NCBI RefSeq assembly: GCF_017357865.1
Contig: NZ_CP060096.1
Span: 930,001 to 994,000, forward strand
Direction: 5' to 3'
DNA length: 64,000 nt
DNA from: Aceticella autotrophica
GTDB taxonomy: Bacteria > Bacillota > Thermoanaerobacteria > Thermoanaerobacterales > Thermoanaerobacteraceae
Part shown: positions 1-64,000 of the stretch, piece by piece
How positions within the stretch are numbered: the stretch's first letter is position 1
Layout of the letters: every line of letters begins with the position of its first letter
Program-made: the position numbers and the translations under genes
Notes under the pieces: generated by a model
The model's database searches: none
What the model was told of the DNA's origin: nothing
Seen by the model: only the letters and a program-made list of their open reading frames with translations

Positions 1-253
1 TTTAGGTCTTAAACCATCTGATATTATAGCGATGCAAGGTCCTTTTAGTGTTGATTTAAATTATCATATGTTTAAGCAGGCAGGGGCGGATGTCATCATT
101 ACAAAGGAAAGCGGTATAACAGGCGGCGTTTTAGAAAAATTTAAAGCGGCAAGGATGCTTAATATTCCAGTTATTTTAATTAAAAGACCTGAAATTAATT
201 ATCCGTTAAAAGTCTCGGATATGGAAGAACTAAAAAAAGAAATAGCATTTTAG
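1..253 (+). CDS. cbiJ: Precorrin-6A / cobalt-precorrin-6A reductase, C-terminal part
   Basis: The reading frame is open from base 2 and enters from outside the window, so only the last 83 or so codons are present. The protein contains AMQGPFS, then GADVIITKESG, GG and a closing IPVILIKRP segment. This matches the C-terminal half of CobK/CbiJ reductases, which reduce precorrin-6A or cobalt-precorrin-6A with NAD(P)H during corrin ring synthesis. The ATG at base 32 is an internal Met and not a start. hemA follows after about 50 bases, which fits a cobalamin operon running into the general tetrapyrrole genes. Family assignment is by motif memory. Confidence 0.85.
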   Translation, partial: LGLKPSDIIAMQGPFSVDLNYHMFKQAGADVIITKESGITGGVLEKFKAARMLNIPVILIKRPEINYPLKVSDMEELKKEIAF

Positions 254-303
254 ATTTCATACAAGTTTTTGCTTGTAGGTAAGGTTAACATGGAGGAATT
301 ACT

Positions 304-1557
304 GTGGATATAAATAATATTCAAATGATCGGAATAGAGAAGGATACACCGATTGAAATCAGAGAAAAAGTAACATTTGGAAATCATATAAGGGATGCCT
401 TAAAAATATTTAAGGGAAAAGGCATAAATGAGGTTGTTATTCTTTCCACATGTCATAGAAGTGAGGTATACTTCTATTCAGGAGAGGTTGAAACACAAGA
501 GGCAAAGGAATTTTTTAAAAAATATTTCAATATAGGGAAAATAGTTGATCCATACATTTATAGCATAAAAGGCAATGATGTAATCGAACATATTTTTAGG
601 GTTGCTTGTGGGCTTGAATCAATGGTTGTTGGAGAAGACCAGATTTTAGTACAAGTGAAGGATGCAATTGAAATTGCACAGGATGAAAAAACCTCCGGAA
701 AAATATTAAATAAACTTTTTAGAGATGCGGTAACACTTGCCAAGAAAGCAAGATCGGAAACAGGAATAAATGACCTCGCATTATCTATAAGTTATATAGC
801 AGTTAAATTCATACAGGAAGTATTTGAGGACATAAAGGGGAAGGATGCCTTTGTAATAGGAACAGGTGAGATGGGACAGCTTGCAATAAAAAATCTCATT
901 GCAAAGGATGTAAATGTGTATGTAACAAATAGGACACATTACAGAGCGGTAGATTTGAAAAATGAAATACCAGAAATAGAAGTTGTGCCATATGAGGAAA
1001 AATACAAAAGAATTGCAATAAGTGATATTGTCATAAGTGCAACAGATGCCCCACATTACACTATTGAGTATCATCGGTTTAAAGAGGTGTATTGTAATAA
1101 AAAGATTTGTATGGTTGATATTGCGCTTCCAAGGGATATTGACCCTGAGATAAGCAGTATCAAAGGGGTAAGCCTTTATACACTTGATGACCTAAAAAAA
1201 ACAGCTGAAATCAACAAAAATAAGCGTATCGGTTTAATATCGATTATTGAAAGAATGATTGACGATTCAATAAAGGAATTCAATGATTGGTTTAGAACTC
1301 TTTTAATTGAACCATATATTAAAGAAATAAATACTTTTGCCCAAAATGTTTGCAAAACAGAATTTGAAAGGGTTGCTAACAAATTAAAGAATGCTTCTGA
1401 AAATGATAGAAAAAACATTCAAATTTCCCTCAAAAGGGTTGCAGATAAGATGTGCAATGTAATGATAAGACATTTAAAAAGCGATGTTTTAAATGATTGC
1501 AATGGGGAAATTGTATTTGATATTATGAAGGAGGGCGACGGTCATAAAAAAGCTTAG
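304..1557 (+). CDS. hemA: Glutamyl-tRNA reductase
   Basis: This enzyme makes glutamate-1-semialdehyde from glutamyl-tRNA with NADPH, the first committed step of C5-pathway tetrapyrrole synthesis. The 417-residue protein has the N-terminal catalytic domain with the nucleophile Cys50 in STCHRSE. The family motif is usually TCNR, so the Asn-to-His change beside the cysteine is a small oddity. An NADPH Rossmann motif GTGEMG lies near residue 187, and a helical dimerisation tail follows. The start is GTG, with a GGAGG site about 10 bases upstream. The 3' end overlaps the hemC reading frame by 14 bases if hemC starts at 1544, so the two are probably translationally coupled. Confidence 0.95.
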   Translation: MDINNIQMIGIEKDTPIEIREKVTFGNHIRDALKIFKGKGINEVVILSTCHRSEVYFYSGEVETQEAKEFFKKYFNIGKIVDPYIYSIKGNDVIEHIFRVACGLESMVVGEDQILVQVKDAIEIAQDEKTSGKILNKLFRDAVTLAKKARSETGINDLALSISYIAVKFIQEVFEDIKGKDAFVIGTGEMGQLAIKNLIAKDVNVYVTNRTHYRAVDLKNEIPEIEVVPYEEKYKRIAISDIVISATDAPHYTIEYHRFKEVYCNKKICMVDIALPRDIDPEISSIKGVSLYTLDDLKKTAEINKNKRIGLISIIERMIDDSIKEFNDWFRTLLIEPYIKEINTFAQNVCKTEFERVANKLKNASENDRKNIQISLKRVADKMCNVMIRHLKSDVLNDCNGEIVFDIMKEGDGHKKA

Positions 1558-2446
1558 AGTAGGTACAAGAAGAAGCGAATTAGCGCTTACACAGACAGCA
1601 ATTGTAATAAATGAAATGAAAAAGTATAGACCTGATATGGAATTTGAAGTTAAAAAAATAACAACACAAGGAGACAAACTTCTACAAGAACCGTTAAGCC
1701 AAATTGGAGGCAAGGGACTTTTTGTCAAGGAATTGGAAGAAGCACTGCTTGAAGGCAGCATTGATATGGCTGTACATAGTATGAAGGATATGCCATATGA
1801 AATACCTGAAAAGCTCTGTGTAATGCCGGTGTTAAAAAGAGAAGAAGCAAGGGATGTTTTGATATCACGTGAAGGTAATAAATTTATGGACCTTAAAGCG
1901 GGAGCAAAAATTGGTACAAGCAGTTTAAGGCGTATCTCCCAATTAAAAGCTTTAAGACCGGACATTGAGATTGTTCAACTGCGAGGGAATATTCAGACAA
2001 GAATAAGGAAGATAAGCGATGAAAATCTTGATGGTATCGTTCTCGCTGCGGCAGGACTTAAAAGGCTGGGTCTTGAAGAAAAAATCACACAGTATTTTCC
2101 TGTTGATTTGATTGTACCTGCAGCATGTCAGGGAACACTTGCCGTAGAAATAAGAGAAGGTTTTGAAGAGGAATTTATGAGCATGTATCCAATGCTTTTG
2201 GATGTAAAAACCCTTTTTGAAACAATTGCAGAAAGAAAAATTTTGAAAAGGCTCGGTGGAAATTGTAAGATACCTATTGGGATACATGCACAATATTTAA
2301 AAGAAGATAATATAGACAAAATAAAAATTAAGGTTGCATATCAGAAAAATACTGAGCTTATGAAAGTGGAAGAAAAGGGCATTGTAGACGATATAGATAA
2401 AATGGCAGATACAATAATGGAAAAACTTGAAGAAAAAGATAATTAA
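1544..2446 (+). CDS. hemC: Porphobilinogen deaminase (hydroxymethylbilane synthase), non-canonical start
   Basis: HemC polymerises four porphobilinogen units into hydroxymethylbilane. Conserved N-terminal residues KKLRVGTRRSELALTQT are encoded upstream of the first in-frame ATG (1616), so that ATG cannot be the true start. Between the in-frame stop at 1526-1528 and 1616 there is no ATG, GTG or TTG. A strong AAGGAGGG site at 1528-1535 points to ATA at 1544 (8-base gap) or GTC at 1541. I give 1544. The dipyrromethane-cofactor cysteine lies in LGGNCKIPIG, and GGKGLFVKELE and HSMKDMP are also present. It lies between hemA and cobA-hemD in one operon. A sequencing error in a GTG start is the alternative. 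Confidence 0.9.
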   Translation: MKKLRVGTRRSELALTQTAIVINEMKKYRPDMEFEVKKITTQGDKLLQEPLSQIGGKGLFVKELEEALLEGSIDMAVHSMKDMPYEIPEKLCVMPVLKREEARDVLISREGNKFMDLKAGAKIGTSSLRRISQLKALRPDIEIVQLRGNIQTRIRKISDENLDGIVLAAAGLKRLGLEEKITQYFPVDLIVPAACQGTLAVEIREGFEEEFMSMYPMLLDVKTLFETIAERKILKRLGGNCKIPIGIHAQYLKEDNIDKIKIKVAYQKNTELMKVEEKGIVDDIDKMADTIMEKLEEKDN

Positions 2447-2472
2447 AAACACATAGTTGTGGAGGTGAAACA

Positions 2473-3951
2473 ATGACAGGAAAGGTATATCTGATAGGCG
2501 CAGGACCGGGAAATATAGAGCTTTTAACTTTAAGGGCAGTTGACCTGATAAAAGAGGCTGATGTATTAGTATATGACAGATTAATAAATGAAGAAATTCT
2601 CAATCTAAGCAAAGATGATGTGGAACTTATTGATGTCGGGAAACTTCCTGATATGCATAAGGTACCGCAGTGGAAAATAAATGAGATAATTGCAGAAAAA
2701 GCCTTAGAGGGTAAATCTGTTGCAAGAATAAAAGGAGGAGACCCTTTTGTATTTGGAAGAGGAGGAGAGGAAGCAGAATATCTTGTGGAAAGGGGTATAA
2801 CTTACGAGATTGTACCTGGGGTAACATCTGCTATATCTGTCTTATCATATGCGGGAATTCCTGTAACACATAGGGCTTTAAGTTCCTCATTTCACGTTAT
2901 TACGGGGCATGAATGTGAGGAGAAAAACCACTGTTTAGATTGGAATGTACTGGCTAAATTAAATGGTACACTTATATTTTTAATGGGAATAAAAAATCTT
3001 GAAACAATTGTGAATAATCTTATGAAAAATGGCAAATCTTCAGATACGCCTGTTGCAGTAATAATGAACGGGACAACACCAAATCAGAAGGTTGTAACGG
3101 GAAAGCTATTGGATATTGCAGATAAAGTCTGCAATGAGGGGATAAAAAACCCTGCAATTATTGTTGTAGGTGATGTGGTGAAATTAAGAAATAAATTGAT
3201 GTGGTTTGAAGAAAAAAGGCTTTTCAACAAAAGAATTCTTTTGACAAGGGCTGTAGAAACGTCGGCAGAAATGTCTAAATTATTAAGAAACTATGGTGCT
3301 GAAGTGGTATTATGTCCCTCAATTAAGATAACACTGCTTTCAGACAACCTAAAAAAACTGCTGGATCGTATTGGCGAATATGATTATATAGTTTTTACAA
3401 GTGTAAATGGGGTTTCAGCTTTTACAAAAGCAGTTTATGAAAAGAAGTTTGATTTGAGAAAATTGAATAATATAAAAATTGCTGCAATCGGAAGTAAAAC
3501 AGCTGAAGCACTGAACAAAATTTTTTTATATCCCGATATAATACCTGAAGAATATACTTCAAAGGCACTGGCGGAAAAAATGAAGGATTCGGTCAAGGAC
3601 CGGAAAATTGCACTTTTAACATCAGATATTGGTGGAGAAGTATTGATAGAAGCCCTTAAAGATTTTGCTCATATTGAAAAAGTTGTTGCATATAAAAATG
3701 AGCCTAATTTTGAAATAAAGGACAAACTAATAAAAGAACTTGATAAAGGTATAGATATAGCACTATTTACAAGCCCTTCAACCTTTAATTATATGCACAA
3801 AATAATTGAGGATAAGATAGGTATTCTTAAAAATTTTACAATAGCGGCAATTGGACCTGTTACAAAAAGAGCAATAGAAGATAAAGGATTTAAAGTGAGT
3901 ATAATGCCACAGGAATATACAATGAATAAGCTTATTGAGAGTATTTTGTAA
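2473..3951 (+). CDS. cobA-hemD: Uroporphyrinogen-III C-methyltransferase / uroporphyrinogen-III synthase fusion
   Basis: This 492-residue protein is a two-domain fusion. Residues 1 to about 235 form the SAM-dependent methyltransferase CobA, with VYLIGAGPGN at the N-terminus, DVLVYDRLI near residue 30 and GGDPFVFGRGGEE near residue 88. It makes precorrin-2, the branch point to sirohaem and cobalamin. Residues from about 250 on (RILLTRA, then IVFTSVNGV and LFTSPSTFNY) form HemD, which cyclises hydroxymethylbilane to uroporphyrinogen III. The ATG is preceded by GGAGGTGAAACA. The fusion is common in clostridia. The Dsr-like gene downstream is a likely consumer of the sirohaem made through this step. 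Confidence 0.95.
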   Translation: MTGKVYLIGAGPGNIELLTLRAVDLIKEADVLVYDRLINEEILNLSKDDVELIDVGKLPDMHKVPQWKINEIIAEKALEGKSVARIKGGDPFVFGRGGEEAEYLVERGITYEIVPGVTSAISVLSYAGIPVTHRALSSSFHVITGHECEEKNHCLDWNVLAKLNGTLIFLMGIKNLETIVNNLMKNGKSSDTPVAVIMNGTTPNQKVVTGKLLDIADKVCNEGIKNPAIIVVGDVVKLRNKLMWFEEKRLFNKRILLTRAVETSAEMSKLLRNYGAEVVLCPSIKITLLSDNLKKLLDRIGEYDYIVFTSVNGVSAFTKAVYEKKFDLRKLNNIKIAAIGSKTAEALNKIFLYPDIIPEEYTSKALAEKMKDSVKDRKIALLTSDIGGEVLIEALKDFAHIEKVVAYKNEPNFEIKDKLIKELDKGIDIALFTSPSTFNYMHKIIEDKIGILKNFTIAAIGPVTKRAIEDKGFKVSIMPQEYTMNKLIESIL

Positions 3952-4029
3952 TGATTTATTATACAGAATTTAAATTGCTGTAAGCAATTATAAATAAACT
4001 ATTGAAAGAAAAGAAAGGATGAAATAATC

Positions 4030-4935
4030 ATGGATGAAAAAATTTCAGCGGAAGAAAAGGCTAAATTAAAAGACCAAGGATTTATTCCACAAAGAGATGG
4101 AAAACACTATTCTTGCAGAGTAATCACTGAGAATGGCTGCTTAAATTCTGAAAAAAACCAAAAATTATCAGATATAGCTGAGAAATATGGTAGAGGATAT
4201 ATGTGTTATACAGTTAGACTTACCATAGAAATACCATGGATAAAATATGAGGATATTGAAAAAGTAAAGGCAGAGCTTAAAGAAGTTGGACTTTATACTG
4301 GCGGAACCGGTGCAAGGGTAAGACCTGTTGTAGCCTGCAAAGGAACCTATTGTGGTTTTGGTTTTCTTGATACTCAATTAATAGCAAAAGAAATACATGA
4401 AAGATTTTATAAAAAATACTATGATGTTAAATTACCTCATAAATTTAAAATTGCCGTAGGGGGATGCCCAAACAATTGTATAAAACCGGACCTGAATGAC
4501 ATTGGTATTATGGGACAAAAGGTACCTTTATTAGATGAAAGTTTATGCCTTGGATGTAAAAAATGCGGAGTAGAAGCAGCTTGCAGGGTAAACGCAGCAA
4601 AGGTTATAGATGGTAAACTTAAAATTGACAGAGAAAAATGTAATAACTGTGGATTTTGCATTGATAAATGTCATTTTGAAGCAATGAAATGCGAAAAAGA
4701 AGGAGTGAAAATTTTTATAGGAGGAAAATGGGGTAAGGCTGTAAGACGAGGAAATGTTCTTCCGGGAATATATTCTATTGATGAAGCGATGGATATAATA
4801 GAAAAAGCTATTTTATATTATAAGGAAAATGGGAACAACAAAGAAAGATTTGGGGACATGATTGATAGAATTGGCTTTGAAGAAGTATCTTATCAGATTT
4901 TGAACAAGGTAGAAATATATAAAGGAAATAATTAA
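4030..4935 (+). CDS. Sirohaem/4Fe-4S sulfite or nitrite reductase-like protein (AsrC/Dsr-LP type)
   Basis: The 301-residue protein has a ferredoxin-like half domain up to about residue 90. A sirohaem-4Fe-4S motif follows, made of Cys103, Cys108, Cys146 and Cys150 (GGCPNNC). A dicluster ferredoxin insert has cysteines at 173, 176, 179, 185 and 204, 207, 210, 214. This layout matches the small dissimilatory sulfite reductase-like proteins and AsrC, which are shorter than true DsrA/DsrB. The substrate cannot be read from sequence; sulfite, nitrite or an assimilatory role are all possible. The position directly after cobA-hemD suggests supply of its sirohaem. The ATG follows AAAGGATGAAATAATC. A terminator follows the stop. 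Confidence 0.8.
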   Translation: MDEKISAEEKAKLKDQGFIPQRDGKHYSCRVITENGCLNSEKNQKLSDIAEKYGRGYMCYTVRLTIEIPWIKYEDIEKVKAELKEVGLYTGGTGARVRPVVACKGTYCGFGFLDTQLIAKEIHERFYKKYYDVKLPHKFKIAVGGCPNNCIKPDLNDIGIMGQKVPLLDESLCLGCKKCGVEAACRVNAAKVIDGKLKIDREKCNNCGFCIDKCHFEAMKCEKEGVKIFIGGKWGKAVRRGNVLPGIYSIDEAMDIIEKAILYYKENGNNKERFGDMIDRIGFEEVSYQILNKVEIYKGNN

Positions 4936-4946
4936 ATCACAAAAAT

Positions 4947-4984
4947 AAAAAAGCTGTGGTTAAACTACAGTCTTTTTTATTTTT
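4947..4984 (+). terminator. Rho-independent terminator after the tetrapyrrole/sirohaem genes
   Basis: An A-rich stem AAAAAAG plus CTGTGG pairs with CTACAG, a bulge and CTTTTTT across a TTAAA loop, and is followed by an AT-rich tail. It ends the forward operon after the reductase-like gene. Confidence 0.7.
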
Positions 4985-5089
4985 AAAAAAGGATGGAGCA
5001 AAAGGTATATAATAAATTCAATTGGAATCGCAAGGATAAGTGCAATTGATAATAAATATATGATAAAATAGACATAGGAGGTGTAAATT

Positions 5090-5899
5090 TTGGATGTAGG
5101 TATATCAACTGCAAGTTTTTATCCTGAATATTTGACAGAGGAAACAATTCCATTCATAGGTGAAATGGGAATAAATACAATAGAGGTTTTTTTAGAATCT
5201 TACAGTGAATATGGTTTAGATTATTGCAAAAGAATGAAAGATACCCTTGATAAATATAATATTATTCCATATTCTGTTCATGCCCTTGGCTCACAGTTTG
5301 AACCGCAGCTTTTTGCAGCAACAGAAAGACAAAGGAATGATGCTAAGAAGCTATATGAAAAAGTTTTAAAAGCTGCAAATATTTTAGGTGCAAAGGTATA
5401 TGTTTTTCATGGACCACCGATTAATAAAAATAAACTTCCGGTACTTGACTTTGAAAAAATCGGCAAAATCACCAGTGAGCTTTCAGATATGGCGGGGCAA
5501 TATGATATAAGATTTTCTTGGGAGAATGTGTTTTGGTGCTGGTTTTCTTTTCCTGAATTTGCAAAAAATTTAGTTCAGGCTTCTAATAGTAAGAATCTTT
5601 ATTTTACATTTGATATTAAACAAGCGATGAAGAGCCGAAAAGATCCAATGGATTTTTTAAAGGCGATGGGTAATAAAATCACAAATGTACACCTTTGTGA
5701 TTTTGATGATAGGGGTAAATTATATCTACCGGGAGAAGGTTCGTTTGATTTTAAGGTATTGAAATATAATTTAGATATTATAGGTTACAAAGGTCCGGTT
5801 ATAATGGAGGTTTATAGATTTAATTATAACCATTACAAGGAGATGTTAAATAGTATAAAGTTTTTAAAAAATATCTTTGAGAAAGAGATGGATATGTGA
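5090..5899 (+). CDS. Sugar phosphate isomerase/epimerase-like TIM-barrel protein
   Basis: This 269-residue protein belongs to the xylose isomerase-like AP-endonuclease-2 superfamily (IolE/Nfo fold). Visible features are MDVGISTASFYP at the N-terminus, FHGPP near residue 105, SWENVFW near residue 144 and MEVYRFN near the C-terminus. These are the usual strand ends carrying metal ligands. The true substrate is unknown. The start is TTG at 5090 with an excellent AGGAGGTG site 7 bases upstream; no earlier start is in frame. It stands alone, with the sirohaem operon terminator upstream and the reverse cotJ operon convergent downstream. Confidence 0.75.
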   Translation: MDVGISTASFYPEYLTEETIPFIGEMGINTIEVFLESYSEYGLDYCKRMKDTLDKYNIIPYSVHALGSQFEPQLFAATERQRNDAKKLYEKVLKAANILGAKVYVFHGPPINKNKLPVLDFEKIGKITSELSDMAGQYDIRFSWENVFWCWFSFPEFAKNLVQASNSKNLYFTFDIKQAMKSRKDPMDFLKAMGNKITNVHLCDFDDRGKLYLPGEGSFDFKVLKYNLDIIGYKGPVIMEVYRFNYNHYKEMLNSIKFLKNIFEKEMDM

Positions 5900-5900
5900 A

Positions 5901-5926
5901 AAATAAACCGGATTTTTATATCCGGT
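5901..5926 (-). terminator. Terminator of the cotJ operon
   Basis: A perfect 7-bp stem (ATCCGGT with ACCGGAT) and a 6-base loop lie just past the cotJC stop. On the reverse strand the hairpin is followed by TTTATTTTT. It may also stop forward transcription, but the forward side lacks a T run. Confidence 0.65.
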
Positions 5927-5931
5927 GAATC

Positions 5932-6504
5932 TCAAAAATACTTCTTTCCTTCCAGATGTTCTCTAACTCTTCCAAGGGTTTCGCCGAATCTTTGGAAATG
6001 CACGATTTCGCGTTCCCTTAGAAATTTTAAGGTATCTTTGACACATGGGTCATCAGTTAAATTGATAAGATGTTCATAGGTTGCTCTTGCTTTTTCTTCT
6101 GCTGCCATATCTTCATGAAGGTCGGCAATAACGTCGCCTTTTGCTTGTATATATGCTGCGGTCCAAAGTGTTCCTGTCGTGTCATTATAGAAGATTCCTC
6201 TATCATGTTCAACATAGTTTTCTCCAAGTCCCTCTTTCTTTAACTGTTCCACAGGGACACCTTTTAAAAGCTTAAAAACCATCGTTGCAATTATTTCAAG
6301 ATGAGCCAATTCTTCTGTACCAATATCAGTCAATGTGGCTTTTGATTGTCCTGTAGGCATTGTATATCTTTGCGTTTGATACCGTAATGCTGCAGCAAGT
6401 TCTCCATCGGGTCCACCATATTGTGCAATTAAAAACTTTGCCATTTTTATATCTGGTTTACAGACATTTGCTGGATACTGTAATTTTTTTTCATATACCC
6501 ACAT
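5932..6504 (-). CDS. cotJC: Spore coat protein CotJC (manganese catalase-like)
   Basis: This coat protein belongs to the ferritin-like manganese catalase family and is made in the mother cell during sporulation. It contains MWVYEKKLQYP at the start, then LIAQYGGPDGELAAALRY, TDIGTEELAHLE (metal-ligand Glu and His) and EEKARATYEHL with LREREIVHFQRF. I place the start at the ATG at 6504, which gives 190 residues, because a TAAGGAGGC site lies 7-8 bases upstream and the family begins at MWxYEKK. An upstream in-frame ATG at 6552 would overlap cotJB and lacks such a site. It is the last gene of cotJABC. Confidence 0.93.
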   Translation of the reverse strand: MWVYEKKLQYPANVCKPDIKMAKFLIAQYGGPDGELAAALRYQTQRYTMPTGQSKATLTDIGTEELAHLEIIATMVFKLLKGVPVEQLKKEGLGENYVEHDRGIFYNDTTGTLWTAAYIQAKGDVIADLHEDMAAEEKARATYEHLINLTDDPCVKDTLKFLREREIVHFQRFGETLGRVREHLEGKKYF

Positions 6505-6520
6505 AATTAAGCAAGCCTCC

Positions 6521-6775
6521 TTAATATTGTATTTCCCATGGCCATGGTTCATCTATCCATTTCCAGGGATACTGGCTGGCAGATTGACCAAAAGCCATTA
6601 AAGGGCCATAAACCTGTTCATACTGGGTCTTTAGGGTTTTCAATTGCTCACTGTAATAATTATAACTTTGAAGTGCTTTTTCTTCAGATGGATGTGTGTC
6701 AAGGTACAGGTTTAAATCTACACAGGCAAATTCTATTTCCATCAGCTTACGGAGCATTTTTGCTTTAGCATCCAT
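6521..6775 (-). CDS. cotJB: Spore coat protein CotJB
   Basis: This 84-residue coat-associated protein has the CotJB hallmarks: MLRKLMEIEFACVDLNLYLDTHP at the N-terminus and a Trp/Pro-rich end, PWKWIDEPWPWE. In Bacillus the cotJ products go into the inner coat; the biochemical role of CotJB is unclear. It overlaps the end of cotJA by 11 bases and sits 16 bases before cotJC, as in other endospore formers. Confidence 0.93.
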   Translation of the reverse strand: MDAKAKMLRKLMEIEFACVDLNLYLDTHPSEEKALQSYNYYSEQLKTLKTQYEQVYGPLMAFGQSASQYPWKWIDEPWPWEIQY

Positions 6776-6959
6776 AATTAATACCTCCAGACTTTTTTTC
6801 CATATATGGTTTATCCAGTTCAGGGAAAATAGTTCCTCTTACAAGTCCTTGTTCAGGCGAGTATGCTGATATATATTTTTGAAAAGGTACATATGCCTCA
6901 GCAAGACCTTTTTGGCTTGTATTGCATGACTGCATATACTGATTGTAATATTCATTCAT
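6765..6959 (-). CDS. cotJA: Spore coat associated protein CotJA
   Basis: This 64-residue protein is recognised by LAEAYVPFQKY, then SPEQGLVRGTIFPELDKPY. It is the first gene of cotJABC and is thought to help deposit CotJC. The start is taken at 6959 because GGAGGTTTTGTAT lies directly upstream. An in-frame ATG at 6974 overlaps that ribosome site and is unlikely. No convincing sigma-E promoter could be picked out in the very AT-rich upstream region, although mother-cell control is expected from family knowledge. Confidence 0.9.
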   Translation of the reverse strand: MNEYYNQYMQSCNTSQKGLAEAYVPFQKYISAYSPEQGLVRGTIFPELDKPYMEKKSGGINYGC

Positions 6960-7054
6960 ATACAAAACCTCCATATAAATAATATTTCATTTACATAATA
7001 TTCATTTATATAAAGAGGTGATACAATAAATAAAAACACAACTGATTTATTGTA

Positions 7055-7083
7055 TTAAAATATTTTTAATAATATGATATAAT
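7055..7083 (+). promoter_or_regulatory. Probable sigma-A promoter with extended -10
   Basis: TGATATAAT at 7075-7083 is a perfect -10 with the TGn extension. The -35 region 17 bases upstream (TTAAAA) is poor, as is usual for extended -10 promoters. It lies 52 bases before the phosphopantetheinyl transferase start and would drive it together with the genes behind it. Confidence 0.5.
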
Positions 7084-7134
7084 TTTATTAACATATTATA
7101 TTATGCAAAAGCATTTAGTGGAAGCAGGTTCAGG

Positions 7135-7851
7135 ATGATAAAAATTTATGGGATAAAGCTGCGGGATAAAATCAAAAAAGAATTTTTTGATAATTATATA
7201 ATATATGTTTCAAAAGAAAAACGAGAAAGAATAAGAAGGTTCAGAAGATTAGATGATGCCGTAAGGTCTTTGATGGGTGATATTATTGTAAGAATAGCCA
7301 TTTGTCAAGAAACAGGATTAAAAAACGAGGACTTAATTTTTTATAAGAATAAATATGGGAAACCGTGTCTAAAAAATAATTGCAATGTTCAGTTTAATAT
7401 TTCACATTCAGGAGATTGGATTATTGCAGCGATACATGATTTACCTATAGGTGTTGATATACAAAAGATACAGCCTGTTAATATGGATATTGCAAAACGA
7501 TTTTTCACACTTGATGAATATAAAGAAATTATGAGAAAAGATAACGAGGAAAGATTATCATATTTTTATGAATTATGGGTTTTAAAAGAAAGTTATATAA
7601 AAGCAGTGGGGAAGGGCATGAATATTCCGCTTAATTCGTTTTGCTTCCAAATACAAGAAAATAAAATAATATTTAAGTCAAAAAACGAAGTTAAAAAACA
7701 CTGTTTTAAATTATATAATCTTGATAAAAATTATAAAATGGCAGTATGTGCGGCTATCAATGATTTTCCGGATCATATAGAAATAAAAGACCTCGATAGG
7801 TTACATGAAGAATTATTGTTGATGGGGAGAAATAGAGAGGGGTATAATTAA
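7135..7851 (+). CDS. 4'-Phosphopantetheinyl transferase (Sfp/Gsp type)
   Basis: This 238-residue enzyme moves phosphopantetheine from CoA to a serine on carrier proteins. Sfp-family motifs are present in order: GKPCLKN near residue 80, FNISHSGDW near 92, PIGVDIQKI near 107 (metal-ligand Asp) and WVLKESYIKAVGKG near 150 (FxxKEaxxK). The size fits the two-domain Sfp type rather than the short AcpS. No NRPS or PKS gene is in the window, so the target is probably the fatty-acid ACP or a distant carrier. The HD-domain gene starts 2 bases after its stop, so the two are co-transcribed. Confidence 0.88.
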   Translation: MIKIYGIKLRDKIKKEFFDNYIIYVSKEKRERIRRFRRLDDAVRSLMGDIIVRIAICQETGLKNEDLIFYKNKYGKPCLKNNCNVQFNISHSGDWIIAAIHDLPIGVDIQKIQPVNMDIAKRFFTLDEYKEIMRKDNEERLSYFYELWVLKESYIKAVGKGMNIPLNSFCFQIQENKIIFKSKNEVKKHCFKLYNLDKNYKMAVCAAINDFPDHIEIKDLDRLHEELLLMGRNREGYN

Positions 7852-7852
7852 A

Positions 7853-8336
7853 ATGTTTAGAGAAAAATATATTGAGGATATGAAAAAATATTTTGGCAGT
7901 GATACAAGGCGTATAAATCATGCGTTGAAGGTATTAAATTTTGCTGAACAGATTATGGAACAGGAAGATGTAAATGACCATAATAACAATAACAGCGATT
8001 CTCCATGATATAGGCATTAAAAATGCCGAAGAAAAATATAATTCCTCAAGTGGAAAATACCAGGAAATAGAGGGTCCTCCAGTTGCTAAGGAAATAATGG
8101 AAAATAATAATGAAGATAAAGATATTATCGAAAGAGTGTGTTATATAATAGGCTGGCATCATACCGCATCAAAAAATGATGGTCTTGATTTTGAGATAAT
8201 CTGGGAAGCTGATATGCTTGTGAATATAGAAGAAGAGGGATTATATAAAAACACAGAAAATGTAAAGTATATAATAGAGAAAAATTTCAAGACAAAGAAG
8301 GGGAAAAAAATCGCCACTAACACATATATTTTATAA
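7853..8336 (+). pseudogene. HD-domain phosphohydrolase interrupted by a frameshift
   Basis: Two frames together make one HD-domain protein. The first runs from ATG 7853 (good site AGAGGGG upstream) to TGA at 8006-8008 and gives MFREKYIEDMKKYFG with RRINHALKVL, which holds the first metal-ligand His. The second is open at 7974 and gives TAILHDIGI (the HD pair), YNSSSGKYQEIEGPP, IIGWHHT and WEADMLVN. Homology-like sequence passes from one frame to the next around 7965-7975 (GTAAATGACC), where one extra base or two missing bases would explain the break. The gene may be decayed, shifted in translation, or carry a sequencing error in the short A run. Confidence 0.75.
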
Positions 8337-8376
8337 AAGTCAAATAAATTTAAAGCAAAGGATGGTGGAAGTATAT

Positions 8377-9729
8377 ATGTCAAACCTTGGATTTGATTAT
8401 TCAAATACACTAAATTTTATAAATCTGCATGAAATATCATATCTTGAAAAATATGCACAAATGTCACTTGATTGTCTACTAAATAAAACAGGTCAGGGGA
8501 AAGATTTTCTTGGTTGGGTTGATCTGCCTCGTAATTATGATAAAAATGAGCTTACGCATATTAAAAAGGCTGCTGATAAGATTAATTCAGATTCAGATGC
8601 TTTTGTTGTAATAGGAATTGGCGGTTCATATTTAGGTGCGAGAGCAGCTATTGAAATGCTGTCGCATTCTTTTTACAACATACTTCCCAAAAACAAAAGA
8701 ACTACACCAGAGATATATTTTGCAGGAAACAGCATTAGTTCTACATATCTTAAAGAATTACTTGAATTACTTGAAGGGAAAGATGTATCCATAAATGTGG
8801 TATCAAAATCTGGAACTACAACAGAACCTGCAATAGCATTTCGTGTATTCAGAGAATTTCTCGAAAAAAAATACGGTAAAGATGGTGCAAGGTCAAGGAT
8901 ATATGTAACGACAGATAAGAGGAAAGGTGCATTAAAAAAACTTGCGGATGAAGAAGGATATGAGTCATTTATAATTCCGGATGATGTTGGCGGAAGGTAT
9001 TCTGTTTTAACACCTGTTGGACTTTTACCAATTGCAGTTGCAGGAATAAATATTGATGAAATAATGAAGGGTTCATATGACGCATCTTTATTGTATAAAA
9101 AGAATAGAATGGATGAAAACATAAGCATGAAATATGCTGTAATAAGAAATATTCTTTATAGAAAGGGCAAGACAATAGAAATTTTAGTTAATTATGAACC
9201 AAGACTGCATTATTTCTCGGAATGGTGGAAGCAATTGTATGGTGAAAGTGAGGGCAAAGACCATAAGGGGATATTTCCCGCCTCTGTGGATTTTACTACA
9301 GACCTACATTCAATGGGACAATTTATACAGGATGGGAGTAGAAATATATTTGAAACTGTTATTAAAATTGAAAAATCCATAGAAGATATAACTATTTATA
9401 AAGACAAAACAAACCTTGACGGTCTTAATTTTCTTGAGGGAAAGACAATGGATTTTATAAATAAAAGAGCTTTACAGGGTACAATACTTGCACACAATGA
9501 TGGGGGCGTTCCGAATCTAATAATAAGCATACCGGAAATATCCGCTTATTATTTTGGATATCTTGTTTACTTCTTTGAGATGGCATGTGGTATAAGCGGA
9601 TATTTAAATGGTGTCAATCCATTCGATCAGCCGGGTGTTGAAGCATATAAGAAAAACATGTTTGCGCTTCTTGGGAAGGCAGGATATGAAGAAGAAAAGC
9701 AGATACTTGAGAAAAGGCTGCAGAAATAA
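8377..9729 (+). CDS. pgi: Glucose-6-phosphate isomerase
   Basis: Pgi interconverts glucose-6-phosphate and fructose-6-phosphate. Motifs seen are [14 protein letters not shown] near residue 70, [15 protein letters not shown] near 140, [15 protein letters not shown] near 204, and QFIQDGSRN further on. The size, about 450 residues, matches the short bacterial form. I choose ATG 8377, giving [10 protein letters not shown], because GGTGGAAG sits 6 bases upstream; ATG 8362 would overlap that site. It stands with glucan phosphorylase and gapN among central carbon genes. A strong bidirectional terminator follows. Confidence 0.95.
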
Positions 9730-9770
9730 AAGTGTAGGGATATTCTTTTATGGAATATCCCTACACTTTT
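9728..9770. terminator. Strong bidirectional terminator between pgi and the phosphorylase gene
   Basis: An 18-bp perfect stem (AAAAGTGTAGGGATATTC with its complement) and a 7-base loop span the gap between two convergent genes. It overlaps the stop codons of both. T-runs flank the stem on either strand because the stem base is A/T. Confidence 0.9.
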
Positions 9771-11379
9771 AATACATTAAATCATAGTACTCCATAATCA
9801 TTCTATCTGCTGAGAATTTGTCATAGGTTGTTTTGATGCTTTCTTTCATCATAGCTTCCCATTTTGATTTGTCGGTATAATATAAAGGCAAGACCTTTTT
9901 TGTAAGAACATCATACAATGAGTCAACATCATTTTTATCAAGTTTTTCTATCTTGTTTGATTCAAATCCATTTCCGAATTGCCAGCCGTTAATACCGTCA
10001 ATGCAGGCTTCAGCCCACCATCCATCAAGTATACTCAAATTTAACACACCGTTCATAGCTGCTTTCATGCCTGAGGTGCCGCATGCTTCTTTTGGTCTTC
10101 TGGGAGTATTCAGCCATACATCAGAGCCCCGCGTTAAAAATTTTCCTATTGTCATGTCGTAATTTTCGAGGAAAACAACGCTATTCGGATATTTCTTTGT
10201 AAGGATAATTATATTTTCAAGAATTTTTTTACCAGCATCATCAAGAGGATGTCCCTTACCGGACAGGACTATTTGGATTTTGCCCGAATCAAGATAACCA
10301 CCTATAATTTTTTCATCTGTAAAAATAAGGTCATTTCTTTTATATGGCACAATTCTCCTTGAAGAACCAATAAGAAGTTTTTCTTCATTTAATATTATTC
10401 CTGTACGTTTATAGATAAACTCGATTAATTCTTTTTTTAATATGTTGTGCGTTTGAAGAAGTTTTTCACCCTTTAAATATGCAGTTTCAATTCTTTTATC
10501 AACCCAAGTTTTTCTGTCAATGCCATTTGTTATGGAAATTATAGGGGCTCTTTTTTTAATGTGTTTCCACATTTTATTTGCTGTTTTTCCATGGAGTTTA
10601 GAAACCGCATTTGCCGCTCTGGAGAGTCTTAAACCGGCAATTGTCATATTGAAAGGCACTCCTCCTATTTCAGACATTTGTTCAATTGTCAGACCATTAT
10701 TTGCTCCCATATACATCAAAAGTTCCAAGCTATGAGATTCATTTCCTTCAATAACAGGTGTATGTGTAGTAAAGACTATCTCTTTAATGGTTTCCTTCCA
10801 TGCTTTTTTAAAATCCATGCTTTTATATTCCATTTTTTCACGTATCAATTCAAGTGCGGCAAATACAGCATGACCTTCATTAAAATGGTATACGTCAACC
10901 TTTAATCCAAGAGAGCGCAATGCTTTTATACCACCAATGCCGAGAACCATTTCCTGTGCTACTCTTTCTTCATTAAACCAGCCGTAAAGCTGCCCTGTAA
11001 TCCATCTATCCTCATTTTCAGGAATATCTGTATCAAGCAGATAAAGTGGAGCATTGTTAAAACAGTCTACCATCCATACCTTGCAGTATACGTCATGGTT
11101 TCTAATCCTTACTTTGACCTTAATGCCTGTATCTTTAAGAAAATCATATTTATAATTGTGATATGCATCATATAGAAATCCGTTATTTTCAATAAATTGT
11201 TCTACATAACCTTGTTTCCACAGGATACCTATACCAATAAGTGGCAGGTTAAGCTCTTTGGAGATTTTTAAGTAATCACCTGCAAGTATTCCTAAGCCTC
11301 CTGCATATAATTTAAAATCCGTATGAAGACCATATTCCATGCAGAAATAAGCGACCTTTGGCAATGCTGTTTTTTTCAT
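9769..11379 (-). CDS. glgP: Alpha-glucan (glycogen/maltodextrin) phosphorylase, short GT35 type
   Basis: This enzyme releases glucose-1-phosphate from alpha-1,4-glucans using PLP. At 536 residues it is far shorter than E. coli-type phosphorylases and fits the compact GT35 subfamily of thermophiles. Visible signatures are YFCMEYGLHTDFKLYAGGLGI at the N-terminus, FNEGHAVFA, TNGIDRKTW, RRIVPYKR and the PLP-region motif KEACGTSGMKAAMNG, followed by DGWWAEA. The start ATG has AGGAGGTTTAT upstream. A well-spaced promoter lies at 11409-11437. The gene is monocistronic and convergent with pgi, which would use its product after phosphoglucomutase. Confidence 0.9.
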   Translation of the reverse strand: MKKTALPKVAYFCMEYGLHTDFKLYAGGLGILAGDYLKISKELNLPLIGIGILWKQGYVEQFIENNGFLYDAYHNYKYDFLKDTGIKVKVRIRNHDVYCKVWMVDCFNNAPLYLLDTDIPENEDRWITGQLYGWFNEERVAQEMVLGIGGIKALRSLGLKVDVYHFNEGHAVFAALELIREKMEYKSMDFKKAWKETIKEIVFTTHTPVIEGNESHSLELLMYMGANNGLTIEQMSEIGGVPFNMTIAGLRLSRAANAVSKLHGKTANKMWKHIKKRAPIISITNGIDRKTWVDKRIETAYLKGEKLLQTHNILKKELIEFIYKRTGIILNEEKLLIGSSRRIVPYKRNDLIFTDEKIIGGYLDSGKIQIVLSGKGHPLDDAGKKILENIIILTKKYPNSVVFLENYDMTIGKFLTRGSDVWLNTPRRPKEACGTSGMKAAMNGVLNLSILDGWWAEACIDGINGWQFGNGFESNKIEKLDKNDVDSLYDVLTKKVLPLYYTDKSKWEAMMKESIKTTYDKFSADRMIMEYYDLMY

Positions 11380-11408
11380 ATAAACCTCCTAAAATTTTCT
11401 TTGATTAT

Positions 11409-11437
11409 ATTATAGTATTGATTGATGAATTGAACAA
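11409..11437 (-). promoter_or_regulatory. Sigma-A promoter of the phosphorylase gene
   Basis: On the reverse strand TTGTTC is followed after 17 bases by TATAAT, about 30 bases before the start codon. An overlapping second TATAAT lies 5 bases further downstream. Confidence 0.55.
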
Positions 11438-11470
11438 GAAGTAATAGTAAATAAATAATAATAAAACTAC

Positions 11471-11499
11471 TTGATAATATTTATTTTTCATGGTATATT
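11471..11499 (+). promoter_or_regulatory. Sigma-A promoter of gapN
   Basis: TTGATA, a 17-base spacer and TATATT are preceded by a TGG extended -10, 42 bases upstream of the gapN start. All elements are in optimal positions, so strong expression is expected. Confidence 0.72.
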
Positions 11500-11540
11500 T
11501 TAACTAATGGTTTTTAAAATGATTGAAAGGGGTGCTAAAA

Positions 11541-13166
11541 ATGAATGTGAAAGAAAATTTCAAGGATATATTTCCCGATGAAAAAGCAATTCCGGCAGAA
11601 TTTACAATCAGTTCTCCAATCATACAAAAGGAATATCTTTTAGATGGTAAGCTTTGTCAGTGGGAAGGAGATATGCAGGAGGTATATTCTCCTATATACA
11701 CAAAGACTTCTCAAGGTTTATCAAAGAAGTTTATTGGCAAATATCCTCTTTTAACAGAAAAAGAAGCTATGGAAGCATTGAAATCAGCACTGAATGCTTA
11801 CGATGAGGGAAGAGGGCAATGGCCTACAATGGCAGTAGCAGATCGAATAAAACATGTAGAAGAGTTTGCCTTTAGATTTAAGGAAAAGAAAAAAGAGGTT
11901 GTAAATCTGTTAATGTGGGAGATATGCAAATCATATGAAGATTCTCTTAAGGAATTTGATAGGACTGTAGAATATATAATGGATACAATTGATGCAATGA
12001 AGGACCTTGACAGAATATCTTCCCGATTTGTAATTGAAGATGGAGTAATAGCTCAAATAAGACGTTCTCCTTTAGGCGTTGTTATGTGTATGGGACCATA
12101 TAATTATCCTCTTAATGAAACTTTTACAACCCTGATACCTGCATTGATAATGGGAAATACGGTAATTTTAAAACCACCTAAAATGGGAGTTCTTTTACAC
12201 AGACCGATTTTAAGCATTTTTAAAGATTGTTTTCCTAAAGGTGTTGTTAATACAATTTATGGGCAAGGACAACAGGTGGTGGCTCCTATAATAGCTTCAG
12301 GTAAAGTTAATGTTCTTGCATTTATCGGCTCAAGTGAAGTTGCTGATATATTAAGAAAACAGCACCCAAAACCTCATAGGCTTCGTTGTGTTTTGGGTTT
12401 GGAATCAAAAAATGCAGCAATAATTTTACCTGATGTTGACCTTAATATGACCGTAAAAGAATGTATTTTAGGAACCCTTTCATTTAATGGGCAGAGATGT
12501 ACGGCTTTAAAGATATTATTTGTACATTCTGATATCATAGATGCTTTTCTCGATAAATTTGCGAATGAAATAGACAGGCTCAAAGTTGGAATGCCATGGG
12601 AAACTAATGTAAATATAACACCGATTCCCAGTAATGATAGAATTAAGTATCTTGAAAAACTGATTCAAGATGCAAGGGACCTTGGAGCAAATATAATAAA
12701 TAATAAGGGTGGCATAATAAAAGAAAGTTTATTTTATCCCACTGTTTTATATCCTGTAAATGATAAGATGAAGATATATCATGAAGAACAGTTTGGTCCG
12801 GTAATACCGGTTGTTCCATTTGATGATATAGAAATACCTACTCGTTATATAATTGAATCAAATTATGGTCAACAGGTAAGCCTTTTTGCTAAGGACCCTG
12901 ATATTATAAGTAAATTAATTGATTCCCTTGTAAATCAGGTATGCAGGGTTAATATAAACAGTCAGTGCCAGAGAGGACCCGATGTGTTTCCGTTTACGGG
13001 AAGGAAGGATTCGGCAGAAGGGACATTATCAGTGTCAGACGCCTTGCGTGCTTTTTCAATCAGAACCCTTGTAGCGGCTAAAGAAAATGACATTAATAAA
13101 GAAATCATAACAAAAATCCTTAAAGAAAGAAAGTCAAATTTTCTTTCAACAGATTTTATATTTTGA
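11541..13166 (+). CDS. gapN: Non-phosphorylating NADP-dependent glyceraldehyde-3-phosphate dehydrogenase
   Basis: GapN oxidises glyceraldehyde-3-phosphate straight to 3-phosphoglycerate, giving NADPH and bypassing ATP formation at phosphoglycerate kinase. It is an aldehyde dehydrogenase superfamily member with MGPYNYPLNETF (cofactor and substrate region), the general base Glu288 in LGLESKNAAI and the catalytic Cys320 in FNGQRCTA. The start ATG 11541 follows AAAGGGGTG with good spacing; a TTG at 11523 in frame lies within or before that site. It is flanked by its own promoter upstream and the ctc promoter downstream, so it is probably monocistronic. Confidence 0.92.
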   Translation: MNVKENFKDIFPDEKAIPAEFTISSPIIQKEYLLDGKLCQWEGDMQEVYSPIYTKTSQGLSKKFIGKYPLLTEKEAMEALKSALNAYDEGRGQWPTMAVADRIKHVEEFAFRFKEKKKEVVNLLMWEICKSYEDSLKEFDRTVEYIMDTIDAMKDLDRISSRFVIEDGVIAQIRRSPLGVVMCMGPYNYPLNETFTTLIPALIMGNTVILKPPKMGVLLHRPILSIFKDCFPKGVVNTIYGQGQQVVAPIIASGKVNVLAFIGSSEVADILRKQHPKPHRLRCVLGLESKNAAIILPDVDLNMTVKECILGTLSFNGQRCTALKILFVHSDIIDAFLDKFANEIDRLKVGMPWETNVNITPIPSNDRIKYLEKLIQDARDLGANIINNKGGIIKESLFYPTVLYPVNDKMKIYHEEQFGPVIPVVPFDDIEIPTRYIIESNYGQQVSLFAKDPDIISKLIDSLVNQVCRVNINSQCQRGPDVFPFTGRKDSAEGTLSVSDALRAFSIRTLVAAKENDINKEIITKILKERKSNFLSTDFIF

Positions 13167-13174
13167 TAATAAAT

Positions 13175-13203
13175 TTGCTATTTGTTAATTTCACTGCTAT
13201 AAT
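13175..13203 (+). promoter_or_regulatory. Sigma-A promoter of the L25/Ctc gene
   Basis: TTGCTA, 17 bases and a perfect TATAAT lie 42 bases before the start codon. There is no visible sigma-B-type element, although Ctc is a general stress protein in Bacillus. Confidence 0.7.
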
Positions 13204-13245
13204 AAATAGAAAATAACAATAAAATATCGAAGGAGGAGAGACTAA

Positions 13246-13839
13246 ATGGAAAGTGTTAATGTTGAAGCTGTAACAAGAAAGCCGGGCAAGAATATAGCTT
13301 ATAAATTAAGAAAAGAAGGTTATATTCCTGCTGTTTTATATGGCAAAGGTATGGAGAGCATTCCTATAGCTGTTGCAGATAAAAAGTTTTGCAAAATATT
13401 GCAAACAAAGGGAAGGAATGTCCTCCTCGATGTAATTGTGAATGGGTCAACACATAATGCAATAATAAAAGAAATTCAGAATGATACATTAAAGGGAAAA
13501 TTACTTCATGTTGATTTCCAAATAGTATCTATGTACGAAAAGATTGAATCAACTGTACCGTTAAAATTAAAGGGTGTTGGCATTCTTGAAAGCAAGGGTG
13601 CAATTGTACAGCACCAGATATGGGAACTAAATATAAAATGTTTGCCAGATAAGATTCCAGAGGAATTGGATGTGGACATATCAAATCTTGATGTTGGTGA
13701 TACGTTATATATTAGGGATTTAATTATTCCTGAAGGAGTAGAAGTTGTTGATGACCCTGATGAAGTCGTTCTTACAGTTGTCGTTCCAAAGGCGGAAGAT
13801 GTAAAAAAGACGGAGCCTGAAGAAGAAGCCACAGAGTAA
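13246..13839 (+). CDS. rplY: 50S ribosomal protein L25/general stress protein Ctc
   Basis: This long form of L25 binds 5S rRNA in the large subunit. The 197-residue protein has the L25 domain in residues 1 to about 92 (ARKPGKN-like opening TRKPGKN, IPAVLYGKG, VDFQIVSMYEKI). The TL5/CTC beta domain follows (VPLKLKGVGILESKGAIVQH, VDISNLDVGDTLYIRDL). It ends in an acidic tail rich in Glu. The AAGGAGGAGAG site is strong. The gene is alone between its promoter and a bidirectional terminator. Confidence 0.95.
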   Translation: MESVNVEAVTRKPGKNIAYKLRKEGYIPAVLYGKGMESIPIAVADKKFCKILQTKGRNVLLDVIVNGSTHNAIIKEIQNDTLKGKLLHVDFQIVSMYEKIESTVPLKLKGVGILESKGAIVQHQIWELNIKCLPDKIPEELDVDISNLDVGDTLYIRDLIIPEGVEVVDDPDEVVLTVVVPKAEDVKKTEPEEEATE

Positions 13840-13866
13840 AAAGGAGCAATATATTGCTCCTTTTTT
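13838..13866. terminator. Bidirectional terminator between ctc and lysA
   Basis: A 13-bp perfect inverted repeat AAAAAGGAGCAAT / ATTGCTCCTTTTT with a 2-base centre overlaps both stop codons and carries T runs in both directions. Confidence 0.88.
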
Positions 13867-15202
13867 AAGCTATAATGTGTTTTTTATTTTTATTAATTAA
13901 TCTATCAGGTATAATATCATTTTTAATAAGGTCATCATATGTTTCTCTTGCAACAATCATATCGGCATTTCCATTTTGTACAAGAACCACAGCAGGACGT
14001 GTAATCCTATTATAATTACTTGCCATTGAGTAATTATAAGCACCCGTACAAGTTATAGCAATAATATCTCCGCTCTCAAGTTGGGGAAGTTCTATATCCC
14101 AGATAAGCATATCACCTGATTCACAGCATTTTCCGGCAATAGAAACTTTTTCAAAGTTTATTTTTTTAGCCTTATTGGCAACAATTGCACTGTATTTTGC
14201 TCCATATAAGGCAGTTCTTATATTGTCTGTCATGCCTCCATCAACTGAAACATATTTTCGTATATTTGGTATGTTTTTAATAGCACCAACCTTATAAAGT
14301 GTAGTTCCTGCATTTCCTATTATGGAACGCCCCGGTTCAACGATGATTCCAGGCAATCTAAGATTTAATGCATTAGAAAATTCTTTAACCGATTTTATAA
14401 TCTCTTTTGCAATTGTTTCTATAGGTTGAGGGTCATCTTCATCAACATAAGCTATTCCAAACCCACCACCGAGGTCTAATTCTTCGACTTCCCATGAGGT
14501 AACATCTTTTACGGTTTTTAAAAAATTCATCATAATTTCTATTTCAGCATTATAAGATTTATAGCTGAATATTTGTGAACCAATGTGGCAGTGAAGACCA
14601 ATTAAATTGATATTTTCAAGGTTAAGTGCATATTTTATTGCATCAAGAGCATCTCCATTAAACAATGGAAAACCAAATTTCGAATCTATTTGACCCGTTT
14701 TAATATACTCATGTGTATGAGCTTCTACACCGGGGGAAATTCTTAAATATATATTTGGCTTTTTCTTCATTTTTCCGGACAATTCATTTAATATATTGAG
14801 TTCAAACCAGTTGTCGACAATAATTCGTCCAATCCCATATTCCAATGCCATTGTCAGCTCTTCGGCTGATTTATTGTTTCCATGGAAAAAAATATTTTTA
14901 ACAGGAAAATCTGCCTTTAAAGCTGTATAAAGTTCACCACCGGAAACAACATCGAGACCGAGCCCTTCTTCTTCTATGATTTTACATATTGCTGTTGTCA
15001 TAAATGCTTTGCTGGCATATATTACATTATTTTCTGGATAGTCAGCTTTAAAACTGTTATAAAAAGACCTGCAATTTTTTCGCAGTTGTTCTTCGTCAAT
15101 AACATAAAGTGGTGTTCCATATTGTTTTGACAGTTTAACTGTATCACATCCACCTATTTCAAGATGCCCTTTTGAATTTATATGCATGCTACCTTGCAGC
15201 AT
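13865..15202 (-). CDS. lysA: Diaminopimelate decarboxylase
   Basis: LysA converts meso-diaminopimelate to lysine with PLP, the last step of lysine synthesis. The 445-residue protein is a fold-III PLP enzyme. It has YASKAFMTTA near residue 64 with the Schiff-base Lys, LGLDVVSGGEL, FHGNNKS, GLHCHIGSQI, LDLGGGFGI, VEPGRSIIGNAG, and AGKCCESGD in which Cys acts at the dimer active site. The start ATG has GGAGATG upstream. A lysine riboswitch and an intrinsic terminator in the leader give direct feedback control by lysine. It is convergent with ctc. Confidence 0.96.
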   Translation of the reverse strand: MLQGSMHINSKGHLEIGGCDTVKLSKQYGTPLYVIDEEQLRKNCRSFYNSFKADYPENNVIYASKAFMTTAICKIIEEEGLGLDVVSGGELYTALKADFPVKNIFFHGNNKSAEELTMALEYGIGRIIVDNWFELNILNELSGKMKKKPNIYLRISPGVEAHTHEYIKTGQIDSKFGFPLFNGDALDAIKYALNLENINLIGLHCHIGSQIFSYKSYNAEIEIMMNFLKTVKDVTSWEVEELDLGGGFGIAYVDEDDPQPIETIAKEIIKSVKEFSNALNLRLPGIIVEPGRSIIGNAGTTLYKVGAIKNIPNIRKYVSVDGGMTDNIRTALYGAKYSAIVANKAKKINFEKVSIAGKCCESGDMLIWDIELPQLESGDIIAITCTGAYNYSMASNYNRITRPAVVLVQNGNADMIVARETYDDLIKNDIIPDRLINKNKKHIIA

Positions 15203-15245
15203 AAAATCATCTCCATTCAGTTCTATTATATAAATAATTGAAATA

Positions 15246-15277
15246 TAAATAAAAGCAGCTAAGGTTTCCCTGCTGCA
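15246..15277 (-). terminator. Expression-platform terminator of the lysine riboswitch
   Basis: On the reverse strand GCAGCAGG pairs with CCT(TA)GCTGC across GAAA and is followed by TTTTATTTAT. It lies between the aptamer and lysA, the place expected for a terminator that forms when lysine is bound. Confidence 0.8.
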
Positions 15278-15309
15278 AAGCCAAAAGGCAATGTCCTACA
15301 TCATCTCCA

Positions 15310-15520
15310 AAAATGAGATAGCTCATCACTGATGACCTTAGGGAAATTATCAGTGACAGTCCTATGCCTCTTAAGCATAGACCCAGCTCCAAAAACATCA
15401 AGGCATTTTTGGGCTTCGGCGGATATATCCCTTTCATATATTCTCACAGGTACCTTGAATACCTCAAATATATTACTCTTGATGCTCCGCACCTCTACCT
15501 CATCTAAAAAAGATGAGGTA
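15310..15520 (-). promoter_or_regulatory. Lysine riboswitch (L box)
   Basis: The reverse strand carries the conserved core in order: GATGAGGTAGAGGTGCGG (P1 5' strand and junction), AAGAGTAA, GTGAGAATATATGAAAGGG, GCCGAAGCCC, GCTGGGTCTATGC paired with GCATAGGACTGTCACTG, and the closing GAGCTATCTCATT that pairs with the P1 5' strand. These are the known lysine aptamer signatures and it precedes lysA. Just 5' of P1, TACCTCATCT with a T-rich loop can pair with AGATGAGGTA, giving a hairpin that competes with P1. Two reading frames across this region are chance. Confidence 0.95.
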
Positions 15521-15538
15521 CAATATTTATTTTTCAAT

Positions 15539-15567
15539 ATAATATCATTAATATTTTTGAATGTCAA
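15539..15567 (-). promoter_or_regulatory. Sigma-A promoter of the lysA leader
   Basis: On the reverse strand a perfect TTGACA, a 17-base spacer and TATTAT lie just upstream of the riboswitch, so the transcript would begin about 10-20 bases before the competing hairpin. Confidence 0.75.
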
Positions 15568-15625
15568 TACGACTGGACTTTTGTGTTAGTATAATATTAA
15601 CAAGACATTTCATACTTCATATAGA

Positions 15626-15651
15626 ATAAAGGCGAGAATACTCGCCTTTAT
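15626..15651 (-). terminator. Terminator of the glutamate synthase operon
   Basis: An 11-bp perfect stem ATAAAGGCGAG / CTCGCCTTTAT with a 4-base loop overlaps the stop codon of the last operon gene. The T-run after it is short, so efficiency is uncertain. Confidence 0.6.
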
Positions 15652-16376
15652 GTGTACATTTTTCCATACGGTCTTTTGCCTGCAGGATGTAATTTAATGA
15701 AATCATGTGATAGGATTTTATTAATATCATAGTTAAAATATTTTGCAAAATTTTCAGTGTATTTTTGTATCGTTGCATAATCATTGTCATTTATTTTTTC
15801 TTTAATTACTTCTTTTCCAAGTTTATAATTTTCTATATCGCCTCTCAGATAAATAACACCGCCATGCATTCCGGTTCCACAATAATCTCCCACAATATCT
15901 TTTTCATTATTGAGATTAAGTACAATCATACATCCACCTGCCATATATTCTCCAAAGAAGTCACCGGTATTCCCACCAATGACAAGTACAGGAATCTTGT
16001 CTTTGAATTCTTTCATGTGAATGCCTACCCTATAGCCTACATTATCTTTAATATACATAGAACCGCCTCTCATGCCGTATCCTATGACATCGCCGGCATG
16101 ACCATGTATTATTATGTTTCCGTCATTCATGGTGTTACCTATTGCATCCTGACCATTTCCAAAGACCTCAATGGCAAGACCGTCCATAAATGCAGCCATA
16201 TCGTTGCCTGGGGTTCCTTCTATATTTATTTTGGTTTTACCAGATAAATTATCGGCAATGTACCTTTGACCATTTACATTTTTTATATTTATTATATCTT
16301 CGCCGGAACGTACAAATTCTTTAATTAAGTCATTAAGGTCTTTAAAGTGCATACCTTCAGCATTTATTGTTTTCAT
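15648..16376 (-). CDS. Glutamate synthase GXGXG-domain subunit
   Basis: This 242-residue protein is the stand-alone C-terminal beta-helix (GXGXG) domain of the glutamate synthase large subunit. The repeated signature is seen as MDGLAIEVFGNGQDAIG, GNIIIHGHAGDVIGYGMRGG, VLVIGGNTGDFFGEYMAGG and GDYCGTGMHGGVIYLRG. In full-length GltB this domain helps shape the ammonia tunnel between the glutaminase and FMN sites. It is the last gene of a five-gene operon that encodes the three GltB parts separately, and it overlaps the preceding stop in TAATG. Confidence 0.88.
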   Translation of the reverse strand: MKTINAEGMHFKDLNDLIKEFVRSGEDIINIKNVNGQRYIADNLSGKTKINIEGTPGNDMAAFMDGLAIEVFGNGQDAIGNTMNDGNIIIHGHAGDVIGYGMRGGSMYIKDNVGYRVGIHMKEFKDKIPVLVIGGNTGDFFGEYMAGGCMIVLNLNNEKDIVGDYCGTGMHGGVIYLRGDIENYKLGKEVIKEKINDNDYATIQKYTENFAKYFNYDINKILSHDFIKLHPAGKRPYGKMYT

Positions 16377-17644
16377 TAAATCGCCGCCTCCTGTCCAAGC
16401 ATCTTTGATTTTCTTAAGCTCTTTGGGAAATATGAATAACCAAAATCATCTTTTAGCAAACAATCTTTAAAAGGTGTAATATCAATACTATCCCTTATTA
16501 AACCAGTAAATATTCCCGCTCTGTCTATATCATTAATTAAAATAAAGCCTTTAAGTCTGTTATCTTTTATAATAATCTTCTTATATATTTTTTTGGTATC
16601 ATCAGATTTTAACAGTATTTCATATCCTTCTTCCTGCGGATTTATTATTCCTCCGGTAATAATATAGGTATCTTTATATCCGATTGAATTCATAGGGAAA
16701 GTACCTTTATTTACGCTTTCTATTCCAATCATATTTAACCCTGCTATTTCACCTTGAAGATAGGCATTTGGCCAGATAGGCACAACACGATTTCCACCAA
16801 TCAACATATCATAACCTTCTGCTACGTCACCCGCTGCATATATATTGTCAATATTTGTTTTCATTTTGTTGTCAACAATAATGCCACGGTTTAATTTAAT
16901 GGAGGTATTTTTAACAATTTCAGTATTTGGAACAACACCAATCGCAAAAATAAGGTTATCTGCCTGTAATTCTTCTCCGTTCTTAAGTTGTACACCTGTT
17001 ATATATTCATTTCCAAGAATCTTGTCTGCCGTTGTATTTGTTATTATTTTTATGCCATCTTTAATAAGCCTTTCGGAAATGATTGCTGCAGACTCCTTAT
17101 CCAAGATGGTACTTAGTATTCTGTCGGAAAGTTCTACTATTGTAACATCTACACCTAAATCATGAAGACCTTCAGCAGCCTTAAATCCGATTAATCCGCC
17201 GCCTATAATAACTGCCTTTGAACCGGTTTTTGCCGATTTTTTTAATTCCTTTGCATCATCAAGCTTAGTAAATGTATGAATATTTTTTTTATTTAAACCT
17301 TCCATTGGAGGAACAAAAGGTTTTCCACCTGTGGCAATGAGTAGTTTATCGTATTCAATACTGTCCCCGTTTTCAAAGCATACAGTATTTTTATTTTCAT
17401 CTATCGAAACAACCTTTGTAGATAAATATGTTTTAATATTGTTTTTGGTGTAAAAGTCCATATCCCTATAAGACATCTTTTCTTCAGATACAGTATTTCC
17501 CAGGTAATATGATATCAGTGGTCTTGAATATACATGGTATTTTTCATCTGAGATAACGATAATCTCAGTATTTTTGTCATTTTTCCTTATGGCTTCAACA
17601 GCTCCTACCATTGCAACTGAATTTCCTATAATGACGATTTTCAT
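16376..17644 (-). CDS. FAD/NAD(P)-dependent oxidoreductase of the glutamate synthase operon
   Basis: This 422-residue protein is a pyridine nucleotide-disulfide-type flavoprotein. It has an N-terminal FAD motif (VIIGNSVAMVGA), a second Rossmann motif AVIIGGGLIGFKAA near residue 148 for NAD(P)H, and the FAD motif IYAAGDVAEG. It resembles the N-terminal half of NirB/NADH rubredoxin-type reductases and lacks a CxxC redox pair. It probably passes electrons from NAD(P)H to the adjacent polyferredoxin and so to the glutamate synthase. It starts inside the ferredoxin stop (ATGA overlap). Confidence 0.82.
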   Translation of the reverse strand: MKIVIIGNSVAMVGAVEAIRKNDKNTEIIVISDEKYHVYSRPLISYYLGNTVSEEKMSYRDMDFYTKNNIKTYLSTKVVSIDENKNTVCFENGDSIEYDKLLIATGGKPFVPPMEGLNKKNIHTFTKLDDAKELKKSAKTGSKAVIIGGGLIGFKAAEGLHDLGVDVTIVELSDRILSTILDKESAAIISERLIKDGIKIITNTTADKILGNEYITGVQLKNGEELQADNLIFAIGVVPNTEIVKNTSIKLNRGIIVDNKMKTNIDNIYAAGDVAEGYDMLIGGNRVVPIWPNAYLQGEIAGLNMIGIESVNKGTFPMNSIGYKDTYIITGGIINPQEEGYEILLKSDDTKKIYKKIIIKDNRLKGFILINDIDRAGIFTGLIRDSIDITPFKDCLLKDDFGYSYFPKSLRKSKMLGQEAAI

Positions 17645-18090
17645 GCTTTTATGCCTCCTTCACTGTATACAAGTGCGTCATTTGGACAATTTTTAACACA
17701 TGCCGGTTCACCTGTATCTGCACATAAATCGCACTTAGAAGCCACTTTATTTTTTTCATCCCGTAAGATGGCACCAAAGCCGCATGTTAATATACATGTC
17801 CAACAGCCTACACATTTATCGGTATTACATGTTACTATGCCTGTTAATGGGTCTTTTTGCATTGCACCTGTGATACAGGCTTTAACACAAGGAGCATCGT
17901 CACAATGTCTGCATTGTAAGGAAAAGGACAAAGGTCCATTTTCCTCAACAACAATTTTTGGTGTTGGTGTAATGCTTTCAAATTTGAAGGCTTTTAACAC
18001 ATCCTTGTATTTAGAATGTGAAGTTATGCAATATACTTCACAGAGTTTACAACCAATACATACTTCTTCTTTGACATAGATTTTCTTCAC
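17641..18090 (-). CDS. Four-cluster ferredoxin-like electron carrier
   Basis: The 149-residue protein belongs to the HycB/CooF/DmsB-like iron-sulfur family with four cysteine groups: CIGCKLCEVYC, CRHCDDAPCVKAC, CVGCWTCILTC and CDLC with CVKNCP. It probably wires the FAD oxidoreductase to the FMN/3Fe-4S glutamate synthase subunit. I take the GTG at 18090 as start since GGAGGTATATTT precedes it and the protein then begins MKKIYVKEEVCIGC. A longer frame reaching 18138 overlaps the preceding gene and has no homologous look. The stop overlaps the next start as ATGA. Confidence 0.85.
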   Translation of the reverse strand: MKKIYVKEEVCIGCKLCEVYCITSHSKYKDVLKAFKFESITPTPKIVVEENGPLSFSLQCRHCDDAPCVKACITGAMQKDPLTGIVTCNTDKCVGCWTCILTCGFGAILRDEKNKVASKCDLCADTGEPACVKNCPNDALVYSEGGIKA

Positions 18091-18103
18091 AAATATACCT
18101 CCT

Positions 18104-19609
18104 CTATTCTCCAGCTGCAAGTATGCCGAGTATATCAAGTTCTTTTTGTGTCATTCCAATACCTCTCAGCATCAATCTATTGCCTTTTAAACTTTCGATA
18201 TCATTTATACCCATTCCACCGAGCATTTCTTTAATTTCATGTCCCCATGCAGTTACAAGATTTACAAGTCTTTTATAACCTATTTCAGGATTAAGTCTTT
18301 TTACAAGGTAGGGGTCTTGTGTTGCAATACCCCAGTTGCATTTTCCGGTGTTGCATTTTTGACACATATGACAACCTAATGCAATCAATGCGGCAGAACC
18401 AATATAAACAGCATCTGCCCCAAGTGCGATAGCTTTTATTATATCCGCACTATTTCTAATACTGCCTGAAGCTATAAGAGAAACAGTATGGCGTATTCCT
18501 TCAGAACGAAGTCTTGAATCAACAGATGCAATTGCAAATTCTATAGGGATACCGACATTATCTCTGATTCTTTTTGGTGCTGCACCTGTACCACCCCTGA
18601 AACCGTCAATAGCTATATAATCTGCACCAGCTCTTGCAATTCCTGAGGCTATTGCTGCTACATTATTAACAGCAGCGATTTTTACACCAACAGGTTTTTT
18701 GTAATCTGTTGCTTCTTTTAAGGAGAATATAAGCTGTGACAGGTCTTCGATTGAGTATATATCATGATGTGGAGCAGGTGATATAGCATCACTTCCAACA
18801 GGTATCATTCTTGTCTCGGAAACATCTTCACTGACTTTTTCTCCTGGAAGGTGCCCACCTATACCGGGTTTTGCTCCCTGACCTATTTTTATTTCAACAG
18901 CAGCGGCTGTATTTAAATATTCCCTATTGACTCCAAACCTTCCTGAAGCCACCTGAACAATAGTATTTTTTCCGTATTTACGGAAATCTTTGTGGAGTCC
19001 GCCTTCACCCGTATTATAGCATATGCCCAGTTTTTCAGCAGCCCTTGAAAGGGAGGCATGTGCATTATAGCTGATGGAACCATAGGACATAGCAGAAAAT
19101 AATATTGGTACTTCTAATTTTAATTGTGGAGGCATTTGCGTTTTTACATTTAGATTTTCGTCAAGTTCAATTTTGTCTGGTTTTCTTCCTATATAAACTC
19201 TTAATTCCATTGGCTCTCTTAAAGGGTCAATGGAAGGATTGGTAACTTGACTTGCATTAACAACCATTTTATCCCAATAAATCGGATATGGTTTGTCATT
19301 ACCCATTGCAGTTAAGAGAACTGCCCCTGTTTCTGCTTGTCTGTAAATATCACGTATTGTATCATATGACCAGTTTGCATGTTGGCGGAAATCCTGCGGA
19401 TGATTAATAATTGTCAAAGCATGGGTTGGACACATAACAACGCATCTTTGGCAGTTAACACACTTAAAATCATCTGCAACCATTTTATAAAGTTGTTCAT
19501 CATAGCTATGGACTTCATTTGCACATTGGCGCATGCAAACTTTGCAATTTATACATAAATCATAATCTCGTATAACCTTGAATTCTGGTGTGAGGTAGTT
19601 TAAGCTCAT
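18104..19609 (-). CDS. Glutamate synthase FMN-binding (central) subunit, archaeal type
   Basis: This 501-residue protein is the synthase core that reduces 2-oxoglutarate plus ammonia to glutamate on FMN. Its N-terminus carries two 4Fe-4S motifs, CINCKVCMRQC and CVNCQRCVVMC, as in archaeal-type GltB. The FMN barrel shows FSAMSYGSISYNAH, GEGGLH, KIGQGAKPGIGGHLPG, SPAPHHDIYSIEDL and FRGGTGAAPKRI. The 3Fe-4S cysteines lie in CHMCQKCNTGKCNWGIATQDP. It lacks the glutaminase and GXGXG domains, which are encoded beside it. It overlaps the glutaminase stop by ATGA. Confidence 0.9.
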   Translation of the reverse strand: MSLNYLTPEFKVIRDYDLCINCKVCMRQCANEVHSYDEQLYKMVADDFKCVNCQRCVVMCPTHALTIINHPQDFRQHANWSYDTIRDIYRQAETGAVLLTAMGNDKPYPIYWDKMVVNASQVTNPSIDPLREPMELRVYIGRKPDKIELDENLNVKTQMPPQLKLEVPILFSAMSYGSISYNAHASLSRAAEKLGICYNTGEGGLHKDFRKYGKNTIVQVASGRFGVNREYLNTAAAVEIKIGQGAKPGIGGHLPGEKVSEDVSETRMIPVGSDAISPAPHHDIYSIEDLSQLIFSLKEATDYKKPVGVKIAAVNNVAAIASGIARAGADYIAIDGFRGGTGAAPKRIRDNVGIPIEFAIASVDSRLRSEGIRHTVSLIASGSIRNSADIIKAIALGADAVYIGSAALIALGCHMCQKCNTGKCNWGIATQDPYLVKRLNPEIGYKRLVNLVTAWGHEIKEMLGGMGINDIESLKGNRLMLRGIGMTQKELDILGILAAGE

Positions 19610-20730
19610 GCAGTAACCTCCTTTGATTCATAAATTTCATTTGTATTTGTTTGTTTAAGTTTTGCAACTACAGGTTCGCCACCGCGAGGTATCCAGATTT
19701 TTTCAGGATTTTTGCAAACCTCTCTAATTGCTGATTCCTCGCTTGCTACATATATCATATCACCATTTTGAGCTGCCGTCAGAGGTCTTAATTTTATCCT
19801 GTCATTTATTGCCACAAATCCGTCTTCAAATGTTACTATAATAGAAAATGGACCATTTAATAATGCCTTGCTGTAAATTATTTTGAGGCTGCTGTAAAGA
19901 GCCTTTTCTTTTGGGGACATCCTGTCAATTTGATCCCATAAAGGTGAAGCAATCACCTTACATACTAAGTTAATAGGCAGTTTTTGTTTTCTTAGCAGGA
20001 GATCAAAAATATATGCGACAACTTCTGTGTCTGTTTGCAATGTGCATACATAGCCGAATTCTTCAAGATATTTACGATTTGTATCATATGATGAAAGTTC
20101 ACCATTGTGAACAACTGAGATATTCAGCAGGTTAAACGGATGAGCACCGCCCCACCAACCCGGTGTGTTTGTAGGGAATCTTCCATGGGCTGTCCATATA
20201 TATCCACTATAGGACTCTAATTTAAAGAACTCTGCCACATCTTCAGGATAACCAACAGCTTTAAATACCCCCATATTTTTTCCACTTGAGAAAATATATG
20301 CACCTTTTATCTTGATGTTAACGTCAAAAACAAATTTTACGATAAAATCATCATCGGTAAGCTCTGTATCATTTAATTTTTCGAGCTTTGGTAATGCAAA
20401 ATATCTGTATATAAGTGGTGCATTTGTTATTTGAGGTATCTTTCTTGTTGGTATTTTTTCTTCAAAAGCCACAACAAAATTAGCTTTTAAATACTCTTCT
20501 GTTTCTTGTCTCGATTGTAAATCATTATAAAATATGTGAAAGGCATAGTGATCCTTAAATTCTGGATATATACCATATGAGGCAAAACCGCCTCCTAGAC
20601 CATTCGATCTATCATGCATCGTTGCAATGGAATCCGCAATTTTTTGACCGGTAAAAACTGCTCCGGTTTGATCCATCATGCCGCTTATAGCACAGCCTGA
20701 GGGAATTCTTACTTGTCCTTCTTTTAACAT
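19606..20730 (-). CDS. Glutamate synthase class-II glutamine amidotransferase subunit
   Basis: This 374-residue protein supplies ammonia from glutamine. It is a class-II (Ntn) amidotransferase whose catalytic cysteine should be Cys13 in SGCAISG, after removal of a short leader. Other family motifs are GGGFASYGIYPE, HGRFPTNTPGWWGGAHPF, SVVHNGELSSYDTN and LQTDTEVVAYIFD. It is the first gene of the operon that also encodes the FMN core, polyferredoxin, FAD oxidoreductase and GXGXG subunit. The ATG follows a GGGGG ribosome site. Confidence 0.88.
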   Translation of the reverse strand: MLKEGQVRIPSGCAISGMMDQTGAVFTGQKIADSIATMHDRSNGLGGGFASYGIYPEFKDHYAFHIFYNDLQSRQETEEYLKANFVVAFEEKIPTRKIPQITNAPLIYRYFALPKLEKLNDTELTDDDFIVKFVFDVNIKIKGAYIFSSGKNMGVFKAVGYPEDVAEFFKLESYSGYIWTAHGRFPTNTPGWWGGAHPFNLLNISVVHNGELSSYDTNRKYLEEFGYVCTLQTDTEVVAYIFDLLLRKQKLPINLVCKVIASPLWDQIDRMSPKEKALYSSLKIIYSKALLNGPFSIIVTFEDGFVAINDRIKLRPLTAAQNGDMIYVASEESAIREVCKNPEKIWIPRGGEPVVAKLKQTNTNEIYESKEVTA

Positions 20731-21223
20731 TTTGTAACCCCCTTAAAAAATCCAATATGCAAAATATTATTTTGTAAATTGCATTGTACGAAAATGTTCA
20801 TTACTATTATTTTATCACAAATTACATATCATACAGGATTTACAATCATTATAGTATTATTAATATTATATTACATTTTATAAAATTTGCAATAATCAAA
20901 TATCATAATTCAAATAATTAATCTAAATGCAGGTTTTGAAAAATTTTACAGATCGACATATTATGCCAAAATATTCAATGAAGAAAATGGATTTTTTTTC
21001 TTCTATAAAATATAGTATAATTAGTGTATAATTAATTTCAGGAAATTTTTTTGATGAAAAATATATAAAAAGAAGGATTTTTGATATAAATATAGAATAT
21101 TATAAATGCGGAAAGGGATAATTAAATTTAAAGTATGATATTTTATTTTAAATTTACTGATAATAAAGTTTTTATTGCGAAAGAGATGATTATTATTGAT
21201 TAACTATATTGAAGGTGATGAAT
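20731..21223. other. Divergent intergenic region between the glutamate synthase operon and ftsE
   Basis: About 490 very AT-rich bases hold no credible gene. For ftsE there are two close TATAAT boxes at 21016-21021 and 21027-21032, but no good -35. On the reverse strand TTGCAA, 18 bases and TAATAT can be found near 20860-20890. In such AT-rich sequence these matches are weak evidence. I see no operator repeat or riboswitch. Confidence 0.4.
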
Positions 21224-21910
21224 ATGATTAAATTTTCAGGGGTATCTAAAAAATATAAAAATAACATCATTGCAGTATCTAATATTAGTTTTACTATTGA
21301 TAACGGAGAATTTGTATTTTTGGTTGGCTCCAGCGGTGCCGGCAAGTCCACTATTTTAAAGCTTTTGTTAAGAGAAGAGATACCAACAACAGGGAATATT
21401 TACATAGATAAAAAGGATATAACATTATTAAAAAGGAAAGAAGTACCATATTTAAGAAGGACTATTGGGGTTGTATTTCAAGATTTTAGGTTGCTTCCAA
21501 ATAAAACTGTTTATGAAAATATAGCCTTCGCTATGGAAATAGTAGAAGCAGAACCGAGAGAAATCAGAAAAAGGGTTCCAATGGTATTATCTTTGGTTGG
21601 CTTAAGCGATAGAGCCAATTCATATCCACAGCAGTTGTCAGGGGGAGAACAGCAGAGGGCTTCACTTGCAAGAGCAATAGTAAATGAGCCTTCGATTCTT
21701 GTTGCTGATGAACCAACGGGTAATCTTGACCCAGATACCACATGGGATATAGTAAAATTGATTTCAGAAATAAATAAAAGAGGAACGACGGTTGTAATGG
21801 CGACACATGCTAAGGATATTGTTGATATTATGAAAAAAAGGGTTATTGAAATAGATAAAGGCAACATAGTTAGAGATGAAGCAAGGGGTGTTTATTGCTA
21901 TGAGGTATAA
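21224..21910 (+). CDS. ftsE: Cell division ATP-binding protein FtsE
   Basis: FtsE is the ATPase of the FtsEX complex that controls peptidoglycan hydrolases. The 228-residue protein has Walker A GSSGAGKST, Q-loop VFQDFRLLPNKTVYENIAF, signature LSGGEQQR and Walker B ILVADEPTGNLDP. The ATG at 21224 is chosen because GAAGGTGATGA sits just upstream; a longer frame from a TTG at 21209 includes that site. ftsX starts 11 bases before its stop. In this locus the neighbour envC-like gene is the likely regulated hydrolase or activator. Confidence 0.95.
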   Translation: MIKFSGVSKKYKNNIIAVSNISFTIDNGEFVFLVGSSGAGKSTILKLLLREEIPTTGNIYIDKKDITLLKRKEVPYLRRTIGVVFQDFRLLPNKTVYENIAFAMEIVEAEPREIRKRVPMVLSLVGLSDRANSYPQQLSGGEQQRASLARAIVNEPSILVADEPTGNLDPDTTWDIVKLISEINKRGTTVVMATHAKDIVDIMKKRVIEIDKGNIVRDEARGVYCYEV

Positions 21911-22787
21911 ATCAGCAGTTTATTTTTTGAAGGAGGGTTTTACAAATGTAAAAAGGAATAAAGCCATGACATTAGCTTCAATTACATCTGTAGCGGCTGC
22001 TCTTTTAATTCTAGGTATGTTTCTTATAATGATTTTTAATATAAATGCGATGGTTAACAAGGTTGAGTCACAGCTTCAATTAAAGGCGTATGTTAATGAT
22101 AATTTGAATGGAGATAAATTAAATAAACTTGGTGAAAAGATAAAAGGTATAGATGGTGTTCAATCAGTAGTGTTTGAATCCAAACAACAGGCATTTGAAA
22201 ATTTTAAAAAACAATTGGGGGACAAAAGCTATTTAATAGACGGGCTTCAAAAGGATAATCCTATGCCACAGTCCTATATTGTTAGCGTTAAGGATGCTAA
22301 GATGATGAAACAGGTCTCTGAAGAAATTAGTAAAATTAACGGTGTATATAAAGTAAATTATGGACAAGATATTGTCGATAAGCTTATCAGTTTCATAAAT
22401 ATAATAAGAATAGTCGGTATTGCTGTAATATTAATTCTTTTCATAATTTCAATTGTGATTATTTCTAATACAATAAAGCTTGGAGTTTTTTCAAGAAGAA
22501 AAGAAATAAACATAATGAAATATATAGGGGCTACCGACTGGTTTATCAGATGGCCCTTCCTAATAGAGGGAATTATTTTAGGGCTTATAGGTGCTTTGCT
22601 TTCAGTTTTGTTGCTTAGTTTATTATATGGATATGCTATAGATATTATTAGGAGTAAACTTATTATATTCGAATTGCTTCCATTAAAGGATATTATAAAA
22701 CAGACTGCTGTATATTTCGCTGTAATGGGAGCAGTTATCGGTGCTGTTGGCAGTGGTATATCCATTAAAAAATTCTTAAATGTATAA
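21900..22787 (+). CDS. ftsX: Cell division protein FtsX
   Basis: This 295-residue membrane protein has the FtsX topology: a cytoplasmic N-terminus (FLKEGFTNVKRNKAMTLASI), TM1 near 22-45, an extracellular loop (ECD) to about 170, then three more TM segments with the FtsX motif RRKEINIMKYIGATDWFIRWPF between TM2 and TM3. It carries the FtsE signal across the membrane to hydrolases. The ATG 21900 follows AAGGGGTG; it overlaps ftsE by 11 bases, so translation is probably coupled. Confidence 0.94.
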   Translation: MRYKSAVYFLKEGFTNVKRNKAMTLASITSVAAALLILGMFLIMIFNINAMVNKVESQLQLKAYVNDNLNGDKLNKLGEKIKGIDGVQSVVFESKQQAFENFKKQLGDKSYLIDGLQKDNPMPQSYIVSVKDAKMMKQVSEEISKINGVYKVNYGQDIVDKLISFINIIRIVGIAVILILFIISIVIISNTIKLGVFSRRKEINIMKYIGATDWFIRWPFLIEGIILGLIGALLSVLLLSLLYGYAIDIIRSKLIIFELLPLKDIIKQTAVYFAVMGAVIGAVGSGISIKKFLNV

Positions 22788-22810
22788 TAAAAATATAAGG
22801 GGGTATATTC

Positions 22811-23953
22811 TTGATAAGAGGAAGGTTTAAAAAACTTATATTTTTGATTCTGTTTTCAGTTTCTATTTTGATTGCTTCATGTCCAAAAGCTGATCAGCTT
22901 CAAGATGCACAGAACAAGTTAAGCAATATACAACAATCAATAGAAGAACTTAGAAAAAAACAAGCGGAAATTTCTAATCAAAAAAAAGATATAACTGCAC
23001 AGCTTAAGGACCTTGATTCGAAATTGAATACAACAACTCAGGAGTTAAATAATGCACAAAACAAATTAAATGACATAGTAACAAAGCTAAAGAAAACACA
23101 GCAGGAACTGGATGAGGCAAAAAAAACTGAGGAAAAACAGCAAAATTCCTTAAAAGACCGCATAAGGGCTATGTACATAAGTGGAGGTGAAACGGGATAT
23201 CTTGACGTAATATTAAGTTCACAGAATTTTGCAGATTTTATCAGCAGGATTGACTTGGTTAAAAGAATTATAGGGTTTGATATAAACCTTCTTAACTCAT
23301 ATCAAAAGCAACGGCAGATTGTTCAAAGCAAGGAAGAGGAACTATCATTAATGAAACAGGATGCTGAAAATTATAAAAATCAAATTGCTTTAAGGCAGAA
23401 AGACCTGCAAGTAGCACTTGTTTCAAGACAGGGCATAATGAGAGACCTTGAAAGCCAACAAAGAGTATATGAACAGCAGGAAAACGCACTGCTGCAGCAG
23501 TCAAGTCAGTTGCAGGGTGTGATAAGCAGTTTTCAATCAAAATCTAATTTAAAGTATTCCGGAGGTAAATTAGGATGGCCGGTACCAAGCAGTTCAACTA
23601 TTACATCACCATTTGGCATGCGTTATCATCCAATATTAAACGAATATAAAATGCACACAGGGATAGATATAGCTGCATCAGAGGGTGCTGCTATTGTTGC
23701 CGCTGCTGATGGAAGAGTAATATTTACAGGATATTATGGTGGTTATGGTTATACTGTTATTATAGACCACGGTGATGGGATATCTACATTATATGCACAT
23801 AATTCCCAGATTCTTGTTAATGAAGGCGATTTTGTAAAAAGAGGCCAACAGATATCAAAAGCCGGAAGTACCGGATGGGCAACCGGTCCTCATTTACACT
23901 TTGAAGTACGAAAAAATGGTGTACCTACTAACCCTGTTGACTGGTTAAGATAA
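22811..23953 (+). CDS. EnvC-like murein hydrolase activator / M23 peptidase, probable lipoprotein
   Basis: The 380-residue protein opens with a hydrophobic signal ending in ILIASC, which fits a lipobox with lipidated Cys. Two long coiled-coil stretches follow (about residues 30-115 and 165-240), then a C-terminal LytM/M23 domain with HTGID near 295, DHGDGISTLYAH, and HLHFEV. HxxxD and HxH are kept, so it may be an active endopeptidase rather than a pure activator. The TTG start has an AAGGGGG site. The coiled coil and its place right after ftsEX fit a partner of the FtsX loop, like EnvC or PcsB. Confidence 0.88.
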   Translation: MIRGRFKKLIFLILFSVSILIASCPKADQLQDAQNKLSNIQQSIEELRKKQAEISNQKKDITAQLKDLDSKLNTTTQELNNAQNKLNDIVTKLKKTQQELDEAKKTEEKQQNSLKDRIRAMYISGGETGYLDVILSSQNFADFISRIDLVKRIIGFDINLLNSYQKQRQIVQSKEEELSLMKQDAENYKNQIALRQKDLQVALVSRQGIMRDLESQQRVYEQQENALLQQSSQLQGVISSFQSKSNLKYSGGKLGWPVPSSSTITSPFGMRYHPILNEYKMHTGIDIAASEGAAIVAAADGRVIFTGYYGGYGYTVIIDHGDGISTLYAHNSQILVNEGDFVKRGQQISKAGSTGWATGPHLHFEVRKNGVPTNPVDWLR

Positions 23954-23973
23954 CCGGTCAATTTTTTTATTTT
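23939..23973 (+). terminator. Terminator after the M23 gene
   Basis: GACTGGTT pairs with AACCGGTC (one wobble) across 5 bases and is followed by AATTTTTTTATTTT. The stem includes the stop codon region of the gene, so ctpA probably needs its own promoter or read-through. Confidence 0.72.
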
Positions 23974-24040
23974 CTTTATTTATTGTATAATAAAAAGAAA
24001 TAGCATATAATTAATCAAACTATTAAAAGGTGGGGAATAT

Positions 24041-25237
24041 ATGACAAGACGTAAGATTTACACGGGTGCAGTTATATTAGTGATTATAACAAGTTTAATA
24101 ACATTTATATTAACAAATTCTTTATCATTGATATTGCCAGGAGGCAGGGTTATAGTTTCCAGAAATGAATATTCTCTTATGAAGCAATATCAAAAACTTT
24201 TTGAGGTAAGAAGAATATTAAAAAATGCATATGTTGATAAGATAGATACATCAAAGCTTGTTGATGGTTCAATAAAAGGCATGGCCAGTTCTTTAAATGA
24301 TCCTTATACGGTATATTTTGATAAGAAGGATTATTCTGATTTTATGACACAAACGAGAGGTTCTTATGCCGGTGTGGGTATCATTGTTTCTGCTGATAAA
24401 AAGGGGCATATTGTTGTTGTATCACCGATTAAAAATACCCCGGGTGAAAAAGCGGGAATAAAGACGGGTGATATTATTATATCTGTTGATGATAAAAAAG
24501 TTAGCGGGAACAATTTAGATGAGGCTGTTGCGCTGATGAAAGGACCGGAGGGAACCAATGTAACATTAACAATCCTCAGAGATGATAAGACGATGAAAAA
24601 GACATTGACAAGAGAAACCATAGTGCTTCAAACCGTTGATAGTCAGATGCTTGCCAATAATATAGGATACATTAAGATTACAATGTTTGATGAACATACT
24701 TCGGCTGATTTTAAGGTTGCTTTAAATAAGTTAAAATCAGAAGGAATGAAGGGACTTATTATAGATTTAAGAGATAATCCCGGAGGACTCTTGGATGAAT
24801 GTGTTAATATAGCAAATGAACTTCTACCAAAAGGTATAATAGTTAGTACAAAAGGTAGAATAGAAAGTAAGCAATATTCTTCAAAAGGTCCGGGGCTTGG
24901 CAAACCTCTTGTATTACTTGTAAATGGAGGAAGCGCCAGCGCATCTGAAATATTATCAGGGGCTGTAAAGGATAGAAAAGCCGGTGTTCTTGTCGGGACA
25001 AAAACCTTTGGTAAAGGACTTGTTCAATCAATATATGATTTTAATGATGGTACTGCCTTAAAATATACAATAGCACGGTATTATACACCGAATGGCGTCA
25101 ATATTCAGGGAAAAGGAATCGAACCGAATTATATCGTTGAGCTTCCCAAAAATTATGTTTTAACAGATAAACCTGATTTAAAAGAAGATACTCAATTGAT
25201 TAAAGCATATGATATAATTAATTCTCAGATTAAGTAG
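24041..25237 (+). CDS. ctpA: Carboxyl-terminal processing protease (S41)
   Basis: The 398-residue serine protease has one N-terminal membrane anchor (residues 8-32). A helical region with GMASSLNDPYTVYFD follows, then a PDZ domain (near 110-190, GVGIIVSADKKG, PGEKAGIKTGDIIISVD) and the S41 core with GGSASASEIL (catalytic Ser) and GTKTFGKGLVQ (catalytic Lys). Bacillus CtpB processes the sporulation signal at the membrane; the role here may be similar or may concern envelope hydrolases. The MinJ-like gene lies 9 bases downstream. TATAAT at 23986 could be a -10, but its -35 is poor. Confidence 0.93.
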   Translation: MTRRKIYTGAVILVIITSLITFILTNSLSLILPGGRVIVSRNEYSLMKQYQKLFEVRRILKNAYVDKIDTSKLVDGSIKGMASSLNDPYTVYFDKKDYSDFMTQTRGSYAGVGIIVSADKKGHIVVVSPIKNTPGEKAGIKTGDIIISVDDKKVSGNNLDEAVALMKGPEGTNVTLTILRDDKTMKKTLTRETIVLQTVDSQMLANNIGYIKITMFDEHTSADFKVALNKLKSEGMKGLIIDLRDNPGGLLDECVNIANELLPKGIIVSTKGRIESKQYSSKGPGLGKPLVLLVNGGSASASEILSGAVKDRKAGVLVGTKTFGKGLVQSIYDFNDGTALKYTIARYYTPNGVNIQGKGIEPNYIVELPKNYVLTDKPDLKEDTQLIKAYDIINSQIK

Positions 25238-25246
25238 GGTGCATAT

Positions 25247-26479
25247 ATGATATTAATACAATTAATATGGATGATTATAAAAGATGTTTCTGTTTCAATA
25301 TTCTCTCCATTATTATGGATAGTTATAATATTTATATTGATACAGTACAGAAAAAATATTGAACTTGAAAGGGAGATGCTCGGCAAAGAAAGGAATTCCC
25401 TTAAAGAACAAATATTGGATTCTGTTTTTTATGGTTTTGCAGCCGGTATACTTGGAAGCATAGTTATGGTATTCTTAGGGATTACAATAGATAATATAGG
25501 TATCGAATATGTATTTCCTCTTGCAATTTTTCTGATGTTTATAAATCCGCGGTATATATGTTTTTCATATGCAGGCGGAATTGTATCAATTATAAGTCTT
25601 TTAACGGGTTTTCCCAGTATAAATGTTGCAGGACTTATGGCGGTTGTAGGAATACTTCATTTGATGGAAAGTATGCTGATTTATATTGATGGTGCAGTAA
25701 ACAGCATACCGGTGTTTGTCCAAACCGATAACGGCAAAATTGCTGGAGCATATATAATGAAAAAATTTTGGCCTATTCCGTTTGTGGCACTTGTCACAGT
25801 TTCTGCCGCAGCATCGGGTATTGATTTATTTCGTATGCCTGAATGGTGGCCGCTATTTAGAACTGATGCAGGGTTAAACAGCATCATTTATTCTCTTTAT
25901 TCAATTATTGCGGTATTAGGATATGGTGATATAGCATTAACCGAAGTGCCAGAAAAAAGAGCAAAGGTTTCTTCAAGAAGATTATTTGTTTTTAGTATTT
26001 TACTTATTTTGCTGTCGGTAGGAGGAATAAAATATATATTATTTAGGTGGGCTGCCGCCATATTTGGTCCGTTGGCTCATGAATTTCTTATAATAAAAGG
26101 GCAGAGGGATGAAAAAGAGAAAAAACCTATGTTTGAGGTTCCTGATAATGGTATAATGGTACTGTCAGTTCTAAAGAATTCTCCTGCAGAACAAATGGGT
26201 ATAAAACCCGGTGATATTATTGTAAAAATAAATGATATGTTTGTTAATAGTGAAGAAGACATTGCAAGGGTTTTATCAACGGAACCTTCTATTGTCTGGA
26301 TAGTAGTGAAAGAATCGGATGGCAACTATATTAATTATGAGTATCGCAATTATAAAGGTGTCAAAGGAATTGGAATACTTATTGTACCTACGTATTCAGA
26401 TAAAGTGTACAGATTGAATGATATGGAAAATGGGGGCTTAATAAAAAGATTTTTTGATAAAATCAACAAAAAGAAATAA
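25247..26479 (+). CDS. MinJ-like polytopic membrane protein with C-terminal PDZ domain
   Basis: The 410-residue protein has about eight predicted TM segments in residues 1-290. A PDZ domain follows at about 300-375, with GIMVLSVLKNSPAEQMGIKPGDIIVKIND. In Bacillus, ftsE-ftsX-ctpB is followed by minJ, which encodes a membrane PDZ protein that places the division inhibitor MinC/MinD through DivIVA. The same gene order and architecture suggest orthology. Sequence similarity to MinJ is only inferred from architecture. It is co-transcribed with ctpA. Confidence 0.72.
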   Translation: MILIQLIWMIIKDVSVSIFSPLLWIVIIFILIQYRKNIELEREMLGKERNSLKEQILDSVFYGFAAGILGSIVMVFLGITIDNIGIEYVFPLAIFLMFINPRYICFSYAGGIVSIISLLTGFPSINVAGLMAVVGILHLMESMLIYIDGAVNSIPVFVQTDNGKIAGAYIMKKFWPIPFVALVTVSAAASGIDLFRMPEWWPLFRTDAGLNSIIYSLYSIIAVLGYGDIALTEVPEKRAKVSSRRLFVFSILLILLSVGGIKYILFRWAAAIFGPLAHEFLIIKGQRDEKEKKPMFEVPDNGIMVLSVLKNSPAEQMGIKPGDIIVKINDMFVNSEEDIARVLSTEPSIVWIVVKESDGNYINYEYRNYKGVKGIGILIVPTYSDKVYRLNDMENGGLIKRFFDKINKKK

Positions 26480-26602
26480 CAGAAGTATAAGCCGGTTTAT
26501 GCTGGCTTAAAATATGTTTCCATATTGTTTTTAATAAGTTATAATAATATTAAAAGATAATATATCTCTATTGTTATGACCTTTGGGTTATGGAGGTGTG
26601 AA

Positions 26603-28588
26603 ATGGGCGAGTTTAAATTATTTTCAGATTTTAAACCGACTGGTGATCAGCCGGAGGCAATAGAAAAATTGACAGAAGGAATCAAAATGGGGCTTAAATG
26701 TCAGACACTGCTTGGGGTTACGGGTTCCGGAAAAACTTATACAATGGCAAATGTTATTAACAATGTAAAAAAACCAACTTTGGTAATAGCGCATAATAAA
26801 ACGTTGGCGGCACAATTATGCAGTGAATTTAGGGAGTTCTTTCCTGACAATGCAGTTGAATACTTTGTAAGCTACTATGATTACTACCAGCCTGAAGCAT
26901 ATGTACCTCAGACGGATACTTATATTGAGAAGGATGCTTCAATAAATGAGGAAATAGATAAGTTGAGGCATTCTGCAACTGCGGCTCTTTTTGAGAGAAA
27001 AGATGTTATAATAGTTGCCAGTGTATCATGTATATATGGTCTTGGTGATCCAATTGACTATGAGAATCTTATGCTGTCATTGAGACCCGGAATGATAAGG
27101 GATAGAGATGAAATACTTAAAAAATTAGTTGATATACATTATGAAAGAAATGATATTAATTTTGTAAGGGGAAAATTCAGAGTTAGAGGAGATACTATAG
27201 AGGTATTTCCTGCTTCATCATCTGAAAGGGCAATCAGAATCGAACTTTTTGGCGATGAGATAGATAGGATAACTGAGATAGATGTATTGACAGGAGAGGT
27301 ACTTGGAATAAGGAATCATGTGGCAATATTTCCTGCTTCACACTATGCTACATCGAAGGAAAAAATCCAGAAGGCTATTGTAAGTATACAGGAGGAGCTG
27401 AGGGAAAGATATAAAGAGCTTAAAGAGGCAGGAAAACTCCTTGAGGCAGAGAGACTTAAGCAGCGAACGAATTATGATATTGAGATGTTAAATGAGGTGG
27501 GATATTGTTCTGGAATCGAAAATTATTCAAGGCACATATCAGGAAGGCCTCCAGGAAGCCCCCCTTATACACTTATAGATTATTTTCCAGATGATTTTCT
27601 TATGTTTATTGATGAATCACATGTTACAATACCACAGATAAGAGGTATGTACAATGGTGATAGGGCAAGAAAGGAAACGCTTGTGGAATTTGGTTTCAGG
27701 TTGCCTTCTGCATTTGATAATAGACCATTAAAGTTTCATGAATTTGAAAAAAGAATAAATCAACTTATATGTGTTTCTGCAACACCCAGTGCATATGAAA
27801 AAGAACATTCCGAAAGGGTTGTTGAACAGATAATAAGACCAACAGGACTGCTTGATCCCGAGATAATAGTTAAACCTGTCAAAGGACAGGTTGATGACCT
27901 TATAGGGGAAATAAGAATGACTGTTGATAAAGGCTGCCGCGTACTAGTAACAACACTTACAAAAAAAATGGCAGAAGACCTTACGGATTATTTAAAGGAT
28001 GTCGGTATAAAAGTTCAATATCTTCATTCAGATATTGAAACAATAGAAAGAATGGAAATAATAAGAGATTTGAGACTTGGAAAATTTGATGTTCTTATAG
28101 GAATTAATCTTCTAAGAGAAGGTCTTGATATACCGGAGGTTGCTCTTGTAGCAATCCTTGATGCTGATAAGGAAGGATTTTTACGTTCAGAAACATCCTT
28201 AGTGCAAACAATCGGACGTGCCGCTCGTAATGCCGAGGGACGAGTTATAATGTATGCGGAGGAAATGACAGAATCAATGAAAAATGCTATTAATGAAACC
28301 AACAGAAGAAGAGTAATACAAATGGATTACAATAAAAAACATGGAATAAAGCCTAAAACTATTATTAAAGGTATCAGGGATGTGATTGAGGCTACAAAAA
28401 TAGCTGAGGATGTTAAAGAATACCGAACAAAAAAACCTGATTTACAAGATAAAGAAACCATAGAAAATACAATTAAAAAACTTAAAATTGAAATGAAAAA
28501 AGCCGCACAGGAGCTTCAATTTGAAAAGGCTGCAGATTTAAGGGATAGGATATATGAACTAAAAAAGATGCTGGAAGATGTGGTATGA
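26603..28588 (+). CDS. uvrB: Excinuclease ABC subunit B
   Basis: UvrB verifies DNA damage for UvrABC nucleotide excision repair. The 661-residue helicase-like protein shows Walker [14 protein letters not shown] near residue 38, the beta-hairpin region [30 protein letters not shown] (motif II), SATPS, and motif [13 protein letters not shown]-terminal UVR domain with [22 protein letters not shown] contacts UvrC. Start ATG 26603 has GGAGGTG 5 bases upstream; a longer frame from 26576 runs through that site. uvrA follows after 22 bases. Confidence 0.97.
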
Positions 28589-28610
28589 CAAAGGCTGTGG
28601 AGGAGTATAA

Positions 28611-31376
28611 ATGTCAATAGATAAAATTATAATAAAGGGTGCTAAGGTACACAATTTAAAGAATATAGATATTGAGATACCAAGAGATAAACTTGTTGTG
28701 ATTACAGGCTTATCCGGTTCGGGAAAGTCTTCCTTAGCTTTTGATACGATTTATGCAGAAGGGCAGAGAAGATATGTAGAGTCATTGTCGGCATATGCAA
28801 GGCAGTTTTTAGGTCAAATGAACAAACCGGAGGTTGAATATATTGCTGGTCTGTCACCTGCAATATCAATAGATCAGAAATCTACAAATAGAAATCCGCG
28901 TTCAACAGTAGGAACAATCACAGAAATTTATGATTATTTAAGGTTATTATATGCAAGGATAGGGATACCACATTGCCATAGATGCGGAAAGGAAATATCA
29001 ATGCAGACTGTTGACCAAATGGTTGATAGAATAATGGGGTTTAAAGAGGGAACTAAAATACAAATTTTAGCACCTATAATCAGAGGAAGAAAAGGAGAAT
29101 ATTCAAAACTGCTTGAACATGTTAAAAAGAGTGGGTATGTAAGGATAAGAGCAGATGGAGTTGTATATGATATAAATGAGGAAATTATACTGGAGAAAAA
29201 TAAGAAACATTCGATAGAAGTTGTAATTGACCGTTTAATAGTAAAACCCAATGTTGCCTCAAGGCTTACAGATTCCTTAGAAACAGCATTAAAACTTGCA
29301 GATGGGATTGTTATAATAGATATTATTGATGGTGAAGAGTTTATATTGTCTGAAAAATATTCATGTCCGGATTGCAATATAAGTATTGAAGAATTATCAC
29401 CAAGGATGTTTTCTTTTAACAGTCCATATGGTGCATGTCCTACTTGTAGTGGACTCGGCGCATTTATGAGGGTGGACCCGGAGCTTTTAATACCGGATAA
29501 AAGTAAATCCTTAGCGAATGGCGCATTGCCAGGATTTGTTGCATCAGAAAATAGTTTTACTTATCATAACATATTGAGGTTAATAGAATATTATGGTTAT
29601 AAAGAAAATACCCCTTTTGAGAAATTCAGCGATGATTTTATTAATATATTATTATATGGCAAAACACGTGGCTTTGAAGGGATTGTAAATAATCTTGAAA
29701 GGAGATATAATTCAACTAATTCAAGTTTTATAAAAGAAGAAATAGAAAAATACATGAGACCGGTTCTATGCCCTGACTGTAAAGGAGCGAGGTTAAAACC
29801 GGAAGTTCTTGCTGTGACGGTTGGAGATATGCCGATAAATAAGGTAACTGATTTATCTGTCCTTGAGCTTCTGAAATTTATTGACGGTCTTAAACTTTCA
29901 AAAAAGCATGAGATTATTGCACATCAGATACTTAAAGAAATAAAGGCAAGGCTAAACTTTCTCGTAGATGTTGGTCTTGATTATCTGACGTTATCAAGAA
30001 GTGCAGGAACTTTATCCGGAGGTGAATCCCAGAGAATCAGGCTTGCCAGCCAGATTGGCTCAGGACTTGTAGGTGTAACTTATGTACTTGATGAACCAAG
30101 TATAGGGCTTCATCAGAGGGATAATGATAGGCTTTTAAATTCCTTAAAAAAACTGAAAGAGCAGGGAAATACCTTGATAATTGTTGAACATGACGAGGAC
30201 ACAATGTACGCAGCCGACTATATTGTTGATATGGGACCGGGAGCCGGTGACCATGGGGGCGAAATTGTTGCATCAGGTACAATTGAGGATATAATGGCTT
30301 GTGAAAAGTCTTTGACAGGTCAATATTTATCTGGAAAAATGAAGATAGAAGTACCAAAGATTAGAAGAAAATATAATGGTCATAATATTATTGTAAAGGG
30401 TGCAAGCGAAAATAATCTTAAAAATATTGATGTTGTTTTTCCTCTCGGTATATTTATCTGTGTAACAGGTGTGTCTGGTTCGGGTAAGAGTACCTTAATC
30501 AATGAAATACTTTATAAAGCACTTGCACAGAAATTATATAAGGCAAAGGATAGACCAGGTAAATATAAAAATATTGAAGGTGTCGATTATATTGATAAAA
30601 TAATCAATATAGATCAATCGCCAATAGGAAGAACACCAAGGTCTAATCCGGCAACATATACAGGGGTTTTTGATTATATACGGGAGCTGTTTTCGAATAC
30701 ATTAGAATCAAAGATGAGGGGATATAAACCAGGAAGATTTAGTTTTAATGTGAAGGGTGGGAGATGCGAGGCTTGTAATGGTGATGGTATAATAAAAATA
30801 GAAATGAATTTTTTACCTGATGTTTATGTACCATGTGAGGTCTGTAAAGGGCTTAGATATAATAGGGAAACGCTTGAGATAAAATATAAAGGGAAAAATA
30901 TTTCAGATGTACTTGATATGACGGTTGAAGAGGGATTAGAATTTTTTAAAAATATACCGAAAATAAATAAAAAGCTTGAAACATTAAAAGATGTAGGGCT
31001 TGGATATGTAAAGCTTGGGCAGCCTTCTACTCAATTGTCAGGGGGTGAAGCGCAAAGGGTAAAATTATCAACCGAACTTTCTAAACGATCAACAGGAAAG
31101 ACTATATATATACTTGATGAGCCGACTACGGGTCTTCACTTTGCAGATGTTAAAAGGCTTTTAGATGTTTTAAATAGACTTGTTGAAGGAGGCAATACGG
31201 TTATTGTTATTGAGCATAATCTTGACGTTGTAAAATGTGCGGATTATATTATTGATATGGGACCGGAAGGTGGAGACAGAGGTGGATATATTGTTGCTAC
31301 AGGTACACCTGAGGAAATTGCACAAAAAGAAATGTCATATACAGGGCAGTTTTTGAAAAAAATACTTGCCAGATAA
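28611..31376 (+). CDS. uvrA: Excinuclease ABC subunit A
   Basis: This damage-recognition ATPase has two ABC modules. Walker A motifs are GLSGSGKSS (near residue 32) and GVSGSGKST (near 621). Signatures are [16 protein letters not shown] and [15 protein letters not shown]. Zinc modules are CHRCGKE, CPDC with [15 protein letters not shown], and CEACNGDG with CEVCKG. The length of 921 residues is slightly short of the usual 940. It follows uvrB in the same operon and precedes an FHA gene by 12 bases, linking repair genes with envelope genes. Confidence 0.97.
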
Positions 31377-31388
31377 TGAGGTGTTTAT

Positions 31389-31790
31389 ATGTATACACTG
31401 GCATCAACAGTTTTAAGGTATGTTCTTATTATACTAATATACCTGTTCATTTATAAGGTTTTTAAAATCATATATATGGATATAAAGGGGGTCAGAAAAG
31501 AAAGAGAAATTACAAAAGCAAGGCTTATTTCTCTTTCAGGCGGCAGTAATTATAATCTTTTTGAAGTAACAACGATAGGCAGAGCAAACGACTGTGATAT
31601 AATCATCGAAAATCCTTATGTATCAAGCAAACATGTAATAATAAGGAAAAAAGGTAATAAATATATAATCCAGGATTTAAACAGTACAAACGGAACATTT
31701 ATAAATGGAAAGCGTATTAAGAATATAGCTAATATAAGAAATAATGATATTATAACGTTAGGAAATGAAGAATTTAGATTTATAGTTTAA
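31389..31790 (+). CDS. Membrane-anchored FHA-domain protein
   Basis: The 133-residue protein has one N-terminal TM helix (residues 8-30), a short basic linker and an FHA domain from about residue 58. It carries IGRANDCDI, SSKHV and LNSTNGTFINGKRI, the residues that bind phosphothreonine. Such proteins bind substrates of PASTA Ser/Thr kinases. It lies 12 bases before the FtsW-type gene and the class B PBP, an FHA-FtsW-PbpA order also seen in actinobacterial kinase loci, so it may recruit cell-wall machinery. No kinase gene lies in this window. Confidence 0.88.
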   Translation: MYTLASTVLRYVLIILIYLFIYKVFKIIYMDIKGVRKEREITKARLISLSGGSNYNLFEVTTIGRANDCDIIIENPYVSSKHVIIRKKGNKYIIQDLNSTNGTFINGKRIKNIANIRNNDIITLGNEEFRFIV

Positions 31791-31802
31791 GGAGATTAAT
31801 TT

Positions 31803-33047
31803 ATGGAGGAATATGTAAAAACTGGTGCAAAAGCTTTAAGAAATATATTTTGGATATTTATTATTGCATTTATGCTCTTATTTATTTATCATAAACCGCA
31901 GGGTATAAACACAATATATTATACATTGGCATTTTTGCCGCTTATTTATTTTGCATATTATCTACACGTTAGGTTATTTCCAATGGGAGAAATACAGCTT
32001 TTGATTTTAAGCTTTTTTTTGACAGAGATGGGAATGATAATGATTTATAGGGTTGCACCATATTTGATAATAAAACAGATGATTTGGATATTTGTTGGCT
32101 TTATTTTATATTTTATGTTTTCATATATATCAAAATACTACGATTTTTTTTACAATCTAAAATATGGTAATTATATTTATTTAGCTATTTCTTTTATATT
32201 ACTTCTATCTACGTTTATATTTGGAAAAGAGATAGGTGGGGCAAAAAATTGGCTTACATTTGGTGGAGTATCAATTCAGCCTGCTGAAATTGTAAAAATA
32301 ATATATATAATATTTCTTGCGAGGTATTTAAAAGAACATAAAGAGAAAAAAGATATAATTACAATTGCTATATTAACTTTTCTGATTGTAATTATATTTG
32401 TTATTGAAAAAGACTTAGGAATGGCGCTTTTATTCTATCTTACTACTTTATGCATGTTATTTGTTGCAACATCAAATTTATTGTACACATCCTTGGGAAT
32501 GGTATTTTTGGGTTTTGGTGGTATAATATCATATTTTCTTTTTAATCATGTAAGGGTTAGAATTGAAGCATGGCTTAATCCATGGATGGACGTACCTGGT
32601 AAAACATATCAGATTGTTCAATCCTTATTTGCGATTGGGGCAGGGGGATTTTTTGGAACAGGGCTTGGAATGGGACATCCTGAATATATACCGGTTGTTG
32701 CCAGTGACTTTATATTTTCTGCGATCAGTGAAGAGTTTGGAATGCTGGGTTCTGTTGCGATTATCTTGGTATACCTTGTGATAATGTATAGAGGATTAAG
32801 GGTTGCATTAAATGCAGAAGATGAATTCGGTGCTTTAATTGCGGTAGGTTTAACATCCATGTTCAGCTTACAGGTATTTACAATAATAGGAGGCGTTATT
32901 AAGTTTATACCGTTAACAGGTGTTACACTTCCTTTTGTAAGTTATGGAGGCAGTTCCATGATAATGAGCTTTATAACATTAGGCATGCTCAATGGGATTG
33001 CTTTGAGAGAGGAGGAGAATGTTGAACAATTTAAAACGCAATATTAA
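31803..33047 (+). CDS. FtsW/RodA/SpoVE-family peptidoglycan glycosyltransferase
   Basis: This 414-residue SEDS protein has about ten TM segments. The conserved GGAKNWLTFGGVSIQPAEIVKI lies near residue 143, and KDLGMALLFYLTTL, TGLGMG and PLTGVTLPFVSYGGSSM follow. SEDS proteins polymerise glycan strands with a class B PBP partner, here encoded immediately downstream with a 29-base overlap. It is probably not the only SEDS protein of the cell; assignment to FtsW, RodA or a third paralogue cannot be made from sequence alone. Confidence 0.92.
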   Translation: MEEYVKTGAKALRNIFWIFIIAFMLLFIYHKPQGINTIYYTLAFLPLIYFAYYLHVRLFPMGEIQLLILSFFLTEMGMIMIYRVAPYLIIKQMIWIFVGFILYFMFSYISKYYDFFYNLKYGNYIYLAISFILLLSTFIFGKEIGGAKNWLTFGGVSIQPAEIVKIIYIIFLARYLKEHKEKKDIITIAILTFLIVIIFVIEKDLGMALLFYLTTLCMLFVATSNLLYTSLGMVFLGFGGIISYFLFNHVRVRIEAWLNPWMDVPGKTYQIVQSLFAIGAGGFFGTGLGMGHPEYIPVVASDFIFSAISEEFGMLGSVAIILVYLVIMYRGLRVALNAEDEFGALIAVGLTSMFSLQVFTIIGGVIKFIPLTGVTLPFVSYGGSSMIMSFITLGMLNGIALREEENVEQFKTQY

Positions 33048-34455
33048 AATATTATTTGTAGTGTTTTCTGTTTTATTTTTTAGTTTAATCGGATATTTAT
33101 CATATTTTCAGCTTTATGAAAGGAATAAACTTATAACGAGTTCATACAGTGTTTATAATAAAAGGCTTATTGAGCAGGAAAAGAAAATATTGAGGGGAAG
33201 TATATTGGATAGGAATGGCAATATACTTGCGAAAAGCGAAATTATAAATAATGAACAGGTAAGACAGTATCCAGATGGTCCGGCATTTGCAAATGTTATT
33301 GGGTATAGCCGAAGAATATACCAACAAGGGAGTGCCGGCATTGAAAATGCATATGATAAAGAACTGCTTGGTATGATAAATAAAGACCCTATGACATTTT
33401 TAAGAGAAACAATATTGGGGAAGGGACAAAGAGGCGACAATGTTATACTTACTCTTGATAAAAATTTGCAAAATGTAGCATATAATGCCTTGGGAGATAG
33501 GAAAGGAGCTGTTGTAGCCCTTGATCCTAAAACAGGAGAAGTATTGGCAATGGTTTCATCTCCATCATATGATCCAAATACGCTTGGGAAGAATTGGAAT
33601 ACGTTGATGAACAGTCCTGATGCCGTCATGTTAAACAGGGCGACACAGGGTTTATTTCCGCCGGGTTCTGTATTTAAAATAATTACAACATCTGCTGCCT
33701 TAACATACAAACCCGAGATTTTGAACCAAATTTTTGATTCCAAAGGCTATATTGTAGTAGATGGAAATAAAATAAATGATTATGGTAATATTGCATATGG
33801 GACAATTGATTTTAAAAAAGCATTTTATGTATCCTGCAATTCTGTTTTTATACAGGTGGGACTTGAAGTCGGTAGAAGTAATCTTGAAAATATGGCAGAT
33901 AAATATGGGATAAATGGGGCAATACCTTTTGATATACCGACAGCAGCAAATCAATTTCCATCAATACCTGTATTTGGAGGAAAAGTGCAACTTGCTGAAA
34001 GTTCTATTGGACAAGGGAAAATCTTAGTAACCCCTCTTACAATGGCATTAATGGCATCTGCTGTCGCAAATGATGGTGTTATAATGAAACCCTATTTAAT
34101 GAAATATGTTCAAGATCCATTGTCTGGAGATATACTTGAAAAAACAACACCTACTAAATATCTAAATCCAATTTCGCCAGATGTAGCTAATAAAATCAAA
34201 CAGCTTATGGTAGGTGTTGTACGTGAAGGTACTGGGACGGCTGCACAGATTCCCGGAATTACGGTTGCAGGTAAAACCGGCACAGCAGAGAATCCTCATG
34301 GAAAATCCCACGCATGGTTTGTTTGTTTTGCACCTGCAGAAAACCCTAAAATTGCAGTAAGTGTAATAGTTGAAAATGGTGGTACCGGTGGGGACGTTGC
34401 TGCACCTATTGCATCTGAAGTTATGAAGGCATATCTCTCAACCAACAGTAAGTAA
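33019..34455 (+). CDS. Class B penicillin-binding protein (PbpA-like transpeptidase)
   Basis: The 478-residue protein has a single N-terminal TM segment (residues 9-30) and a short pedestal. Its transpeptidase domain holds SVFK (SxxK, near residue 221), SCN near 275 and KTGTAE near 419. The compact pedestal matches PbpA of actinobacteria and clostridia more than large PBP2. Start ATG 33019 follows GAGGAGGAGA and overlaps the SEDS gene by 29 bases, which supports a paired glycosyltransferase/transpeptidase unit. uvrC lies downstream in the same direction. Confidence 0.92.
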   Translation: MLNNLKRNIKILFVVFSVLFFSLIGYLSYFQLYERNKLITSSYSVYNKRLIEQEKKILRGSILDRNGNILAKSEIINNEQVRQYPDGPAFANVIGYSRRIYQQGSAGIENAYDKELLGMINKDPMTFLRETILGKGQRGDNVILTLDKNLQNVAYNALGDRKGAVVALDPKTGEVLAMVSSPSYDPNTLGKNWNTLMNSPDAVMLNRATQGLFPPGSVFKIITTSAALTYKPEILNQIFDSKGYIVVDGNKINDYGNIAYGTIDFKKAFYVSCNSVFIQVGLEVGRSNLENMADKYGINGAIPFDIPTAANQFPSIPVFGGKVQLAESSIGQGKILVTPLTMALMASAVANDGVIMKPYLMKYVQDPLSGDILEKTTPTKYLNPISPDVANKIKQLMVGVVREGTGTAAQIPGITVAGKTGTAENPHGKSHAWFVCFAPAENPKIAVSVIVENGGTGGDVAAPIASEVMKAYLSTNSK

Positions 34456-34531
34456 GATTTTTCACGATAATTTTATTAATTTGCTGGTTGTGATACCTCT
34501 GGCGAAAAACCACGAAAGGAAGAAAGTTATT

Positions 34532-36373
34532 GTGTTAGAGGAAAAACTGAAATTATTACCGGAAAAACCCGGTGTTTATATAATGAAGGATGAAAGCGGC
34601 AAAGTAATTTATGTAGGTAAGGCAATATTATTAAGAAACAGGGTTAGACAATATTTCCAGAATCAATCAAATCATCCTATAAAAGTAAGAATAATGGTTA
34701 ATCATGTAGCAGACTTTGAATATATAGTAACAGATACTGAACTTGAAGCTTTGATATTAGAATGTAATCTTATTAAAAAATATAGACCTAAATATAATAT
34801 ACTCTTAAAAGATGATAAAAATTATCCCTATATTAAAATAACCATTAAAGAACAGTATCCTCGAATATTATTTACGAGGAGGGTAGAACTTGATGGTAAC
34901 AGATATTTCGGACCATATAGCAGTGCCTTTGCTGTCAGAGAAACAATTAAACTGTTAAGGCAGATATTTCCTTTAAGGTCTTGTAATCGGAATGTTGAAA
35001 CGGATATGGGTAAATACAGGGAATGTTTATATTATCATATAGGTTTGTGTTCTGCTCCATGTACAGGAAAAATTTCAAAGGAGAATTATAAGGTACTTGC
35101 GGATGAAGTTATAATGTTCTTGGAAGGAAAACATGACTGGCTTTTAAAAAAATTAAAAGAAGAGATGTTGAAAGCATCAGAAAATTTAGAATTTGAAAAA
35201 GCTGCAAAGTTACGCAATCAAATATTTGCTATAGACAAGATTTCTGAAAAACAAAAGATTGTTTCATCATCAAGTGAAGATCAGGATGTGATTTCTATGG
35301 CAAAAGGTACTGATAACGCATGTATCCAGGTATTTTTTATCAGAAATGGCAAATTGAGCGGAAGAGAGCATTATTACATGAAAAACACCAATGAAATGAG
35401 ATGTGAAGATATTATTACATCATTTATAAAACAATTTTATGAAGGTAATCCCTGTGTGCCAAAAGAAATTATCACGGATGTTAATATGGAAGAAAGTAAT
35501 ATATTATCTGAATGGCTATCACAAAAGGCAGGTAATAAAGTTAATATAACTGTTCCTCAAAGAGGAAAAAAGAAAGAGCTTGTAAATATGGTTTATCAAA
35601 ATGCATTAGAGGAGCTGAAAAATAACTTAAATTATAGAACAGGCAAAGGTAGAAATGAGGCTGTTTTAGAACTTGCAGAACTTCTTGGCATGGATTATTT
35701 AAAAAGAATTGAGGCGTATGATATATCTAATATAAGAGGAGTAGATAATGTTGCATCTATGGTGGTTTTTATTGATGGAAAACCACATAAATCTTCTTAT
35801 CGTAAATTTAACATAAAAAGTATAAAAGGTCAGGATGATTATGGCAGCATAAGGGAAGTTTTAAACAGAAGGATTGCTCACGGTCTTGAAGAGCAAAAGC
35901 TTATAGATGATGGGCTTCTTGATAAAGAAAAAGCGAAATTTAATATTATGCCTGATTTAATACTTGTTGATGGTGGAATTGGTCATGTTAACGTAGTCAA
36001 AGCAGTTCTTAGGAATTTTGACTTATCAATACCTGTTTTTGGAATGGTTAAAGATTCAAAACATAGAACCAGAGGGTTAATTTCGTCAGATGGTGAGGTT
36101 AATATCCCTATGACAGGAAAGGCTTTTCATCTTGTTGCAAATGTGCAGGAAGAAGTCCATAGGTTTGCAATAAAGTTCCATAATATAAAGCAGAGTTCAC
36201 ATATTAAAACCCAGCTTATTGATATACCGGGAATAGGTCATAAGAGAGCAAAGGCTTTATTAAATGCCTTTAAAATGATAGAAGACATAAAAAAGGCAGA
36301 TATAGAGCAGTTAATGAAGGTTAAAGGAATGAATAAAAAAGCCGCACAGGCAGTATATGATTATTTCAGATAG
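34532..36373 (+). CDS. uvrC: Excinuclease ABC subunit C
   Basis: UvrC makes both incisions in nucleotide excision repair. The protein of about 613 residues has the GIY-YIG nuclease domain (PEKPGVYIMKD, VIYVGKA), the Cys-rich NVETDMGKYRECLYYHIGLCSAPC, the UVR domain EMLKASENLEFEKAAKLRNQI, an RNase H-like nuclease domain (RIEAYDISNIRG, PDLILVDGGIGH) and tandem C-terminal helix-hairpin-helix (IPGIGHKRAKALL, VKGMNKKAAQAVYDYF). GTG 34532 has AAAGGAAG upstream and yields a family-like N-terminus; an ORF from 34481 is longer but unlike the family. It lies apart from uvrAB, behind the SEDS/PBP pair. Confidence 0.96.
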   Translation: MLEEKLKLLPEKPGVYIMKDESGKVIYVGKAILLRNRVRQYFQNQSNHPIKVRIMVNHVADFEYIVTDTELEALILECNLIKKYRPKYNILLKDDKNYPYIKITIKEQYPRILFTRRVELDGNRYFGPYSSAFAVRETIKLLRQIFPLRSCNRNVETDMGKYRECLYYHIGLCSAPCTGKISKENYKVLADEVIMFLEGKHDWLLKKLKEEMLKASENLEFEKAAKLRNQIFAIDKISEKQKIVSSSSEDQDVISMAKGTDNACIQVFFIRNGKLSGREHYYMKNTNEMRCEDIITSFIKQFYEGNPCVPKEIITDVNMEESNILSEWLSQKAGNKVNITVPQRGKKKELVNMVYQNALEELKNNLNYRTGKGRNEAVLELAELLGMDYLKRIEAYDISNIRGVDNVASMVVFIDGKPHKSSYRKFNIKSIKGQDDYGSIREVLNRRIAHGLEEQKLIDDGLLDKEKAKFNIMPDLILVDGGIGHVNVVKAVLRNFDLSIPVFGMVKDSKHRTRGLISSDGEVNIPMTGKAFHLVANVQEEVHRFAIKFHNIKQSSHIKTQLIDIPGIGHKRAKALLNAFKMIEDIKKADIEQLMKVKGMNKKAAQAVYDYFR

Positions 36374-36375
36374 AT

Positions 36376-37356
36376 TTAAACATAACCCAATATCCCACGC
36401 ACAGAAACATCGCCGGACATTACTGCCTTTCGGCTGCCATCACCGATTTCAATAATGAGATTACCATCATTATCTATGTCTACCGCCTTGCCATTAAATT
36501 CATTTTTTCCTGATATTACTCTAACTTCACTGCCTATTGTGACAGAGTGTTTTAAACACGAGATTCTTATAGGTTCAAATCCTTCTTTTAAAAATATATA
36601 GTAATATTTTTCAAAATTATTAATAATTGAAGCGGTTAACTTTTTACGGTCAATTTTTTTACCTGTTTCTATAAACAAAGAAGTTGCCTTGTCTTTTAAA
36701 TCATCGGGAAATTTATTCATATTTACATTTAAACCAATACCTACAATAACATAATTTACCCTATCAAGTTCTGCATTCATTTCTGTTAATATACCACATA
36801 TTTTCTTACCATTTATTATTATATCATTTGGCCATTTTATACTTGCATTTAGTTCTATGGTTTCTATAATTGCATTGACTACTGAAACAGCTGCTACTTG
36901 GGTTAATTTAACAGAAGACTGTGGAGTTAATTCAGGTTTTAGAATAATAGACATCCATAAACCCTGACCTTTCTCGGAAACCCATTTCCTTCCAAGTCTG
37001 CCTCTGCCGGAGGTCTGTTCTTCAGAAACTACGATAGTACCATTTTCGGCTTTAGAAGCTATTTCTTTTGCATAATCATTAGTAGAAGATATACTTTCAA
37101 GATGAATATAGTTTTTCCCTATAAAATCTGTTTTTAAGAAGGGAGATATTTCTATGTAATCTATAATATCGGGCTCATTTATTAGCATGTAACCTGATTT
37201 ATGTTGAGATTCAATCATATAACCATTGTTTTTTAATTCATTGATATATTTCCAGACAGCCGTACGTGAGATATTTAGTTTATTACAAAGCTGTTGCCCT
37301 GAGACAAATTTATTTTTGTTTTCCTTTAGTATTTTAATTATATTCTCTTTTATCAA
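36376..37356 (-). CDS. birA: Bifunctional biotin-[acetyl-CoA-carboxylase] ligase / biotin operon repressor
   Basis: BirA biotinylates carrier proteins and can repress biotin genes. The 326-residue protein has an N-terminal winged helix (QQLCNKLNISRTAVWKYINELKNNGY) and the ligase domain with SSTNDYAKE near residue 90, GRGRLGRKWVSEKGQGLW near 117, and IKWPNDIIINGKKICGILTE near 168, followed by a C-terminal SH3-like cap. It starts at TTG with a GGAGTGATTT site. It is convergent with uvrC with only 2 bases between stops. It is the DNA-binding class, so it is probably both enzyme and regulator. Confidence 0.95.
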   Translation of the reverse strand: MIKENIIKILKENKNKFVSGQQLCNKLNISRTAVWKYINELKNNGYMIESQHKSGYMLINEPDIIDYIEISPFLKTDFIGKNYIHLESISSTNDYAKEIASKAENGTIVVSEEQTSGRGRLGRKWVSEKGQGLWMSIILKPELTPQSSVKLTQVAAVSVVNAIIETIELNASIKWPNDIIINGKKICGILTEMNAELDRVNYVIVGIGLNVNMNKFPDDLKDKATSLFIETGKKIDRKKLTASIINNFEKYYYIFLKEGFEPIRISCLKHSVTIGSEVRVISGKNEFNGKAVDIDNDGNLIIEIGDGSRKAVMSGDVSVRGILGYV

Positions 37357-37386
37357 TTAAATCACTCCATTATTTATATATAAACT

Positions 37387-37416
37387 ATTATACCTGTATT
37401 TATGTATAAATATCAA
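37387..37416 (-). promoter_or_regulatory. Sigma-A promoter of birA
   Basis: On the reverse strand TTGATA, 18 bases and a perfect TATAAT lie about 30 bases before the TTG start. Confidence 0.6.
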
Positions 37417-37590
37417 CCAATTAATTTAACTAATAATTTATGACCTTGTCTTATATTTTTTATAAAATGGCGATTTTAATTGATTTATTAATTTAATATA
37501 GAAAGATGGTTCACATATTTATGGGAGTTTAACAGTGTTATTATTTTAAGAAAAGTAGCGTAATTAGAAGCTATTGGGAGATATATTTTG

Positions 37591-37615
37591 AAAACATGAT
37601 AATTTGTTATGTTTT
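37591..37615. promoter_or_regulatory. Candidate Fur/Zur-family operator upstream of the metal ABC genes
   Basis: A 25-base imperfect palindrome reads AAAACATGATAA, T, TTGTTATGTTTT: 12-1-12, with two positions that pair only as G-T. The core ATGATAA-T-TTGTTAT resembles the 7-1-7 Fur-family pattern. It lies 25 bases before the -35 of the likely znuA-like promoter. The rest of 37357-37814 is AT-rich and geneless. An AT-rich hairpin followed by T runs is the alternative reading. Confidence 0.4.
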
Positions 37616-37640
37616 TGTTTTTTTTGCTCAAATATAAGAT

Positions 37641-37669
37641 TTGACTATTAGATATATTTAATTTAACAT
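37641..37669 (+). promoter_or_regulatory. Probable promoter of the metal ABC transporter locus
   Basis: TTGACT, 17 bases and TAACAT give a good -35 and a fair -10. The leader to the start codon would be about 140 bases, long enough for regulation, but no known riboswitch is visible in it. Confidence 0.55.
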
Positions 37670-37814
37670 ATGTTTAACAAAATATAATTTATCTTAAATA
37701 TTTCCAAAATCTCTAAGAAAAATATATCAAATTATGAGGGGAGATGAGTATTATTATAAAAAAAGGACATCATAAATAATGTTATATTGATTATTAAGAG
37801 GAGGTTAAATAAAA

Positions 37815-38672
37815 ATGTTCAAGAAATCGATTTTAACGGGATTAGCAGTGTTACTAATGTTTATAATGGTTTTTGCCGCAGCAGGATGTGGAGGAAGTAA
37901 AACATCGGATCAAGCCAAGAAATTAAAGGTCGTTACAACAAGTACGGATATAGAGGATATAGTCAAAGGTGTAGGCGGTGACAAGGTAGAAGTTGCAAAT
38001 ATTGTTCCTCCGGGAATGTGCCCTGGGCATTTTGATGTTAAGCCTCAAAGCATCCAAGTCCTAAGCGATGCCAGCTTATTTATATTACATAGCTGGGATG
38101 GGGATAAATTCAGCGATAAATTGATTGAATCCGTTGGAAACAAGAATTTGGTAAAGGTAGTTACAACTTCAGATGACGGTAAATATACCTTTATGGTTCC
38201 ACAGGCACGTATAAAGGGTATTGATGATGTAACCGCTGCACTTGTAAAGGTTGATTCGAAAAATGCAGATACATATAAAGCAAATGCCGAAAAATTAAAA
38301 AATGATACAAATAAGATAGCTCAGGAACAGAAAAAAAGATTGGAGGATGCCGGGGCAAGTAAAATAAAAGCCATTGTATTTGCATATCAAGTTGGATTTG
38401 CAAAATGGGCAGGCTTAGATATTGTAGGAACATATACCCCTGATATATCACCAAACAAGACAAAAGAATTAGTAGACTTAGGGCGTCAAAAAGGTGTAAC
38501 ATTGATAATTGATAATCTTCAAACAGAGAATAAGGCGATTGCATCTACCTTAGCAAAGGAGATTGGCGCGAAAGAAATTGTTCCGAGTAATTTTCCGGGT
38601 GGACTTCCCGGCACTAAAGGATGGAGTGATTCTTTTATAAAAAATGTTGATTTAATTATTCAAAATAAATAA
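37815..38672 (+). CDS. ZnuA/TroA-family metal ABC transporter binding lipoprotein, atypical site
   Basis: The 285-residue protein has a lipoprotein signal ending in FAAAGC and a cluster A-I metal-binding fold: VVTTSTDIEDIVKGVGGDKVEV, then a loop PPGMCPGHFDVKP, SDASLFILHSWDGD, and IVGTYTPDISPNKT. Typical zinc or manganese binders carry HxYEPTP at the loop and a later HxWLDP. Here the loop reads CPGHFDVKP, with an extra Cys, and the later motif is absent, so the metal or even a metal complex as ligand is uncertain. The AGAGGAGG site is strong. It heads a nine-gene forward cluster with cognate ATPase and permeases. Confidence 0.85.
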   Translation: MFKKSILTGLAVLLMFIMVFAAAGCGGSKTSDQAKKLKVVTTSTDIEDIVKGVGGDKVEVANIVPPGMCPGHFDVKPQSIQVLSDASLFILHSWDGDKFSDKLIESVGNKNLVKVVTTSDDGKYTFMVPQARIKGIDDVTAALVKVDSKNADTYKANAEKLKNDTNKIAQEQKKRLEDAGASKIKAIVFAYQVGFAKWAGLDIVGTYTPDISPNKTKELVDLGRQKGVTLIIDNLQTENKAIASTLAKEIGAKEIVPSNFPGGLPGTKGWSDSFIKNVDLIIQNK

Positions 38673-38684
38673 CGGAGGTAAAAA

Positions 38685-39476
38685 ATGATGGCTGAACCGA
38701 TCGTTTCTTTGAAGGATGTAGTCGTATCTTATCGTGAAGATATTGCGCTAAGAGGTGTTTCATTAAATATAAATGAAGGAGAGATGATGGGAATTGCCGG
38801 TCCTAATGGTTCCGGAAAGACTACAATCCTCACGGTGGTAAACGGTCTCGGTCGTTTGGAATATGGTGAAGCAAATGTACTGGGTTATCAGATGAAGGCG
38901 GGAAGGCGAGGCAGGTCTTTCCGCCTTAATTCAAGGATTGCTCAGATGAGAAAGATGATTGGATATGTACCACAAGGTGCCTTAATAGACCCCCGTGTTC
39001 CTGTAAACGTAAGAGAAGCTGTTATGATAGGACGTTACGGACTCATTGGGTTATTTAGGTATCCTGCCAAAACCGATTGGGAAAAAGTTGATCGGTTATT
39101 GGAAATGGTTGATATGTCGCATTTGTCAGACAGACCCTTCGGGCATCTTTCAGGCGGTGAACAGGAAAGGGTAGCCATTGCAAGGGCATTAGCTCAAGAA
39201 CCACGTATTCTCTTGTTGGATGAACCAACAACAGGGCTTGATTGGCGGTCACGAGTAGAAATACTTAATATAATTGAGCAGGTACATAAAGAAAGAAAAT
39301 TAACAACCCTCTTGGTAACACATGACCCCCAAGATACCTTTAATATATGCGATCGGGTTGTATTGCTTAAAAATGGTCTTATTGCGGCATTAGGTCCGCC
39401 TAAGGAGGTATTATCTGAAGGAAATTTAAAAGCTGTTTATGGGGACAGGCAGTCCGAAACGTCAAGGAGGTCATGA
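38685..39476 (+). CDS. Metal ABC transporter ATP-binding protein (ZnuC-like)
   Basis: The 263-residue ATPase has Walker A GPNGSGKTT near residue 40, Q-loop MIGYVPQGALIDPRVPVNVREAV, signature HLSGGEQERVAIARAL and Walker [14 protein letters not shown], with a switch His in LVTHDP. The insert RRGRSFRLNSRIAQM in the Q-loop region is basic. It lies between binding protein and permeases and overlaps the first permease by 4 bases (ATGA). GGAGGT precedes the double ATG start. Confidence 0.92.
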   Translation: MMAEPIVSLKDVVVSYREDIALRGVSLNINEGEMMGIAGPNGSGKTTILTVVNGLGRLEYGEANVLGYQMKAGRRGRSFRLNSRIAQMRKMIGYVPQGALIDPRVPVNVREAVMIGRYGLIGLFRYPAKTDWEKVDRLLEMVDMSHLSDRPFGHLSGGEQERVAIARALAQEPRILLLDEPTTGLDWRSRVEILNIIEQVHKERKLTTLLVTHDPQDTFNICDRVVLLKNGLIAALGPPKEVLSEGNLKAVYGDRQSETSRRS

Positions 39477-40333
39477 TGATGGGGGTATTTGCGTGTGAAT
39501 TTATGCAGCGTGCCTTACTGGTTGGATTTTTGGGGGGAGTTACCTGTTCTGTAATCGGGGTGCTTGTAATTGATATGAACCTGTCTTTTGTAGGTGTTTC
39601 TATTTCACATGCTGCTTTTGCAGGAGGTGTTATTGCTTATTTTATGTGTATAAATCCTTTGATTGGAGCATTAGTATTCAGTTTAATAGCTGCAGCAGCC
39701 ATCGGACCGATGACAGATAGGGGAGAATTTGGCTTAGATACCTCCCTTGGAATTATTTTTACGGTGATGATTGGCTTGGCCTTTCTTTTTATGGGAATTA
39801 TGTCGGAAACGGACAGAATCAAGGTTTTATATTTGATATGGGGCAGTATATTAACTGTTACTGATTTTGATTTAAAAACAATAATTGTTGCTTTTGTTTT
39901 AGTAGTTGGTCTTATCACCGTTTTTTATAAGGAAATACAGGCGGTAATCTTTAATCGTGAGATTGCTCTGTCGGTTGGATTACCGGCGTCTTGGATTTTT
40001 TACGGCATCCTGTTTTTGATAGGCATAACGGTAGCAGGAAATTTGCAGCCAATAGGGGGCTTATTGGTTTCCAGTCTTATCATTGTTCCGGCAGCAGCTG
40101 CTTATCAGCTAACATATAACTTAAAGCACCTTTTCTTGATATCTGCTGCATTTGGTGTTATTTCCTGTTGGTTGGGGTTGCTTCTTTCTTACTATTTTGC
40201 TCTTCCCAGTGGTGCATCAATTATTACCCTTTCTTGTTTGATATTTTTAATTGCCAATGCTTTTTCACCTAAACGTAAGGTTAAGCGTGTGAAATCCTTG
40301 AGAGAGGGGGACAACAGCTTTGGGAATGTTTAA
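39473..40333 (+). CDS. Metal ABC transporter permease, ABC-3 (ZnuB) family, copy 1
   Basis: This 286-residue protein has about eight TM helices. It begins CEFMQRALLVGFLGGVTCSVIGV and carries the ABC-3 coupling region GLPASWIFYGILFLIGITVAGNLQPIGGLLV near residue 170. It is clearly paralogous to the next gene and shares long identical stretches such as KEIQAV and NREIALSVGLPASWIFYGILFL. The pair may form a heterodimer. It ends in a basic tail (FSPKRKVKRVKSL). The start is the first of three ATGs after AAGGAGGTC. Confidence 0.9.
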   Translation: MMMGVFACEFMQRALLVGFLGGVTCSVIGVLVIDMNLSFVGVSISHAAFAGGVIAYFMCINPLIGALVFSLIAAAAIGPMTDRGEFGLDTSLGIIFTVMIGLAFLFMGIMSETDRIKVLYLIWGSILTVTDFDLKTIIVAFVLVVGLITVFYKEIQAVIFNREIALSVGLPASWIFYGILFLIGITVAGNLQPIGGLLVSSLIIVPAAAAYQLTYNLKHLFLISAAFGVISCWLGLLLSYYFALPSGASIITLSCLIFLIANAFSPKRKVKRVKSLREGDNSFGNV

Positions 40334-41159
40334 TTATGAATTTATGAGATATGCATTGATAGCTGGGTTTTTGGGAGGTGTTACCTGCTCTGTAATTGGC
40401 GTATTAGTAATAAGTATGCAATCTTCATTTATAGGGGTAGCTGTTGCACATGCTGCATTTGCAGGCAGTATAATTGCTTTATTTATAGGTATTAATCCCT
40501 TGATGGGTGCATTAATATTCAGCATATTATCGGCAGCAACTATCGGACCTATTTCCGACAGAGGAGAATTTAGTCCTGATACCCCTCTTGGAATAATATT
40601 TGCTATGATGCATGGGTTGGCTTTTCTATTTATGGGTATGATGTCAAGTTCAAAGACACAGGCTTTGGATTTGATGTGGGGAAATGCCTTAGCAATAAAT
40701 GAATTTGGTTTAAAAATCATTATAGTAGCTTTTGTTTTGGTGGTTGGGCTTATAATATTGTTCTATAAGGAAATACAGGCGGTAATGTTTAATCGCGAGA
40801 TTGCTCTTTCGGTAGGTTTGCCGGCATCTTGGATTTTTTACGGTATCTTGTTTTTGACGGGTATCACAGTGGCAGCAAATCTACAGTCAATAGGCGGCCT
40901 GCTTGTATGTACACTTATTATAACGCCGGCGGCAGCTGCTTATCAGTTAACATACAATTTGAAATATCTCTTTTTAATTGCTTCGGCATTTGGGGTATTT
41001 TCCTGTTGGGCAGGATTGATTCTCACATATTATATAAATCTTCCGAGCGGAGCAATAATTGTTCTTATCTCAAGTATGATATTCTTAATTGTAAATGCTT
41101 TTTCACCGCGAAAAAAGGTTAAGCGTGTAAAATCATTAAAGGATGTTTCGAAGCTTTAA
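40320..41159 (+). CDS. Metal ABC transporter permease, ABC-3 (ZnuB) family, copy 2
   Basis: A second 279-residue ABC-3 permease follows the first with a 14-base overlap if the TTG start is used (AGAGGGGGACA upstream; ATG 40326 is an alternative). It keeps MRYALIAGFLGGVTCSVIGV, the HAAFAG segment, the GLPASWIFYG coupling region and a basic end FSPRKKVKRVKSL. By eye the two copies agree over most of their length, which points to tandem duplication. Differences cluster in loops such as MSETDRIKVLYLIW versus MSSSKTQALDLMW. Confidence 0.9.
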   Translation: MGMFNYEFMRYALIAGFLGGVTCSVIGVLVISMQSSFIGVAVAHAAFAGSIIALFIGINPLMGALIFSILSAATIGPISDRGEFSPDTPLGIIFAMMHGLAFLFMGMMSSSKTQALDLMWGNALAINEFGLKIIIVAFVLVVGLIILFYKEIQAVMFNREIALSVGLPASWIFYGILFLTGITVAANLQSIGGLLVCTLIITPAAAAYQLTYNLKYLFLIASAFGVFSCWAGLILTYYINLPSGAIIVLISSMIFLIVNAFSPRKKVKRVKSLKDVSKL

Positions 41160-41214
41160 TTAAATGGAATAGCCATGTTTTTAAAATTTTAAAATTGAAG
41201 GGAGAATGATATTT

Positions 41215-42384
41215 ATGTGCATACCAATAAGTGTTGTAACCAAAGAGGCGGAAGGGGAAAATCTATATAATCAAGGGCTTTCGTATTATAAAGAAGGCAG
41301 TGCTTTTACACCGGAAGGAATAGATTCACTTAAAAAAGCGATTGCGATATTTAACAAGGTGATAGATGCAAATCATGGTTTTCCGGATGCTTATTATATG
41401 AGAGGTATTGCTTCTATTCAGTTTTTGCATTTTTATTCCCGCCCTTTTAATGAAGAACAGGAAAGGTTATTCAGAGAAGCATTAAAGGATTTTGAAAAAG
41501 TATTACAGCTGGATAAAGATTTTTATATTGCATATGCCGCAATGGGTAATACCTATGACAGATATGGCGACTTTGATGAGGCTGTAAAATATTATGATAA
41601 GGCATTGGAAAAGGCAGACGAAATAAAGGAAAAATGGGGTGAAGATGCTTTGGCAGCTATTTATTTTAGCAGGGGAAGGGCATATCACCGAACACTTAAA
41701 CACAGGTCTGTTCAGGATTATGAAAAGGCATATGAATATAATCCTCATTCTGATAGTGTATTAATGCATATCTCAACTGCATATCTTCAAGCAGGCAGAT
41801 GGGAGGAAGCCTATGATATGGCAAAAAAATCCGTCAAGGCAATTGAGGAAAAAGAAAGGAAAGCCTTATGGGATTATAGGGCATACCTTACAATTGCAAA
41901 ATGCCATATCAAATTCAAAAATTACAATGAATGTGTGGAAGATTTGAGAAGAGGATTAGAGATAGCACCTTTCAAAGACCCGGATATATTATTATCTATA
42001 GGGAAGGCTTATAAATTGATGGGAAATATGGAAAAAGCAGTTGAATATTTTAATGAAGCAATAAAGGCATGTGATGAATTGATTAAGCATCCAAATCCAT
42101 TGAAACCTGTTTATACCGTCTACAATACAAGAGGTCTTGTTTTGATGGAGATGGGTGATTATAAAAAAGCCATTGAAGATTTTGAGAGAACCGTAGAAAT
42201 TGCTCCTGAAAATTATCCCCATGCACATACACATTACAAAACAGATGGCTTGAAAAATCAAGGAATCGCATATACAAAAATGGGGGATAAGGATAAAGCC
42301 CAAGAATTATTCGCTGAGGCGCTTAATAAGGCAGAGAGACACGGTTTAGAATTTGCAAAGGATGAAATTAAGGAATGGATTTGA
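41215..42384 (+). CDS. Tetratricopeptide-repeat protein of the metal/radical SAM locus
   Basis: A soluble protein of about 389 residues is built mostly of TPR units, for example FDEAVKYYDKALEKADE, RWEEAYDMAKKSVKAI, NYNECVEDLRRGLEIAP, NMEKAVEYFNEAIKACDE, DYKKAIEDFERTVEIAP and DKDKAQELFAEALNKAE. There is no signal peptide. ATG 41215 is preferred over 41206, since AAGGGAG is then about 10 bases away. The radical SAM gene begins inside its last codons. TPR proteins act as scaffolds; here it may hold the modifying enzymes together. No specific function is known to me. Confidence 0.82.
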   Translation: MCIPISVVTKEAEGENLYNQGLSYYKEGSAFTPEGIDSLKKAIAIFNKVIDANHGFPDAYYMRGIASIQFLHFYSRPFNEEQERLFREALKDFEKVLQLDKDFYIAYAAMGNTYDRYGDFDEAVKYYDKALEKADEIKEKWGEDALAAIYFSRGRAYHRTLKHRSVQDYEKAYEYNPHSDSVLMHISTAYLQAGRWEEAYDMAKKSVKAIEEKERKALWDYRAYLTIAKCHIKFKNYNECVEDLRRGLEIAPFKDPDILLSIGKAYKLMGNMEKAVEYFNEAIKACDELIKHPNPLKPVYTVYNTRGLVLMEMGDYKKAIEDFERTVEIAPENYPHAHTHYKTDGLKNQGIAYTKMGDKDKAQELFAEALNKAERHGLEFAKDEIKEWI

Positions 42385-43220
42385 CACTGCAAATTGAACC
42401 TACAAGAATGTGTAATTTAGATTGTTCTATCTGCATGAGAAAAAATATTAAAAAACCAATAAACTCTTTTTTGACCTTTAATAATTTTAAAAAAATCTGT
42501 GACAATGCGGTTTTATCAAAAATGTTTCAATATATTGGTCTCCATGGCTGGGGGGAACCTTTATTAAACAAAGAACTTTTTAAGATGGTGGAGTATGCAG
42601 AAGATAAGGGGTTGGCTACAAATCTTACCACTAATGGAAGATTGATTAATGAAAGGTTTGAGGAAATATTCAAAAGCGGTTTACGAGAAATTGCTTTCGG
42701 AGTATATAATAAAAATTTACTGAGAGAGGTAGTGCCATCTATAAGAGAATTGATTAAAATAAGGAACCATCGGTGTTTAAAGATACCTAAGACTTACTTT
42801 GACATTACTATTTGTAAAGAAAGCCTTTCAGATATTCAGAATTTTATTGAAATTGCACAGGAACTTAGGATAGATGCTGTTATACTTCACCGTCTTTTCA
42901 ATGTTTATAAGGTAGATCCATCTGTTAAATATATTTCTCAAGAGGAAGAGAAAATGTTATTTGAGAAAGTAAAAGAAATAGGCAGGAAAAATGGTATGGA
43001 GATTTATTTGCCTGTGAGGCATAAATATCCCTGCAAGGTTGTTAAATACAGTATTTTTATTACTGTAGACGGGGATATTACCCCCTGTTGTTTTCTGCCG
43101 GAATATACACTGGGTAATATTTTTGAGATGGAATTAAGTGAGGTTTTTGCATCTGATGGTTACAAAAACTTTAAAAAAAGAATGCCTGATAATCAAATTT
43201 GCGGGAGGTGCAGATGGTAA
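42375..43220 (+). CDS. Radical SAM protein with C-terminal SPASM-like cysteines
   Basis: The 281-residue protein has the CxxxCxxC cluster motif CNLDCSIC near residue 13. It has GWGEPLLNKELF (a GGEPxL-like SAM motif) near residue 58 and TTNGRLINER near 86. A C-terminal set of cysteines follows: YPCKV, TPCCFLPEYTLGNI and a terminal CGRCRW. The end resembles a shortened SPASM/twitch domain that binds auxiliary Fe-S clusters in peptide- and cofactor-maturing enzymes. Overlap with the TPR gene and TAATG contact with the methyltransferase argue for one unit. An alternative TTG start at 42381 has better spacing from AAGGA. The substrate is unknown. Confidence 0.85.
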   Translation: MDLTLQIEPTRMCNLDCSICMRKNIKKPINSFLTFNNFKKICDNAVLSKMFQYIGLHGWGEPLLNKELFKMVEYAEDKGLATNLTTNGRLINERFEEIFKSGLREIAFGVYNKNLLREVVPSIRELIKIRNHRCLKIPKTYFDITICKESLSDIQNFIEIAQELRIDAVILHRLFNVYKVDPSVKYISQEEEKMLFEKVKEIGRKNGMEIYLPVRHKYPCKVVKYSIFITVDGDITPCCFLPEYTLGNIFEMELSEVFASDGYKNFKKRMPDNQICGRCRW

Positions 43221-44296
43221 TGGATAATGATATTTTTTTTAATGAACCTTCAATAAGTGCGGAACCACTGCGTAACTTTTTGAGTGATTGTTCAAGGAAA
43301 TTCAAGGAATTTTGTATTCTTGACGGAGCTCTTGATATAAAGTTGTTTGACCACTTAGATAATTTAAAAAGTGCTGATGAACTATCGAGGGAGATAGGAA
43401 CGGACTATGTGATTCTGAAAAATATATGTGAAATTTTGCTTAATCTCGGTTTTATAAAAAAAGAAGGCGAATCCTTTAAAAATACGGAATTAAGCAGCCT
43501 TTACTTAAAAAGTGATTCACTCTTGTATCAAAAAGAAGTATTAAAAAACATAAAAAATGGTTTTGAGCTATGGAGAAGATTAACCAATGTTTTGGAAAAT
43601 GGTCCTATAAAGGTGCTTGAAGAAGATTTTTTTCAAGACAACCTTATACATTCACTTGCATCAGAGATTTTATGCGGTGAGCTTCAAAAAACAGTTAAAA
43701 TCATTGCGGAGTTTCCTGAGTTCAAAAAGGCTGAAAAACTTCTTGACCTTGGAGGAGGGCATGGACTTTATTCTATTGCATTTACCAGATTGAATAAAAA
43801 TTTAAAGGCATATGTCTTTGATTTTCCTAATGTTATTAAGGATACGGAGGCTTATATCAGAAAATTTAAGGCGGAGAGGGTAAATGTTATTTCAGGCAAT
43901 CTTTTTAAAGATGATATAGGGAAGGGATATGATATTATACTTTTTTCTTATAATCCGGGCGGAAAAAATCCGAATCTTGTACCAAAGATATGCTCAAGCT
44001 TGAAAGAAGGGGGACTATTTATTACAAAACATGCTTTTTATCACAGAGAAGAAGGTTCGAGGGATTATCTTCTGGATGTGGAATGGAATCTTTCGGCTTT
44101 TGAAGGTGTACATAAAGGCAGTAAGATTTATAATTTTGCTGGAGACCTTAGCTATGAAGACTATCTGGATTTGCTTGAGAGGTATTTTTCGATTGAAAAA
44201 ATTGTAGAAGGTGATGAATTTGGGTCTTATTCATATCTTTCTAAATTTGGAGATACGTTAGGTTCTAAAATTATTATCGCCAAAAAGAAACCATGA
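43220..44296 (+). CDS. SAM-dependent O-methyltransferase-like protein
   Basis: The protein of about 358 residues has the two-domain build of small-molecule O-methyltransferases of the acetylserotonin MT/DmpM type. An N-terminal winged-helix dimerisation domain (ILDGALDIKLFDHLDNLKSADELSREIGTD and LLNLGFIKKEG) is followed by a Rossmann SAM domain with LLDLGGGHGLYSIAF near residue 180 and VFDFPNVIKDTE. The catalytic His of plant enzymes is not clearly placed. ATG 43220 overlaps the radical SAM stop as TAATG, with GGGAGGTG upstream. It probably methylates the product of the neighbouring enzyme, which is inference. Confidence 0.82.
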   Translation: MDNDIFFNEPSISAEPLRNFLSDCSRKFKEFCILDGALDIKLFDHLDNLKSADELSREIGTDYVILKNICEILLNLGFIKKEGESFKNTELSSLYLKSDSLLYQKEVLKNIKNGFELWRRLTNVLENGPIKVLEEDFFQDNLIHSLASEILCGELQKTVKIIAEFPEFKKAEKLLDLGGGHGLYSIAFTRLNKNLKAYVFDFPNVIKDTEAYIRKFKAERVNVISGNLFKDDIGKGYDIILFSYNPGGKNPNLVPKICSSLKEGGLFITKHAFYHREEGSRDYLLDVEWNLSAFEGVHKGSKIYNFAGDLSYEDYLDLLERYFSIEKIVEGDEFGSYSYLSKFGDTLGSKIIIAKKKP

Positions 44297-44343
44297 TACA
44301 AAGGATGGAAATAAATATGGTGAATATAGAATAGGATGTAATT

Positions 44344-44377
44344 TACAGGGTCAAAAATTCTTGTCCCTGTAGTTTTG
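44344..44377 (+). terminator. Possible terminator after the methyltransferase gene
   Basis: TACAGGG, a T:T mismatch and CAA pair with TTG and CCCTGTA across 6 bases, followed by only a short T run (AGTTTTG). It may lower expression of the ATPase gene downstream instead of ending the operon. Confidence 0.4.
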
Positions 44378-44410
44378 CGTATATTAGATATAGAAAAGGG
44401 GTTTTATTGT

Positions 44411-45472
44411 ATGATTAGAAAGGTATTTATCGGTTGCAATACAGCGGAAGGGTTTTATTCTTTTTTTGATTTTTTGACGAACCCAGAGGATGCAAATATA
44501 ATAATATTAAAGGGTGGACCGGGTCATGGTAAATCAACTTTTATAAGGTCAATAGGAGAAGAATTAATATCAAAGGGTTATGATATAGAGCTTCAATTTT
44601 GTTCTTTTGATTGTAATTCTCTGGATGCATTGGCACTACCTTCCCATAGATTTGCAATTGTTGCTACAACCGGTCACCATGTCAAAGACCCAAGGTATGC
44701 CGGCGTTGTTGAGGAGATAATAAATCTTGGAGAATACCTTTGCGTGGAAGGGGTTATTAATCATAAAAGAACAATTATAGAAATTAATAATGAGATTGAA
44801 GAAATTTTCAGAAGAACCTATAGGTATCTTAGTGCTGCAAAACTGATGAGAAAGAACATTGAGGATGTCAACTCAAGGCTGCAGGACTTTGCAAAGGTGA
44901 ATCTGGCGGCAAAGGATATACTTGCCAAAACACTCGAAAGAAGAGAAGTGGCGGATCATGTAGGTTATGAAAGACATCTTTTTGCCAGTTCTATAACCCC
45001 GGAGGGGTATTGTACATATATTGATACACTTATAAAGGGAAAAGAAATTTATAAAATTCTCGGAGATTGGGGAACCGGCAAAACAACTATCTTAAAAAAG
45101 ATTGGGGAAGATGCCAGAGCAAAAGGACTGGGAGTCGAATATTATCATCATCCTCTTGATGCCGAGAAGATTGAACATTTGATTATTCCAAAGTTAAATA
45201 CAGCGTTTATAACTACCGATGATATTTCAGATGAAAAATGCAGGGCTTCATACAATCTCAATGCTTATCTTAAGGATATAGAATATCTTGAAGAAAAAAA
45301 TGAAATGGAGGATCTTATAAATTCGGCTGTCGAAAATCTTAAAAAAGCGAGGAAATTGCATGAGAAGTTAGAAAATTATTATATTCCAAATATGGATTTT
45401 GAAGGAATTGACAAATGCCGTGAGAAAGTATTACAAAAAATATTAGAAAATAAATATGTTAAATCAAGATAG
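44411..45472 (+). CDS. Twin P-loop ATPase of unknown function
   Basis: The protein of about 353 residues has two separate Walker A motifs, GGPGHGKS at 35-42 and GDWGTGKT at 218-225. Each is followed by a similar arrangement (FCSFDCNSLDAL versus YHHPLDAEKIEHL, then RFAIVATTGHHVKD versus NTAFITTDDISD), so it looks like an internal duplication. Such twin-P-loop proteins occur in clostridia as uncharacterised ATPases. Cys and His residues after each strand could bind a metal. Start ATG 44411 follows AAAAGGGG. It lies with the radical SAM/metal locus, but a possible terminator separates it. Confidence 0.75.
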   Translation: MIRKVFIGCNTAEGFYSFFDFLTNPEDANIIILKGGPGHGKSTFIRSIGEELISKGYDIELQFCSFDCNSLDALALPSHRFAIVATTGHHVKDPRYAGVVEEIINLGEYLCVEGVINHKRTIIEINNEIEEIFRRTYRYLSAAKLMRKNIEDVNSRLQDFAKVNLAAKDILAKTLERREVADHVGYERHLFASSITPEGYCTYIDTLIKGKEIYKILGDWGTGKTTILKKIGEDARAKGLGVEYYHHPLDAEKIEHLIIPKLNTAFITTDDISDEKCRASYNLNAYLKDIEYLEEKNEMEDLINSAVENLKKARKLHEKLENYYIPNMDFEGIDKCREKVLQKILENKYVKSR

Positions 45473-45508
45473 AATTATGAATAATAATGGGGGGTTGAAA
45501 AATACGAA

Positions 45509-46216
45509 ATGGAGATAACAATTGTATATGATAATTTTCAAGGAAATTCAAATTTAAAATCCGCATGGGGGTTTTCATGTCTTGTCAAGACTAAAGAAAA
45601 AACAATTTTGTTCGATACCGGTGGGGATTCTGCTATTCTTTTGGAAAACATGAAGAAAATAGGATTTGATCCTGCTAAAATTGATTTAATCGTAATTTCT
45701 CATATGCATGATGACCATGTTGGAGGTTTATCCGGACTTTTGAAGATTAATCCTTTAATTGAACTTTATATACCATATTTATCAAATCAAGCTATTTACA
45801 AAGAACATAAAGGTAAAGTTGTTTGTGTCAAAGATTATAAAGAAATTACTCATAATATTTGTATTGTAGAAAAAGAAGATACATTATCTTTAGTTTTGAA
45901 TAAAAACGGCGATCTTATAATAATTGCTTCACGGGTACCTGAAAAGGTTATTGAAATGGTTAAAAGAATAAAAGAGATTAAAAAAGAAAATATTTCTCTT
46001 TTAATAGGTGCTTTCTGTCTTTTCAGAATGTCGAATCTCAAAAAAATAATTAATGTTTTTAAGGACCTTGGGGTTAAAAAAATTTCTGTTTGTCATTGCT
46101 GTGAAGATGCTTGTAAGATTTTGTTTCGGGAAATATATGAATCTGATTATATAGATGTTTGTTTAGGAAATGTAATATACATTAGAAATGGCATTTTTGT
46201 CGATAAGGCTCTATAG
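45509..46216 (+). CDS. Metallo-beta-lactamase-fold hydrolase
   Basis: The 235-residue protein has the metal motif HMHDDHVGG (HxHxDH) near residue 65, an N-terminal GFSCLVKTKEKTILFDTGGD strand pair and a late C-terminal strand CHCCEDAC in place of the usual GxxH. It most resembles the DHPS-like branch linked to archaeal pterin synthesis, by general layout only. The ATG has a GGGGGG tract about 14 bases away, an unusually long gap. It is the last chromosomal gene before the mobile block at 46.2-51.7 kb. Confidence 0.78.
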   Translation: MEITIVYDNFQGNSNLKSAWGFSCLVKTKEKTILFDTGGDSAILLENMKKIGFDPAKIDLIVISHMHDDHVGGLSGLLKINPLIELYIPYLSNQAIYKEHKGKVVCVKDYKEITHNICIVEKEDTLSLVLNKNGDLIIIASRVPEKVIEMVKRIKEIKKENISLLIGAFCLFRMSNLKKIINVFKDLGVKKISVCHCCEDACKILFREIYESDYIDVCLGNVIYIRNGIFVDKAL

Positions 46217-46563
46217 TATTCTGATCTTTGCATTATGTTAATCATCTATTAAACTGTCTATATGTAATAATTTTCCTTAAAAATGAAGGTTATAAATTAA
46301 CAATAAATAAAGAAAGATAAAACGTATACAAAAGAATAAACAAAAGATGTTAAACAGCAAGATACTACATCCTGAAAAATAGAGATTAAACAAGCTGACT
46401 TATCATAAAAAAGTATAAAGATTAAACAATCAATAAACATTGTTTTTACTCAAAAATTCACATTATACAATCTACAAGATCCTATTATTCTAAAATCATA
46501 GTCCTATTGTTTTAAGTATATTCATTTTTGGGTTTTACGCTTTTTGGGTAAATGCCATCTTGA
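46217..46563. other. AT-rich transposon flank with AGATTAAACA repeats
   Basis: No gene is seen. AGATTAAACA occurs exactly at 46383-46392 and 46419-46428 with looser copies nearby (GATGTTAAACAG, GAATAAACAAA), and once more at 48874-48883 between the transposon genes. Such short repeats could be transposase-binding sites near an end of the element. No clean terminal inverted repeat could be fixed by eye. Confidence 0.35.
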
Positions 46564-46680
46564 ATGTATCTTCTCCCCCGGATTGAACCGGGAGAAAGTT
46601 GTTTTATGGCACCAACCCTCTCCGAAGTGCTCAGGTTGCACCCCTGCATTTCCCTATCCCCTCCGGAGAAGAAGATACAC
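46564..46680 (-). ncRNA. Candidate structured RNA downstream of the transposon ATPase gene
   Basis: A GC-rich island of about 117 bases in AT-rich DNA can fold strongly on the reverse strand. TGTATCTTC..TCC closes with GGAGAAGATACA (12 bp, 3-base bulge). Inside are GGGGTGC-AACCTGA-GCACTTC and CCCGG-TTCAAT-CCGGG, the latter like a tRNA T arm. The GGAGAAG 3' strand can instead pair with TTTCTCC inside, so two folds compete. No open frame explains it. The G-U pairs favour RNA on the reverse strand. It could be a HEARO/omega-like RNA, a transposon-borne RNA or a DNA cruciform. Confidence 0.5.
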
Positions 46681-46692
46681 TCATACATACAA

Positions 46693-47496
46693 TTACTCTG
46701 TAATATTTATATCGCTTTGAGCTCTAAATACTAGCTCGCCATTTATAGTTTTTTGACTTTCTTTAGCTCCTAATATCATTGACATTTCTGCAAGTAAATT
46801 AATTTTTCTTAAATATCCATTTGTGCTTGAATATATTAATTCAATTGCGTCATCAGTAAATATTGTTTCATTGCAGTTTGCACATTTTAATCTGGATGTT
46901 ATATATTCTTTTGTTTCATCTTTGTTTAAACCCTTAAATGAATAATTTAAAACTATTCGCTGCCTTAATGCTTCATGTGCTTGTCTATTCAACTGTATAA
47001 TTAATTGTGTCTGTCCTGATAATATAAGTAATGCATAATTTTTTGTGTCCATGTCAAAATTAAATATAATGCGTAAATCATCAAGGATTGAGTTGCTTAT
47101 GAACTGAGCCTCATCAACGATGATAACGGGAGTTATGTTTTTTGAATGATAGCTTAATATTACATCCTGTATCTGGCGAAACATATCGCATTTTCTATGC
47201 TTCGGTATTAACCCTAAGCCGTCGGACAAATACTTGTAAAAATCCATAACTGTAAGCGTTGATATCGGTATGTATACAACCTTGTACATATTAGGATTTA
47301 AAGAATTTACAAAGCATTTTAGTGTATATGACTTACCAGATCCAGGATCTCCTGTTATTAGCCCAAATCCTTTTTTGTCTTTTAAAAATTCTAATCTGCT
47401 CATTGCTTGTATATAATCCTGTGATTTGTAGTGATATTTTACATCACATTCTTTAGAAAATGGATTAAAAGTTAATCCATAATATACATTGAACAT
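46693..47496 (-). CDS. ExeA/TniB-like AAA ATPase of the transposon
   Basis: The 267-residue protein begins MFNVYYGLTFNPFSKE, typical of ExeA-like transposition ATPases. It carries Walker A GDPGSGKS, Walker B VIIVDEAQF, sensor LLILSGQTQL and an arginine-rich RQRIVLNYSFKGL segment. Proteins of this sort (MuB, TnsC, TniB, IstB) select target DNA and activate the DDE transposase. The ATG at 47496 has AAGAAGGAAAA upstream; an upstream in-frame ATG at 47517 overlaps that site. It lies directly behind the transposase gene in one operon. Confidence 0.88.
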   Translation of the reverse strand: MFNVYYGLTFNPFSKECDVKYHYKSQDYIQAMSRLEFLKDKKGFGLITGDPGSGKSYTLKCFVNSLNPNMYKVVYIPISTLTVMDFYKYLSDGLGLIPKHRKCDMFRQIQDVILSYHSKNITPVIIVDEAQFISNSILDDLRIIFNFDMDTKNYALLILSGQTQLIIQLNRQAHEALRQRIVLNYSFKGLNKDETKEYITSRLKCANCNETIFTDDAIELIYSSTNGYLRKINLLAEMSMILGAKESQKTINGELVFRAQSDINITE

Positions 47497-47517
47497 TGTT
47501 TTTCCTTCTTTCTTCAT

Positions 47518-48756
47518 TTACAAAGAAAAGTCTATTTCTTTTCTTCTTATCTTAGAATTATCAATTTTGTTTACGGGATGTATTGTTTGCAAGAGTTTGC
47601 CGTCTTCACTAAAAATATATGCTTTATCAAGTGATTTTGGATAATATCGTATATTTACATAATCACCGATATACTGCATTGGCACTTCAAATTTGACTTT
47701 TTCTATTGATACTGTGGCATCTTTAATTACACGCCTTTTGACTCTATAGAGAAATATGTTATCAATCTCTTCTTTAGAATCTATGAATTTCATCGTGTCA
47801 GTATATTTAATGAATTTCTCTATGGGCTTCATATTTATTGATGAATGTACTGTTTGATGGTATATTCCTTCAATATATTTATTCAAGTTCTCATTCAATT
47901 CGTCTATGGAAGATATTTTCTGCCAATCAAATCCATACATCCATTGGTCTTTTAATGTTCTGAAAAACCTTTCAATTTTTCCTTTCGATTCTGGCGAATA
48001 CGGTTCAGCATAACATAAAGACGTTCCTAATGATGCACATATTAAATGCAATTGTTCGCTTTGGAATACCTTGCCGTTATCAACAAATAGTTTTTTAGGA
48101 ACACCTCTTTTTGAAACAGCTTTTTTGTATGCATCAATAAGTGATATGACATTATCTGTCTCATAAAATTCTGCATGTGTTATTAACCTTGATGAATCAT
48201 CCAGAAAAGCAATAAGGTATGTCTTAATCTTCTTGCCGTTAATAACTAAGTATGGACCCATAGATATATCAGATTGCCAGCAGTCATTAGGATACTCCAT
48301 TTCAAAAGCTCTCCTGTCTTTTGTATTCAATGCTGATGTAGATATTTTAGTTTTTCGAAGATATCTTTGGATTGTAGATAAGGATACCTTATCAAGGTCA
48401 ATAAACTTTTTAACTAAAAGTTCCTGATAGATTGACTTAGCTGATCTTCTTGGATTATCAACTTTTAGATTCTTAATATAGGCTTTAATGTCATCAGTTA
48501 AAACTCTTGAAGCACCTTTGTCGCATCTGCTTTTAGGATATAGACCTTCAAATCCATATTTTCTGTAACAGTAAAGCCATGTCTTAATTGTATTAGGAGA
48601 AAATTCTCTTTTACCTAACGAAGGCACATCATAAACCTTAGAAGTAATAACCTCCATATATTCTTTTGCTGTTTCCTGAGTGTAATTTTCATTGATAAGC
48701 GGTGCTATCAAAGAAAATTTAAAATAAGCAATTTTTTGTTTAACATCATTATCCAT
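47518..48756 (-). CDS. DDE transposase, Mu/TniA/IstA-like
   Basis: The 412-residue protein has an N-terminal helix-turn-helix region (residues 45-135) and an RNase H-like integrase core with catalytic Asp163 (CWQSDISMG), Asp226 (LFVDNGKVFQ) and Glu262 (SKGKIERFFR), a D-D-35-E spacing. A C-terminal Mu-type beta-barrel region and basic tail RRKEIDF follow. All three catalytic residues are kept and the frame is intact, so it may be active. It pairs with the AAA ATPase gene 20 bases downstream and the zinc-ribbon gene upstream. Confidence 0.9.
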   Translation of the reverse strand: MDNDVKQKIAYFKFSLIAPLINENYTQETAKEYMEVITSKVYDVPSLGKREFSPNTIKTWLYCYRKYGFEGLYPKSRCDKGASRVLTDDIKAYIKNLKVDNPRRSAKSIYQELLVKKFIDLDKVSLSTIQRYLRKTKISTSALNTKDRRAFEMEYPNDCWQSDISMGPYLVINGKKIKTYLIAFLDDSSRLITHAEFYETDNVISLIDAYKKAVSKRGVPKKLFVDNGKVFQSEQLHLICASLGTSLCYAEPYSPESKGKIERFFRTLKDQWMYGFDWQKISSIDELNENLNKYIEGIYHQTVHSSINMKPIEKFIKYTDTMKFIDSKEEIDNIFLYRVKRRVIKDATVSIEKVKFEVPMQYIGDYVNIRYYPKSLDKAYIFSEDGKLLQTIHPVNKIDNSKIRRKEIDFSL

Positions 48757-48986
48757 TCTAAAAGCCTCCTCAATTATCTTTGAAAGTATTATTAACTGGA
48801 TAATGATGGTGCATTCACAAATGTTATGTGGAGAAATAAAATGCGAATTAGATAAATTTACATAGACAAATTCAGATTAAACATTTTTAATCGAATTAAA
48901 ATAATTATACAGTCAAAAATAGCGATTAAATTATGATAAAATATGACTTTTGCAAAAAAGCAAAAAAAATCTACCAAGAATTAAGT

Positions 48987-49559
48987 CTAAACTTTTTTGA
49001 AAAAATGTACTTTCATCAAATCAAAATAGTGTAAATTAAACTTTACCTTTTCTTTTGTATATTTATAAATATTGCTTATCAAAGTTTTAGGTGATAAACT
49101 GTTCATTGTTTCAATGTATTCTTGAAAATTAGCAAAAAAGCTGTGAATATAATTCATAATCGAGAGAAATCTCATTTTGAAATAACTGATATTTTGCTGT
49201 TTCACAAAAGACAAATTAAACTCTTTAATGATCTCATCAGCAACATATGTAGTGCCATGTCCATCGATAAATATTTTTTTCAAGGAAGTTAGAATAACAG
49301 ATAAAGGATAGATGAAATATGGCACTAAAAAGTCCGGTATTAAAGCATGTGTTTTATGGCATACAGGACAAATAACTCTTGCTATGGTAATATCTATGCA
49401 ATTATTGTCGATAAAGACACCCCTGCAGTAATAGCCATGCCTGTGCAATTTACCGTTGTAATTGCAATTAGGGCATCCAGATGGTGTATCTATGTACAAA
49501 TATGATTTATTTTCGATATATTCATGTATATTTTTAATTGGAAAGGCTATAATTATCAT
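48987..49559 (-). CDS. Zinc-ribbon protein of the transposon (DUF6431-like)
   Basis: The 190-residue protein opens MIIIAFPIKNIHEY. It has a Cys4-type zinc ribbon CPNCNYNGKLHRHGYY ... CPVCHKTH, followed by LIPDFLVPYFIYPLSVIL and a basic helical half. This family sits next to DDE/ExeA transposases in Firmicute elements and probably binds the transposon ends or directs regulation; its job is not established. AAAGGT lies about 6 bases before the ATG. A gap of 230 bases with one AGATTAAACA copy separates it from the transposase gene. Confidence 0.7.
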   Translation of the reverse strand: MIIIAFPIKNIHEYIENKSYLYIDTPSGCPNCNYNGKLHRHGYYCRGVFIDNNCIDITIARVICPVCHKTHALIPDFLVPYFIYPLSVILTSLKKIFIDGHGTTYVADEIIKEFNLSFVKQQNISYFKMRFLSIMNYIHSFFANFQEYIETMNSLSPKTLISNIYKYTKEKVKFNLHYFDLMKVHFFKKV

Positions 49560-49574
49560 TGTGATACCTTTCTT

Positions 49575-49611
49575 GGGGAGGTAATTAATTTTACCGCCCC
49601 ATTATTTTTTT
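49575..49611 (+). terminator. Terminator-like hairpin at the transposon edge
   Basis: GGGGAGGTAA pairs with TTACCGCCCC (one A/G mismatch) and is followed by ATTATTTTTTTC. It has forward-strand terminator shape although no forward gene is upstream. It lies just before the zinc-ribbon gene, so it could block antisense transcription out of the element. Confidence 0.5.
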
Positions 49612-49830
49612 CTATAATTGTAGGCAAGATTAACCAATCTTATACATGGATATGAAAATTAATTAACTTTACATAATGGATAAGGTTAAATTATTTTGCT
49701 TTTTATATCATTTTTTATATTGAAATAATTTGCTGTATAACAAGTAGATTTAAGCAATTTCAGGTATTGTTTTTAAAAATATCCTTTAGTATTTTGACAC
49801 TATCTTATATCTTGTCTTATTTACCAGAAG

Positions 49831-49874
49831 ATAAGCATTCATCCTCGTCACTTGTGACGAGGATGAATGCTTAT
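49831..49874. repeat. Left-end hairpin of the tnpB element
   Basis: A 20-bp perfect inverted repeat with a CTTG loop lies six bases after the proposed left cleavage point. The apical part CCTCGTCA-CTTG-TGACGAGG is the same hairpin found at the right end. Subterminal hairpins are bound by the Y1 transposase in IS200/IS605 elements. Confidence 0.75.
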
Positions 49875-49971
49875 GAGTACTGAAATATTTTTGTTATTGA
49901 TTGATTTTTAAGAATATCAGGATATAATGATATTAGAAGAATAATGGTCAAAAATAAAGTGAGGTGATATT

Positions 49972-51423
49972 ATGGCAAGGAATAAGACACCCTCTTTCGT
50001 TTTAACTTTAAAATTAGATACACAAAAATATCAAGAAGATATTCTTGATAAAAGGTTTAATATCGGAAGAATGATATATAATGCTTGTTTAAGCAGATTA
50101 TATAAGAATTATATACTTATGAAAGAAAGCAAAGAATACAGAAAAACATGCAAAATGCCAAAAGGCAAAGAACGAAATGAGAAATTTAATGCATTAAGGA
50201 TAAAATATAATTTGACAATATCATATATAGATAATTATGCTGCACCAATGCAGCATAAATTCAAAAAAAACATTGACAGTTCAACTGCTCAAAAATTAGC
50301 TGAAAGAGCATTGGATGCAGTCAACAAATTAATCTATGGCAAAGCCAGAAAGGTTCATTTTAAGAAATATAGTGAAGAAATTTCACTGGAAGGAAAAACA
50401 AACAGTTCAGGGATAAAATACAGAGATGGATATATAGTATGGAATGATTTAAAAATACCTGTGATTATAAAACCGAATGATAAATATGCACAGTCAGCAA
50501 TCCAAAGCAGAGTGAAATATTGCAGGATATTCCGTCAATATATTGGGAACAGATATAAATACTATGTACAGCTTATATTGGAAGGGATACCGCCAATGAA
50601 AAAAAGAACTATTGGTAAAGGCGATGTAGGATTAGATGCAGGAACACAAACAGAAAGCATAGTATCGGACAAAGAGGTTAAGCTTGTCGAATTAGCGCCT
50701 GAAATAAATACTGTCGACAGGGAGATAATCCGGTTGCAAAGAAAATTAGACAGAAGCAGAAGAGCAGCAAATCCTGAAAACTATAATTTCGATGGTACAG
50801 TAAAAAAAGGAACAAAGGGAAAGTGGAAAAAGAGCAAAAACCATATCAAAACACAAATACAGTTAAAAGACAGATACCGAAAAAGAGCCGAAATAAGAAA
50901 ACAGAGCCTTGAAAGACTTGCAAATTATATCATATCACTGGGGAACAAAATCAAGGTTGAAAATATGAATTATACTTCACTTTCCAAAAGAACAAAAGAA
51001 ACAACAAAAAATAGAACGACAAAAAGATTTAACAGAAAAAAACGGTTCGGGAAATCCATCGGAACAAAATCCCCAGGATTGCATCTTAATATCATAGACC
51101 GTAAACTTCACTACTTTGGCGAAAAACTAATCAAGGTAGACAAAACAAAAGTCAAAGCAAGCCAATACAATCATATTGATAATATATTTGATAAAAAAGA
51201 TTTATCTGAAAGATGGAATACATTCATATATAAAGGAAATGAAATAAAAGTACAGCGTGATTTATACTCAGCTTTCCTTCTTCAAAACACAGAAAATGAT
51301 GAGCTAAATAGGGATAAATGCATTGCTAAATTCGACAATTTCTTAAAACTGCATGATAAAGAACTAAAAAGACTAAAAGAATTAAAGGAAACAAAACCAT
51401 TAATAAGCAGTATGGGAATATAA
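49972..51423 (+). CDS. tnpB: TnpB-family RNA-guided nuclease lacking the zinc ribbon
   Basis: The 483-residue protein has the TnpB layout: an N-terminal wedge/REC region, then RuvC with Asp222 (GLDAGT), Glu330 (VENMNY) and Asp430 (QRDLYSAFL). These are the three acidic residues of the nuclease. In usual TnpB, SQTCSxCG and a second CxxCG lie between RuvC-II and RuvC-III; here the region reads ASQYNHIDN with LSERW and FIYKGNE, with no cysteine pair, so zinc is lost. The bridging basic region RTKETTKNRTTKRFNRKKRFGKS binds nucleic acid. AGGTGATATT precedes the ATG. Confidence 0.88.
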   Translation: MARNKTPSFVLTLKLDTQKYQEDILDKRFNIGRMIYNACLSRLYKNYILMKESKEYRKTCKMPKGKERNEKFNALRIKYNLTISYIDNYAAPMQHKFKKNIDSSTAQKLAERALDAVNKLIYGKARKVHFKKYSEEISLEGKTNSSGIKYRDGYIVWNDLKIPVIIKPNDKYAQSAIQSRVKYCRIFRQYIGNRYKYYVQLILEGIPPMKKRTIGKGDVGLDAGTQTESIVSDKEVKLVELAPEINTVDREIIRLQRKLDRSRRAANPENYNFDGTVKKGTKGKWKKSKNHIKTQIQLKDRYRKRAEIRKQSLERLANYIISLGNKIKVENMNYTSLSKRTKETTKNRTTKRFNRKKRFGKSIGTKSPGLHLNIIDRKLHYFGEKLIKVDKTKVKASQYNHIDNIFDKKDLSERWNTFIYKGNEIKVQRDLYSAFLLQNTENDELNRDKCIAKFDNFLKLHDKELKRLKELKETKPLISSMGI

Positions 51424-51641
51424 TAAAACCAAGGGAATTAGATTCATTGCCTTATGTTAGCGTTAATACCTCATAAGAGATATAGCTAATAAATTCTGTT
51501 GAAACAGGTCAGTGTCTGTATGTTGTAGAAGATGTAATATAAAGATTAATCGTATAACGCATCTTGAGAGTGCAGAAGAAACCTGCAAGTAAACAGAACC
51601 CTCGTCATTTGTGGCGGGGAGTATGTCAGTTATTTTTCAAC
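51424..51641 (+). ncRNA. Probable omega-RNA (reRNA) region of the tnpB element
   Basis: The 3' region behind tnpB has no reading frame and shows nested pairings: TTAGC with GCTAA, CTGTT with AACAG, AGATG with CATCT, GCAG with CTGC, and the final CCTCGTCA-TTTG-TGGCGGGG hairpin, ending at TTCAAC. In TnpB systems the omega-RNA overlaps the tnpB 3' end and stops at the right end, and the bases beyond are the guide. Here the guide would begin about 51642 (AAATAATATAATATATAATA). The 5' limit is unknown and may lie inside tnpB. Confidence 0.6.
51600..51619 (+). repeat. Right-end hairpin of the tnpB element
   Basis: CCTCGTCA-TTTG-TGGCGGGG corresponds to the left-end CCTCGTCA-CTTG-TGACGAGG. Its changes convert two pairs to G-U, which keeps the fold as RNA but weakens it as DNA. 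Confidence 0.7.
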
Positions 51642-51720
51642 AAATAATATAATATATAATAAAGCATAATACTATTTTAATGATAAGCATATTTTATAAA
51701 ATAACAGGAGGTTTTTTTAT

Positions 51721-52638
51721 TTGAACAGTATTTCTGTAGAAGAGTTAATTAAAGATTTTAAACTGGAAATAGTCGTATCGCCTAAAGATAATAAAATAGA
51801 TATATCAACAAGTGATGTTAATAGACCAGGCTTGCAATTTTCAGGCTTTTATCAGCATTTTGCATATGAACGTGTGCAAATCATAGGAAGGGTTGAAACA
51901 GCCTTTATCGATCAGATGGAAGATGATTTGCTTACTGAAAGAGCTGATAAATTTTTTGATTATCCAATACCATGTTTAATTGTAACAAGAAGTTTAGATA
52001 TAAGAAATAATCTTATAAAAGCAGCCGAGAAATATAATAGGTATTTATTAAAAACAAAGGAACCTACGACAAAATTTATAAGTAAATTGATTAATTATCT
52101 TGAAGAAAAACTTGCTCCACAAATAACAATACATGGAGACCTTGTAGATGTATATGGTATTGGGGTGCTTATTTTAGGAGAGAGCGGGATAGGGAAGAGT
52201 GAAACAGCTTTAGAACTTATTAAAAGGGGTCATAGACTTGTAGCAGATGATGCGGTGGAGATAAAAAAAATAAGCGATTATAAGCTTCAGGGAAGTTCAC
52301 CTGAAATAATAAGACATTATATTGAAATCAGAGGTATAGGAATATTGGATATTAAGACACTTTATGGTGTAGGTTCTGTTAAAAATAGCATGAGTATTGA
52401 TTTTGTTGTACAATTAGAAGAGTGGAATGAAGATAAATATTACGATAGATTAGGTCTTGAAGAGGAGTATACCAAATTTCTTGATGTTCGTCTTCCAAAA
52501 TTGACAATACCTGTTAGACCCGGAAGAAACCTTGCAATTTTACTTGAGGTTGCGGCAATGAATCACAGACAGAAAAAAATGGGTTATAATGCTGCACATG
52601 AGTTAAATAAAAAATTATTGAAACAAATTTCTACATAA
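51721..52638 (+). CDS. hprK: HPr kinase/phosphorylase
   Basis: HprK phosphorylates Ser46 of HPr and reverses it, setting carbon catabolite control in Firmicutes. The 305-residue protein has an N-terminal domain with FAYERVQIIGRVE. Its kinase domain holds the P-loop GESGIGKSE near residue 153, then HRLVADDAVEIKK, and the signature EIRGIGILDIKTLYGVGSV. VRPGRNLAILLEVAAMNHRQKKMGY lies near the C-terminus. The start is TTG with AGGAGGT upstream. It begins 80 bases after the tnpB element, so its former promoter region may have been altered by the insertion. Confidence 0.96.
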   Translation: MNSISVEELIKDFKLEIVVSPKDNKIDISTSDVNRPGLQFSGFYQHFAYERVQIIGRVETAFIDQMEDDLLTERADKFFDYPIPCLIVTRSLDIRNNLIKAAEKYNRYLLKTKEPTTKFISKLINYLEEKLAPQITIHGDLVDVYGIGVLILGESGIGKSETALELIKRGHRLVADDAVEIKKISDYKLQGSSPEIIRHYIEIRGIGILDIKTLYGVGSVKNSMSIDFVVQLEEWNEDKYYDRLGLEEEYTKFLDVRLPKLTIPVRPGRNLAILLEVAAMNHRQKKMGYNAAHELNKKLLKQIST

Positions 52639-52650
52639 GGGGAGATTTAA

Positions 52651-53373
52651 ATGAAGCTCGTTCTTGATACACATACACATACCATTGCAAGCGGTCATGC
52701 ATATAGCACCATTATAGAAAATGCGAGGGAGGCTTCAAAAAAGGGGCTAAAGTTGATATGTATGACAGATCATGGTCCATGCATGTTTGGTGCTCCACAC
52801 TTATATTATTTTGGCAATCTAAAGGTAGTACCATCTATTATTGAAGGTGTAGAAATAATTAAGGGGGTAGAGGCTAATATTATTGATACAAATGGAAAGT
52901 TGGATATTCCTGATAGAATTTTAGATGACCTTGATATTGTAATTGCAAGTCTGCACGAGGCATGTTTTGAATATAGAGATATAGGAAGTAATACAAAAGC
53001 GTTAATTAATGCAATAAAAAATCCTTATGTTGATATAATTGGGCATTCTGGGAATCCTTTGTTTCCTATAGACATTGATGAGGTATTATTGGCGGCAAAA
53101 GAATATGATACGCATATTGAAATAAATAACAGTTCTTTTATTGTTTCAAGGGTTGGAAGTTGCGAAAACTGCTTAAAGATTGCTCAAAAGGCTGCAAAAA
53201 TAGGGGTCAGAATCTCAGTTGGAAGTGATGCACATATTGCATTTGATATAGGCAGGTTTGATAAAGCATTAGAAATAATAGAGAAAGTAAGAATAAACGA
53301 AGATATGGTGCTGAATACTAGTGTCGACAAATTTAAGAAATACTTGAAGGGAAAAGGGAAATTGAAGGGTTAA
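52651..53373 (+). CDS. PHP-domain phosphoesterase (YcdX-like)
   Basis: The 240-residue protein opens with the PHP motif DTHTHTIASGHAYS, then MTDHGPCMFGAPH near residue 38. GVEANIID near 74, SLHEACFE, IIGHSGNPLFP and SVGSDAHIAFDIG follow. These supply the trinuclear metal ligands. The family includes the E. coli YcdX phosphatase; the natural substrate is unknown. It follows hprK by 12 bases and is probably co-transcribed with it, a common clostridial pairing. Confidence 0.88.
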   Translation: MKLVLDTHTHTIASGHAYSTIIENAREASKKGLKLICMTDHGPCMFGAPHLYYFGNLKVVPSIIEGVEIIKGVEANIIDTNGKLDIPDRILDDLDIVIASLHEACFEYRDIGSNTKALINAIKNPYVDIIGHSGNPLFPIDIDEVLLAAKEYDTHIEINNSSFIVSRVGSCENCLKIAQKAAKIGVRISVGSDAHIAFDIGRFDKALEIIEKVRINEDMVLNTSVDKFKKYLKGKGKLKG

Positions 53374-53381
53374 AAAATGTA

Positions 53382-53410
53382 TTGACAAACTGTTGTTTTA
53401 ATAATAAAAT
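53382..53410 (+). promoter_or_regulatory. Sigma-A promoter of the citramalate synthase gene
   Basis: A perfect TTGACA, a 17-base spacer and TAAAAT lie 35 bases before the ATG. It starts just after the PHP gene stop, so the transcript leader is short and no T-box or leader peptide is present. Confidence 0.75.
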
Positions 53411-53445
53411 ATATCACAATATTTTCTGTAAGGGGGTAAAAATTG

Positions 53446-55008
53446 ATGGTTTATATATATGATTCGGTTCTTAGAGATGGAGCACAGTCTGAAGGAATTT
53501 CATATACTGTTGATGATAAATTGAAAATAGCAATGAAGCTTGATGAATTTGGAGTAAGTTATATTGAGGCAGGAAATCCCGGTTCAAATCCAAAGGACGC
53601 AGAATTTTTTAAAAGAATAAAAAATGTAAAATTTAAAAATTCAAAAATCGTAGCATTTGGCAGCACAAGAAGACCTAAGATTAACGTTGAAGACGATGCT
53701 AATATTCAGGCATTATTAGATTCAGGTGTATCAACTATATGCATATTTGGAAAATCATGGGACTTACATGTTTCTGATGTCTTAAGAACATCTCTGGAAG
53801 AAAATTTAAATATGATTTATGATACTGTTAAATTTCTTACATCAAAGGGCTTTGAAGTATTTTTTGATGCGGAGCATTTTTTTGATGGATATAAGGCAAA
53901 TTCAGATTATGCTCTTAAAACGCTAAAAACTGCATATGATGCGGGAGCAGGTTTTGCTGTTTTATGTGATACGAATGGGGGCAGTTTTCCGGATGAGGTC
54001 TATGAAATTGTTAAAAGTGCAAAAAAATTTATAGATATTCCCTTAGGTATACATGCTCATAATGATTCTGAATTGGCGGTAGCAAATTCAATTGCTGCTG
54101 TTAAAGCAGGGGCTTCGATGGTACAAGGTTGTATGAATGGAATAGGTGAAAGAATAGGCAATGCTAATTTATGTTCAATAATTCCAGCATTACAGATAAA
54201 GCTACATTATAAGTGTATTCCTGAAGAAAATCTAAAATTATTAACAGAGGTTTCAAAATTTATTAGTGAAATAATCAATGTACAGCATGATTCAAGATTA
54301 CCTTATGTCGGGGAAAGCGCTTTTGCCCATAAAGGTGGAATGCATATTGATGCGGTTTTAAAAAATAGTAAGACATATGAACATATTGATCCGGAGCTTG
54401 TTGGTAATGACCGGAAGATATTAATGTCAGAAGTTTCAGGTAAGAGCACTATTCTTTCAAAGATAATGGAGATAGAGCCGACTCTCACAAAGGATTCACC
54501 GGAGACAGCGATGATTATTGAAGAAATAAAGAAACTGGAATATAATGGATATAAATTTGAAGGTGCCGAAGCATCATTTTATTTATTAGTTAAAAAGTTT
54601 CTTGGAAAATTTAAAAAACATTTTGATATTAAATATTTTAAGGTTATTGATCAAATTCCATGGGAGAACGAGACAAGTGCAACAGCAATGGTAAAGATTT
54701 CGGTCGATGGCATAGAAGAACTTACATCGGCAGAAGGAAATGGACCTGTAAATGCTTTGGACAAGGCATTAAGAAAAGCATTAGAATTATTTTATCCGGT
54801 TTTAAAATCTGTTTCATTGACGGATTATAAGGTTAGGGTATTAAATAGTAATGGTGCAACAGGAGCAAGTGTTAGGGTTATCATTGAAAGTACAGACAAA
54901 AATATGAATTGGAGTACAATGGGTGTATCTACAAATATCATACAGGCAAGCTGGGATGCTCTTATCGATTCTATTGAGTATAAGCTTAATAAAATTGAAG
55001 ATGAATAA
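53446..55008 (+). CDS. cimA: (R)-Citramalate synthase
   Basis: CimA condenses pyruvate and acetyl-CoA to citramalate, opening the threonine-independent route to 2-oxobutanoate and isoleucine. The 520-residue protein has the LeuA-like TIM barrel with YDSVLRDGAQSEG at the start, EAGNPGSNPKD, FDAEHFFDGYK, CDTNGG, GIHAHNDSELAVANS and GCMNGIGERIGNANL. The C-terminal LeuA dimer domain follows, used for isoleucine feedback. The FDAEHFFDG form distinguishes CimA from LeuA and homocitrate synthase. ATG 53446 follows AGGGGG by 9 bases; TTG 53443 is in frame but less likely. Confidence 0.93.
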   Translation: MVYIYDSVLRDGAQSEGISYTVDDKLKIAMKLDEFGVSYIEAGNPGSNPKDAEFFKRIKNVKFKNSKIVAFGSTRRPKINVEDDANIQALLDSGVSTICIFGKSWDLHVSDVLRTSLEENLNMIYDTVKFLTSKGFEVFFDAEHFFDGYKANSDYALKTLKTAYDAGAGFAVLCDTNGGSFPDEVYEIVKSAKKFIDIPLGIHAHNDSELAVANSIAAVKAGASMVQGCMNGIGERIGNANLCSIIPALQIKLHYKCIPEENLKLLTEVSKFISEIINVQHDSRLPYVGESAFAHKGGMHIDAVLKNSKTYEHIDPELVGNDRKILMSEVSGKSTILSKIMEIEPTLTKDSPETAMIIEEIKKLEYNGYKFEGAEASFYLLVKKFLGKFKKHFDIKYFKVIDQIPWENETSATAMVKISVDGIEELTSAEGNGPVNALDKALRKALELFYPVLKSVSLTDYKVRVLNSNGATGASVRVIIESTDKNMNWSTMGVSTNIIQASWDALIDSIEYKLNKIEDE

Positions 55009-55127
55009 GTTTTTATGGAACATTAAATGGAATTAATTCATATGGTATAAGAGGTTTAATGATTTCCTCAGTATAATGTGAAATTGTAGAAATCTCATAA
55101 TGTACCATATAGGGAGTGGAATATTTT

Positions 55128-55355
55128 ATGGATGAAGTAAAGGAAAAGTTTGAAGAAGCATTGCGAACATTGAAAGAGACCGTTGATGTATCTTTTAAAA
55201 AGTATGAAAAAGATAAAACAGTAAAAAATGAGATGGTTAAAATGTGGCAGGATACGATTAGTAATTTTCTGCAATATGCTGTAAAAACCAGTGAGAAACA
55301 TCAGTCAAGGGATTTATATAGGTCAATAGCAAGAGCCTTGATTTTTGGTAAATAA
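55128..55355 (+). CDS. Small helical protein of unknown function
   Basis: A 75-residue, highly charged protein (DEVKEKFEEALRTLKETVDVSFKKYEKDK, then WQDTISNFLQYAVKTSEKHQSRDLYRSIARALIFG) looks fully alpha-helical with no signal peptide. I do not recognise the family. ATG 55128 is preferred over GTG 55116, which touches the AGGGAG ribosome site. It stands between cimA and galE and ends with a good terminator, which supports a real gene. No function is proposed. Confidence 0.6.
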   Translation: MDEVKEKFEEALRTLKETVDVSFKKYEKDKTVKNEMVKMWQDTISNFLQYAVKTSEKHQSRDLYRSIARALIFGK

Positions 55356-55364
55356 GTTTTAAAT

Positions 55365-55391
55365 GCTCAACAAATCAAGTTGGGCTTTTTT
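55365..55391 (+). terminator. Terminator after the small helical gene
   Basis: GCTCAAC pairs with GTTGGGC (one wobble) across 7 bases and is followed by TTTTTTGTTTTTT. Confidence 0.85.
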
Positions 55392-55478
55392 GTTTTTTAT
55401 CAAGAAGGATTTTTTTGTTTAATATAGAATTATGATAATATTGTATTATTAAATCTAAAAAGTAAAGGAGCAAAAAAC

Positions 55479-56465
55479 ATGTCTATTCTTGTTTGCGGTG
55501 GAGCAGGTTTTATCGGCAGTCATACCGTTTTAGAGCTTATTAATAGAGGCGAAGAAGTAGTTATAGTAGATAATCTTATTACAGGTCACAAAGAGGCTGT
55601 TCTAAGTGGAAAACTTTATATAGGCAATTTATGTGACAGTGAATTTATGGATAAGGTATTTAAAGAAAATAACATTGAAGCTGTTATTGATTTTGCAGCA
55701 TTTTCCTTAGTTTCAGAAAGTGTAAAACAACCACTTGATTATTACGAAAACAATGTTTATGGAACACTTTGCCTTTTAAAAAAAATGAAAGAATATGGTA
55801 TAAATAAAATAGTATTCTCATCAACTGCAGCAATATATGGTGAGCCTGAGTCAATTCCTATTAAAGAAGACGATAGGACACTGCCGACAAACCCCTATGG
55901 AGAAACTAAGCTGGCTGTTGAAAGGATGTTAAAATGGTGTGATAAAGCATATGGCATAAAATATGTTGCTTTGAGGTATTTTAATGTAGCAGGAGCGGAT
56001 TTGAGCGGTAGAATTGGTGAAGACCATAGACCCGAAACCCATTTAATTCCCTTAATATTACAAGTTCCATTGGGAAAAAGAGATAAAGTTACGATATTTG
56101 GTGATGATTATCCTACGAAAGATGGTACATGTATTCGTGATTATATACATGTTATAGACCTTGCCGATGCTCATATACGTGCTCTTAATAAATTAAGAAA
56201 AGACAATACAAGTACAATATATAATCTTGGGAATGGGGAAGGCTTTACAGTAAAAGAGGTAATAGATGTAGCAAGGAAGGTGACGGGGCATCCGATAACA
56301 TCAGTTGTTGCAGAAAGACGGGAAGGTGATCCTGCTAAATTAGTGGCATCTTCTGAAAAAATAATTCGAGAGCTAAAATGGATTCCAAAACATAATACGC
56401 TGGAGGAAATAATAGAAACAGCATGGAATTGGCATAAAAACCATCCCAACGGTTTTTTGCACTAA
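55479..56465 (+). CDS. galE: UDP-glucose 4-epimerase
   Basis: GalE interconverts UDP-glucose and UDP-galactose with bound NAD. The 328-residue protein has the Rossmann motif CGGAGFIGSH near residue 6, VDNLITGH, FAAFSLVSES, and the catalytic Ser and Tyr-x3-Lys in FSSTAAIYG and NPYGETKLAVERML. RYFNVAGAD and DGTCIRDYIHVIDLADAH follow. AAAGGAGCAAAAAAC lies before the ATG. It is alone between two terminators. It may serve galactose use or envelope sugars. Confidence 0.95.
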   Translation: MSILVCGGAGFIGSHTVLELINRGEEVVIVDNLITGHKEAVLSGKLYIGNLCDSEFMDKVFKENNIEAVIDFAAFSLVSESVKQPLDYYENNVYGTLCLLKKMKEYGINKIVFSSTAAIYGEPESIPIKEDDRTLPTNPYGETKLAVERMLKWCDKAYGIKYVALRYFNVAGADLSGRIGEDHRPETHLIPLILQVPLGKRDKVTIFGDDYPTKDGTCIRDYIHVIDLADAHIRALNKLRKDNTSTIYNLGNGEGFTVKEVIDVARKVTGHPITSVVAERREGDPAKLVASSEKIIRELKWIPKHNTLEEIIETAWNWHKNHPNGFLH

Positions 56466-56478
56466 ATTAATATATATT

Positions 56479-56526
56479 ATAACAAAAATACTATTAGTAA
56501 AGATTATTAATAGTATTTCTTGTTAT
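56479..56526. terminator. Bidirectional AT-rich terminator between galE and the YkoP-like gene
   Basis: An 11-bp perfect stem AAATACTATTA / TAATAGTATTT with an outer ATAACAA / TTGTTAT arm lies between two convergent genes and covers the stop of the reverse one. It is weak in GC but long. Confidence 0.55.
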
Positions 56527-57039
56527 AATGACATTTTTTGAGGTAAAATTTTTTGATTTTAATCTTTTAATACCATCTGGATGGAAAATTAAAAGAAGAA
56601 GTTTTTCATATATAGAAAATATATAACGTACCAGCGGTGATCTAATTTCTCTAATCTCAAAGCCCAATTTGTCAATGCCGCGATAAAATAAAGAATAAGC
56701 CATAAATACGTTTATATCAAAAAATTCAGGATTTTCATTGATGATTTTTTTTAACAAATGTAAGGATTTTTTCAATTCTTTAACGGCTGTTATCCCTAAG
56801 TAAACAGAAGAGCTGTTGTGAGATGAAATTTTTGAGAAAAATTTATTATTTAAATGCAATTCAATATACCTTTCACCATGTTTAAGAAGAGTGCCATCAT
56901 TTAGGGTCATATCTTTTCCACGGTATTTTTTTACAGCAATACGAAGGGCGAAATTTCCACCGTTAATATCTTGTATACCGTTAATTTTTGCAAAGAGGTC
57001 TTCCCATAAAGACCATAAATATTTAAATATATTTTTCAT
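56494..57039 (-). CDS. YkoP-like protein linked to polysaccharide deacetylase
   Basis: The protein of about 181 residues has a central DGTLLKHGERYIELHLNNKFF segment. This resembles the GD-x-ELHLDN stretch of YkoP-type domains found fused or next to Bacillus polysaccharide deacetylases. Helical remainder and basic tail have no known motif. There is no signal peptide. It overlaps the deacetylase stop by 17 bases, so the two are coupled; ATG 57039 has AAAGGGTGAT upstream. The role is unknown and the family call is by limited resemblance. Confidence 0.55.
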   Translation of the reverse strand: MKNIFKYLWSLWEDLFAKINGIQDINGGNFALRIAVKKYRGKDMTLNDGTLLKHGERYIELHLNNKFFSKISSHNSSSVYLGITAVKELKKSLHLLKKIINENPEFFDINVFMAYSLFYRGIDKLGFEIREIRSPLVRYIFSIYEKLLLLIFHPDGIKRLKSKNFTSKNVIITRNTINNLY

Positions 57040-57757
57040 TAAAATCACCCTTTGTAAAAATAAATTGATTTATATCAACTATTTTTATATTTTTTTCTTG
57101 TATGCCTTTTATTATATCTTCAAGTGCTTTAATCATGACACCGGGAGCTTTTTTATCTGATGCGATATTTGTGCTGCTGTCATGAAAGATGAGGATTTGC
57201 CCTGATTTAATTTTTTTTAATATATTTTTAACAATAATATCGGGATTTTTTACTTTCCAATCCCAACTCATATAACTCCATAAAACAATTTTCATATTGA
57301 GTTTTTTCGCAGATCTGTAAACAAATAATGTAAACAAACCCCATGGTGGTCTATAATAAGAAGGATATTTGCCAGTGATATTTTTTATAACTTCTATAGA
57401 TTTAATAAACTCATTATAAGTGGCTTTTGGACCTAAGAACCAGTTAATATGATGTTTGTATCCATGGACACCTATTTCGTGACCTGATTCAACAATTTTT
57501 TTTGATAGCTCAGGGTATTTTTCAACCTTATCTGCAAGCAGAAAAAAACATGCCTTAATTTTATATTTATCAAGTAATGAAAGAAGTATGGGTGTATATA
57601 AGGGGTCAGGACCATCATCAAAGGTTATTGATACACATGGGAAGTTTCTTTTACTTTTATATATAACATTATAATGGAATATTCGTCCAAGTAAAGTGGG
57701 AAGGAATGCAACTAATATAAGGTATATTATATAAATCTTTAACATGAATTTAAACAT
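57023..57757 (-). CDS. Membrane-anchored polysaccharide deacetylase
   Basis: The 244-residue protein has an N-terminal TM anchor (residues 5-25) and a NodB homology domain: VSITFDDGPDP near residue 42 (catalytic Asp pair), HEIGVHGYKHH near 93 (metal-ligand His), YYRPPWG near 133 and ILIFHDSS near 208. It removes acetyl groups from a surface or cortex glycan. The middle gene of a reverse operon after a SpoVD-like PBP, it may act on spore or vegetative peptidoglycan. GGGGGAAG lies 10 bases before the ATG. Confidence 0.9.
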   Translation of the reverse strand: MFKFMLKIYIIYLILVAFLPTLLGRIFHYNVIYKSKRNFPCVSITFDDGPDPLYTPILLSLLDKYKIKACFFLLADKVEKYPELSKKIVESGHEIGVHGYKHHINWFLGPKATYNEFIKSIEVIKNITGKYPSYYRPPWGLFTLFVYRSAKKLNMKIVLWSYMSWDWKVKNPDIIVKNILKKIKSGQILIFHDSSTNIASDKKAPGVMIKALEDIIKGIQEKNIKIVDINQFIFTKGDFNEKYI

Positions 57758-57813
57758 ATCTTATACTTCCCCCTTAATATTCATTATATGTGTTATTGCG
57801 AAAATTTACAAGG

Positions 57814-59472
57814 TTATTTTTCGACATTTAAGTATCTCAGCGAATTTGCCAGTATTTCTTGTGCTACAGGTGCTGCTATTTCACCACCCATGTGTCCGTT
57901 TTTTGTTGGGTTTTTAATGACGATTATTATTGCAAGTTTTGGATTATCAACAGGTGCAAAACCTGCGAAGGATGCCGTATATTTACCTGGTGAATAATTT
58001 TCCGTTGTTCCTGTTTTGCCGCCTACTGTATATCCCGGTATTTGTGCTGCTTTTCCTGTGCCTTCATCGACAACCTTTTGAAGCATATATTTTAAGGTTT
58101 TTGATGTTTTTGATGATATAACTTGTCTAACAATTTGTGGTTTACATTCCTTAATAATTTTATTATTATCTTTTATTATTTTCACAATATTTGGTTTTAC
58201 TAAATATCCACCGTTTATTGTAGCTGAAAATGCTGTTAACATTTGTAAAGGAGTAACAGCTATTCCTTGACCAAAGGAAATAGAAGCAAGGTCGATAGAA
58301 TTTACCTTTTCAGGAGGAATTATCATGCCTTTTCCTTCACCTGGAAGGTCTATGCCAGTTGGAGTACCAAAACCAAAGGCATGTATATAATCATATAATT
58401 TCTGCAAACCGAGTCTTTCTCCTATTTCCATAAAAACAGTATCGCTTGATTTTTCAACCGCCTGAGCAAAATTAATAGAACCGAGTTTTGTCCAGCTGTT
58501 TATTTTGCGGCCAGATACCATATAATATCCCGGGTCATAAAATTGTTCATCAGGTGTTGTTACTGCTTCTTCAAGTGCAGCTGAAGCAGTAACAACTTTA
58601 AAAACAGAACCTGGTTCATATATTTCGGATATTGCTGGATTTCCCCAGTATTTATTTCCATCGTTTTTGTCAGGTGAATTAGGATTAAAATCTGGTTTAT
58701 TTGATATCGCCAAAATATCACCAGTTTTTGGATTCATAACTATTGCAGATATCCCGCCGGTAGGACTGTATTTTTCATATGCTTTTTCTACAGCCTTATC
58801 TACATAACCTTGAATAACTGAGTCAATCGTTAAAACAATATCATTTCCTTTTTGCGGTTTGTATAGTTTGTTTGGCAGACCTGTAGCTGTTCCTTCTGCA
58901 TCTGTATTTGTTATTTCAAGACCGGGGATTCCTTTTAAATAATTATTACAAGAATATTCCAGCCCAAAAAGACCATCCCCATCAATACCTGTATATCCAA
59001 GGGTTTGAGAAAGCAGATTATTATCAGGATAACTGCGTATATTAGTATTTTCAACATATATTCCGGGGATATTAAGTTTTTTTATTTTATTTGCATTATC
59101 AAAAGAAATTCCTCTTGATAAAACTGACCATTCTGAACCTTTGTTTGATAGGATTTTATACAATTTATTCCTGTCAATATTCAGATATTTATATATTTCA
59201 TCAGATACCTTTCCGGGATATTTTATATATTTAGGAGATGCGAAGACATCTCCAGCAGGTATATTTGTGGCTAATATACTTCCATTAATATCATATATAG
59301 TTCCTCTTTCCGGTTTTAATACTATATAGGAAGTTGTTTGTCTTTCAACTGCCATTGCAAGTTTTCCCGACATAAATATTTGTATCCACATTAGTCTTAA
59401 TATTAGTAGAATTATTATAGCCATAAAAAACAATAAAACGAATAAAATTCGATTTTTTTTTAAGGTTGTCAT
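57814..59472 (-). CDS. SpoVD/FtsI-type class B penicillin-binding protein without PASTA domain
   Basis: The 552-residue transpeptidase has an N-terminal TM segment (residues 8-30) and a pedestal with PERGTIYDINGSILATN. Its catalytic motifs are SVFK (near residue 294), SSD (near 347) and KTGTTE (near 494). The size and motifs match SpoVD or PBP2x but no C-terminal PASTA repeat is present. It is first in an operon with deacetylase and YkoP-like genes, which suggests spore cortex or envelope work. AAGGGGAA lies upstream of the ATG. A second class B PBP is encoded at 33019-34455. Confidence 0.9.
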   Translation of the reverse strand: MTTLKKNRILFVLLFFMAIIILLILRLMWIQIFMSGKLAMAVERQTTSYIVLKPERGTIYDINGSILATNIPAGDVFASPKYIKYPGKVSDEIYKYLNIDRNKLYKILSNKGSEWSVLSRGISFDNANKIKKLNIPGIYVENTNIRSYPDNNLLSQTLGYTGIDGDGLFGLEYSCNNYLKGIPGLEITNTDAEGTATGLPNKLYKPQKGNDIVLTIDSVIQGYVDKAVEKAYEKYSPTGGISAIVMNPKTGDILAISNKPDFNPNSPDKNDGNKYWGNPAISEIYEPGSVFKVVTASAALEEAVTTPDEQFYDPGYYMVSGRKINSWTKLGSINFAQAVEKSSDTVFMEIGERLGLQKLYDYIHAFGFGTPTGIDLPGEGKGMIIPPEKVNSIDLASISFGQGIAVTPLQMLTAFSATINGGYLVKPNIVKIIKDNNKIIKECKPQIVRQVISSKTSKTLKYMLQKVVDEGTGKAAQIPGYTVGGKTGTTENYSPGKYTASFAGFAPVDNPKLAIIIVIKNPTKNGHMGGEIAAPVAQEILANSLRYLNVEK

Positions 59473-59669
59473 ATATGTATTCCCCTTAGCAAATGTTAAA
59501 TATTTTTTAATATATATTATAATTCTATATCATTATATATTTTTTTTCAATGATGTTAGATGCTTAAATGTAAATAATATTTTTATAGATTTATCTAATC
59601 AAATTTTAATGAGTATCTAATTTAAATTTAATAATAAGGGCATAAAATACTTGGCAGAGGTGAATGGAT

Positions 59670-60221
59670 ATGAATTTAATATTGTTTCATTTTTTAAATG
59701 GTTTAGCCGGACATACTATAATTATAGACAAAATTATGATTTTTTTAGCTGTCTATTCTCCGGTTGTATATGTGCTTCTTATGATTGTACAGTGGTTTTT
59801 ATGTGGTGATAAAGGGAAAAAAGCTTCTGTAGAAGCATTCTTTGCAGCGGTTATTGCAATGGCTTTGAATTTAACTATATCTAAAATTTATTTTGAGCCA
59901 AGACCGTTTGTACATCATAAAGTAAATTTGCTGGTAAACCATCCTGCTGATGCGTCATTTCCCAGTGATCATGCTGCTTTTGGTTCAGCCTTAGCATTTG
60001 CTGAGATAATGTATGATAAAGTAATAGGAAGTATTATGATGATTTTGACAATTATACTTCTTTTTGCAAGGGTGTATGTTGGGGTACATTATCCGATTGA
60101 TATGATAGGAGGATTTTTCATAGGTTATATAAGCAGCAAAATCGTAAAATATGGAAGTTTTATATTTAATCCTATTGAAACATCTGTATTAAACATGTGG
60201 CATAAGGTCTTTTCAAATTAA
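59670..60221 (+). CDS. PAP2-family phosphatase, probable undecaprenyl-diphosphatase
   Basis: The protein of about 183 residues has five to six TM helices. The PAP2 motifs are KIYFEPRP (KxxxxxxRP), PSDHA (PSGH-type) and RVYVGVHYPIDMIGG (SRxxxxxHxxxD). Members such as BcrC recycle the lipid carrier of cell-wall synthesis. ATG 59670 is preferred to 59664 because GCAGAGGTGA is then 8 bases upstream. It is divergent from the SpoVD-like operon, consistent with envelope grouping. Confidence 0.88.
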   Translation: MNLILFHFLNGLAGHTIIIDKIMIFLAVYSPVVYVLLMIVQWFLCGDKGKKASVEAFFAAVIAMALNLTISKIYFEPRPFVHHKVNLLVNHPADASFPSDHAAFGSALAFAEIMYDKVIGSIMMILTIILLFARVYVGVHYPIDMIGGFFIGYISSKIVKYGSFIFNPIETSVLNMWHKVFSN

Positions 60222-60332
60222 ATTTATTTGTATGGCTAATCGGCTTGTGTTTAAAGGCGAGATTATCAATATTTTTTTTGTATTATTAATGATATAATAT
60301 ATATTGACATATAGAAAAAAAGGGGTAGGAAT

Positions 60333-60755
60333 ATGGAAGCTGTAAATAAAGGAATAGATAAAGAGCTTTTCAATCAATTGGTAAAAATAAATTCTGAAAC
60401 CGATTATCATAAGTTAATAGGGATGGATATAGTCGAATTAGGACAGGGCTATGCTATTATGGAAGTAGAAATTAAGAATAAACATCTTAATATTTTAGGT
60501 ATTGCTCATGGGGGGGTGTTATTTTCAATCATGGATACTACTATGGCTATGGCGGCAAAAACCATAGGAAAAGATATAATATCTTTAGAAATGAATATAA
60601 ATTTTATTTCTCCGGGAAAACTAAATGATAAAATAAGAGTGGTAGGGAAGGTGATACATCCAGGCAAAAAAACGACTATTACAATATGTGATGCTTATAA
60701 TCAGCAGAATGTTCTTATTGCATCAGCAAGGCAAACATTCTATAATATGAATTAA
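60333..60755 (+). CDS. PaaI-family hotdog thioesterase
   Basis: The 140-residue single-hotdog protein has the PaaI motif HGGVLFSIMDTTMAMAAKT near residue 59 and the strand LEMNINFISPGKLNDKIRVVGKV. It hydrolyses an acyl-CoA or aryl-CoA of unknown identity. AAAAGGGGTAGG precedes the ATG. The nicotinamidase-like gene starts 34 bases after its stop in the same direction. Confidence 0.87.
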   Translation: MEAVNKGIDKELFNQLVKINSETDYHKLIGMDIVELGQGYAIMEVEIKNKHLNILGIAHGGVLFSIMDTTMAMAAKTIGKDIISLEMNINFISPGKLNDKIRVVGKVIHPGKKTTITICDAYNQQNVLIASARQTFYNMN

Positions 60756-60789
60756 ATGATGAAGTTTTTATTTGTGAGGAGGTAAAAAA

Positions 60790-61539
60790 ATGAACTTTGA
60801 TAGTTTTTTATATAATTCGAGACCATTTTTGAATTATCTCTTTGACTTTTACAGTAATCTTGACAATAGGAAACTCAGCGATATTATTAATGAAGCAGGT
60901 GGCGTAGAAAATGTTTCGATATTGGTTATTGATATGATAAATGGATTTTGTAAAATCGGACCTTTATCAAGTCCAAGGATAGGTGGAATTATTGATCCCA
61001 TCAGAAGGCTTTTGAATGCATCATACAGAATGGGAATAAATAATGTTTTTTTCATAAATGATTCACATACATCACATGCCATGGAATTTTTGGATTATCC
61101 GGAACATTGCCTTAAAGGAAGCGAAGAAACTGATATTGTTGATGAAATAAGTGAAGCGATAAAAGGAGAGCCTGTTATCTATGAAAAAAATTCTCTTAAT
61201 ATCTTTTTTGGCAATGAATTAGAAGAGGCAAATAATATATTTACAAAAAAAATAATAGAAATGCTAAAAATAGGCAAATCAACCTTTATAATTGTTGGTA
61301 ATTGTACAGACTTATGTGTATATCAGACAGCTATATCGATAAAAATGCTTGCAAATGCAAATAATCTCAAATCAAATATTATTATACCAGAAAACTGTGT
61401 TGAAACATATGATTTATCTGTTAAAGCAGCAAAATCTCTAAAAATAATGCCTCATGACGGTGACCTTATACATACAATGTTTTTATATCATATGAAATTA
61501 AACGGGATTGATATTTATAAGGATTTATTAGAGGAATAA
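60790..61539 (+). CDS. Isochorismatase-family cysteine hydrolase, nicotinamidase-like
   Basis: The 249-residue protein has VLVIDMINGF-type catalytic Asp (SILVIDMINGF near residue 44) and NDSHTSHAMEFLDYPEHCLKGSEE, which carries the DxH...H metal ligands and YPxHC of nicotinamidases. The catalytic Cys lies in VGNCTDLCVYQTA near 178. The N-terminal 40 residues are extra. It may deamidate nicotinamide for NAD salvage, but the substrate is unproven. TGAGGAGGTAAAAAA gives an excellent ribosome site. Confidence 0.85.
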   Translation: MNFDSFLYNSRPFLNYLFDFYSNLDNRKLSDIINEAGGVENVSILVIDMINGFCKIGPLSSPRIGGIIDPIRRLLNASYRMGINNVFFINDSHTSHAMEFLDYPEHCLKGSEETDIVDEISEAIKGEPVIYEKNSLNIFFGNELEEANNIFTKKIIEMLKIGKSTFIIVGNCTDLCVYQTAISIKMLANANNLKSNIIIPENCVETYDLSVKAAKSLKIMPHDGDLIHTMFLYHMKLNGIDIYKDLLEE

Positions 61540-61744
61540 TCGTTTTTTTTCGTTGGACTTGATTTTAAAATTGGAATGAGCAACCAAAGAAAATGCAGGA
61601 TAAAAATGATTTGACCTCCCGTAGGGATTTATTAGATATTTTTGTATATGATTGTTACTTCATAGGTAAAAATAAGCATATATTTTTAAGTATTTATACT
61701 TGCTTAAAGATTTTAATATTGTTTTAAAGTGATGGAGGAATTAT

Positions 61745-62728
61745 ATGAGTAAAAAAGTAGGAATACCTAAAGCACTTTTGTACTATAATTTTTATCCTGC
61801 TTGGAAGGTATTTTTTAACGAATTAGGAGCGGAGGTAATCACATCAGGAAATACATGTAAAAAAATAATTGACGATGGGGTAAAAAGCTGTGTAGATGAA
61901 GCATGTTTACCTGTCAAAGTATTTGTTGGACATGTCATCGATTTAAAAGAAAAGGGTGTTGACTACATCTTTATTCCGAGGATTGTAAGCATAGAACCGA
62001 AAAAATATTTGTGCGCCAAATTTCTCGGACTGCCTGATATGGTTAAATGTCTTGTACCGGATTTACCTGAAATAATCGATACTAAGATTGATTTATATAA
62101 AAATGATAAATCGCTGATGAGGGAAATAGTACGTACAGGGAAGAAATTTGTAAGCGATAAGGCAAAAATATATATGGGGTATTATAAAGCTCTTGAAATG
62201 CAAAATAAGTTCGAGGGAATAATGAAAATGGGTTTTTCTCCAAATGAAGCCATAAAAAGCCTTGAAGGTGAGGATGTGAAAGTAATAAATAATGGAAATT
62301 TAAAGATTGCATTGTTGGCACATTCTTATGACATTATGGATGACTACATTTGTATGGGAATTGTAGATAGATTGCGAGAAATGGGAGCATTTGTTTATAC
62401 CATAGAAATGATAGAAAAAAATAAAATTGAAATGGGAGTTAGAAAATTACCCAAAGATTCTTTTTGGACATATGGACATGATATTTTGGGTGCAGGTCAA
62501 TATTTTCTTGACAATAAAAATGTAGATGGAGTAATAACTGTATCAGCTTTTGGCTGTGGACCTGATTCGTTGATAGAGGACCTTTTAGAAAGATACTACA
62601 AAAGAGATGGCAAAATTCCTTTTATGTCATTAACAATTGATGAGCATACGGGTGAAGCAGGTATACTTACAAGGCTTGAAGCATTTATGGATTTATTAAG
62701 GTGGAAAAAAGGAGAGATTGTTATATGA
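61745..62728 (+). CDS. 2-Hydroxyacyl-CoA dehydratase activase-related protein (DUF2229-like)
   Basis: The 327-residue protein starts KKVGIPKALLYYNFYPAWKVFFNELGAEV and continues CVDEACLPVKVFVGHV, CGPDSLIEDL and TIDEHTGEAGILTRLEAFMDLL. These features match the acyl-CoA dehydratase activase-related family, which shares the HgdB/BcrC-type fold with Fe-S cysteines. Such proteins are widespread in clostridia and their role is not settled. TGGAGGAATTAT precedes the ATG. The next, related gene overlaps its stop by ATGA. Confidence 0.82.
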   Translation: MSKKVGIPKALLYYNFYPAWKVFFNELGAEVITSGNTCKKIIDDGVKSCVDEACLPVKVFVGHVIDLKEKGVDYIFIPRIVSIEPKKYLCAKFLGLPDMVKCLVPDLPEIIDTKIDLYKNDKSLMREIVRTGKKFVSDKAKIYMGYYKALEMQNKFEGIMKMGFSPNEAIKSLEGEDVKVINNGNLKIALLAHSYDIMDDYICMGIVDRLREMGAFVYTIEMIEKNKIEMGVRKLPKDSFWTYGHDILGAGQYFLDNKNVDGVITVSAFGCGPDSLIEDLLERYYKRDGKIPFMSLTIDEHTGEAGILTRLEAFMDLLRWKKGEIVI

Positions 62729-63798
62729 AGATAACATATCCACATATGGGTCCGCTTAATATAGCTTTGAAAACTATGTTTTCAGGTATAGGGGTAGATA
62801 TTATTGAGCCTCCCCCAATTACAAATCGAACCTTATCCCTTGGTGTAAAATATTCCCCCGAATTTGCATGTCTTCCCCTTAAAATTAATCTTGGCAATTT
62901 TATAGAAACCTTAGAAAAAGGTGCTGATACTATTATAATGCTTGGTGGTGTCGGTCCATGCCGTTTTGGATATTATGGTGAGGTTCAAAGAGAAATACTT
63001 AAGGACCTTGGTTTTGATTTTAAAATGATAATTGTAGAGCCCCCGCATGGAAGATTGGCTGATTTTTTTAAAGAGCTTTCAGAAGAATTTCCTGGTATCG
63101 GATGGCAACCAGCTTTGAAATCATTAATATTTGCGATACAAAAAATTTTTGCGGCAGATAAGCTTGAAAAACAGCTTCTTAATTATAGAGCTCATGAAAA
63201 TGAAACAGGGCTTGTTACAAAGATTTATGATGAATATACAAAATTATTGGATGAATCTCAAAATAAAAAAGAACTTGATGAGGTATTACATGAAGGAATA
63301 CTCAAAATGAAACATAATGCAAATCGGATCAATGATATTCAAATTAAAGTAGCGGTTGTTGGAGAAATATATTTACTATTAGAGGCTTTTTCAAATATGA
63401 ACATTTGTAAAGCCCTCAATGAATTAGGGGTTGAAGTTACAAAAACAGAATATTTATCAGATTATTTAAAAAACAGTGCTTTTAAATTACCACAGAAATT
63501 AGAATTTAAAAAAAATGCTAAAGGATATCTTGAAAGGGATATAGGGGGACATGGATTAAATACTGTTGCAAACACGGTAAAGTATGCAAAAAAAGGTTAT
63601 GATGGAATTATTCAGGTATTTCCATTTACATGCACGCCAGAGATTGTTGCACAGGGAATTATTGCAAAAATAGGTCGTGATATGAACATACCGGTAATGT
63701 CATTAAGCTATGATGAAAATACGGGACAGGCTGGATATCAGACAAGACTTGAGGCATTTGTAGATTTACTTGCAAGAAAAAAGATGAAAAAAATATGA
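62725..63798 (+). CDS. 2-Hydroxyacyl-CoA dehydratase-related protein (CoA protein activase family)
   Basis: The protein of about 357 residues has SPEFACLPLKINLGNFIETLEKGADTI, GGVGPCRFGYYGEVQREIL, FPFTCTPEIVAQGI and LSYDENTGQAGYQTRLEAFVDLL. It thus mirrors motifs of the preceding gene in a longer form, and the two probably form a heteromeric Fe-S complex. No HgdC-type ATPase lies within the window. ATG 62725 overlaps the upstream stop (ATGA); a longer frame from GTG 62701 is unlikely. Confidence 0.82.
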   Translation: MKITYPHMGPLNIALKTMFSGIGVDIIEPPPITNRTLSLGVKYSPEFACLPLKINLGNFIETLEKGADTIIMLGGVGPCRFGYYGEVQREILKDLGFDFKMIIVEPPHGRLADFFKELSEEFPGIGWQPALKSLIFAIQKIFAADKLEKQLLNYRAHENETGLVTKIYDEYTKLLDESQNKKELDEVLHEGILKMKHNANRINDIQIKVAVVGEIYLLLEAFSNMNICKALNELGVEVTKTEYLSDYLKNSAFKLPQKLEFKKNAKGYLERDIGGHGLNTVANTVKYAKKGYDGIIQVFPFTCTPEIVAQGIIAKIGRDMNIPVMSLSYDENTGQAGYQTRLEAFVDLLARKKMKKI

Positions 63799-63863
63799 TT
63801 TATTGGTATACTTATAATAGCATGAAGCAAATCTGTGTTTAGTATTTTTATGGGGTGATTTTC

Positions 63864-64000
63864 GTGAAGGAGTTAGGTGAATTTTTAAAAAATGAAAGAT
63901 TAAAAAAAGGTATTACACTTGATGAACTGCAAGAGATAACAAAAGTCAGGATAAAATATTTAAAAGCTATAGAGGATGGAAACTTGGATGATATACCGGC
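63864..64000 (+). CDS. RodZ/YmfM-like helix-turn-helix protein, N-terminal part
   Basis: The frame runs off the window. The 45 residues present (KELGEFLKNERLKKGITLDELQEITKVRIKYLKAIEDGNLDDIP) match the HTH_25 domain at the N-terminus of RodZ-type cytoskeletal anchors and their relatives. The start is GTG with TGGGGTGATTT upstream. A plain HTH regulator cannot be excluded without the rest. Confidence 0.8.
   Translation, partial: MKELGEFLKNERLKKGITLDELQEITKVRIKYLKAIEDGNLDDIP

Follow-up and report, generated by a model that had tools for sequence, protein, structure and literature searches.

The locus described here joins the genes for an ABC-3 type importer to genes for a TPR protein, a radical SAM enzyme (rSAM), an O-methyltransferase-like enzyme (OMT), a P-loop NTPase and an MBL-fold hydrolase. 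The preliminary description had proposed that this set could make and import a small metal ligand, or mature a metal cofactor.

Gene organization

The window (the whole stretch of 64,000 nucleotides analysed) carried nine ORFs between 37815 and 46216, all on the + strand; the ORF listing left the number, positions and strand first reported unchanged (Table 1). Pfam matches were obtained for ZnuA, ABC_tran, ABC-3 (two genes), TPR, Radical_SAM with SPASM, Dimerisation with Methyltransf_2, and Lactamase_B, and the P-loop NTPase gave an NCBIfam PRK06851-like match; these bore out the earlier TPR, OMT-like, twin-P-loop and MBL-fold assignments. The gene for the substrate-binding lipoprotein (SBP) was separated from the ATPase gene by 12 bp, the next two junctions overlapped by 4 and 14 bp, a gap of 46 bp preceded the TPR gene, and the TPR and rSAM genes overlapped by 10 bp. 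The rSAM and OMT genes overlapped by 4 bp if the OMT starts at 43217, the likely ATG of an ORF that opens at 43199. Genes one to seven were thus overlapping or less than 50 bp apart, as described before. Comparison with its ortholog puts the most likely start of the NTPase at 44411, which would leave a gap of 114 bp behind the OMT gene. At this gap the orthologous clusters L024 and L025 held genes for a PyrK-like protein, an FAD oxidoreductase and a second methyltransferase; an Rfam RAGATH-23 match within it (24 bits) was rejected. The upstream neighbour was a birA-like gene on the opposite strand, and transposase-type genes lay downstream.

Table 1. Features of the nine-gene locus (positions in the window).
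Feature	Position	Strand	Evidence or remark
AT-rich leader	37357..37814	+	Without the conserved regulatory RNA of orthologous operons
Substrate-binding lipoprotein (SBP), ZnuA/MntC fold (cluster A-I), apparently non-canonical ligand site	37815..38672	+	PF01297, 117 bits
ABC transporter ATPase	38685..39476	+	PF00005, 111 bits
ABC-3 permease 1	39473..40333	+	PF00950, 184 bits
ABC-3 permease 2, second paralogous subunit	40320..41159	+	PF00950, 182 bits
TPR protein, conserved N-terminus M..C[VI]PISV	41206..42384	+	TPR families; orthologs 61 and 55%
Radical SAM enzyme, one predicted auxiliary four-cysteine (Twitch-type) site	42375..43220	+	PF04055, PF13186
SAM-dependent O-methyltransferase-like enzyme (OMT)	43217..44296	+	Dimerisation and Methyltransf_2
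Gap between OMT and NTPase	44297..44410	+	Short ACAGGG/CCCTGT inverted repeat inside
Twin P-loop NTPase, PRK06851-like	44411..45472	+	NF005320, 306 bits (below the cutoff of 556); ortholog 74%
MBL-fold hydrolase	45509..46216	+	PF00753; PDB 7dck and 3h3e (TM1679) matches

Orthologous clusters and distribution

A full-length rSAM ortholog was present in 3 of the 398 sampled genomes of the phylum, the genome of the window included. The other two hosts were Clostridia bacterium isolate 27 (G276) and Thermacetogenium sp. UBA4966 (G343); their orthologs scored 466 and 357 bits, and the best other match in a search of 40 relatives reached 63. Both clusters kept the gene order of the window at 51-75% identity: SBP, ATPase, permease, permease, (the small SAM methyltransferase MT198), TPR, rSAM, OMT, PyrK, FAD oxidoreductase and a further methyltransferase, MT293. 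The NTPase and MBL genes came next in G276, and the G343 contig stopped short of them. The window cluster lacked MT198, PyrK, the FAD oxidoreductase and MT293. Since the gene order was kept in two other Clostridia genera, the association is more than chance, and the outcome that the preliminary description had named as refuting it, transporter and enzymes occurring together only here, did not hold. The claim that the set matches no known pathway stood: no curated family covered the whole combination, and the literature search found no paper describing it. The cluster is a conserved, undescribed and rare combination.

A scan of 84,980 genomes, which was pattern-based and gives a lower bound on the number of rSAM loci, added three loci from Desulfobacterota (L027-L029, 48-54% identity), which held the nearest rSAM relatives outside the Clostridia clusters. 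In all three the rSAM gene lay 3' of a gene for a secreted FmdE protein; also nearby, L028 had a TonB receptor, L027 both a CooC-like ATPase and an ECF component, and L029 a peptide/nickel-type ABC operon. The SBP family of the window was absent from these three genomes. Among 85 genomes of the G428 group, the rSAM was found in G428 alone. Planctomycete matches to the rSAM (27-31% identity, in polysaccharide clusters) were taken as unrelated, and the PyrK-FAD oxidoreductase pair was rejected as a specific part of the cluster, being a widespread Clostridia pair beside dacF with another copy in this genome.

The importer part had a G+C content of 0.37-0.40, against about 0.33. This higher value, the absence of the cluster from relatives and the adjacent transposases suggest that it was horizontally acquired.

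These distributions bear on whether the locus is two independent adjoining units, one of them an ordinary importer of Zn, Mn or Fe and the other a small-molecule or protein-modifying pathway with no relation to it. Where the SBP family occurs, most genomes have the importer and MT198 only, and the rSAM occurs without that family in Desulfobacterota, as such a reading would predict. Against it, the genes overlap and keep an identical order in three genera, a leader RNA is common to ABC-3 operons and FmdE-rSAM operons, and the SBP appears to lack the canonical ligands (the last two points are detailed below); two separate units are consequently considered improbable.

Importer and substrate-binding protein

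The AlphaFold model of the SBP (mean pLDDT 87) had two lobes joined by a long connecting helix, with its best PDB fold matches among YfeA/MntC proteins (TM 0.69-0.77; 0.76 for YfeA); FpvC was also among the fold matches. The subfamily was discrete: 18 of the 398 phylum genomes scored at least about 223 bits, and the next match scored 76.

In ZnuA/MntC (cluster A-I) proteins the metal site consists of four conserved residues: His, His, His/Glu and Asp, which we take to be numbered H76, H141, E207 and D282 in YfeA. The SBP of the window did not show this site. In a profile alignment the positions of H76, H141 and E207 were occupied by Gly71 and two variable residues; D282 fell past the aligned part, where a gapless extension placed Pro261. 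Other residues were invariant in 17 members: C69-P-G-H72-F-D74 (CPGHFD), H92, Q192, F195, W198, D233-N-L-Q236 (DNLQ) and S258-N-F-P-G262 (SNFPG, which includes N259). The canonical metal ligands thus appear, from the sequences, to have been lost or replaced, and the substrate is probably not a bare ion held in the usual site. The ZnuABC-like transporter of the preliminary description was therefore supported in its fold and ABC-3 genes, but not as an importer of bare ions, since the canonical ligands appear not to be kept.

Outside the clade of the window, most SBP loci encoded the SBP, the ATPase and one permease together with MT198; two permease genes were found in the clade of the window.

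Radical SAM enzyme and other enzymes

The rSAM contained the CxxxCxxC motif (C13, C17 and C20) and four auxiliary cysteines (C220, C238, C276 and C279), all invariant in six orthologs. The full SPASM set, which corresponds to two auxiliary clusters, was not present; the auxiliary cysteines are predicted to suffice for one cluster (Twitch-type), and the SPASM-like cysteines reported earlier should be corrected in this respect. BtrN, whose domain is a single-cluster Twitch, was among the PDB sequence matches (residues 215-273).

The modelled rSAM (pLDDT 76) matched the folds of many SPASM/Twitch enzymes, including SuiB, SkfB, MoaA and BtrN. As SuiB and SkfB are RiPP maturases and were among the best matches, a RiPP pathway was considered, in which the rSAM would modify a peptide or the TPR protein, the OMT would methylate it, and the importer would take up the product. 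These model-based matches do not discriminate between substrates, however, and Twitch-type enzymes act on small molecules too. In addition, no precursor-peptide-like small ORF was found between the genes on the + strand, in agreement with the preliminary description. A RiPP pathway is therefore very improbable.

The best-scoring curated family for the rSAM was TIGR04317, the tungsten-cofactor oxidoreductase maturase, at 117 bits (below the cutoff of 380); the MBL protein scored 22.6 bits against NF038231, the GPMC system MBL hydrolase (below the cutoff of 360). Weak scores, far below cutoffs, were also obtained for the rSAM to AhbD/NirJ-type enzymes and for the OMT to BchU.

Methyltransferase family and metal-related neighbours

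The OMT family, searched in the 398 genomes, was recurrently linked to three unrelated importer classes: ABC-3, SBP5 (Nik/Opp-type) and FecCD. It was found in SBP5 operons of G333 (SBP5-OMT-MT198), G348 (with CobN), G253, G205 and G220, and in FecCD operons of G253 and G049, with a broken copy in G165. In the genome of the window, an operon of the order SBP5-OMT-permease-permease-ATPase-ATPase-methyltransferase occurred twice, and the copies shared 99.7% identity over 9.3 kb. Members without a close importer occurred in G355, G112, G337 and G304 and as a second copy in G220. On the OMT tree (16 rows) the clade of the window grouped with the SBP5-operon protein of G333 at 100/100, and the importer type switched several times.

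Genes for FmdE, DUF4198, DUF364, CobN and CbiM were neighbours across the related loci. One DUF4198 protein is secreted and binds Ni2+ with a Kd of 18 nM (PMC12537917), and DUF364, which occurs beside metal ABC transporters, has been proposed as a maker of metal-chelating compounds (PMC2954201). CobN/Mg-chelatase H proteins and nitrogenase-like reductase subunits also adjoined related loci. Moco/Tuco riboswitches headed DUF364-FecCD operons in Moorella-like genomes (the genus name was read from gene content), with the ABC-3 operon downstream of them on that strand in G266 and G165. Molybdenum or tungsten was not accepted as a demonstrated substrate, because the ABC-3 operon has its own leader where the Moco riboswitch heads the nearby operon. 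MoaC and HypA were discarded as metal indicators, being present in 14 and 13 of 15 genomes, respectively.

The genome of the window encodes CODH/ACS, hydrogenase maturation and Moco synthesis. CODH/ACS, hydrogenase and Moco enzymes require nickel, cobalt and either tungsten or molybdenum, so these metals are needed by this organism.

Maturation of a metal cofactor, the second possibility raised at the outset, would have the importer supply metal and the TPR protein, rSAM, OMT, NTPase and MBL hydrolase build or alter a cofactor that is either protein-bound or of the tetrapyrrole type, with no ligand exported. The CobN/Mg-chelatase H and nitrogenase-like neighbours, the AhbD/NirJ-type and BchU scores and the lack of an exporter gene in the cluster are consistent with it. 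However, neither the window nor the two orthologous clusters contained CobN or nitrogenase-like genes, and the family scores lay far under cutoffs. Cofactor maturation is regarded as the least improbable of these alternatives, and still unlikely.

Leader RNA

Comparison of upstream regions revealed an element with a first arm CCANGRAGGY, an inner hairpin whose loop is often NGRA, and a 3' part consisting of the complement of the first arm and then a U-run. It was present at 5 of 6 rSAM-family loci and in most other importer operons, and lay 144 bp (G276) and 109 bp (G343) 5' of the SBP ORF. In the window (36300-46800, filters off) the best score was 14 bits and the element was absent, so the tie of the window to the regulon rests on the G276 and G343 orthologs.

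A covariance model built from 13 sequences was run against two sets of loci, one of 45 (757 kb) and a separate one of 36 (638 kb). In the 36-locus set the sole match above 25 bits was at 229-283 of L027, 69 bp 5' of the FmdE-rSAM genes. L027 was outside the training set, as were L028, with three matches, one of them in front of FmdE and one in front of the TonB receptor, and L029, with matches before FmdE-rSAM and before an FmdE-like gene. L177, L178 and L181 also gave matches outside the training set, and L135 gave an additional one, in front of the ABC-3 ATPase gene. Weak matches (18-21 bits) preceded CbiM and FmdE genes in L135 and L186; some matches of 24-33 bits (L127, L138, L182 and the end of L024) were not before such genes. 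The element thus preceded ABC-3, SBP5, FecCD, TonB, FmdE and CbiM genes, in two phyla.

The first-arm motif was present in 22 and the inner-loop motif in 20 of the 25 elements listed. In an alignment of 24 rows (A9), 93.9% of cells in the terminator stem were paired; both-sided changes numbered 31, against a mean of 8.2 after shuffling. In an alternative hairpin, which was not included in the covariance model, the first arm pairs with the bases directly 3' of it; here 88.2% of cells were paired in the same alignment, and both-sided changes numbered 26 (7.9 after shuffling). The counts from A9 lean upward, because it was made to the terminator model and two of its rows are reverse-strand versions of other hits. 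Slid control versions were at most 61% (terminator) and 57% (alternative hairpin) paired, and a 13-row alignment with no reverse-strand rows (A8) gave the same picture for the terminator. The two predicted helices would be mutually exclusive and appear to covary, and G-U pairs at several positions favour an RNA rather than a DNA palindrome. The leader may therefore act as a transcription attenuator. No family reached the gathering threshold in an Rfam 15 scan of the leaders, and a permissive scan of one leader gave sub-threshold hairpin matches only.

Proposed function

The reading we prefer, for which we judge the case about evenly balanced, is a module for scarce-metal acquisition, horizontally acquired by an acetogenic anaerobe. 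What the ABC-3 importer takes in would be metal complexed to an organic ligand instead of a bare ion, and this complex would be bound by the lipoprotein, whose canonical ion site appears to have been replaced. In the cytosol, the rSAM and OMT would make the ligand or cofactor, or alter the complex brought in; where the orthologous clusters are fuller, the further methyltransferases and the flavin/iron-sulfur redox pair may join that step. The TPR protein, P-loop NTPase and MBL hydrolase would be accessory. Several lines of evidence place the locus among metal-acquisition genes; we infer that the substrate is a metal-organic complex, that its metal is nickel/cobalt or tungsten/molybdenum, and all of the catalysis.

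The ligand-or-cofactor idea of the preliminary description remains the leading one, because a conserved unit that matches no known pathway goes with metal-uptake genes in related loci; its bare-ion ZnuABC-like and SPASM-like elements were not supported as first described. Counting against the acquisition module are the lack, in the window copy, of the leader RNA and of four genes of its relatives, the generic nature of the enzyme families, neighbours that point to different metals, and the three rSAM-bearing Desulfobacterota genomes without the SBP family.

A wider reading is offered tentatively, as a possibility rather than an expectation: an undescribed regulon of anaerobes, spanning at least two phyla, that would respond to one scarce metal or organic complex through a new terminator/antiterminator switch. 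It would combine interchangeable importers (ABC-3, Nik/Opp-type, FecCD, TonB, CbiM) with dedicated methyltransferases, FmdE and, in its fullest form, known from the clade of the window, the rSAM, so that import would be coupled to making or altering metal ligands of a new class. Scarce-metal acquisition by strict anaerobes such as acetogens is poorly known and, to our knowledge, few anaerobic metallophores have been described; the related clusters hint at an unstudied acquisition of metal bound to an organic partner. The cluster offers defined genes for deletion and a product to be sought, and the leader RNA, which a single covariance model recovers in two phyla, would allow the regulon to be traced from genome to genome and its trigger to be assayed.

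Comparison with known systems

The locus resembles ZnuABC, MntABC and YfeABCD (cluster A-I) in SBP fold, ABC-3 permeases and lipoprotein anchor, but here the canonical ligands appear to be replaced, tailoring enzymes are part of the operon and there are two permease genes. FpvCDEF, a Pseudomonas ABC-3 importer with a role in siderophore-iron handling, has an ABC-3 type SBP in common; FpvC differs in binding metal ions in solved structures, and we know of no radical SAM or methyltransferase partner of that system. As in opine-metallophore systems (Cnt/staphylopine), importer genes adjoin ligand-tailoring genes, whereas the enzymes and the importer class are others, with no nicotianamine-synthase-like or opine dehydrogenase gene here. 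The rSAM shares one predicted auxiliary four-cysteine site, a similar size and a C-terminal domain sequence match with BtrN-type Twitch enzymes, although overall similarity is low. The Moco/Tuco riboswitch (RF01055) is likewise a leader RNA near some related Moorella operons, but the new leader is a different RNA. The operons of DUF364 with heavy-metal importers (PMC2954201) embody the same idea, a chelator-making enzyme next to an importer, except that DUF364 is not part of the window cluster and occurs instead near its Moorella relatives.

Leader RNA and duplicated operon

A terminator hairpin with a mutually exclusive alternative hairpin preceded FmdE, TonB, ABC-3, FecCD, CbiM and SBP5 (Nik/Opp-type binding protein) genes in two phyla; this leader RNA is absent from Rfam and is undescribed. 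The Aceticella genome (G000) carried the operon SBP5-OMT-permease-permease-ATPase-ATPase-methyltransferase twice (99.7% identity across 9.3 kb), one of the two copies being adjoined by a secreted FmdE-domain protein.

Coordinates of RNA features and SBP5-OMT operon loci. Leader RNA copies are a partial list, and further loci carry copies. L024 and L025, clostridial loci with orthologous clusters; L027-L029, Desulfobacterota radical SAM loci.
Feature	Locus	Position	Strand	Score
Leader RNA	L024	13735-13794		
Leader RNA	L025	66-122		
Leader RNA	L027	229-283		
Leader RNA	L028	8241-8295, 11510-11565, 13980-14033		
Leader RNA	L029	4093-4145, 8949-9004		
SBP5-OMT operon	L173	G000:C1:1575000-1591000		
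SBP5-OMT operon	L174	G000:C1:1939000-1955000		
Lysine riboswitch	window	15311-15505	-	121 bits

Surroundings of the cluster and related importers

Transposase-type genes (an AAA helper, an rve/Mu-type integrase and DUF6431) lay directly downstream of the nine-gene cluster (window 46693-51423), and a 483-residue ORF in this interval had no Pfam match. In the assembly examined, the Thermacetogenium cluster carried an in-frame TAG within its TPR gene (L025:3777-4100).

At one importer locus, FecCD and ABC-3 operons flanked a 602-residue protein (L130:11232-13037) that had a radical SAM domain and also matched periplasmic binding proteins weakly. A different radical SAM protein (L131:1405-2481), with a CobN fragment on one side and FmdE genes on the other, was nearest to PapB-type maturases, with a score under cutoff. 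A FecCD importer, DUF4198, the methyltransferase MT293 and OMT adjoined nitrogenase-like component genes (L177:10014-13422), whose family scores, under every cutoff, fell between NifE and BchB.
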